Below are positions 1 to 23,603 of a DNA stretch of 23,603 nucleotides, piece after piece (positions within the stretch are counted from its first letter, which is position 1; each line of letters starts with the position of its first letter). The DNA is from a virus, in IMG/VR virus record IMGVR_UViG_3300004461_000415, positions 1-23,603 of that record. The stretch is one strand, 5' to 3'. A model generated the notes under the pieces. The model ran no database searches, was not told the origin of the DNA, and saw only the letters and a list, made by a program, of their open reading frames with translations. A program made the translations under genes and the position numbers.

Positions 1-2
1 TT

Positions 3-233
3 ACAGATCAAGAATTAGAAACACTACAAGAGCAAGAGAAAAAGAAGAATGCAATTGCTCACGATTTAGGAGTATTAGAATCAAAAAAGCACGATCTTTT
101 AAAATTACTAGATGATGTTAGAGAACATCAAGAAATTACTTTTGAAGATATACAAGAAAATTATGGAAAAATCAGCAGCATCAATCCCGAAACAGGAGAG
201 TACGAAGAAATCAAGGAAGAAGAAACTAAGTAA
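3..233 (+). CDS. C-terminal part of a coiled-coil protein (5' end outside window)
   Basis: An open frame with no stop runs from the window edge to TAA at 231-233, giving 76 residues. They are rich in E, K, L and Q with heptad-like spacing (LETLQEQEKKK, then SKKHDLLKLLDDVRE) and an acidic tail ending EEETK, so a long coiled coil is likely. The function is not recognisable. It is the last gene before the putative lysis cassette and could be a virion or tail-associated helical protein. Its last 71 bases overlap the start of the M15 peptidase gene in another frame. Confidence 0.65.
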   Translation, partial: TDQELETLQEQEKKKNAIAHDLGVLESKKHDLLKLLDDVREHQEITFEDIQENYGKISSINPETGEYEEIKEEETK

Positions 234-669
234 AAATTTAAGTTACTCAGAAGGAATACATTCAGATACTGCTAAAAAGTTGGGGATTAGCAATGAACCA
301 ACAGATGAGCATTATGAGAATATGTTAGTTACTGCTGAGAAGTTGTTTCAGCCACTTAGGGATTGGTGTGGGCATCCTATTAAGATAAATAGTATGTACA
401 GATCATTAGACTTAAACAAAGCCATAGGAGGCTCTAAAACAAGCCAACACGCATTTGGACAGGCTTTAGATTTAGACACATTAGGAGATAAATCAAATGC
501 TGATTTATTTCATTGGGCATCTGAGAATTTAGAGTTTGATCAGTTGATTTGGGAATTTGGAACAACTGAAGAACCTAATTGGGTTCATATTTCTTATTGT
601 GACACAAATAGAAAGCAAAAACTAAAAGCAACAAAGCACAGAGGAAAAACAAGATATAGCGTAATGTAA
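163..669 (+). CDS. M15-family peptidase, probable endolysin
   Basis: Predicted zinc D-Ala-D-Ala-type carboxypeptidase/endopeptidase (peptidase M15A, Peptidase_M15_3-like), expected to cut peptidoglycan cross-links. The 168 aa product carries the family signature SxHxxGxAxD (S94, H96, G99, D103) and the second zinc histidine in WVHIS (H142). LNKAIGGSKTSQH just before the first histidine is also typical. The conserved domain starts near residue 22; the preceding basic stretch overlaps the upstream gene by 71 bp. ATG 163 is the most plausible start: an earlier ATG at 112 lies deeper in the upstream gene, and the next in-frame Met falls inside the domain. Two small membrane proteins follow, which supports a lysis role; tail-associated peptidase is the alternative. 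Confidence 0.85.
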   Translation: MEKSAASIPKQESTKKSRKKKLSKNLSYSEGIHSDTAKKLGISNEPTDEHYENMLVTAEKLFQPLRDWCGHPIKINSMYRSLDLNKAIGGSKTSQHAFGQALDLDTLGDKSNADLFHWASENLEFDQLIWEFGTTEEPNWVHISYCDTNRKQKLKATKHRGKTRYSVM

Positions 670-670
670 T

Positions 671-688
671 GCCTATGAGGCTTTTTTT
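671..688 (+). terminator. Weak Rho-independent terminator candidate
   Basis: GCCT-atg-AGGC (4 bp stem, 3 nt loop) followed by seven T, two bases after the M15 stop codon. The stem is short, so efficiency is doubtful. Confidence 0.4.
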
Positions 689-719
689 AATTGTTTTATT
701 AATAAAGTTGATGTTAATT

Positions 720-854
720 ATGCCAATACCTAAACCAAATAAAAACGAAAAGCAGAAGGATTTTATGGTTCGATGTGTTCCTCAATTAATGGGTGAATAC
801 AAAAAAGATCAAGCCATTGCCATTTGTTATAAAAAATTCAAAGACAAGAAATGA
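720..854 (+). CDS. Small conserved phage protein (44 aa), function unknown
   Basis: Starts MPIPKPNKNE and contains a short basic, cysteine-containing segment (MVRCVPQL, later AICYKKFK). This resembles the small proteins of the 'MPxPxxxExxxxFxxRC...Cyxxw' kind seen near structural or lysis genes in many phages; their role is unknown to me. ATG 720 is preferred over an in-frame ATG at 669, because the extra residues would be translated from the poly-T region behind the M15 gene. Its TGA overlaps the next ATG (ATGA at 851-854), so translation is probably coupled. Confidence 0.6.
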   Translation: MPIPKPNKNEKQKDFMVRCVPQLMGEYKKDQAIAICYKKFKDKK

Positions 855-1138
855 GTAAACTTCATGTAGATTTAGATGGTGATAATAAACCCGATTTTCA
901 AATTGATTTTAAAACCTTGATCTTAGGAGGGGGAATGATCTTCTCAATAGCATCCTCTTATTTTATGTTACAGGGTGAGATAGAGATTGCCAAAACACTT
1001 CCTAAACAAATAGTATCACAGGATGACACAAGAGTGGTAAATCAAAAGTTGGATTTCTTAATTAAAGAGTTTGAGAAGTTTGAACTTCAAACAGATAAAA
1101 GAATAGAAGATTTAGAAAAAAGAGTATTTAAAAAATAG
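851..1138 (+). CDS. Small membrane protein with calcium-loop-like N-terminus and coiled coil, possible lysis protein
   Basis: 95 aa. Residues 7-15 read DxDGDxxxD, resembling an EF-hand or thrombospondin-type calcium-binding loop. Residues about 22-41 form one hydrophobic segment (LILGGGMIFSIASSYFML). The rest is a charged amphipathic helix ending EDLEKRVFKK. One transmembrane segment plus a coiled coil, between an M15 peptidase and another one-helix protein, fits a holin-, spanin- or lysis-regulator-type role; this is inference from context. It is coupled to the upstream gene by ATGA. Confidence 0.7.
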   Translation: MSKLHVDLDGDNKPDFQIDFKTLILGGGMIFSIASSYFMLQGEIEIAKTLPKQIVSQDDTRVVNQKLDFLIKEFEKFELQTDKRIEDLEKRVFKK

Positions 1139-1143
1139 AAGTT

Positions 1144-1356
1144 ATGTTAAAAGTATTTTTAAACATCGTAGAAACAGTAGTTCCAATAGGTGGTGAGTTA
1201 GTAGAAAATATTCGTGCAAAGGAAGGATCAGTAGGTAGGTTTTTTGCACCTAGATTCATCAAACAGATGATTAGATTAATCGTTACTATTGCAGCAATTT
1301 ATGCCTTTGTTACAGGCAAGATTTCCCTTGAGGAAGTTCAAGAGGTTGTAAAGTAA
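1144..1356 (+). CDS. Small single-helix membrane protein, putative holin
   Basis: 70 aa with a hydrophobic helix at about residues 43-58 (IRLIVTIAAIYAFVTG), basic residues just before it (RFIKQMIR) and an acidic C-terminus. Size, topology and position directly after the M15 peptidase and another membrane protein suggest a holin. I recognise no family signature, so the function rests on context. A 145 bp gene-free stretch follows. Confidence 0.65.
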   Translation: MLKVFLNIVETVVPIGGELVENIRAKEGSVGRFFAPRFIKQMIRLIVTIAAIYAFVTGKISLEEVQEVVK

Positions 1357-1443
1357 AATTTTTTCATTATCATTGCATTGCTATAAAGGCGAAACTTGCA
1401 CACTAGACATCAGTGCTTGGATCGGGCAAACTATTCTCCCAAT

Positions 1444-1460
1444 GGGGGGGTAAGGGGGGG
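1444..1460 (+). other. G-quadruplex-forming motif
   Basis: Two runs of seven G separated by TAA. They satisfy the classic pattern of four G3 tracts with loops of 1, 3 and 1 nt. The motif stands out in AT-rich phage DNA. It lies in the gene-free stretch 1357-1501 between the lysis cassette and the ninG-like gene; upstream of it I see only weak local pairing (GCAC 1398-1401 with GTGC 1413-1416). Confidence 0.6.
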
Positions 1461-1474
1461 CATTAACTAGATAA

Positions 1475-1494
1475 GCACCCCCTCAAAGGGGTGC
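1475..1494 (+). promoter_or_regulatory. GC-rich hairpin in the leader of the ninG-like gene
   Basis: GCACCCC (1475-1481) pairs perfectly with GGGGTGC (1488-1494) around a 6 nt loop. No T-run follows, and the ATG of the next gene is 7 bases downstream, so this is not a simple terminator. The C-run could instead pair with the G7 tracts at 1444-1460, giving two mutually exclusive folds as in attenuators. Function unknown. Confidence 0.5.
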
Positions 1495-1501
1495 GTATAA
1501 T

Positions 1502-1891
1502 ATGAAGAAATTAACTAGAAGTAAATTAATTAAAAAACTAGATAGTGTATTTAGCAAATACATCAGAAGAAAAGATGCTATTGATGAGGTAGCAAAATGT
1601 GTTACCTGTGGTGTAGAAAGACATTGGAAAGAGTTACAATGTGGACACTTTCAAAGCAGAAGCCATTACTCCACTAGATGGGATGAGTTAAATGTAGGTG
1701 TGCAATGTATCAGTTGCAACATCTTTAAAAATGGGCAACAATACCTTTTTAGTAGATACCTAGATAAACACTATGGAGAAGGCACATCAAATGAATTGTT
1801 TCTAAAATCTCAAACATTGGGAAAATTTACCACAAATGAAATTGAAGAGATGATTAAAAAATATAAAAATTTGCTAGATCAGTTAGATTAG
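1502..1891 (+). CDS. ninG: NinG/Rap-like HNH recombination endonuclease
   Basis: 129 aa resembling the lambda NinG (Rap) family, which acts on recombination intermediates (Rap is a structure-specific junction endonuclease). Seen here: zinc-type cysteines CVTC (33-36), the family segment QCGHFQSRSHYSTRW (46-60) with C47 and H49, the second pair C69/C72 (QCISC), then NGQQYLFSRYLDKHYG. Length and motif order match the family. It opens the recombination/replication block that includes an ERF annealing protein, an exonuclease and a resolvase-like nuclease. The spacer upstream holds a hairpin and a G-quadruplex motif; the promoter of a putative sRNA overlaps its last codons. Confidence 0.85.
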   Translation: MKKLTRSKLIKKLDSVFSKYIRRKDAIDEVAKCVTCGVERHWKELQCGHFQSRSHYSTRWDELNVGVQCISCNIFKNGQQYLFSRYLDKHYGEGTSNELFLKSQTLGKFTTNEIEEMIKKYKNLLDQLD

Positions 1892-1900
1892 TTATCTTTG
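1870..1900 (+). promoter_or_regulatory. Host-type promoter of a putative small RNA
   Basis: TTTG at 1870-1873 and TATCTTTG at 1893-1900 are separated by exactly 19 nt, a perfect match to the Bacteroidota consensus TTTG-N19-TAnnTTTG. Transcription should begin near 1907. It overlaps the 3' end of the ninG-like gene. Confidence 0.7.
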
Positions 1901-1906
1901 AAGGGT

Positions 1907-2007
1907 AAATAAACTGTGGTGGTATATTTTATAGGTAGAGCAAGATCGAAAGATTCCCTGCCTAATATCTGTTCGAAAGGGGAAAATTAATTTTTTCCTC
2001 TTTTTTT
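1907..2007 (+). ncRNA. Putative phage small RNA, about 100 nt
   Basis: A free-standing transcription unit: a perfect host-type promoter ends at 1900 and a strong terminator ends at 2007, with no ATG between. The RNA can fold into a hairpin with TAGGTAG (1932-1938) pairing CTGCCTA (1958-1964, one G-U). Inside it, a short ATC/GAT stem (1945-1954) is capped by a GAAA tetraloop. A palindrome TTCGAA lies at 1972-1977, then the terminator stem. GGTAGAGC and GTTCGAAA resemble tRNA D- and T-arm sequences, but no cloverleaf forms. I do not recognise an RNA family. Confidence 0.5.
1979..2007 (+). terminator. Rho-independent terminator
   Basis: GGGGAAAA (1979-1986) pairs with TTTTCCTC (1993-2000; one G-T) around a 6 nt loop, followed by seven T (2001-2007). 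It ends the putative sRNA. Confidence 0.75.
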
Positions 2008-2017
2008 GTTTAAATAG

Positions 2018-2048
2018 TTTGTTATTAAATAAAAGTTTTATATCTTTA
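2018..2048 (+). promoter_or_regulatory. Host-type promoter
   Basis: TTTG at 2018-2021, 19 nt spacer, TATCTTTA at 2041-2048. The leader carries AATCAAACAAAC before the ATG at 2080, typical of Bacteroidota. The -7 box and first transcribed bases (2041-2065) are almost identical to 5161-5185 at another promoter of this window. Confidence 0.75.
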
Positions 2049-2079
2049 CAATATTATTAATCAAACAAACAAAAACAAA

Positions 2080-2256
2080 ATGGAAAATTCAAAAAAACTA
2101 CTAGAAATTATTAACCCAACCAATGAGGATTTAATTGAGTATAAGGATAAAAATGTAATATTTTCATCTTCTCTTAAGTATCAATATTTCTTGCCGAAAA
2201 GGATATACTCGCTCGGTAATGGTAAAACCAAGATAGTAACTATCTTTAACAATTAA
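2080..2256 (+). CDS. Small protein (58 aa), function unknown
   Basis: Begins MENSKKLLEIINPTNED and ends KIVTIFNN, with the mixed composition of a small folded protein (aromatic segment LKYQYFLPKRIYSLG). No family recognised. A good host-type promoter lies directly upstream and a strong terminator directly downstream, so this appears to be a single-gene transcription unit; that context is the main support that it is real. Small early proteins of this kind often act on the host, but nothing here shows it. Confidence 0.6.
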   Translation: MENSKKLLEIINPTNEDLIEYKDKNVIFSSSLKYQYFLPKRIYSLGNGKTKIVTIFNN

Positions 2257-2263
2257 TTTCAAT

Positions 2264-2287
2264 GGGGGGTAGAACCCCCTTTTTTTT
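2264..2287 (+). terminator. Rho-independent terminator
   Basis: GGGGG (2265-2269) pairs with CCCCC (2275-2279) around a 5 nt loop, followed by eight T. The next start codon is immediately behind the T-run. Confidence 0.75.
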
Positions 2288-2464
2288 ATGGAGCAAAAAA
2301 CACCAACACCATTGAACGTTCTTTATGACAAACCAACAGAGGCAGGAAGAGATAGATTTTCCTTTGCGTTTTCATCAGATATAAAAGATTGGATTTGTTC
2401 AAGGAGAAGAAAATATGATAAAAAAGCATACATGATTAAAGCAGCAAAAAAGCGTTCAATTTAA
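2288..2464 (+). CDS. Small basic protein (58 aa), function unknown
   Basis: Starts MEQKTPTPLNVLYDKP and ends with a strongly basic stretch (SRRRKYDKKAYMIKAAKKRSI), suggesting nucleic acid contact. No family recognised. The ATG abuts the T-run of the preceding terminator, so its message must come from read-through or from a promoter I did not identify. A later start is unlikely because no other Met occurs before residue 49. Confidence 0.5.
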   Translation: MEQKTPTPLNVLYDKPTEAGRDRFSFAFSSDIKDWICSRRRKYDKKAYMIKAAKKRSI

Positions 2465-2489
2465 TTTTAAAATAAAATGTTTATATTTG
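2460..2489 (+). promoter_or_regulatory. Possible host-type promoter
   Basis: TATATTTG at 2482-2489 is a perfect TAnnTTTG -7 box. The -33 region is weak (TTTA at 2460-2463, 18 nt spacer). It sits 13 nt before the ATG at 2502 and may drive the ERF/SSB genes. Confidence 0.5.
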
Positions 2490-2501
2490 TTCAAAAAAAC
2501 G

Positions 2502-2654
2502 ATGGAACAAATCGTAAACATAGAAGATTTAAGATATCAGCACAAGGTGCAGATTCAAGAGTTTCAACTGATTATTTACAAGTTGGAGAATAAGATTGAG
2601 ATGCTACAAGCATTACTTCAATCTAGGGAAAATCCCGAACAGGTTAAATTTTAA
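2502..2654 (+). CDS. Small coiled-coil protein (50 aa)
   Basis: MEQIVNIEDLRYQHKVQIQE followed by a leucine/isoleucine heptad region (IIYKLENKIEMLQALLQS), which should form a short coiled coil. Function unknown. It lies behind a TATATTTG box and 9 bp before the ERF gene, so it is probably the first gene of that operon. Confidence 0.6.
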   Translation: MEQIVNIEDLRYQHKVQIQEFQLIIYKLENKIEMLQALLQSRENPEQVKF

Positions 2655-2663
2655 AACAGAAAA

Positions 2664-3188
2664 ATGGATATATCACTAAACCACAAACTAGCACAAATTC
2701 AAACAGAACTAAAAGTTCACAAATCACAATTCAATAAGTATGGAAATTACTATTATAGAAGTGCAGAAGATTTTACAGAGGCTTTAAAACCTTTTTTATT
2801 ACCTCATGATGTTACTGTTACTTTAAAAGAAAAGTATCTAGGAGATCATGTAATAAAATCAACTGCTATAATAAGTGATGGAGTGCAAAGAATTAAGGCT
2901 ACTGCCATAGTACAGGTTGACATGGATTCAAAAGTAAATATGTCAATTCCTCAAAGATATGGAACTGCTAGTTCTTATGGTAAAAAATACGCATTAGGTA
3001 ATCTTTTCTTAGTTGATGACACACAAGATGATGATGCAACAAATAAAAACAAAAAGCCATTGATTAAAGGCACACTTTTATATAAGCAAGTGGTAGAGGC
3101 TTTGAAAGATGGATCAAGAACTTTAGATAAGATTAAAGAAACCTTAATAATATCTGAAGAATTAGAAGTAGAATTAAATAAATTATAA
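2664..3188 (+). CDS. erf: ERF-family single-strand annealing protein
   Basis: 174 aa resembling the ERF superfamily of phage recombinases, which anneal complementary single strands during recombination-dependent replication. Seen: the N-terminal family stretch FNKYGNYYYRSAEDFTEALKP (about 23-43) and the signature QRYGTASSYGKKYALGNLF followed by the acidic DDTQDDDAT (about 96-125). Length is typical or slightly short. The next gene encodes an SSB-like protein with a canonical acidic tip, the usual partner of annealing proteins, and exonuclease and NinG genes are in the same block. Confidence 0.85.
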   Translation: MDISLNHKLAQIQTELKVHKSQFNKYGNYYYRSAEDFTEALKPFLLPHDVTVTLKEKYLGDHVIKSTAIISDGVQRIKATAIVQVDMDSKVNMSIPQRYGTASSYGKKYALGNLFLVDDTQDDDATNKNKKPLIKGTLLYKQVVEALKDGSRTLDKIKETLIISEELEVELNKL

Positions 3189-3190
3189 AT

Positions 3191-3472
3191 ATGGGATCAC
3201 TAGGAAGTTTAAATATAAGAGTAGACAAATTACCAAAAGAGAAGTTTGTCAAAGGAAAAGATGGAGCAGTTTATTGCGACATAACATTTTCCATAAATGA
3301 TGATACTAGATATGGTAATAATGTGTCAGCAATGGTAAAGCAAACAAAGGAAGAGCGAGATGCCAAGAAAGCAAAAGAGTACATTGGCAATGGCAAAATC
3401 TTTTGGACAGATGGAACTATTAAGTTAGCAGAGAGAGAAGAGAAAACCGAAGGTAGCGATTTACCATTTTAA
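3191..3472 (+). CDS. Single-stranded DNA-binding protein-like
   Basis: 93 aa. The C-terminus ends EGSDLPF, matching the acidic aromatic tip by which SSB proteins recruit partners. The body has beta-rich segments (VKGKDGAVYCDITFSIND and GNNVSAMVKQT), plausible for a compact OB fold, and a lysine-rich linker. It starts 2 bp after the ERF stop. The body is too diverged for me to confirm the OB fold, so the call rests on the tip and the ERF neighbour. Confidence 0.7.
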   Translation: MGSLGSLNIRVDKLPKEKFVKGKDGAVYCDITFSINDDTRYGNNVSAMVKQTKEERDAKKAKEYIGNGKIFWTDGTIKLAEREEKTEGSDLPF

Positions 3473-3477
3473 TTGAT

Positions 3478-3502
3478 GGGGGATTAAGTTCCCCCTTTTT
3501 TT
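3478..3502 (+). terminator. Rho-independent terminator
   Basis: GGGGGA (3478-3483) pairs with TCCCCC (3490-3495) around a 6 nt loop, followed by seven T. It sits after the SSB-like gene and before the ATPase gene at 3519. Confidence 0.75.
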
Positions 3503-3518
3503 ATAAATTACACACCAC

Positions 3519-4328
3519 ATGACAAACGAACAGTTGCAACTTATTGATAAGTTGTGTAAAATAGATACCACAGAAAAAGTAGATTATCCTCCACTAGCAT
3601 TGTCTTTTGGTGACAAGGTTATTCAAAGTAAAAAAGGTAATATAGTTGTTGAAATACCTCTTGGAACTTTAGGAAATTTTTCCTTTATCCAAGCACCTCC
3701 CAAAAGCAAAAAATCATTCTTTGTTAGTTTACTTGTTTCAGCGTATTTAAGGAGTAACAACTTTGTAGGCAACATTAAAAGCCACAGAAGGGATGAAAAA
3801 GTTTTACACTTTGACACAGAGCAAGGCAAATATCATGCGTCATTAGGATTTAGAAGAGTAACAGAGATGTGTGGTGTTACTGATGGTTATCATCCTTATT
3901 TCCTTAGAACACTAGGGTATGATCAAAGGATTGATTTTATAGAGCATTGTTTAAAAAATTACAGAAATACAGGTTTAGTTGTTATCGATGGAATTGCTGA
4001 TCTTGTCGCTGATGTAAACGATATAGAACAAAGTAATAATTGCGTTCAGAAATTAATGAAGTGGAGTAGTGACTATAATTGCCACATAATAACTGTGATT
4101 CATAGCAACTTTGGGACTGACAAACCAACCGGGCATTTGGGTTCTTTCTTGGAAAAAAAGACAGAAACACAAATATCACTTGAGAAGAATACAGTACACG
4201 AAGATCAAGTAACTGTCAGTTGTAAAAGGAGCAGAGGATTCCCTTTTGAAACATTCTCGTTTAAAATCAATAACTTTGGCTATCCCGAATTATTAGATAG
4301 CATTTATGATCCCCTCAAAAACACTTGA
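3519..4328 (+). CDS. RepA/RecA-like AAA ATPase (AAA_25 type), probable replication helicase or loader
   Basis: 269 aa. The RecA-type core is visible: a P-loop at residues 59-66 (APPKSKKS), a Walker B strand GLVVIDGIADLV near 152-163, and an IITVIHSNFG segment near 190 typical of the sensor strand. The P-loop lacks both usual glycines but keeps the catalytic Lys-Ser; such variants occur in Bacteroidota RepA-like proteins. The likely role is DNA unwinding or helicase loading in phage replication. The terminator just upstream suggests partial separation from the ERF operon. The 3' end overlaps the sigma-like gene by 23 bp. Confidence 0.75.
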   Translation: MTNEQLQLIDKLCKIDTTEKVDYPPLALSFGDKVIQSKKGNIVVEIPLGTLGNFSFIQAPPKSKKSFFVSLLVSAYLRSNNFVGNIKSHRRDEKVLHFDTEQGKYHASLGFRRVTEMCGVTDGYHPYFLRTLGYDQRIDFIEHCLKNYRNTGLVVIDGIADLVADVNDIEQSNNCVQKLMKWSSDYNCHIITVIHSNFGTDKPTGHLGSFLEKKTETQISLEKNTVHEDQVTVSCKRSRGFPFETFSFKINNFGYPELLDSIYDPLKNT

Positions 4329-4785
4329 AAAAATATTTAAAAAGAACAATCAATGGATTGAAATTGTCCAATCATTTGGTTGCAATCGTGACACATCACA
4401 AGACATTGTTCAAGAGATGTACATTAAGGTTCAGAAGCGTTTAGAGAAAGGCACAGACATCCAATATAGTGAGGATGACATAAACTATTACTATATTTTT
4501 AAAGTGCTTAGATCGCTTTTCTTGGACTTAAAAAGAAAGGAATCAAAAGTAGAAATAGTAGAGTTGGATGTTGTGAAAAATTGTGATGAAGATATTGATT
4601 ATGAAAGTGCTTATGGATTAGTAGTAGATGAGATTAATGAATTGTTTTGGTACGATAGAAAGATTTATGAGATTGTTGATGGGGGAATTAGCATCTCAGA
4701 GTTAAGCCGACAAACAAACATCAGTTACTATTCACTTTACAACACATACAAAAGAGTTAAAACCAAATTAAAACATTTGATATGA
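4306..4785 (+). CDS. ECF-like RNA polymerase sigma factor
   Basis: 159 aa with the two-domain layout of a group IV (ECF) sigma factor. Region 2-like: RDTSQDIVQEMYIKVQKRLEKG (about 28-49), matching the acidic helix that contacts core polymerase, and YIFKVLRSLFLDLKRKES (63-80), matching the -10-recognition helix. Region 4-like: a helix-turn-helix GISISELSRQTNISYYSLYNTYKRVKTKL at the C-terminus. Divergent, but the pattern and spacing fit. It is the natural candidate to direct host polymerase to the CGTTATAT-N3-TATGA elements before the virion operons; that link is inference. ATG 4306 lies 23 bp inside the previous gene. The next gene is coupled by ATGA. Confidence 0.75.
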   Translation: MIPSKTLEKIFKKNNQWIEIVQSFGCNRDTSQDIVQEMYIKVQKRLEKGTDIQYSEDDINYYYIFKVLRSLFLDLKRKESKVEIVELDVVKNCDEDIDYESAYGLVVDEINELFWYDRKIYEIVDGGISISELSRQTNISYYSLYNTYKRVKTKLKHLI

Positions 4786-4931
4786 AATTAGGAGATTTAA
4801 TATATTACTTTACCAAGTACACAGGCATCAAGGCGGTTGTGGATTTTTTTAGTGAAAAAACAGGAGTTGATTGCGGATGTGATGATAGAAGAAAAAAGTT
4901 AAATAATTTTAAGGGGATAAGTAGATGGTAA
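4782..4931 (+). CDS. Small conserved-type protein with CGC motif (49 aa)
   Basis: MKLGDLIYYFTKYTGIKAVVD, then a cysteine pair in VDCGCDDRRKKLNNFKG. It resembles short phage proteins of Bacteroidota with a 'GDxIxxxTxxxGIKxVVD...DCGCxxRxxKLN' layout that I recall without a known function. A single zinc or metal site shared between subunits is possible but unproven. Its ATG overlaps the sigma-like stop (ATGA) and its stop overlaps the next gene by 7 bp, so it is probably co-translated with both. Confidence 0.65.
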   Translation: MKLGDLIYYFTKYTGIKAVVDFFSEKTGVDCGCDDRRKKLNNFKGISRW

Positions 4932-5134
4932 AATTCAATAAAAAAGATTTAAAGATTTGGGACAGATATAGAGCAAGTAAAAAATCAACCATTACAAGAC
5001 AAGAGTATGATGAGATTTGCGAACTACACTCTCATTATTTAGATCATCCTTTAGAAAAACCTTGCACTTGTTCTCCTAAAAGAATAAAGCAAATGATTGA
5101 AGATTTGCATAAAATTTGGGAAGATTCTCAGTAA
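4925..5134 (+). CDS. Small CxC protein (69 aa), function unknown
   Basis: MVKFNKKDLKIWDRYRASKK, then LEKPCTCSPKRIKQMIEDLHKIW: a predominantly helical, basic protein with one CTC motif followed by an amphipathic helix. Its overlap with the upstream CGC protein, and their shared CxC-plus-basic-helix plan, suggest they work together. No family recognised. A host-type promoter overlaps and follows its end. Confidence 0.6.
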   Translation: MVKFNKKDLKIWDRYRASKKSTITRQEYDEICELHSHYLDHPLEKPCTCSPKRIKQMIEDLHKIWEDSQ

Positions 5135-5137
5135 CCT

Positions 5138-5168
5138 ATTGCATTATTAAATTTTTTGTTTATATTTA
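5138..5168 (+). promoter_or_regulatory. Host-type promoter
   Basis: ATTG at 5138-5141, 19 nt spacer, TATATTTA at 5161-5168. The -7 box plus downstream bases 5161-5185 differ at one position from 2041-2065 of the promoter before the gene at 2080. It should transcribe the gene block from 5197 onwards. Confidence 0.7.
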
Positions 5169-5196
5169 CAATATTATTAATCAAAACAGAACAGAT

Positions 5197-5376
5197 ATGA
5201 ATATAGGAAGTGATAAAGAATATGCCTTAAAAGGTTACACCATAGAATCCCTTTTGGAGTTGGCTTATAGATTAGGAAGAAATAGTGCATCATCAGAAAT
5301 TGATGTTAAGGATATGTTGAAATGTGCTGAGAAGGTTCTTGAAAGAACTTCAGCCTATGAACTTATAGAGGCATGA
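5197..5376 (+). CDS. Small acidic helical protein (59 aa)
   Basis: MNIGSDKEYALKGYTIESLL with helical amphipathic segments (LLELAYRLGRN, DVKDMLKCAEKVLERTS). Function unknown. ATG 5197 is chosen because the longer frame would begin with TTG inside the upstream gene and translate the promoter at 5138-5168. It ends in an ATGA overlap with the next gene, which supports co-translation. Confidence 0.6.
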   Translation: MNIGSDKEYALKGYTIESLLELAYRLGRNSASSEIDVKDMLKCAEKVLERTSAYELIEA

Positions 5377-5594
5377 GCAACTCAAAACTATTAAGAGAGC
5401 GTAAAAAGATTGATAACTTATATGTTATTGAATGCCCAACCTGTGGAAATTATGCAGCATCTTCGGATGATGTTAAAGAGTTGCCCGATTGGGTTGTGTG
5501 TAAAGAATGTTATCCCACTAAATTATTGAACGATGTCATACGAATGGATTATAGAAGAAGACACACAAGAATGGGACGTAGAACAAGCCTATAA
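5373..5594 (+). CDS. Small zinc-ribbon-like protein (73 aa)
   Basis: Two CxxC pairs, CPTC and CKEC, about 24 residues apart frame a likely single zinc ribbon (IECPTCGNYAAS and WVVCKECYP). The C-terminus is strongly basic (DYRRRHTRMGRRTSL). Such proteins usually contact nucleic acid or polymerase, but the partner is unknown. It is coupled by ATGA to the upstream gene. Its 3' end overlaps the next small gene by 62 bp. Confidence 0.65.
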   Translation: MSNSKLLRERKKIDNLYVIECPTCGNYAASSDDVKELPDWVVCKECYPTKLLNDVIRMDYRRRHTRMGRRTSL

Positions 5595-5712
5595 TAAATA
5601 CTTAAAAGCAAAAAAGTCAACAGGAGACTACATAGAATACAACAAGTGGTTTAATTATTGGCTAGATTATTTACAAATCAGACACAGATATGATACTACT
5701 AGTAGATGCTGA
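5533..5712 (+). CDS. Small acidic, aromatic-rich protein (59 aa)
   Basis: MSYEWIIEEDTQEWDVEQAYN, then KKSTGDYIEYNKWFNYWLDYL. It overlaps the zinc-ribbon gene (62 bp) and the exonuclease gene (23 bp). Without it there would be a 95 bp gap in an otherwise gapless operon, and its W/Y/D/E-rich composition looks protein-like, so I include it. No family recognised; its start could be later. Confidence 0.5.
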   Translation: MSYEWIIEEDTQEWDVEQAYNKYLKAKKSTGDYIEYNKWFNYWLDYLQIRHRYDTTSRC

Positions 5713-6391
5713 CAGTTTAATTTTTGCAAGTTGCTACTGTCCAAAAGAGGATGTTGACACATTCTATACAGATTTAGATGATGTCATTCACAAATTTGAT
5801 GAGGCATTTCAAAAGATAGTAAATGATCTAACTGATATGTACAACGTAACAGAGGTGTTCACCTTTAATAACTCAAAAGGAAACTTCAGAAAGATGATTA
5901 CCCCCAAATACAAAGCAAATAGGATAGGGCAAAAAAAACCTCCACTATTATCTGAGATTCATAATTATGTTACTGAAAGTTATGATGGAATTTATGGATA
6001 TGGGGTAGAGACAGATGATATGGTTGCCGCTTATTGGCAAACCCTATCAGAGAAGTTTGGTAGAGATCATGTGATGATTGTAAGCATTGACAAAGATTAC
6101 TTACAATTCCCGGCATTGATTTATAAGTACAATCGAAAAGAAGTTTTAGATGTGTCTAAATTTGATGCTTTAAAAAACTTTTATACTCAAATGATAATTG
6201 GAGATTCAGCAGATAATGTGAACTACTTCAAGGGCAAAGGCATCAAGTTTGCAGAGAAGTATTACAAGGACTGTGACACAAAATATCAGTTCACTAAGAT
6301 GTTATACCTTCTTTTTAAAGAACGTTATAAGAGTAAAGCAAGGGAAAAGTACATAGAGTGCTACAACCTATTAAAATTAAGAACAGAATGA
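5690..6391 (+). CDS. 5'-3' exonuclease, FEN/PIN-like
   Basis: 233 aa resembling the phage and DNA polymerase I 5'-nuclease family, which removes 5' flaps and RNA primers. Metal-binding carboxylates appear in order: ILLVDADSL at the N-terminus, GVETDDMVAAYW (about 105-116), IVSIDKDYLQF (about 130-140) and the helix-hairpin-helix-like IGDSADNVNYFKGKGIKFAEKY. KYKANR near residue 75 matches the helical arch region. Length is typical of short phage versions. With ERF and SSB it probably supplies resection and primer removal. It ends in an ATGA overlap with the methyltransferase gene. Confidence 0.85.
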   Translation: MILLVDADSLIFASCYCPKEDVDTFYTDLDDVIHKFDEAFQKIVNDLTDMYNVTEVFTFNNSKGNFRKMITPKYKANRIGQKKPPLLSEIHNYVTESYDGIYGYGVETDDMVAAYWQTLSEKFGRDHVMIVSIDKDYLQFPALIYKYNRKEVLDVSKFDALKNFYTQMIIGDSADNVNYFKGKGIKFAEKYYKDCDTKYQFTKMLYLLFKERYKSKAREKYIECYNLLKLRTE

Positions 6392-7461
6392 ATATATTGA
6401 GCCTGTTTGATGGAATGAGTTGTGGACAACAAGCACTAGAAAGAAGCGGTGTTCGGGTAGATAATTACTTTGCATCTGAAATAGACAAGTATGCTATAAA
6501 AGTAACACAAGCCAACTACCCAAGGACAAAACAACTAGGTAGCGTTATTGATGTAGATGGATATTCATTGCCTAATATAGATTTACTTTTAGGTGGTTCA
6601 CCTTGTCAATCGTTTTCTTTTGCAGGTAAACGCAAAGGAATGTCAACCAAAGATGAACAAGAGATTCTAACACTAGATCATTATTTAGAATTAAAATCAG
6701 AAGGTTTTGAATTTGAAGGACAATCATATTTGTTTTGGGAATACATGAGATTACTTAAAGAGGTAAAGCCAAAGTATTTTCTACTTGAGAATGTAATGAT
6801 GGGGGATAAATGGGAAAAGATTTTATCAAAAGCAATAGGAGTAAATCCAATAGAAATAAATTCATCATTAGTATCAGCACAAAACAGAAGAAGATTGTAT
6901 TGGGCAAATATTGGAATGATTCCCGGAGGATTGTTTGGTGATTTACAAAGCATAATACAACAACCTAAAGACAAAGGTATTTTACTTAAAGATGTTGTTG
7001 AAGAAGATGTTGATGATAAGTATTTTTTAAGCAAAAAAATGATTGATAATTTTACTGGCAATTCAAAAAAAATGGAGATGAAAGGTAATGGATTTAGATT
7101 TTCTCCTATAAAAGATGTGGAGGTTAAAACAAAAACCATTACAACAAAAGAGGGTAACAGGATGGATAACAATTATATTTCAACTCCACATAATATACTA
7201 GATAATGGAAAAACAATAGGTAAGGAAATAAAAAAATCACATACTTTATTATCAAGAGATTACAAAGGATTTAACACTTATGGAAGTAATGGAGTTGTTG
7301 TAAATGAAAGAATTAGAAGATTAACCCCATTAGAATGTGAACGATTACAAACGGTAAAAGATAATTATACTGATCACGTTTCTGACACACAACGATACAA
7401 GATGTTAGGCAATGGTTGGACAGTAGATGTAATATCACATATTTTAAACTACATGAAATGA
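6388..7461 (+). CDS. C5-cytosine DNA methyltransferase
   Basis: 357 aa, apparently complete. Motif I is LSLFDGMSCGQQAL (4-17), the phage/Dnmt3-like form of FxGxG. The catalytic motif IV is GGSPCQSFSFAG with nucleophile C73. ENV of motif VI lies near 135, QNRRRLYWANIG of motif VIII near 165, and the C-terminal motif X is MLGNGWTVDVISHIL. The variable region between VIII and X should carry target recognition; the target cannot be read from sequence. It could protect phage DNA from host restriction. ATG 6388 overlaps the exonuclease stop and precedes motif I by three residues, so an ATG at 6358 is rejected. Confidence 0.9.
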   Translation: MNILSLFDGMSCGQQALERSGVRVDNYFASEIDKYAIKVTQANYPRTKQLGSVIDVDGYSLPNIDLLLGGSPCQSFSFAGKRKGMSTKDEQEILTLDHYLELKSEGFEFEGQSYLFWEYMRLLKEVKPKYFLLENVMMGDKWEKILSKAIGVNPIEINSSLVSAQNRRRLYWANIGMIPGGLFGDLQSIIQQPKDKGILLKDVVEEDVDDKYFLSKKMIDNFTGNSKKMEMKGNGFRFSPIKDVEVKTKTITTKEGNRMDNNYISTPHNILDNGKTIGKEIKKSHTLLSRDYKGFNTYGSNGVVVNERIRRLTPLECERLQTVKDNYTDHVSDTQRYKMLGNGWTVDVISHILNYMK

Positions 7462-7631
7462 ATTTAAAAGAACAATTAAACGAAAAGATAAAGACAAGGG
7501 ATGAGAGAAGAAAAGCCATCCTTGATCCAAACATAGATCAAATCAGAATAGTTGGATTAACCAAAGGGTTAAGAGTGTTGGAAAGAGAAATAAATGGTTT
7601 AATTAAACAGATAGAAAATGGAGAAGGTTAA
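7458..7631 (+). CDS. Small coiled-coil protein (57 aa)
   Basis: MNLKEQLNEKIKTRDERRKA, then LTKGLRVLEREINGLIKQIEN: an almost wholly helical charged protein, probably two antiparallel helices or a coiled coil. The function is unknown. ATG 7458 overlaps the methyltransferase TGA (ATGA), so this start is preferred over one 42 bp upstream inside that gene. Confidence 0.65.
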   Translation: MNLKEQLNEKIKTRDERRKAILDPNIDQIRIVGLTKGLRVLEREINGLIKQIENGEG

Positions 7632-7728
7632 ACAAATAGTAGGCACTTTGTTTATAGTTATGGCAAGTGTATTGATTTTAATAATTGGAAATTTTATAGA
7701 CTTACACAAACCAAATGAAAACCATTAA
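7618..7728 (+). CDS. Tiny single-pass membrane protein (36 aa)
   Basis: MEKVKQIVGTLFIVMASVLI, continuing LIIGNFIDL and a short polar tail: one hydrophobic helix at about residues 7-27 preceded by lysines, so N-in topology is expected. It overlaps both neighbours by 14 bp and fills what would otherwise be an 83 bp gap. The role is unknown; small membrane proteins in phage early regions can be exclusion factors, but nothing here proves that. Confidence 0.5.
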   Translation: MEKVKQIVGTLFIVMASVLILIIGNFIDLHKPNENH

Positions 7729-8518
7729 TTCTTTAAGTGGAGGAAAAACAAGTAGTTACTTGGCAGTTCATTATCCTGCTGACTACAATATTTTTTCCTT
7801 GATTAGAATTGATGATGTAAAATGTAAACCCAAAGACTCAAAATTAATTCAAATGGTTTCAGATAAATTAGATTTGGATTTTATTGCTACTGCTGAATCA
7901 GATAAAACATTAAAAGTTATGTTTGACTTAGAACAAATATTGGGTAAAGAAATTGTTTGGGTTTCGGGTAATAGTTTTGATGAGGTTATTTTAAAGAAAA
8001 AAGCACTACCAAATGAGTTGATGAGATTTTGCACAACAGAAATGAAATTAAAACCAATATTTGATTGGTGGCTAAAAAATATTAATGAGAAGGTGAAAAT
8101 GGGGATTGGGTTTAGATACGATGAAAAAGAACGCGCTGATAGATTTACCACATCATTTAAGACAATAGTAGGAAAAAGAAAAACTAGGAACAAATGGGAG
8201 GAAATGGAATGGAGAGAAGGGTACTTTCCTTTAATAAAAGACAAGATTACTCATTACCCTATTTATAAATGGGCAATGAAAAGTAATATTGATTTTCCCG
8301 AAGATTCTAATTGTGTTGGTTGCTTTCATAAACAAGTTCAGCAACTAAGAAAAAATTGGGATGATGAACCATTGAAAATGCAATGGTTTTCTGATCAAGA
8401 AAAAAAATACACTTGGAAAAAACAAATGAATTTTAAACAAATAAAAAAAGTAGGTAAGCAATTGGATTTTACTTATGGAGGTGGAAGCGGTTGCCAAGCA
8501 GGATTTTGTACAGATTAA
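7715..8518 (+). CDS. PAPS reductase-like PP-loop protein
   Basis: 267 aa of the adenine-nucleotide alpha-hydrolase (PP-loop) fold: SGGKTSS at residues 8-14 binds the pyrophosphate of ATP or PAPS. Further family features are RFCTTEMKLKP (C106), a C200-x-x-C203 pair and a C-terminal C260-x4-C265 pair, suggesting an Fe-S or zinc site. Related phage proteins are often annotated CysH or phosphoadenosine phosphosulfate reductase. The actual reaction may be sulfur transfer to nucleic acid or DndC-like chemistry instead. A position just after a DNA methyltransferase makes nucleic acid modification attractive but unproven. Confidence 0.75.
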   Translation: MKTINSLSGGKTSSYLAVHYPADYNIFSLIRIDDVKCKPKDSKLIQMVSDKLDLDFIATAESDKTLKVMFDLEQILGKEIVWVSGNSFDEVILKKKALPNELMRFCTTEMKLKPIFDWWLKNINEKVKMGIGFRYDEKERADRFTTSFKTIVGKRKTRNKWEEMEWREGYFPLIKDKITHYPIYKWAMKSNIDFPEDSNCVGCFHKQVQQLRKNWDDEPLKMQWFSDQEKKYTWKKQMNFKQIKKVGKQLDFTYGGGSGCQAGFCTD

Positions 8519-8528
8519 ACAGATTAAC

Positions 8529-8711
8529 ATGACAGATAGCATAGTAGAAAGTGTTCTAAACAAATTTAAACAACGCTCAGAGGAAGGAATTAAGAAGTAT
8601 GGTGTAACTATGGATAGAAAAGATTTGAATGGCTTAGAATGGCTGACACATCTTCAAGAAGAATTGATGGATGCAACGTTATATATAGAGAAGTTAAAAA
8701 AAGAATTATGA
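8529..8711 (+). CDS. MazG-like small protein (60 aa)
   Basis: Begins MTDSIVESVLNKFKQRSEEG and contains the helix WLTHLQEELMDATLYIEKLK, whose ExxxD pattern (EELMDA) recalls the metal-binding helix of MazG/dUTPase-like NTP pyrophosphohydrolases. At 60 aa it is about half a MazG domain, so it may dimerise or be catalytically inactive. ATG 8529 is chosen because the longer frame overlaps the PAPS-reductase-like gene and adds residues unlike the family. The next gene is coupled by ATGA. Confidence 0.6.
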   Translation: MTDSIVESVLNKFKQRSEEGIKKYGVTMDRKDLNGLEWLTHLQEELMDATLYIEKLKKEL

Positions 8712-8899
8712 CAGATAGAGAAAAAAATGCAAGTGATCAAGCACAGAAATTAATCAGCAGATACATCAGCGAATGTGGTGTTGATGAAGATTCCGCAAAG
8801 AAAGGAGTTTTGATTTTAGTAGATGAGATATTTAAATGGGGGTTACCTTATAGATATCAGATAGAATTTTGGACAGAGGTTAAACGATATTTAAAATGA
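8708..8899 (+). CDS. Small helical protein (63 aa), function unknown
   Basis: MTDREKNASDQAQKLISRYI, then DEDSAKKGVLILVDEIFKWG and YQIEFWTEVKRYLK: three predicted helices, acidic/aromatic, no cysteine motif apart from one C. It begins and ends in ATGA overlaps, linking the MazG-like gene to the DnaA-like gene. No family recognised. Confidence 0.6.
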   Translation: MTDREKNASDQAQKLISRYISECGVDEDSAKKGVLILVDEIFKWGLPYRYQIEFWTEVKRYLK

Positions 8900-9267
8900 C
8901 TGCACAGGAAATTAGCGATAAGATAATAAAGAAAACAGGAGTTAATGTTTTTGAGGACACAAGGAGGAAGGAAGTGATTCATTACCGTTCACTACTCATT
9001 TACCTTCTTAGAGAAAAGATGAATCTTAGATGGATGAACATAGCGTTATTCTTTAAAGCAAATGACAAGAATATAACACACGCAACTGTCATACATTCAC
9101 ATCATTATTATAAGGTGTACAAGGATGAAAATCCTAAGTTAGAAGAGTTAGAAAAACAGTTTAACTTTACACCTGTCGATCTTGACACACTAGATAAAAT
9201 ACATATGCTAGAAAATAAGGTTAAAAATTTAAAAAAAGTAATTCAGAGATATGAAAAAGTTAATTAA
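8896..9267 (+). CDS. DnaA domain IV-like DNA-binding protein
   Basis: 123 aa. Residues about 24-75 resemble the C-terminal DNA-binding domain of DnaA: a helix IHYRSLLIYLLREKMNLRWM, the IALFF turn in the place of IGxxFG, and THATVIHSHHYYKVY in the place of the signature HTTVxHAxxKI that reads the DnaA box. No AAA+ domain is present. A C-terminal coiled coil follows (MLENKVKNLKKVIQRYEKV). It may bind an origin or DnaA-box-like sites, or compete with host DnaA. Coupled by ATGA to its predecessor; the next gene starts within its 3' end. Confidence 0.7.
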   Translation: MTAQEISDKIIKKTGVNVFEDTRRKEVIHYRSLLIYLLREKMNLRWMNIALFFKANDKNITHATVIHSHHYYKVYKDENPKLEELEKQFNFTPVDLDTLDKIHMLENKVKNLKKVIQRYEKVN

Positions 9268-9421
9268 AAAAATAGGTGAATACATAATAGATTATTTCAC
9301 AGATACTGATTCCAATAAATTAGAAATTAGTATTCCCAAAAACTTCAAGACAAAGAAGGAGCAGAATTTCTTTATCAGAAGGACAAAGGATTTTATAATA
9401 GAAAACACAGAAATTGGATAA
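9251..9421 (+). CDS. Small protein (56 aa), function unknown
   Basis: MKKLIKKIGEYIIDYFTDTD, then a basic region (KNFKTKKEQNFFIRRTKDF). No family recognised. It overlaps the DnaA-like gene by 17 bp. Its TAA shares one base with the ATG of the nuclease gene (TAATG), so it fits the gapless operon. Confidence 0.55.
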   Translation: MKKLIKKIGEYIIDYFTDTDSNKLEISIPKNFKTKKEQNFFIRRTKDFIIENTEIG

Positions 9422-9852
9422 TGGAAGATTTTGATAAGGATTATAAGGATGGAAACAATATTGAAAAAGTAGTATTAAATCGGATATTAAAAAAGCATCC
9501 AAAAGCCTATATCAAAGAAGGATTATTTAAAGGTTGGGATATACACATCCCCGAAATCGATAAAACAGTAGAAGTTAAGTTTGATCGTGTTGCTGAGAAA
9601 GGAAAAAACATCTTAATCGAAATTGAATCAAATAATGAACCATCGGGAATGTCAACATCAAAGGCTGACTTTTGGGTAATATATGATAACATTGAATTTT
9701 ATTGGTTTAAGACAGAGCAGATAAGAAAGTGTATCTATGAGAACAAATTAGATTGGAGGGAATATAGAGCCAAGCAAGATAAAAAGTTAAAAAAGGCTTA
9801 CATGATAAATAAGGAATTACTTTTAAAATACAAATTGAATAAACAAAAATAA
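9421..9852 (+). CDS. PD-(D/E)XK-like nuclease, possible resolvase
   Basis: 143 aa. The arrangement WDIHIPEIDKTVEVKFD (D40, E51-V-K53), then NILIEIES and PSGMSTSKADFWVIYD, matches the core of restriction-endonuclease-like nucleases (D...ExK followed by a strand and a conserved helix). Proteins of this type in phage replication modules resolve branched DNA or trim ends before packaging. It is adjacent to the terminase genes, which suits a junction resolvase. The exact subfamily cannot be fixed by eye. Confidence 0.65.
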   Translation: MEDFDKDYKDGNNIEKVVLNRILKKHPKAYIKEGLFKGWDIHIPEIDKTVEVKFDRVAEKGKNILIEIESNNEPSGMSTSKADFWVIYDNIEFYWFKTEQIRKCIYENKLDWREYRAKQDKKLKKAYMINKELLLKYKLNKQK

Positions 9853-9856
9853 ATCT

Positions 9857-10126
9857 ATGGATGGCAGACAAAAAAACGGAGGGATAAGACAAGGAGCAGG
9901 ACGCCCTAAAAAGGCAGATGAAGAAAAGTTGATTGAAAAACTAGATGCATTAATTGATTCTGATAAGGTAGTAATGAAACTAGGTGAGATGTGTCTTAAA
10001 GGAGATTCAAGAGCATTAACACTTTACTTCAATTACAGGTATGGAAAGCCAAAAGAGAAAATAGATATATCTGCAAGTGAAGGTTTAAATGTCAACTTTA
10101 AGGATTTGATTCAGTTTAGTGATTAA
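9857..10126 (+). CDS. terS: Terminase small subunit-like
   Basis: 89 aa with the N-terminal signature KNGGIRQGAGRPKKADEEKL, an AT-hook-like basic segment common at the start of phage small terminase subunits. A helical part (LIDSDKVVMKLGEMCLKGDSRALTLYFNYRYGKPKEKI) follows, like the oligomerisation core. It overlaps the large subunit gene by 8 bp. Together they would recognise and cut phage DNA for packaging. It is shorter than many TerS proteins. Confidence 0.75.
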   Translation: MDGRQKNGGIRQGAGRPKKADEEKLIEKLDALIDSDKVVMKLGEMCLKGDSRALTLYFNYRYGKPKEKIDISASEGLNVNFKDLIQFSD

Positions 10127-11327
10127 GGTAAACCCGAAGTATTCACCAATCTCAAAATCGGATTCTAGGTATTTTATTGTAACAGGTGGAAGAGGTAGTG
10201 GTAAATCCTTTTCCATCAATTTGATGTTGTGCCTTTTAACCTATGAGAAAGGACACGTTATCCTTTTCAGTAGGTACACCTTAACATCTGCTTATGTGTC
10301 TATAATTCCCGAATTTATAGAGAAGTTGGAACTGCTTAATATTTTTGATCATTTCCAAATAACAAAGGATGAGATACAAAATAGAATATCGGGTAGCAAG
10401 ATTATCTTCAAGGGAATTAAAACCTCTTCGGGTGATCAAACTGCTAATCTAAAGTCATTGCAAGGTGTCACTACATTTGTACTAGATGAGGCTGAAGAAC
10501 TAACCAACGAGGACACATTCGATAAAATAGATTTATCTGTACGTTCTCAGATTCAAACGAATAGGATTATCTTGATTCTAAACCCAACAACAAAAGAACA
10601 TTGGATTTACCAAAGGTTCTTCCAAGACAAAGGAATACAGGAAGGGGTAAACACTAGCAAAGAGGATGTGACATATATTCACACAACCTACCTTGACAAC
10701 ATTCAAAACCTTTCAGAAAGTTACCTATCCCAAATACAAAACATTAGGGTAAGACGTCCCAATAAATACAAGCATCAAATACTAGGGGGATGGTTAGATA
10801 AAGCCGAAGGTGTTATTTTCGATAATTGGAAAATAGGAGAATTTAAAAAGATAGGTGTTTCTGTATTTGGGCAAGATTATGGATTTGCATCAGATGAATC
10901 CACGCTGATTGAAACCAATATCGACACAACAAATAAAATCATCTATCTAAGGGAATGTTTTTATATTAAACATCTAACCACATCAGAGATTGCAGAACTT
11001 AATTTAAAACACGCAGGTGATGCTTTAATAATAGGGGATAGTGCAGAACCTAGATTGATAAATGAACTAAAATCTAAGGGTAGTAAAATAGTTGCATCTG
11101 TAAAAGGACAAGGTTCTATTACCTATGGAATATCCTTGATTCAAGATTATGATTTAATAGTATCTGAAGATTCTGTTAATCTGATTAAAGAATTGAATAA
11201 CTATTGTTGGCTAGAAAAAAAGTCAAAAACGCCCCAAGATTCCCATAATCACCTTTTAGACGCCCTCAGATATTCAGTAACCTATCAATTACAAAATCCA
11301 AATAGGGGAAAATATCATGTTCGATAA
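10119..11327 (+). CDS. terL: Terminase large subunit
   Basis: 402 aa packaging motor and nuclease, PBSX/Terminase_3-like. Walker A GGRGSGKS is at 23-30 and Walker B TTFVLDEAEEL near 120-130. A coupling motif LNPT is near 154. The RNase H-like nuclease has its acidic residues in FGQDYGFASD (about 251), IIGDSAEP (about 307) and HNHLLDALRY (about 377). It starts with GTG at 10119, inside the end of terS; length and motif spacing fit the family. Unusually, no portal gene follows; the downstream genes are two small unknowns and the tail module. Confidence 0.92.
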   Translation: MIKVNPKYSPISKSDSRYFIVTGGRGSGKSFSINLMLCLLTYEKGHVILFSRYTLTSAYVSIIPEFIEKLELLNIFDHFQITKDEIQNRISGSKIIFKGIKTSSGDQTANLKSLQGVTTFVLDEAEELTNEDTFDKIDLSVRSQIQTNRIILILNPTTKEHWIYQRFFQDKGIQEGVNTSKEDVTYIHTTYLDNIQNLSESYLSQIQNIRVRRPNKYKHQILGGWLDKAEGVIFDNWKIGEFKKIGVSVFGQDYGFASDESTLIETNIDTTNKIIYLRECFYIKHLTTSEIAELNLKHAGDALIIGDSAEPRLINELKSKGSKIVASVKGQGSITYGISLIQDYDLIVSEDSVNLIKELNNYCWLEKKSKTPQDSHNHLLDALRYSVTYQLQNPNRGKYHVR

Positions 11328-11334
11328 TAAAGTT

Positions 11335-11365
11335 TTTGTTTTATAAGTTTATTAGTGTATCTTGC
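11335..11365 (+). promoter_or_regulatory. Host-type promoter after the terminase genes
   Basis: TTTG at 11335-11338, 19 nt spacer, TATCTTGC at 11358-11365 (two mismatches to TAnnTTTG). The leader AATCAATAAACAAACAAA before the ATG at 11389 resembles the leader of the gene at 2080. Confidence 0.6.
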
Positions 11366-11388
11366 CTTTAAATCAATAAACAAACAAA

Positions 11389-11727
11389 ATGAAAGACTTA
11401 TTTACAGATCAAGAACTAGAAGAACTGCTGAAGGATTTAAAACCCATAGACATTCACATGGGTGATTCAGAGATTCACACAGAAGAAATTACTTGGAGTG
11501 TGGGATGCATTGATGTTTATGCTGACATTATTTGTGTTAGGAAAACCATTAGCGATCCCGAAACATACGAAGAATATGGATATATGAGAACTGATGATGG
11601 TGTTTACGAATATATTTTTGATATTGATGAAATGGCTATATATTGCGATGATGAAGATTGCTCAACATACGAGCAAGAATTAAGAGTTGTCATCCCTAAA
11701 ATTAAATCTTTAATATCAATAGCATGA
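11389..11727 (+). CDS. Acidic protein (112 aa), function unknown
   Basis: Starts MKDLFTDQELEELLKDLKP and has a very acidic composition, including DIDEMAIYCDDEDCSTYEQE. Predicted mixed alpha/beta; acidity and size recall DNA-mimic or anti-restriction proteins, but no family signature supports that. It lies behind its own host-type promoter, apart from the structural operon, suggesting early or middle expression. The next gene is coupled by ATGA. Confidence 0.7.
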   Translation: MKDLFTDQELEELLKDLKPIDIHMGDSEIHTEEITWSVGCIDVYADIICVRKTISDPETYEEYGYMRTDDGVYEYIFDIDEMAIYCDDEDCSTYEQELRVVIPKIKSLISIA

Positions 11728-12008
11728 ACAAGATACAGAACACACATGATGCGGAATATTGGAATAATGCACATCTTTGTTCCGAGATACTTAAAAAATG
11801 GAATAAGATCAAACCCGAAAACGAAGAGATCAAGGCAGTAATGACTGCACTTGGAGAGATGTCTTTTTATGTTGCTAGGTTGCATCACGATGCACAGGCA
11901 AGGGATAAGGTTCTGCAAGAGTACAAATTAGAAAGAAACAAATGGTGTAAAAGAGCAATGGATGCAAAACGCAGATATGACAACGTAAAGAAGTTAGAAG
12001 GCATTTAA
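11724..12008 (+). CDS. Helical protein (94 aa), function unknown
   Basis: MNKIQNTHDAEYWNNAHLCS, then long charged helices (VMTALGEMSFYVARLHHDAQ, ERNKWCKRAMDAKRRYDNVK). No family recognised. It overlaps the upstream acidic gene by ATGA and is followed 24 bp later by a strong terminator, so these two genes form one short transcription unit. Confidence 0.65.
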   Translation: MNKIQNTHDAEYWNNAHLCSEILKKWNKIKPENEEIKAVMTALGEMSFYVARLHHDAQARDKVLQEYKLERNKWCKRAMDAKRRYDNVKKLEGI

Positions 12009-12032
12009 AACTTTTGTTTAGTTGGTTAATTG

Positions 12033-12061
12033 GGGTAGTCAGAAATGGCTGCCCTTTTTTT
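12033..12061 (+). terminator. Rho-independent terminator
   Basis: GGGTAGTC (12033-12040) pairs with GGCTGCCC (12047-12054; two G-U) around a 6 nt loop, followed by seven T. It separates the unit 11389-12008 from the late tail operon. Confidence 0.8.
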
Positions 12062-12086
12062 GTGTTTAAAAATCACTTGGTTTTTG

Positions 12087-12102
12087 CGTTATATAATTAT
12101 GA
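12087..12102 (+). promoter_or_regulatory. Late element CGTTATAT-N3-TATGA, copy 1
   Basis: CGTTATAT AAT TATGA, 26 nt after a terminator; the embedded ATG (12099) is the chaperone start codon. Distance from the motif's first C to ATG is 12 nt, as in all four copies. Probably a late promoter giving a leaderless or nearly leaderless mRNA. Confidence 0.65.
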
Positions 12103-12755
12103 AAGCAAGTGTAACAGTTCCAAGTCTATCTGAAATTACATTAGAACAGTATCAAAGATTCTTGAAAGTTCAGCAAATCAACAAGGATGATGAGTATATC
12201 ATTCAGTTGAAAATGATTGAAATATTCTGCAACGTAGATTTTAAGGATGCAAGGAATATCAAATTTACAGATGTCGAAAGAATCATAGAAAAGTTAACAG
12301 AAACTTTCCAAGAGAAACCTAATCTTATTAGAACATTCAAAATGGATGGGGTTGAATATGGGTTTATTCCTTCGATGGAAGAAATGACTTTTGGTGAATA
12401 CATTGATGTTGACACATATCTCCCACAAGAGGATCAAATGCATCTTGCAATGAACGTGTTGTATCGTCCTATTACAAGCAAGAAAGCAGGTAAATATTCT
12501 ATTGAGGATTATGACATAAACACAAAAGAAAGAATGAAACAAATGCCTTTGAACGTGATGTTGTCAGCCACTTTTTTTTTGCAAAATTTAGGCTTGGAGT
12601 TACTGAGCGTTACGAACAATTATTTACAGGAGGAAATGGAGAAACAACAACTCTCTCCGCAGGATTTGGAAAAAAATGGGGATGGTATTCAAGCATCTAT
12701 GCTCTCGCTAAAGGAGATATTGAAAGATTTGAAGGTGTCACTTCCCTTGAATTAG
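12099..12755 (+). CDS. Tail assembly chaperone, G-like product
   Basis: 218 aa, starting MKASVTVPSLSEITLEQYQR. Position before the tail genes and tape measure, together with a second frame that continues it (see 12572-12838), identifies it as the G-like member of a frameshifted chaperone pair that coats the tape measure protein during tail assembly. ATG 12099 is chosen because it sits in the conserved late element; an in-frame ATG at 12045 would translate the terminator and promoter. Slippery candidates are the run of nine T at 12572-12580 and A_AAA_AAT at 12671-12677. Confidence 0.75.
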   Translation: MKASVTVPSLSEITLEQYQRFLKVQQINKDDEYIIQLKMIEIFCNVDFKDARNIKFTDVERIIEKLTETFQEKPNLIRTFKMDGVEYGFIPSMEEMTFGEYIDVDTYLPQEDQMHLAMNVLYRPITSKKAGKYSIEDYDINTKERMKQMPLNVMLSATFFLQNLGLELLSVTNNYLQEEMEKQQLSPQDLEKNGDGIQASMLSLKEILKDLKVSLPLN

Positions 12756-12838
12756 ATCAATGTTTAACGATGCTCACATTCATGAAAGAGAAGAACGAAG
12801 TGGAAGCACAACAAATAAAAAATAAACAAAGAAGATGA
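12572..12838 (+). CDS. -1 frame extension of the tail chaperone (GT-like)
   Basis: This frame is open to TGA at 12836-12838 but has no usable start until very late. It encodes a protein-like segment FGKKWGWYSSIYALAKGDIE, then LDQCLTMLTFMKEKNEVEA, resembling the conserved WGW-containing half of Bacteroidota phage tail chaperones. It can be reached from the 12099 gene by a -1 shift at T_TTT_TTT (12572-12578) or at A_AAA_AAT (12671-12677). The second site would join the frames directly before WGW. Its TGA overlaps the next ATG (ATGA, 12835-12838), good evidence that ribosomes terminate here. A -1 programmed shift is conserved in tail chaperones (lambda G/GT). Confidence 0.75.
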   Translation, partial: FFFAKFRLGVTERYEQLFTGGNGETTTLSAGFGKKWGWYSSIYALAKGDIERFEGVTSLELDQCLTMLTFMKEKNEVEAQQIKNKQRR

Positions 12839-13314
12839 GCCAAGGAATCAGAGGTTTTTATCAAGTAACTAAAACACTAGAAGATCAATTACTTCTAGAT
12901 GTAAACTGTAAAACTGTTACCACAGGTGACATATCAAATGTCAACTTGAACAAGCAGGATATCTTCCCCTTGTCGCATATCTTGATAAATAGTGTGACAC
13001 AAAGTGATGACAATGGAAGTGGTTTATACACCTTTAACATTAGCATCCTTTCAATGGACATTGTAGATCAAAGCAAAGAACCAACAACAGATATCTTCAG
13101 AGGTAACGACAATACTCAAGATATTCTAAACACACAAATGTCTGTGAGCAACAAGGTAATCCAACTAATGAGGGGAGGCACTTTGTTTCAGAATATGTAC
13201 CAAGTAAGGGGAGATGCTACATTTGAATTTTTTACTGAGAGATTCGAAAACGAATTAGCAGGAGTAACGGCAACTTTCAACCTAACCATCTACAACGATA
13301 TATACATTTGTTAA
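12835..13314 (+). CDS. Virion or tail completion protein (159 aa)
   Basis: Starts MSQGIRGFYQVTKTLEDQLL. A run NVNLNKQDIFPLSHILINSV, NTQDILNTQMSVSNKVIQL and a C-terminus FENELAGVTATFNLTIYNDIYIC resemble a conserved protein of flavobacterial phages. Size and position between the chaperone and a gp10-like gene suit a tail terminator or neck protein; this is inferred. Coupled by ATGA to the frameshifted chaperone and by TAATG to the next gene. Confidence 0.65.
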   Translation: MSQGIRGFYQVTKTLEDQLLLDVNCKTVTTGDISNVNLNKQDIFPLSHILINSVTQSDDNGSGLYTFNISILSMDIVDQSKEPTTDIFRGNDNTQDILNTQMSVSNKVIQLMRGGTLFQNMYQVRGDATFEFFTERFENELAGVTATFNLTIYNDIYIC

Positions 13315-13844
13315 TGGATTATCTAGAATTAAATAAAGCATTAAATGGTTTTGGCAAATATGTCATTCAACAATCAAGATCAAACTTGACAAAGGGAAAA
13401 AAGAACTCTACAAGTGATTTGTACAATTCTTTAAAGTATGACATAACCGAAGAACAAGGTAATTTTCTTTTAGATTTTCTGATGGAAGATTATGGTGATT
13501 TTGTAGATCAAGGTGTAAGAGGTGCAGGTAGTAGTTCAAATAATAGAACATCACCATTTAAGTTTGGTAGTGGTACAGGCAAAAAAGGAGGCTTAACCAA
13601 AGGCATTGAGAAGTGGATTAAGCAAAAACCCATTAAACAATGGAAGGATAAAAAGACAGGCAAATTCCTATCTTATAAATCAATGAAATTCTTGATTGCT
13701 AGGAGTATATACAACAAGGGAACTAAACCAAGTCTGTTCTTCACAAAGCCTTTCTACTCTGCTTTTAAACGCTTACCTATTGAGATAGTAAAGGCATTTA
13801 AATTAGACATTGAAAAAGCAATAGTTCTAGGAATAAAAAAATAA
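13314..13844 (+). CDS. HK97 gp10-like head-tail or tail completion protein
   Basis: 176 aa, basic. The segment YGDFVDQGVRG followed by a glycine/serine linker, GIEKWIKQKPIKQW, then the C-terminal KGTKPSLFFTKPF is the layout of HK97 gp10-like and tail-completion proteins. ATG 13314 shares a base with the upstream TAA (TAATG) and is preferred over the TTG two codons earlier. It probably acts at the head-tail junction. Confidence 0.65.
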   Translation: MDYLELNKALNGFGKYVIQQSRSNLTKGKKNSTSDLYNSLKYDITEEQGNFLLDFLMEDYGDFVDQGVRGAGSSSNNRTSPFKFGSGTGKKGGLTKGIEKWIKQKPIKQWKDKKTGKFLSYKSMKFLIARSIYNKGTKPSLFFTKPFYSAFKRLPIEIVKAFKLDIEKAIVLGIKK

Positions 13845-13846
13845 TT

Positions 13847-14833
13847 ATGTCAAATATATTAGTACGATCACCAAGATTCCAAACCTATACAATGGGTTCA
13901 TCATCCAACAGTATAAAATTAGAACTTTATGTTGCAGGTGTTTTGAGATACACTATTATTAAAAATGCTGCACCTAGTAGTTTTGTTACTTTTGAAATTG
14001 CTGAATTAATCAGAGATTATATTATTCAAACTTTTGATGGAAATTATACAACTGCAACTGTATCAACTGCATCTTCAAATGTAAATCAGTACACAGGACA
14101 AAATGCTACAGGAACAACGCAGGGAGCAGTTCAAATAGTAGATCATACTGCCTTCAATGGTTACGGAACATTCATGGAAGGAGCAAATCCAACAATAACT
14201 TCTCCTTTGTGGATGGTTTCAAAAGATGTGATTAAAAATGGTTACTATGTTTATTATCCTTTAAACACAAGTGGAAAGATTCCAATCATAACAAGTACAG
14301 GAAGTGTTAGTTATAAGACATTTGCAACAGATGCCACAACTGCAACTCTTACAGGTGCTGACACAATGAACATTGTTAGGATTGATTGCACTAAATACGG
14401 AGATGGTAAAAAAATTACATTCGTGAATAAGTTTGGAGCGTTACAAGATTTGTGGTTCTCTTTAAAAAGTGTGAAAGCAACAGAATCATCAAGGGAAACA
14501 TATAACTCAAATACAATAAGTACATCAAGCGGATCGGCTACATACTCAGTAAACGCACCAACCAAAAGTGTATTTAATAAAACTGCAAAGCAAAAAATAA
14601 CATTAAGTAGTGGGTATTATCCCGAAGGTGCTAATCCTTATTTTGAGGAATTGCTTTTATCTGATCAAGTATGGTTGACACAACCCGATCCCTACGATCC
14701 CTCCACAGAACAAGTTGTACCTGTGATTATTACAACATCTTCATTCACATATAAGACTAGCCTAAACGATAGGTTAATTGATTATGTGATGGAATTTGAA
14801 ATGGCATTTGATTACATAAATAATGTTAGATAA
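13847..14833 (+). CDS. Structural protein, probably tail (328 aa)
   Basis: Rich in T, S, N and Y, beta-strand-like throughout. It has a conserved-looking core ITFVNKFGALQDLWFSLKS (about 190-208) and a C-terminus LNDRLIDYVMEFEMAFDYI. Similar proteins sit between the neck and baseplate genes of flavobacterial phages; a distal-tail, baseplate or fibre-attachment role is likely. No catalytic motif seen. The TAA overlaps the next ATG (TAATG). Confidence 0.65.
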   Translation: MSNILVRSPRFQTYTMGSSSNSIKLELYVAGVLRYTIIKNAAPSSFVTFEIAELIRDYIIQTFDGNYTTATVSTASSNVNQYTGQNATGTTQGAVQIVDHTAFNGYGTFMEGANPTITSPLWMVSKDVIKNGYYVYYPLNTSGKIPIITSTGSVSYKTFATDATTATLTGADTMNIVRIDCTKYGDGKKITFVNKFGALQDLWFSLKSVKATESSRETYNSNTISTSSGSATYSVNAPTKSVFNKTAKQKITLSSGYYPEGANPYFEELLLSDQVWLTQPDPYDPSTEQVVPVIITTSSFTYKTSLNDRLIDYVMEFEMAFDYINNVR

Positions 14834-16992
14834 TGCAGAAGGTTCAGATATATGTTGATTCAACAAGACTTGATTTATTCAAAGATGAAACAATCACTTT
14901 AACGCAATCTTTAAAAAACGTTAAACAGGTTGATAAAATATTCACAGAATTTACTCAAACCTTTTCAGTTCCTGCATCACCAACAAATAATATTTTATTT
15001 CAACATTATTATAACTTTGACATAGTAGGGGGTTTTGATGCTAGAAGAAAAGAACCTGCATCTATTGAGTTAAATTATATTCCTTTTAAAAAGGGGTTGA
15101 TTCGTTTAGATGGTGTTGATCTTAAAGATAATAAAGCCTATGCTTATAGAATTACATTTTTTGGTGAAACCATAAACTTAAAAGATGTTCTTGGAAGTGA
15201 TCAATTAGATAATCTTGATTTAACTGCTTATGATTTAACCTATGACTACGACACAGTAAGAGGTAAGATGAATGTTGACACAACTTCTAACGATGTTGTT
15301 GTGCCTTTAATAACGCATACTTCTCCATTGCTTTATGATTCGGGTTCACAAATAGCAGGTTCAAATAATATGTTTTACAACCCATCTACAAATCAAGGTG
15401 TTTTGTGGAGTGAATTAAAATACGCATTAAGAATATCCAAAATAGTTGATGCAATTCAAACTAAATATTTAACTCCTTTAGGTATTAGTTTTTCAGATGA
15501 TTTTTTCAATGCAACAAATGAAGATTATTATGGATTATTTATGTGGTTGCACAGAAAGGTGGGGAATGTTATTCCCGAATCACAAAATGTAAACGAATAT
15601 AATTTACCAATTTCTACTTGGGTGTATCAAGGTGCAGGAACACCAACCTTGCAAATGAATAGTGGAACAACTTTGCAAATATCATCTCTTTATGGGACAA
15701 ATAAACCTGCTAGTTGGATTTATGAATTTAGTGTAAGTTTAACACCTGTTGATACAAATCACGAATACAGATTTGAAATTAGACAAGGAGGATCATCTTG
15801 GTATAATTCGGGAATTGTTACAGGAAACTTAAATGTTACCATTAACGATCTACCCACAGACGTAACTTCAAGCCAATATACATTTGTTATTACATCACAA
15901 GAAAGTACTTTACAATTTAGTGATGTGTCATTAACTACTGAAGGATATTATACACCTTATGGTAGTACATCAACAGTAACTTATGAAGATGATTGGAGTG
16001 CTACCTCCACAGGTAATATAGGTATTAGCGTTAATTTTGATTTTTTAATAAATGAACAAATTCCCGAACAGAAAATCATTGATTTCTTAACAGGATTATT
16101 TAAAACTTTTAACCTAGTTGCATATTATCAAGATTCAAAAATAGTTGTTCAAACCTATGATGATTATTTTGCTAGTTTAGATGAAGGTTTATGGCAACAA
16201 CAACAAGAAGAATGGCAAGATGAATTAAGAAAATGGAATGAAATAGGAAGTGGAATTATAGGTAGATATTCCATTGATGAATTTATGGATGTTAATTCTA
16301 GTCAAATAAATGTTGGATTACCTTATAAACAAATTGATTTTAAATACGAAGGTACAGGTTCATTTCTTGCTCAACAATTTAACCAAATGAATAATCTTGT
16401 TTGGGGTGAGTTAAGATTTACCTTAAATAATCAAATCTATGATGCACCTAGTGAAACCTATGAAGTAAAAATTCCTTTTGAACATATGTTATTCGAAAGG
16501 TTAATAAATCAAAATAGTGGATCAAATACTAATTTGATGTATGGGTATTCAGTAAATGAAACACAACAACCTTATATTGGTAAACCTTTAATTTTTTACC
16601 CATTAAGACAAAGTCAATTAGCACAAGTTTCTGTTCGTGACACATCAGAACACGATCCATTAAGTTCAGTAATACTTCCTTCAAATAGTGTTTCTCTTTA
16701 TTCAAGTATAAGCACAAGTAATATCAATTTCAATTTAGAAATAAATGAATTTAGTCAAGACACATCTTTTTCTAATACACTTTTTGAAAAGTATTATAAT
16801 AATTTTATTTCTGAATCTTTCAACACAAAAAGAAGATTGATAAGAGTAAAGGCATATTTACCATTGAACATTTTGTACAACTTAAAATTGAACAATGTGA
16901 TTGAAATTAATAATCAAGATTATAAAATAAATTCAATGACAACTAATTTTCAAACAGGAGAAACAAGTTTTGAATTAATAAACATAGTATGA
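14833..16992 (+). CDS. Large tail/baseplate protein (719 aa)
   Basis: The N-terminal part reads VQIYVDSTRLDLFKDETITL, then FTEFTQTFSVPASPTNNILF and FKKGLIRLDGVDLKDNKAYA. These are features I associate with a conserved baseplate/tail-tip protein of Bacteroidota phages. The middle is a beta-rich, S/T/N-rich stretch like a carbohydrate-binding or jelly-roll insert. The C-terminus (LKLNNVIEINNQDYKINSMT) looks like a baseplate hub strand pattern. It probably forms part of the tail tip and host recognition. It ends in an ATGA overlap. Confidence 0.7.
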   Translation: MQKVQIYVDSTRLDLFKDETITLTQSLKNVKQVDKIFTEFTQTFSVPASPTNNILFQHYYNFDIVGGFDARRKEPASIELNYIPFKKGLIRLDGVDLKDNKAYAYRITFFGETINLKDVLGSDQLDNLDLTAYDLTYDYDTVRGKMNVDTTSNDVVVPLITHTSPLLYDSGSQIAGSNNMFYNPSTNQGVLWSELKYALRISKIVDAIQTKYLTPLGISFSDDFFNATNEDYYGLFMWLHRKVGNVIPESQNVNEYNLPISTWVYQGAGTPTLQMNSGTTLQISSLYGTNKPASWIYEFSVSLTPVDTNHEYRFEIRQGGSSWYNSGIVTGNLNVTINDLPTDVTSSQYTFVITSQESTLQFSDVSLTTEGYYTPYGSTSTVTYEDDWSATSTGNIGISVNFDFLINEQIPEQKIIDFLTGLFKTFNLVAYYQDSKIVVQTYDDYFASLDEGLWQQQQEEWQDELRKWNEIGSGIIGRYSIDEFMDVNSSQINVGLPYKQIDFKYEGTGSFLAQQFNQMNNLVWGELRFTLNNQIYDAPSETYEVKIPFEHMLFERLINQNSGSNTNLMYGYSVNETQQPYIGKPLIFYPLRQSQLAQVSVRDTSEHDPLSSVILPSNSVSLYSSISTSNINFNLEINEFSQDTSFSNTLFEKYYNNFISESFNTKRRLIRVKAYLPLNILYNLKLNNVIEINNQDYKINSMTTNFQTGETSFELINIV

Positions 16993-17135
16993 TCAAGATG
17001 ATACTTAAAATGCTAGAAATAGCAGATGGACAAACAGAGAATATTAAAATAGCACAAGGCAAATATCTATATCCAAAAACATTTAAAGGTGCTTGGAAAG
17101 GTTTTAAAAATGAAGTAAGATGGCAGAAAAAATAA
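16989..17135 (+). CDS. Small basic protein (48 aa) before the tape measure gene
   Basis: MIKMILKMLEIADGQTENIK, then YPKTFKGAWKGFKNEVRWQK: basic, with an N-terminal amphipathic helix. It is coupled to the baseplate-like gene by ATGA and overlaps the tape measure start by 16 bp, filling the only gap between the two. Function unknown; a tail-tip accessory role is possible from location only. Confidence 0.5.
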   Translation: MIKMILKMLEIADGQTENIKIAQGKYLYPKTFKGAWKGFKNEVRWQKK

Positions 17136-18892
17136 CAGTAGGTTTAGAGGTTGACAGTAAAAAAGCGGAAAAGAATGTTGACAATCTAACCGATGGAATA
17201 AAAGATTTAACCAAGGTTGTTGAAAAAGGTAATGAGCAAACTGCAGCAGGGTTAAAAAGCATTGAAGAAACATCTAAATCAACAGGTGAAGGTGTTAAGG
17301 GAATAGGCAATGCCATAAAAGCAGCAGGTGTAGGATTGTTTCTAGTTGCCTTAGAAAGCATGAAAGAATTATTCATGCAAAATCAAGTGATTGCCGATGG
17401 GGTAAGTAGTGCCTTTGAAGGATTGGCTTTGGTGTTTAACGATGTCTTTGGATTATTGACAGGTGGATTACAGAGTGTTGAAAAAATCGGAAATGCCTTC
17501 GATAAGTACTTCGGCAAACCAATAGAAACTGCGGTTAAATCATTTGAGAAATTTGGTGATGCGTTCAGCAAGATATTCGGTGGTGATTTTAGTGGTGCAT
17601 TAGATGATATTAATCTTGGAATGACAGGATTACAAGCAGCCATTTCTCAAACAGGAGATGGATTTGCAGAGGCAACATCAGATGCAGTAGATTATGTTGT
17701 TGAAATAAAAGAGGCAGCAGTTGCCAATGTTCAACTTGCTAAATCAGCAGAAATAGCAGAAGCCACAAATGCAGGATTGCTTGAAAAGTACGATAGACAA
17801 GCAGAGCAACAAAGACAAATCAGAGATGAGGAAAGAAACTCTATTGAGGATCGTATTGCAGCCAATAATAAACTAGGTGAAGTTCTAGAAGAACAGAATA
17901 CTGTAATGCTTAAAAACGCAAATATCTCTTTAAGAGCAGCACAGATTGCCTTTGACAAAAACAAATCAACAGAGAATGAGGTTGCTTTAATTACTGCAAA
18001 GAATGAAGTGATGGCAGTAGAGGCTACTGTTGAAGGTTTTAGATCAGAACAAAAAGCAAATGATCTAGCACTTGACAGGGAAAGAATTGAACTAATAAAT
18101 ACTGAAAAAGAATCTGTTTCTACTTTAGGGTTTGAAAAAAGAAAATTTGATGCAGAGCAAGAAGAAAGTGATATACTTAGAATTGAGAAACTAAGAAAAA
18201 TAAATGAAGAAGAAAAAATAGCACAAGAAACAAGGCTACAAGGAATTATAGATGAGGCTAATATTGGAACACAAGCAAGAGTGGATGCAGAGATTGCTTT
18301 AAATGAATTTCTAGAAGGTAACTATCAAGAGAGAATAAACTTAGACACAGAATTAAAAGATGCAGAACAGGCGAATTTAGATGCAAGGCTATCTGCTCAA
18401 TTAACTTATGTAAATGCATTGGGTGGAGTAACTGATGCATTAGGAGGATTATTTAAACAAGGATCAAAAGAAGCAAAGATAGCAGCGTTAACAAGTATTG
18501 CTATTAATACTGCAACAGGATTCATTCAAGGATTAGATATTGCTCAAAAAGGCGCACAAGCAACAGGAGCGGCTGCACCATTTGCCTTTCCTATTTTTTA
18601 TGCCACACAAGTTGCTGCGGTTTTATCTGCTGCATCAAGAGCAAAAGGGATATTATCATCTTCAAATTCATCAAGCGGATCATCTGTAAGTGGAATATCA
18701 ACATCAACATCTCCAAGTGCAACGCAATTTGAATCACAAGCACCTGCATTTAACATAGTAGGACAAAGCGGAGTAAATCAAATAGCAGATGTTGTAGCAT
18801 CACAAGCACCTGTTAAAGCGTATGTAGTTGCAAACGATGTAACAACTGCACAAAGCCTTGAGAGAAACATTGTGGAAGGAGCAACATTATAG
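17120..18892 (+). CDS. Tail tape measure protein
   Basis: 590 aa. N-terminal helices (KAEKNVDNLTDGIKDLTKVV), hydrophobic helices near 65-80 (AGVGLFLVALESM) and a long charged coiled coil in the middle (about 195-430). An alanine/glycine-rich hydrophobic segment near 455-500 (AAAPFAFPIFYATQVAAVLS) and a Ser/Gly-rich C-terminal part complete the usual plan. At the usual ~1.5 angstrom per residue it would span roughly 90 nm of tail. It lies at the end of the tail module, followed by a hairpin terminator and a new late element. Confidence 0.85.
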   Translation: MAEKITVGLEVDSKKAEKNVDNLTDGIKDLTKVVEKGNEQTAAGLKSIEETSKSTGEGVKGIGNAIKAAGVGLFLVALESMKELFMQNQVIADGVSSAFEGLALVFNDVFGLLTGGLQSVEKIGNAFDKYFGKPIETAVKSFEKFGDAFSKIFGGDFSGALDDINLGMTGLQAAISQTGDGFAEATSDAVDYVVEIKEAAVANVQLAKSAEIAEATNAGLLEKYDRQAEQQRQIRDEERNSIEDRIAANNKLGEVLEEQNTVMLKNANISLRAAQIAFDKNKSTENEVALITAKNEVMAVEATVEGFRSEQKANDLALDRERIELINTEKESVSTLGFEKRKFDAEQEESDILRIEKLRKINEEEKIAQETRLQGIIDEANIGTQARVDAEIALNEFLEGNYQERINLDTELKDAEQANLDARLSAQLTYVNALGGVTDALGGLFKQGSKEAKIAALTSIAINTATGFIQGLDIAQKGAQATGAAAPFAFPIFYATQVAAVLSAASRAKGILSSSNSSSGSSVSGISTSTSPSATQFESQAPAFNIVGQSGVNQIADVVASQAPVKAYVVANDVTTAQSLERNIVEGATL

Positions 18893-18948
18893 GGTTCGAG
18901 ATTGTACAATAAGGTAACGCTTACTGTTCTGTTATCGAACCTTATTTT
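18893..18948 (+). terminator. Long two-part hairpin / terminator after the tape measure gene
   Basis: GGTTCGA (18893-18899) pairs perfectly with TCGAACC (18935-18941). Inside, ACAATAAG (18906-18913) pairs with CTTACTGT (18920-18927) with one mismatch and a 6 nt loop. TTATTTT follows. It closes the tail operon just before the second late element. Confidence 0.6.
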
Positions 18949-18974
18949 AAAAAACAAAAAACAAGAAAATTAAC

Positions 18975-18990
18975 CGTTATATAAATATGA
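18975..18990 (+). promoter_or_regulatory. Late element CGTTATAT-N3-TATGA, copy 2
   Basis: CGTTATAT AAA TATGA; the ATG (18987) starts the XkdF-like protease gene. It follows the hairpin at 18893-18948, so it lies at a transcription unit boundary. Confidence 0.65.
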
Positions 18991-19883
18991 AAATTGTAGA
19001 ATTAGTTTTGGATGACAATGAAGAGAGTGGTATTGAAGCCATCTCTATTGTTGAATCACCTGCTATTGAATCAGATTTTGTAGCCTTAAAATCAGATGAA
19101 GTAAAACTAGCAGAAGTTGACACAGAGAAAAAAATATTGATGGGTGCTTTGTTAATTCCAAACAAACCCATTTACAGAAAAACAGAAGGTGAAGAATATT
19201 ATATTTATTTCTCAAAGGATACAGTTTTAAAAGCATCCCAAAGATACCTAACAAATGGATATCAAGGTAATTCTACATTAGAGCATTCTGATAACTTACA
19301 AGGATTGACATTAGTTGAAAGTTGGATAGTTGAAGATGATAAGTTTGACAAATCAAGAAAGTATGATATGAATGTTCCAATAGGGACTTGGATGGGTACT
19401 GTAAAAGTAAACAATGAAGAGGTTTGGAATGATTATGTTAAAACAGGAAAAGTAAAAGGATTCAGTATAGAAGGCTTTTTTGCCGATAAAATTAAAGCAT
19501 CAGAAATGAAAAAAGAAGAACAAGAAGCAGATTTATTGCTTAGTAAAATAACAAGCATTGTCAAGGGTGAAAGAGTAGAATTGGGTTTAGTAGATGATTT
19601 AAAAAATCTACAAAAACAATCAAGTAGTGCTTATACTGATTATATTAATGACATGGATGCATCTAAGGGTTTTATGTCTAAAGCAATAGATAAATCAGCA
19701 AAAGCAGCCAAAATGTTAAAAGAAGAAATTAAACTTTATAACAATATAGAAAGCACATATAAGGAACTAGGTATTGATATGCCAAGTGAATTAAAAAAAG
19801 TAACACCAATTCCTGCTCTGCAAATAACAGAAAAAGATTTATCTATGATGCAGTCATTATATAAGCAATTTAAGGTTAAATAA
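18987..19883 (+). CDS. XkdF-like prohead protease with helical C-terminal extension
   Basis: 298 aa. Residues about 1-172 match the XkdF-type (S78-like) phage head maturation protease: LEHSDNLQGLTLVESWIVED, then VPIGTWMGTVKVNNEEVWND and GKVKGFSIEGFF. The likely catalytic His and Ser are in LEHS and GFSIEG. After about residue 180 comes an extra, strongly helical domain (KGERVELGLVDDLKNLQKQS to the end) that resembles the next gene's product. The protease should process scaffold and capsid precursors. Expression starts at a late element. Confidence 0.8.
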   Translation: MKIVELVLDDNEESGIEAISIVESPAIESDFVALKSDEVKLAEVDTEKKILMGALLIPNKPIYRKTEGEEYYIYFSKDTVLKASQRYLTNGYQGNSTLEHSDNLQGLTLVESWIVEDDKFDKSRKYDMNVPIGTWMGTVKVNNEEVWNDYVKTGKVKGFSIEGFFADKIKASEMKKEEQEADLLLSKITSIVKGERVELGLVDDLKNLQKQSSSAYTDYINDMDASKGFMSKAIDKSAKAAKMLKEEIKLYNNIESTYKELGIDMPSELKKVTPIPALQITEKDLSMMQSLYKQFKVK

Positions 19884-19895
19884 AACACAAATAAA

Positions 19896-20285
19896 ATGAA
19901 TAAAAGAGAATTAAGTAAAGTATTCAGCAGACTAGCAAAAGAGGAAGTTAATCTAGGAACTCATAAGGTTGAATTGGCTGCTAGAAAAATTAGTTCAATA
20001 TTATCTGATGCAAATAAATTAGATAATAAAATGAAAGCAATGGAATCTAAAATTGACAAATCATTTTTGCAATATAAAAATAATTATGATGAATGGATTG
20101 GTGGATTAAATGACATAGGATCAAGTGCAGATAAAATAGAGACTGATTTATATAAAGTATTTGATATTGCTAAGGAAATAGGTGTTGATCCTAAATCAAT
20201 AGATGGTTTTTCAAAAACCTCTGATGTAATAACTAAGTTATACAAACTTATCTCATCTTCAAAAAAATTATATCCATCAGTTTAA
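19896..20285 (+). CDS. Helical protein (129 aa), possible paralogue of the protease C-terminal domain
   Basis: Lysine-rich and helical throughout: HKVELAARKISSILSDANKL, NYDEWIGGLNDIGSSADKIE, DIAKEIGVDPKSI, then LYKLISS. The same order of landmarks (VEL, long helices, KELGID/KEIGVD, a final LYK helix) is found in the C-terminal extension of the upstream protease. Function unknown; location suggests a head assembly or internal head protein. Confidence 0.65.
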   Translation: MNKRELSKVFSRLAKEEVNLGTHKVELAARKISSILSDANKLDNKMKAMESKIDKSFLQYKNNYDEWIGGLNDIGSSADKIETDLYKVFDIAKEIGVDPKSIDGFSKTSDVITKLYKLISSSKKLYPSV

Positions 20286-20287
20286 AA

Positions 20288-20509
20288 ATGCAAGGAATTA
20301 AAAGAAAGAATTACATTCCTAATCCTACATCTCCAAGAGGAGGTAGAAGAGCGTGTTTGTGTCCCGATAATACCTATTCAATAAAGTGTTGTGATGGTGA
20401 TAATTGGGCACAAGGCATTGGTGTTATTACAGGAGTGGAAGGTAATTTTTTAACTAAGGAAGATACTGATTTGATTCTTCAAGAGAATAACAATAAAATT
20501 ATAGTATAA
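20288..20509 (+). CDS. Small cysteine-rich protein (73 aa)
   Basis: Sequence PRGGRRACLCPDNTYSIKCC is followed by DGDNWAQGIG, then an aliphatic/acidic C-terminal part. The CLC...CC set could bind a metal ion. It resembles short proteins seen in the head module of flavobacterial phages, function unknown. The TAA overlaps the next ATG (TAATG). Confidence 0.65.
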   Translation: MQGIKRKNYIPNPTSPRGGRRACLCPDNTYSIKCCDGDNWAQGIGVITGVEGNFLTKEDTDLILQENNNKIIV

Positions 20510-20967
20510 TGGCAAATTCTAAAATATCTGCTTTACCAATAGCAACTGCATTACAAGGTGATGAGGCATTTGCATTGGTTCAAAGTGGTACAACCAAAAG
20601 AACTACTTTAAGTGATATAGACAATTACGTTATCGCAACACACATAACTGTGGCAGATGGTACTACTGTAAATTTATCAGATAGCACCTATACTAGTTCT
20701 ACATTAATAAAGTTCACATTTACTGCAACAGGGGGAGTAGAGAATGCAACGGTTAATTTACCCGATGTAAATGGAACAAACACAAACAGATTAATAAAGT
20801 TTATCTCTGACACAACATTTACATCTAATACTAGGGTTAGTTTAACTCCCATTAGTGGAGCAACCATAGACGGTTCATCATCTCCTTATATAATCAACAA
20901 AGAATACGAAGGTGTTCAGTTGTGGAGCGATGGAACAGAGTGGTTCATAGTTCAAAAGAAAGCATGA
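20509..20967 (+). CDS. Head fibre or decoration-like protein (152 aa)
   Basis: Begins MANSKISALPIATALQGDEA with FALVQSGTTKRTTLSDI, the 'KISxL...ALVQxGTTKKxTxxD' opening found on many phage fibre and decoration proteins. The remainder is beta-rich T/S/N sequence ending GVQLWSDGTEWFIVQKKA. Position between the protease and scaffold genes suggests a head surface fibre; tail fibre is the alternative. Confidence 0.65.
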   Translation: MANSKISALPIATALQGDEAFALVQSGTTKRTTLSDIDNYVIATHITVADGTTVNLSDSTYTSSTLIKFTFTATGGVENATVNLPDVNGTNTNRLIKFISDTTFTSNTRVSLTPISGATIDGSSSPYIINKEYEGVQLWSDGTEWFIVQKKA

Positions 20968-20991
20968 AAATGCAAAATAAATTTTAACAAT

Positions 20992-21007
20992 CGTTATATG
21001 AATATGA
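20992..21007 (+). promoter_or_regulatory. Late element CGTTATAT-N3-TATGA, copy 3
   Basis: CGTTATAT GAA TATGA; the ATG (21004) starts the scaffold gene. Only a small GCAT-GAAA-ATGC hairpin (20962-20973) lies between it and the preceding gene. Confidence 0.65.
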
Positions 21008-21594
21008 AATCAAATGAAGTTTTAAACCAAATCAAAACGGTTTTGGGTATTGAGGTTAAACTTGAAACTCAAAAGTTGGAAAATGGTACTGTTTTAGAAG
21101 CAGAATCATTTGAAAAAGGGAGTGATATATTTATCATGACTGATGATGAAAAGGTAGCACTTCCTGTTGGTGAGTATATGCTTGAAGATTCAAGGCTTTT
21201 AGTTGTTGAAGAAGAAGGTAAAATTGCTGATGTTAGAGAAGTGAGTGATGAAGTTCCTCAAAAAGAAGAAACAGAAGATTTAGTTGAAGAAGATTTGACT
21301 GAAGAAAGCCTAGAAGAAGAGGCTGATGTTGCTGATTGGAAAGGAATGGAAATAAGAATTAAAAATCTTGAGGATGCCATTGCGGATTTAAAAGCCGATA
21401 AAATGGAAGCAAGTAAAGTAGAAAAAGAAGTTGAAGAAAAACTTGAAGAAAAACTTTCTGCAGAACCTGCTGCCAAAGCAATCAAGCATAATCCCGAAGG
21501 TGAATCAAGTAAACAAATAAAAATGCACATTTCTCCTAACCGAGTGATGAGTACAAGAGATAGAGTTTTTCAAAAAATATCAAATTTAAAATAA
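21004..21594 (+). CDS. Scaffolding protein
   Basis: 196 aa, very acidic and helical: a small N-terminal domain (LENGTVLEAESFEKGSDIFI, VALPVGEYMLEDSRLLVVEE), a Glu-rich middle (EETEDLVEEDLTEESLEEEA), a coiled coil (RIKNLEDAIADLKADKMEAS) and a basic C-terminal tail (MSTRDRVFQKISNLK). This composition and the position directly before the major capsid gene identify a scaffold. ATG 21004 lies in the conserved late element, so it is preferred over ATG 20998 two codons upstream. Confidence 0.8.
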   Translation: MKSNEVLNQIKTVLGIEVKLETQKLENGTVLEAESFEKGSDIFIMTDDEKVALPVGEYMLEDSRLLVVEEEGKIADVREVSDEVPQKEETEDLVEEDLTEESLEEEADVADWKGMEIRIKNLEDAIADLKADKMEASKVEKEVEEKLEEKLSAEPAAKAIKHNPEGESSKQIKMHISPNRVMSTRDRVFQKISNLK

Positions 21595-21595
21595 A

Positions 21596-22501
21596 ATGGC
21601 AGTAAACATAACAAGCACATATGCAGGAGAATTTGCAGGGGAATATATCTCTGCTGCTCTTCTAAGCGGTAACACTATTGCAAATGGTGGAATCGAAGTG
21701 AAACCAAATATCAAATACAAAGAGGTTATCAAAAAGGTAGCAACTAGTGGTTTGGTAGTAGATGCAACTTGTGATTTCACAAGTGCAGGATCAGTTACAT
21801 TAACTGAAAGAATTATTCAACCCGAATATTTCCAAGTAAATCAAGAGATGTGTTTAACACCTTTCCAATCTGATTGGGAGGCTGCTCAAATGGGATACTC
21901 TGCTTTTGATCAATTACCTCCTAAGTTCAGTGATTTTATTATAGGGCAATTTGCCTCAGAAGTCGCTGCTAAGACAGAATCTAACATTTGGAGTGGTGCA
22001 AACGCTACAACAGGTGAGTTTGATGGTTTTGTAACACTTATGACTGCTGATGCTGATGTAATCGATGTAGCAGCAGGTGCAGTTGTTGTTGGAAACGTAG
22101 TTACTGAAATGCAGAAAATAGTTGATGCTATTCCTGCTACTTTATTTGGTAAGGAAGATTTACACATCTATGTATCACAAAACATTGCAAAGGCTTATGT
22201 TGGTGCAATGGGAGCATTAGGAAGTGGTATTGACAACAGAGGAGCGTTGTGGTATCAGAATGGCGCACCTTTATCATTCGGTGGTATTCCGTTATTCGTA
22301 GCAAATGGATTAGGAAATAATCAAGCAGTTGCTGCTGAGAAGTCTAATCTCTTTTTTGGAACTTCTCTTTTGAGTGATCAAAATGAATGCAAGTTGCTGG
22401 ATATGAGGGATTTAGACGGCTCACAAAATGTAAGATTGGTGATGCGATTTGCAGCAGCCGTACAGTACGGAATTGGTTCTGACATCGTTCTATACTCTTA
22501 A
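21596..22501 (+). CDS. Major capsid protein, HK97-fold type
   Basis: 301 aa, Ala/Gly-rich, starting MAVNITSTYAGEFAGEYISA. It has a long alpha segment near 120 (FIIGQFASEVAAKTESNIWSG), a strand/loop segment LHIYVSQNIAKAYVGAMG, GGIPLFVANGLG, and a C-terminal NVRLVMRFAAAVQYGIGSDI typical of the capsid P-domain end. Location after the scaffold and the strong terminator behind it support the call. If cleaved, the XkdF-like protease would process it or the scaffold. Confidence 0.82.
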   Translation: MAVNITSTYAGEFAGEYISAALLSGNTIANGGIEVKPNIKYKEVIKKVATSGLVVDATCDFTSAGSVTLTERIIQPEYFQVNQEMCLTPFQSDWEAAQMGYSAFDQLPPKFSDFIIGQFASEVAAKTESNIWSGANATTGEFDGFVTLMTADADVIDVAAGAVVVGNVVTEMQKIVDAIPATLFGKEDLHIYVSQNIAKAYVGAMGALGSGIDNRGALWYQNGAPLSFGGIPLFVANGLGNNQAVAAEKSNLFFGTSLLSDQNECKLLDMRDLDGSQNVRLVMRFAAAVQYGIGSDIVLYS

Positions 22502-22520
22502 TAAATTTTAAACCATAAGA

Positions 22521-22558
22521 AAGGGGTAGGTGGTTATGTCTATCTACCCCTTTTTTTT
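22521..22558 (+). terminator. Rho-independent terminator after the capsid gene
   Basis: GGGGTAGGT (22523-22531) pairs with ATCTACCCC (22542-22550; one G-U), flanked by A and T, then eight T. A strong terminator fits a highly expressed capsid operon; the next gene may rely on read-through. Confidence 0.85.
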
Positions 22559-22572
22559 AAAATATAAAAAAT

Positions 22573-23112
22573 ATGGCATGTAATGTATCAGCAGGAAGAG
22601 TACTTCCTTGCAAAGCAGGATTCGGAGGAATTAAGGCTGCTTACTTTTTTGATCTAGATGGATTAGGAACATTGACATATACAGATGGAGTTATTACTAC
22701 AATAGCAGGTACTCCTACTGTTTATGAGTACGATGTAAAAAATACATCTTCACTAGAAACTGCAATTAACAGTTCTAGGGAAACAGGAACAACGTTCTAT
22801 GAGCAAACGCTTAGTTTAACTTTAACTTATCTAGATGCACCAACACAAGAGCAAATTAAATTACTTGCTTGGGGACGTCCTAGTGTAGCGGTTGAAGATT
22901 ATTATGGCAATATGTTCATAGTAGGTTTGGAAAATGGTATGGAATTAAATTCGGGGACTATTGGCACAGGAACACAACCTTCTGATTTGAGTGGATTCAC
23001 AATGACATTGGTAGGGCAAGAACCCGATCCTGCAACATTTATCACTTCAACATTAATCACAGAAGCAACTCAAGGAACAAAAATTGATCCTACTTTGACT
23101 GTAACTCCTTAA
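22573..23112 (+). CDS. Major tail tube-like protein (179 aa)
   Basis: Starts MACNVSAGRVLPCKAGFGGI. Beta-rich; contains EQTLSLTLTYLDAPTQEQIK and a C-terminal GTGTQPSDLSGFTMTLVGQE, recalling the strand pattern of tail tube proteins of siphoviruses. Location next to the capsid gene rather than in the tail module is unusual; a head decoration protein is the alternative. It is flanked by terminators on both sides. Confidence 0.6.
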   Translation: MACNVSAGRVLPCKAGFGGIKAAYFFDLDGLGTLTYTDGVITTIAGTPTVYEYDVKNTSSLETAINSSRETGTTFYEQTLSLTLTYLDAPTQEQIKLLAWGRPSVAVEDYYGNMFIVGLENGMELNSGTIGTGTQPSDLSGFTMTLVGQEPDPATFITSTLITEATQGTKIDPTLTVTP

Positions 23113-23132
23113 TTATTTATTTTCTTCTAGTG

Positions 23133-23165
23133 AAAGCATCTCTTTTTAGGGGGTGCTTTTTTTTT
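23133..23165 (+). terminator. Rho-independent terminator
   Basis: AAAGCATCTC (23133-23142) pairs with GGGGTGCTTT (23150-23159; G-U pairs tolerated) around a 7 nt loop, followed by a run of T to 23165. Confidence 0.8.
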
Positions 23166-23178
23166 GTCTTATTTAGTT

Positions 23179-23195
23179 GACAGTACACTACTGTC
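23179..23195 (+). promoter_or_regulatory. Perfect inverted repeat, operator candidate
   Basis: GACAGTA-CAC-TACTGTC: 7 bp arms around a 3 nt spacer, 33 nt before the start of the 53 aa gene. No T-run follows, so it is more like a protein-binding site than a terminator. Confidence 0.45.
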
Positions 23196-23227
23196 CATTC
23201 TTTTTAACCTTAAAATTGTCTATAAAA

Positions 23228-23389
23228 ATGCAAGAATTACACAATCAAATACAAAATTTAGAATCTCAATTAACAGGTAATATGTTCACAGACATGGAAA
23301 TAAAGGATAAAATCCATAATCTTAAAATGAAATTAAATGGTTCTAAACCTAGTTCTTCTGAAATTGATTGTGTCGGGTGTGGATCATAA
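23228..23389 (+). CDS. Small coiled-coil protein with CxxC end (53 aa)
   Basis: MQELHNQIQNLESQLTGNMF, then IKDKIHNLKMKLNG, and a C-terminus ending DCVGCGS. The heptad pattern suggests a helical hairpin; the CVGC pair could bind metal or form a disulfide. ATG 23228 is preferred over a TTG at 23177, which would translate the inverted repeat. Function unknown. Confidence 0.6.
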   Translation: MQELHNQIQNLESQLTGNMFTDMEIKDKIHNLKMKLNGSKPSSSEIDCVGCGS

Positions 23390-23410
23390 AACAAAACCCT
23401 ATTTTTTTTG

Positions 23411-23426
23411 CGTTATATAGGTATGA
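23411..23426 (+). promoter_or_regulatory. Late element CGTTATAT-N3-TATGA, copy 4
   Basis: CGTTATAT AGG TATGA; the ATG (23423) starts the last gene of the window. Preceded by a T-run and G (TTTTTTGCGTTATAT), as in copy 1. Confidence 0.65.
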
Positions 23427-23603
23427 TTGTATTAACAACATCAGCATCTGCACAAACATTTAAGGTAATACCAAGAGATTATACTTTAACGGCATTTACA
23501 ATGAGCATAAGAGATGATAGTACAAACGTAACTGTGACATATAATATTACAGGTGTCACTACAAGCGGAAATTACAGAACATTTCAAAACACATTCTCAC
23601 CTG
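23423..23603 (+). CDS. Structural-type protein, N-terminal part (runs off window)
   Basis: 60 residues visible: MIVLTTSASAQTFKVIPRDY, then TMSIRDDSTNVTVTYNITGV. No stop before the window edge. Beta-rich, T/S/N composition like the neighbouring virion proteins, and expressed from a late element, so a structural (neck or tail) role is likely. The early TTSASAQT stretch is not a convincing signal peptide. Confidence 0.6.
   Translation, partial: MIVLTTSASAQTFKVIPRDYTLTAFTMSIRDDSTNVTVTYNITGVTTSGNYRTFQNTFSP

Follow-up and report, generated by a model that had tools for sequence, protein, structure and literature searches.

Among the small phage RNAs that pair with the mRNA of a developmental gene of the phage are sar of P22 and OOP and aQ of lambda, and sar interferes with translation initiation (PMC12197685). 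The RNA described here is likewise proposed to pair with an mRNA of its own phage. However, sar, OOP and aQ are antisense to ant, cII and Q, whereas the present RNA lies on the same strand as its proposed target, 1.5 kb away, and would use a short, imperfect seed; a cis-encoded antisense RNA of the OOP/sar type was rejected on these grounds. The hosts also differ. StxS, which RNase E processes from a short transcript, works through base pairing, a ribosome-binding site being among the places where it pairs (PMC7873438). Like the present locus, StxS and lambda 6S (pR' short transcripts) have a constitutive promoter and a short terminated RNA near the nin region, but here early genes with their own promoter come next. 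The 24B_1 RNA of Stx phage Phi24B, a temperate phage of E. coli, is a 20-nt processed product directed at an antirepressor gene (PMC12197685). For this RNA, too, repression of a gene of the same phage has been proposed; its size, target and host set it apart from the RNA of the current study.

In Bacteroides, sigma-ABfr promoters drive the sRNAs GibS and FopS, each of which has a single-stranded seed at its 5' end and a hairpin as terminator (PMC11697453). The present RNA shares this layout, but GibS and FopS are chromosomal and have a metabolic role, and FopS is in Rfam while the phage RNA matches no Rfam family. To our knowledge, no phage sRNA has been characterised in marine Bacteroidota phages. 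For an RNA family absent from Rfam, comparison gives a structured RNA, a specific target, and a seed and site that change together; if the function proposed below is true, gene expression in these phages would be under the control of a trans-encoded antisense RNA.

Gene order and anatomy of the locus

The order of genes in the window (the whole stretch of virus DNA analysed, 23,603 bases) is that of a Bacteroidota-type phage: M15 endolysin, small lysis-region genes, ninG (PF05766), the RNA segment, small ORFs, erf (PF04404), SSB-like, AAA_25 ATPase, sigma-70-like, methylase, terminase and structural genes, those without a profile match being named from position and translation. By terminase comparison the closest isolates are the Nonlabens phages P12024L/S (59% identical); the ninG-RNA unit was looked for before their erf genes and not found.

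Table 1. Features of the small RNA locus and of its proposed target in the window.
Feature	Position	Strand	Basis and remarks
ninG (NinG/Rap), constant upstream neighbour of the RNA	1502..1891	+	PF05766, E 1.6e-13; PHROG 5034
Bacteroidota-type promoter, TTTG-N19-TATCTTTG	1870..1900	+	overlaps 3' end (last codons) of ninG; -7 box kept in relatives
Small RNA	1905..2007	+	conserved unit after ninG; model R1 gives the window 90 bits; 5' end estimated from promoter position
Seed 1, CTGTGGTGGTATATTTT, conserved 5' motif, predicted partly single-stranded	1914..1930	+	pairs with AAA gene start
Covarying hairpin, TAGGTAG/CTGCCTA, with inner helix GATC-GAAA-GATT	1932..1964	+	predicted fold, covariation
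Motif 2, TATCTGTT, family-invariant; possible second pairing site	1966..1973	+	
Intrinsic terminator	1975..2007 (stem 1975-2004)	+	12-bp hairpin and U-run; stem 100% paired in 12 sequences
Second promoter, serving downstream early genes, TTTG-N19-TATCTTTA	2018..2048	+	sequence; similar site in relatives
Proposed target site, CACCACA, its last base being the A of the AAA-gene AUG	3513..3519	+	leader comparison, duplex scoring
AAA_25 (RecA/RepA-like) ATPase, proposed target gene	3519..4328	+	PF13481, E 2.4e-10; top ortholog group
Sigma-70-like gene, 23-nt overlap with AAA gene	4306..4785	+	SigZ model, E 6.8e-6, under its curated cut-off

Between ninG and the early genes, positions 1870-2007 comprise an ATG-free RNA of about 100 nt with a promoter before it and a terminator behind it (Table 1). 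A sequence-only reading had called this a stand-alone small RNA gene driven by the best promoter match of the window. The promoter is present where it was placed, and the match is exact, but the window has three exact matches against 1.78 expected, so that, taken alone, the match at 1870-1900 is near chance level. The locus is taken as real because of conservation (TAnnTTTG, stem covariation, flanking motifs and terminator; see below), the promoter match by itself being insufficient. That the segment simply terminates the late lysis-ninG operon, its promoter and hairpin having arisen by chance, would agree with this count, but is very improbable in the face of a conserved -7 box, a covarying hairpin and near-invariant unpaired motifs.

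Other parts of the sequence-only reading were borne out: the RNA without ATG, ending in a 12-bp terminator-like hairpin with a U-run (1975-2004); the GAAA-loop hairpin (1932-1964), which is the predicted fold; and a promoter of its own for the next gene, a promoter-like TTTG-N19-TATCTTTA being found at 2018-2048. Compared with shuffles, the predicted fold reaches a z of -1.8 for the whole RNA and -3.5 for the hairpin segment 1932-1964. Within this fold the seed is only partly unpaired (UGUGG, 0.50-0.97). At sequence level the segment thus has its own promoter, its own terminator and no conserved ORF, as is characteristic of a base-pairing sRNA. Early expression, also proposed previously, would fit the host-type promoter.

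Several other identities were considered. ARAGORN detected no tRNA or tmRNA in the segment, and a covariance search of Rfam 15 gave nothing above gathering threshold and, at E values up to 10, chance-level matches only. The tRNA-arm-like pieces pointed out earlier (GGTAGAGC and GTTCGAAA) do occur in the window but are unconserved in most relatives. The proposal of a tRNA, tmRNA or other host-RNA mimic, for which these two pieces in the window alone speak, is rejected because they are not conserved; there is also no tRNA-like fold, and with comparison already contradicting it this identity is extremely improbable. A leader peptide was rejected, the GTG-started frame varying from 6 to 25 codons with neither length nor sequence kept and no conserved peptide, as was a replication origin, the GC-skew showing no change near the RNA.

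Conservation in related phages

Relatives were gathered from sixty NinG relatives and by a DNA pattern scan of viral contigs. About 20 contigs of marine Bacteroidota-type phages (16 distinct sequences) carry the unit, always directly after ninG and in the order promoter, CTGTGGTGGTATATT, hairpin, TATCTGTT, terminator, second promoter. Examples of class A contigs are IMGVR 3300025806_000337 and 3300002488_000048; among the records searched there was no class A isolate. Two further pattern matches (L090, L091) were judged to be chance and set aside. TAnnTTTG is invariant in all 16 distinct relatives; the pattern required it, yet the unfiltered set shows the same. The promoter spacer shows no conservation beyond that of ninG coding. 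Outside the phages, a pattern scan of 84,980 cellular species gave two matches, in Flavicella (inside a gene) and Paenibacillus, both judged to be chance, and a search of 395 Bacteroidia genomes with model R1 returned nothing but a sequence resembling the terminator, located behind a host gene.

The row of promoter, structured RNA and terminator behind ninG could also be a cis-acting leader with a conditional terminator, as in lambda pR'-tR' or HK022 put, where a short RNA is the default and antitermination leads into the early genes. Lambdoid phages have a constitutive promoter and a terminator near the nin region. In Stx phages the short transcript goes by the name StxS (PMC7873438). We consider a leader of this kind unlikely: a conserved second promoter lies directly behind the terminator, so that read-through is not needed, the spacer of the first promoter is unconserved beyond ninG coding, and the conserved complementarity described below would be left unexplained.

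Across the family, CUGUGGUGGUAUAUU and UAUCUGUU, the motifs left unpaired, hardly vary, and seed 1 is identical at 15-16 of its 16 positions in nine of the ten relatives compared, L019 being the exception. The hairpin between the motifs behaves very differently. Compensatory changes, for which the sequence-only reading had suggested examining 1932-1964 in related phages, were found on both sides of all nine aligned pairs of helix 1, and 96% of cells pair, in an alignment that leans towards structure because it was fitted to model R1. The covariation score of helix 1, 0.367 against 0.06-0.11 for slid structures, is subject to the same bias, but the margin is still wide.

The hairpin sequences fall into unrelated types: TAGGTAG..CTGCCTA in the window, GAGTA..TACTC in L008 and L009, TTTAGATAG-ACTC-CTATCTAAA in L016, TTAACTAG-ACTC-CTAGTTAA in L018, TTGAGTAG..CTACTCAA in L078, and AAGGGGTAG..CTACCCTT in L019. 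Every one of these stem sequences beats its shuffles in folding (z -2.6 to -5.0), and the long forms (window, L019) contain a further, inner helix with a GAAA or GCAA loop. The window and L009 agree at 73% of third positions, counted at NinG residues that are conserved, but in the stem region at only 3 of 38 aligned positions; their seed, motif 2 and terminator hardly differ. L078, with a NinG 60% identical to that of the window and third positions 51% identical, matches the window RNA at 16/16 seed positions, 8/8 of motif 2 and 26/29 of the terminator, but at 6/44 of the stem region. Turnover of the stem is faster than that of synonymous sites, and the pattern of a shape kept while its letters change indicates that the hairpin is real and its RNA structure under selection. 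The family is filed here as a phage-encoded sRNA of the base-pairing kind, new and without an Rfam entry.

Complementarity to the start of the AAA-ATPase gene

The seed sequence CUGUGGU is complementary to ACCACA(G), which lies at the AAA-ATPase start codon of the phage itself (3519 in the window). When duplexes of the 5' unpaired RNA segment were scored against every ORF start in each phage, the AAA start ranked 1-3 among 20-46 ORF starts in all ten phages where it was present and scorable. The AAA ortholog group had a mean z of -3.63, the next best of the 15 groups (each in at least 5 of 8 phages) -0.58. Out of 1000 seed permutations, none gave an AAA pairing as good as the real one, and two gave any group that extreme (family-wise); seed columns were permuted jointly, so relatedness stays in the test, and because the phages are related these figures speak for specificity, not for many independent origins. 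Across the whole window contig, the AAA site ranks 38 of 4715 sliding windows as seed complement and is best only among gene starts.

Relative to the AAA start, the site runs from about -10 to +1, with a shift of a few bases upstream in L078 and L136, and the prediction leaves it unpaired (0.81-1.00). Its duplexes with the seed span only 7-12 bp. A terminator on one side and the AUG on the other leave little room for the AAA leader, and every class A version of it has ACCACA or CCACAG, at a variable distance from the AUG: ACACACCACAUG in the window, UUACACCACACAUG in L016, AUUACCACAGAUG in L009, UUGCCACAGAUG in L008, AAUAUACCACACAUG in L019 and AACCACAGUUAUAUG in L078. In class B phages the RNA lacks UGUGG and the AAA leader lacks the ACCACA/CCACAG motif. 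The divergent seed of L019, without one GGU repeat, matches its own target, AAUAUACCACA, by 12 Watson-Crick pairs, at -16.1 kcal/mol compared with -9.1 to -11.9 on the targets of others. Class A seeds as a whole average a z of -2.69 on AAA starts of their own clade versus +0.17 on those of other clades, although the matches are not independent events because the phages are related. A conserved seed is therefore accompanied by a conserved complementary target, as is typical of base-pairing sRNAs, and together with promoter and terminator conservation and stem covariation this supports the earlier suggestion of a stand-alone sRNA gene with a regulatory role.

Motif 2 has a candidate second contact just inside the AAA gene, which is given little weight because this region encodes conserved residues. 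In several phages the seed pairs as well with the erf start region (2664-2690, AUGGAUAUAUCACUAAACCAC), which may be a second target or a coincidence of coding. The first downstream gene and the 'KEKL' gene in clade B also scored well in places as candidate targets.

A further phage and other clades

As a further test, viral contigs were searched with AAA proteins only (80-locus scan) and the readable leaders inspected. The CCAC motif was confined to class A members already known and to two further contigs, L117 and L136. The L117 contig ends before ninG. L136, picked only for ACCACA in its AAA leader, carries the sRNA directly after ninG (58 bits, E 1.8e-9), with a hairpin of yet another sequence that folds at z -4.0. 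This successful prediction adds to the case for the target, which, with its co-changing seed and site, is directly testable in a two-plasmid reporter.

An sRNA acting mainly on host RNAs or on a host RNA-binding protein, with the AAA match incidental or secondary, would be in line with seed and motif 2 being conserved as sequence, and Bacteroides has global sRNA-binding RRM proteins (PMC11697453). This seems improbable, however, as the AAA match covaries with the seed and correctly singled out L136. Moreover, the 14-nt seed complement was found in 4 of 199 Flavobacteriaceae genomes, a set that may not include the host, and this is close to the frequency of the reversed control pattern.

In five other contigs (L119, L127, L130, L133, L134) the slot after ninG is occupied by another short RNA, made up of GUUCUGUUCAUUUGUCUUUG and a terminator. 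These RNAs rank 1-3 on their own AAA first codons, but foreign targets fit too. In L139, L145, L168, L172 and L178 there is an RNA after ninG, with no support for a fit to the AAA start. The post-ninG RNAs of other clades may be different things.

Proposed function

Since the unpaired stretch matches the start of a gene of the phage itself, the RNA is probably a switch blocking that gene. The best explanation, and in our judgement a likely one, is that this phage base-pairing sRNA represses translation of the AAA-ATPase and, by coupling, of the sigma-like gene. Computation supports the structured RNA family and the complementarity to its target. From anatomy and conservation, we infer that host RNA polymerase would transcribe the sRNA of about 100 nt from the strong promoter that overlaps the last ninG codons and would stop at the terminator of the sRNA itself. 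The conserved 5' segment CUGUGGUGGUAUAUU would then pair with ACCACA at or overlapping the AAA start codon, 1.5 kb downstream, and occlude ribosome entry, a block of initiation being the simplest reading of how AAA-ATPase translation might be lowered. The AAA and sigma-like genes overlap by 23-38 nt in all eight phages, so the effect would probably spread to the sigma-like gene. The variable hairpin may serve as structural spacer and stabiliser, its shape mattering and its sequence not. Repression as the direction of the effect, the coupling and any timing are likewise what we infer.

More tentatively, and rather doubtfully as a whole, the sRNA could be a developmental timer. On entry a host-sigma promoter would give rise to the RNA, which would restrain the ATPase-sigma operon until the phage sigma-like protein or host shut-off cut host-promoter activity, the RNA then falling and the operon being freed. 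Seed and target would have co-changed across clades, with the hairpin between the invariant motifs outpacing synonymous sites, possibly through template-switch palindrome conversion.

A terminator lies between the SSB-like and AAA genes (3478-3518), shortly before the AAA start codon, in the window and most relatives; the AAA operon must therefore be reached by read-through or from another promoter.

Other features near the locus

Directly upstream of the ninG start codon is a perfect GC-rich hairpin, GCACCCC-CTCAAA-GGGGTGC (1477-1496), without a U-run and preceded by two G-runs (about 1444-1461); translational control of ninG by this hairpin is possible. Downstream of the RNA, the early promoter and leader TATCTTTACAATATTATTAATCAAA (2036-2065) recur with 90% identity 3.1 kb further on (5156-5185). 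Behind the sRNA, the region 2049-2256 has an A-rich leader, AATCAAACAAACAAAAACAAAATG, that is kept among the phages while the first ORF is swapped, and looks like an accessory-gene slot.

Follow-up and report, generated by a model that had tools for sequence, protein, structure and literature searches.

A two-box element with features of an ECF-type promoter precedes virion-block genes in a marine phage lineage with its own candidate sigma factor

The window, by which we mean the whole 23,603-nt stretch of viral DNA that was analysed, contains four exact copies of CGTTATATNNNTATGA, all on the + strand, at 12087, 18975, 20992 and 23411. Dinucleotide shuffles predicted 0.01 copies, and four were reached in 0 of 100 shuffles. 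In all four copies the C of the box lies 12 nt from the A of an ATG, which has a T on its 5' side and an A on its 3' side. An earlier note on this DNA had described the identical copies and their constant placement, and both descriptions held, as did its statement that early genes lack the element: no gene at 1-11,400 is preceded by a copy. An extra CGTTATAT at 8677 lies within the gene at 8529-8711 and has no ATG 12 nt away. When we dropped the final A of CGTTATATNNNTATGA and allowed up to 2 mismatches, we obtained 5 matches against 2.58 expected; hence, the significance resides in the exact copies.

Each copy has a -10-type box, CGTTATAT, found by exact-match search, and an upstream -35-type box read from the sequence, and all the features described here are on the + strand. 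At copy 1 (-10-type box 12087-12094), the -35-type box at 12068-12072 reads AAAAA, is degenerate and lacks the C (weight-matrix score 14.1, with the box shifted), an observation that counts against a two-box promoter reading. An intrinsic-terminator-like hairpin with a T tract (12032-12055, z -3.6) lies directly upstream. The gene after copy 1 (12099-12755; phrog_32199, of unknown function) probably encodes a tail-assembly chaperone, because it has a conserved run of 9 to 11 T and an open -1 frame, like genes of such chaperones, with the -1 frameshift site at 12572-12580. Copy 2 (18975-18982) directly follows another hairpin (18890-18944, z -4.1), has the -35-type box CAAAAA (18955-18960) 20 nt from the C of CGTT, and precedes a prohead protease gene (18987-19883, XkdF-like peptidase S78; Pfam PF14550, E 2.5e-13). 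Copy 3 (20992-20999) has CAAAAT (20973-20978) at 19 nt and precedes a scaffold-like gene (21004-21594; weak match to phrog_24921, E 3.1e-4), after which gene order places a capsid-type gene (21596-22501); a hairpin search 5' of this copy gave nothing that stood out. The phrog_24921 profile also matches the protease. Copy 4 (23411-23418) has CAAAA (23392-23396) at 19 nt and precedes a gene of unknown function that runs off the contig (23423-23603). The longest open reading frames start too early at copies 1 and 3, at 12045 upstream of the promoter and at 20998 within the box, and orthologues place the two starts at 12099 and 21004. Thus, of the proposal that all four copies precede virion genes, the protease is confirmed by Pfam, the chaperone is probable and the third gene is scaffold-like. 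Likewise, three copies had been said to follow a terminator or hairpin; this is true directly of copies 1 and 2, whereas copy 4 is separated by about 250 nt and a small ORF from a terminator-like site (23132-23160) on its 5' side.

We compared the element at 190 orthologous gene starts in related phages. Starts without CG(T/A)TA within 24 nt (42 of 190, many from clades with other boxes) were dropped beforehand, and the remaining 148 collapsed to 69 unique sites. One of the 42 is the protease start of a near-identical relative, which reads CGTTTAATA. The sequence CAAA was found 19 nt upstream of CG(T/A)TA at 53 of the 69 sites and 20 nt upstream at 3, and was missing from 13. CGTTATATNNNTATGA forms the 3' half of an element with two boxes, (A/G)CAAAA-N14-CGTTATAT, whose -35- and -10-type boxes have the rigid spacing typical of ECF promoters. 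The ATG was at 12 nt in 38 sites, 13 nt in 17, 14 nt in 1, 15 nt in 2 and 16 nt in 11. The fixed distance between the boxes, together with the variable distance to the ATG, argues for a promoter and not for a fused translation signal. We thus rejected an obligatory fusion of the element to the start codon: the 12-nt spacing was not conserved in relatives, and the suggestion of a combined promoter and translation signal is not supported, since the ATG lies mostly at 12-16 nt, and sometimes at 18-87 nt, while the boxes keep their spacing. There is good support for the other suggestion, a phage-specific promoter with CGTTATAT as its -10-type box, from the second box, the recurrence in relatives and the phage ECF sigma factor described below. 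We also inspected 12 weight-matrix sites that had no ATG close by: 5 were in an ORF, 5 were 23-87 nt before an ORF and 2 had no 40-codon ORF within 300 nt. Location of weight-matrix matches partly within ORFs counts against a promoter reading.

The recurrence of the element was analysed by scanning viral contigs with the bare two-box pattern. Among the matches listed, there were 155 sites in 120 stretches, of which 137 sites were 12-16 nt before an ATG and 11 were inside ORFs; 33 stretches had at least 2 sites, and 109 encoded relatives of the virion or packaging proteins of the window phage. With a permuted control pattern, 105 of 120 sites were inside ORFs and 1 was 12-16 nt before an ATG, no stretch had two sites, and 9 of 120 encoded virion or packaging relatives. 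The element thus recurs before virion genes of related phages. One could still ask whether the copies arose by chance or as a strain-specific repeat, given an AT-rich genome and a two-mismatch count near chance. We regard this as excluded for practical purposes by the exact-copy count (4 observed against 0.01 expected), the recurrence in many related phages and the missing positional constraint in the permuted control.

The boxes also vary between phages. In one relative (G026), the sites orthologous to those of the protease, the scaffold and the 23423 gene, as well as a fourth, intergenic copy, all read CGATATATA, as expected of a common reader. In another clade the boxes vary from gene to gene (CGTTATATA, CGTTACATA, CGTTACTTA, CGTTACAAT). 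The count of GTTA upstream of ATG in 37 related genomes peaked at 85 at 11 nt, against mostly 20-55 elsewhere, although this count is too noisy for single genomes. Discovery of fixed 6-mers returned CGTTAA at 12 nt for five genes of Nonlabens phage P12024S; most of the 20 further genomes yielded no clear signal. A tally of motif classes per genome was crude and was discarded because the classes overlap between clades by chance.

The non-virion gene block of the window encodes a 159-aa protein (4306-4785, + strand) that we assign to the ECF-type sigma factors on the basis of profile searches, a structure model and Foldseek. It has a region 2 with a DxVQE-type motif and a region 4 helix-turn-helix, and lacks region 3. 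A profile of 26 relatives matched SigE (E 1.4e-4), SigW (positions 17-157, E 0.0036) and SigL (E 0.01) in the PDB. The model (pLDDT 82) has two helical domains and a linker, and ranks 1-15 of the Foldseek PDB search were ECF sigma factors by title or by profile matches, at low TM-scores of about 0.4. The window protein is below the Pfam Sigma70_r2 cut-off (15.4 bits against 24; E 0.016), and 15 of the 26 family members matched this family at E ≤0.1 (best 1.4e-5). A phmmer search of the PDB with P12024S gp33 alone returned nothing relevant, and scanning genome contigs with the sigma profile identified one distant MAG contig.

Of 16 capsid-fetched relatives with a length of 26.5 kb or more, 15 carried the sigma gene. 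It also occurred in 10 of the 13 motif-fetched records that were tested, versus 1 of 18 control-fetched ones (Fisher p 6e-5). The gene itself lay within only 1 of the 120 motif-fetched stretches listed, which are short. Because sigma and motif are inherited together, their co-occurrence partly reflects shared ancestry, and the sites cannot be counted as independent events. Relatives fetched with the P12024S sigma alone had the same element, and seven other contigs with sigma relatives (G028, G030-G034 and G037) had no element copy above control. We propose the 159-aa protein as the reader of the four promoters, which would bind core RNA polymerase and direct initiation.

Together, these data make it likely that the four elements are promoters of virion (late) operons, read by the phage's own ECF sigma factor and producing leaderless or near-leaderless mRNAs. 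The repeats would most likely be the switches by which a phage of marine Flavobacteria-type bacteria turns on its particle-building genes through an RNA-polymerase specificity factor of its own, and they lie so near these genes that the messages should start on the first base of the coding sequence or a few bases from it. Host RNA polymerase carrying the phage sigma (4306-4785) would read each two-box promoter, with region 4 contacting the CAAAA box and region 2 contacting CGTT. The sigma gene, in the non-virion block, would presumably be transcribed first by the host primary sigma, so that its product could open the virion operons later. We infer the link between sigma factor and element, the late timing and the exact start site.

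Other readers and signals were weighed against this promoter model. E. coli-type sigma70 promoters were rejected (51 found, 51.0 expected from shuffles of 11800-23603), as was a Bacteroidota primary-sigma promoter, whose TAnnTTTG -7 box is missing from all four copies. The early genes had been credited with TTTG-N19-TAnnTTTG promoters, but the strict form (TTTG-N18-20-TAnnTTTG) was not enriched, with 1 match in the window, away from the four copies, against 1.21 expected. The relaxed form (TTG-N18-21-TAnnTTT) occurred 4 times on the + strand and 16 times on the - strand against 6.3 expected. We consider it unlikely that an alternative (ECF) sigma of the host recognises the late promoter, or that a different phage protein activates it, with the phage 'sigma' having some other role. 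Passages of a study of Flavobacterium psychrophilum describe seven ECF sigmas and one motif with CGT at -10 (PMC9723704), and two motif-bearing fragments lack the phage sigma (G013, 26.6 kb, with AGTTATC-type sites; G061, 27.9 kb, with 2 sites). However, 15 of the 16 near-complete capsid-fetched relatives encode it, and the boxes vary by phage clade (CGTTATATA, CGATATATA, CGTTAAT, AGTTATCAT), which suits a reader evolving together with the phage, although some clades mix variants. A translation-start signal, in which sequence surrounding the ATG attracts the flavobacterial ribosome, would fit the exact 12 nt in all four window copies and the lack of Shine-Dalgarno sequences in flavobacteria mentioned in parts of the same study (PMC9723704). 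We rejected this reading as very improbable, since in relatives the ATG lies at varying distances, mostly 12-16 nt but as far as 87 nt, from a CAAAA-CGTT pair of constant spacing, other genes within the same window gene blocks lack the motif, and hairpins lie directly 5' of two copies.

The predicted start site of the promoter model follows from the register of ECF promoters. Mycobacterium tuberculosis sigmaH promoters, as described in passages of PMC6411747, have GGAAYA at -34 to -29, separated by 17 bp from G-11 T-10 T-9. ECF holoenzymes initiate about 11 nt past the G of GTT, so with GTT at -11 to -9 the A of the ATG becomes +1 in the window copies; transcription would thus yield leaderless virion mRNAs from these copies and leaders of mostly 0-4 nt in relatives. 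Across 139 unique contexts, the first ATG that opens at least 30 codons was never at 8-11 nt and in 66 cases fell at exactly 12 nt. The earlier idea of a transcription start on the ATG or close to it fits this register and the edge at 12 nt, with the start site itself remaining a prediction. It is rather unlikely that the element is a promoter whose start is a few nucleotides off the prediction, so that short leaders or processing occur and leaderlessness is not the rule; this alternative overlaps our preferred explanation in everything except the leader. With +1 placed 12 nt from the C, 56 of the 122 unique contexts that have the ATG at 12-16 nt would have leaders of 1-4 nt, and some copies are separated from an ORF by 23-87 nt. 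The sharp left edge (0 of 139 contexts at 8-11 nt against 66 at 12 nt), the T at -1 in 66 of 66 contexts with the ATG at 12 nt and the register shared with sigmaH speak against it. More broadly, and at close to balanced probability, a large marine Bacteroidota siphophage-type lineage might express its whole virion programme via an ECF sigma from promoters starting on the start codon. Capsid and tail mRNAs would then be systematically leaderless (0-4 nt), which is rare in the host (5.5% in F. psychrophilum), and late genes would have a separate translation-initiation as well as transcription route.

Phage-encoded control of late genes has precedents. T4 late promoters consist of a -10 element only (TATAAATA) and are served by the phage sigma-like gp55 in a clamp-dependent manner; by analogy, the window phage would share the use of a phage sigma-like factor for late genes and differ in having more than a -10 box. 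Phages phiEco32 and 7-11 encode a sigma with middle/late promoters (passages of PMC4331800), and the phiEco32-type factor has been termed an ECF sigma (parts of PMC7881722). As in our phage, according to these passages, the promoters of the phage-encoded sigma serve structural genes and host promoters serve part of the others. The phiEco32 consensus is TAATGTATA, and phage ECF promoters are described as extended -10 without a recognisable -35 (passages of PMC5333181); unlike these, the element described here has a conserved -35-type CAAAA at fixed spacing, abuts the ATG and belongs to phages whose known hosts are Bacteroidota. It resembles sigmaH promoters, as far as passages of PMC6411747 describe them, in its two rigidly spaced boxes and the GTT in the -10 region, with the AACA of P12024S in register of GGAACA, and differs in having CAAAA for GGAAC, an AT-rich extension after GTT, a phage regulon and, for window-type boxes, a spacing 1 bp longer than the sigmaH optimum. 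The F. psychrophilum motif SM6, attributed to an ECF sigma in passages of PMC9723704, likewise has a CGT box in the -10 region and comes from the same host phylum, a comparison by CGT alone; unlike our element, SM6 serves host T9SS and envelope genes. No description of this motif or sigma family appeared in the literature searched (titles and abstract openings in part, subscription journals mostly outside), and the searched passages on flavobacterial phages do not mention promoters.

The proposed system would give a common and almost uncultured phage group a late-gene switch that can be tested: relatives of one capsid variant gave at least 600 matches. It would assign a predicted function to a sigma-like protein without a confident single-sequence family match, and its promoters, in contrast to those reported from phiEco32-type phages, would be phage ECF promoters in which the -35 box is clear. 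Should the mRNAs prove leaderless, it would also offer a natural model of how Bacteroidota ribosomes initiate without a leader. The same arrangement has been described in an isolated phage, P12024S, an independent isolate with a capsid protein 32.5% identical to that of the window phage. The Nonlabens phages P12024S and P12024L (Inhavirus) have a sigma gene (gp33 in P12024S, annotated as containing Sigma-70 region 2) and AACAAA followed by CGTTAAT 11-12 nt before packaging/virion-block genes. In contrast to the window, these phages have CGTTAAT as the -10 box and a distance of 18 nt between the boxes, with one site at 17 nt. In P12024S the sites precede gp05, gp08, gp35, gp41, gp44 and gp45, with that of gp35 before the terminase, that of gp05 before the portal and the others before hypothetical genes.

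The window holds exactly four copies of CGTTATATNNNTATGA, all on the + strand (expected 0.01), and they lie at 12087, 18975, 20992 and 23411, where the earlier note had seen them. The bare octamer occurs five times in the window, the fifth at 8677 within a gene, and CGTTATATNNNTATG with two mismatches allowed gave five matches against 2.58 expected. No copy precedes an early gene, as had also been noted, but for the TTTG/TAnnTTTG promoters proposed there, the strict host-type form was not enriched in the window, and relaxed matches at the gene gaps near 1871, 2019, 5139 and 11335 came in counts not above expectation. Early transcription by the host sigma factor is therefore an assumption. The window, an IMG/VR phage record of 23,603 bases, had no megablast match among the available GenBank phages; the isolates in that set with the closest capsid protein, 32.5% identical, were P12024S/L, phages of Nonlabens (Persicivirga).

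In the best 80 loci by capsid protein and the best 80 by sigma-like protein, we examined the sequence preceding each orthologue of the four genes. In phages with capsid proteins 65-69% identical, CGTTATAT was often retained upstream of the same genes with the ATG shifted. Among 210 orthologue matches, 20 were excluded for want of a readable start, 42 lacked a CG(T/A)TA at 24 nt or less from the ATG, and the other 148, which had one, represent 69 unique sites. Twelve nucleotides from the C of this box to the A of the ATG, the spacing that the earlier note had taken as constant, was the commonest distance (38 sites); the remainder had 13 (17), 14 (1), 15 (2) or 16 nt (11). CAAA lay 19 nt upstream of CG(T/A)TA in 53 of the 69 sites and 20 nt upstream in 3, and was absent from 13; in 60 sites of the closer clade selected for CGTTA, column -19 was C in 53, the next three columns were A in all 60, and column -15 was A in 55. 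Judged from sequence, fixed spacing between the boxes with a varying ATG distance is the signature of a putative -35/-10 promoter. Contact with the ATG is common and not obligatory, because the promoter-like site nearest the protease gene of one relative (G008), CGTTATGTA with CAAA at 19 nt, has its ATG 87 nt downstream, and four other intergenic copies sit 23-46 nt upstream of an ORF. With orthologous sites at 12-16 nt and these others farther off, an obligatory 12-nt fusion to the start codon can be discarded.

We then scanned viral contigs with CAAAAT-N13-CGTTATATA, demanding neither gene nor ATG, and with a control carrying the permuted -10 box CTGTATATA; each returned at least 120 stretches. 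Among the matches listed, the motif gave 155 sites in 120 stretches; only 11 of the 155 lay within ORFs of at least 60 codons (control, 105 of 120), and 137 were 12-16 nt from an ATG opening at least 30 codons (control, 1 of 120, plus 2 at 11 nt). Again among the matches listed, 33 of 120 motif stretches and 0 of 120 control stretches had two or more sites, and the sigma factor itself was present in 1 and 0, respectively. The motif's place before virion genes extends to relatives: among the matches listed, 109 of 120 motif stretches encoded a relative of a window virion or packaging protein, against 9 of 120 for the control. The 139 unique contexts among the matches listed are kin by descent, so their counts are not independent events; the first ATG opening at least 30 codons stood at 12 (66), 13 (28), 14 (3), 15 (14), 16 (11), 18 (1), 26 (3), 36 (1) or 56-118 nt (6), never at 8-11 nt, and 6 contexts, one ended by the contig end, had no ATG within 150 nt. 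The base preceding an ATG at 12 nt was T in 66 of 66 of these listed contexts.

The proposed reader of the element is the 159-aa product of ORF 4306-4785. As a single sequence it matched Sigma70_r2 (E 0.016) and phrog_1740, sigma factor (E 0.039), weakly. A profile of 26 relatives (A1) matched chains of the ECF factors SigE, SigW and SigL in the PDB (E 1e-4 to 0.01), the SigW match spanning positions 17-157. AlphaFold, given 25 rows, produced a model (mean pLDDT 82.4, pTM 0.46) with two helical domains and a linker, and in Foldseek against the PDB ranks 1-15 were ECF sigma factors (best E 2.6e-4, probability 1.00, TM ~0.4). The profile matched 27 of 38 records in one set and 10 of 17 in another; apart from G013 (26.6 kb), every record without a match was a fragment shorter than 22 kb. 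The matches listed by capsid protein included 16 records of 26.5 kb or more, and 15 of these had the sigma factor. It was found in 10 of 13 tested motif-fetched records and 1 of 18 control-fetched ones (p 6e-5), common descent contributing to all these co-occurrence counts. It was missing from three motif-fetched records: G061, of 27.9 kb, and two large contigs, of 195 and 87 kb; in the two large contigs, the stretches fetched had no virion relative.

P12024S, an independent lineage, has a related arrangement. Upstream of gp05, gp08, gp35, gp41, gp44 and gp45, AACAAA is followed by CGTTAAT, with the ATG 11-12 nt on; the distance between CAAA and the C is 18 nt at five of these sites and 17 nt at gp41; gp01 has CGTTACTATAGT upstream without a clear CAAA box. 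The element scan gave seven matches in P12024S (permuted cores, mean 0.45, maximum 2), the seventh of which, at 12578, does not fit the arrangement. The annotation of P12024S assigns Sigma-70 region 2 to gp33. Seven loci were fetched by gp33, one of them (L227), judging from its length and identity, P12024L itself; the six others each showed the arrangement at least once, with the ATG 12-15 nt away and, in almost every case, 18 nt between CAAA and the C. In the sigma-relative records G028, G030-G034 and G037, the element scan found no copy above control. Box variants occupy comparable places in other clades, AGTTATCAT in G013 and G019 and TTTTTAAATAAA at four sites in G043. On the major strand of G026 (L195/L196), CGATATATA replaces CGTTATATA at 4533, 6326, 9309 and 27035; these comprise the sites orthologous to those of the protease, scaffold and 23423 genes, together with a further copy between genes. 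This coordinated change suggests that the box may have co-evolved with the G026 sigma factor. In two distant sigma-bearing relatives, TTTTTAAATAAA (G043, major strand 137, 2345, 23672 and 30813) and TTTTTAAAATAAA (G038, major strand 7039, 14189 and 19519) are repeated just upstream of ORFs, with ACAA-type boxes upstream, possibly a further promoter class.

The available part of a study of Mycobacterium tuberculosis sigmaH places GGAAYA at -34 to -29 and G-11 T-10 T-9 after an optimal 17-bp spacer (PMC6411747). AACA of the P12024S upstream box falls in the GGAACA register at 5 of 6 sites, whereas the window-type upstream box lies 1 bp further upstream. In the window, the A of the ATG comes 11 nt after the G of CGTT, which puts the predicted +1 on that A, and we predict leaderless virion mRNAs. 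In Flavobacterium psychrophilum, according to the sections available, one motif attributed to ECF sigma factors carries CGT as its -10 box, and leaderless messages make up only 5.5% of the mRNAs examined (PMC9723704). Leaders of 4-14 nt were not seen in Lactococcus cremoris, as far as the accessible text goes (PMC10986495), much as hardly any of the listed motif contexts has its ATG 17-25 nt from the C, although the 11 listed contexts with an ATG at 16 nt do not fit. Phage ECF sigma factors are already known from phiEco32-type phages, whose promoters are described, in the portions available, as having an extended -10 element and no recognisable -35 (PMC5333181, PMC4331800). By analogy, a similar mode of action is expected here, but this system retains a -35 box, its hosts belong to a different phylum and its promoters abut the ATG.

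Several other features of the window were recorded. None of the eight genomes examined (the window, G001, G002, G003, G004, G007, G020 and P12024S) contains GGCC, although 9-32 copies were expected in each, CATG occurs 26 times in the window against 77.8 expected and not at all in G004 and G007, and GATC is absent from G007; this scarcity probably reflects restriction-site avoidance. The + strand of the window has 18 copies of TGACACA and the - strand two, perhaps through codon usage. By eye, the non-virion block has a cytosine-C5 DNA methyltransferase-like ORF (6388-7461) and a PAPS-reductase-like ORF (7715-8518). In gene 12099-12755, a run of nine Ts (12572-12580) is followed by an open -1 frame of 89 codons, to 12838; of 10 genomes checked, 9, the window among them, have a T9-T11 run at this position and an open -1 frame of 87-92 codons, and the tenth contig ends there. 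The run is a probable site of programmed -1 frameshifting in a putative tail-assembly chaperone.
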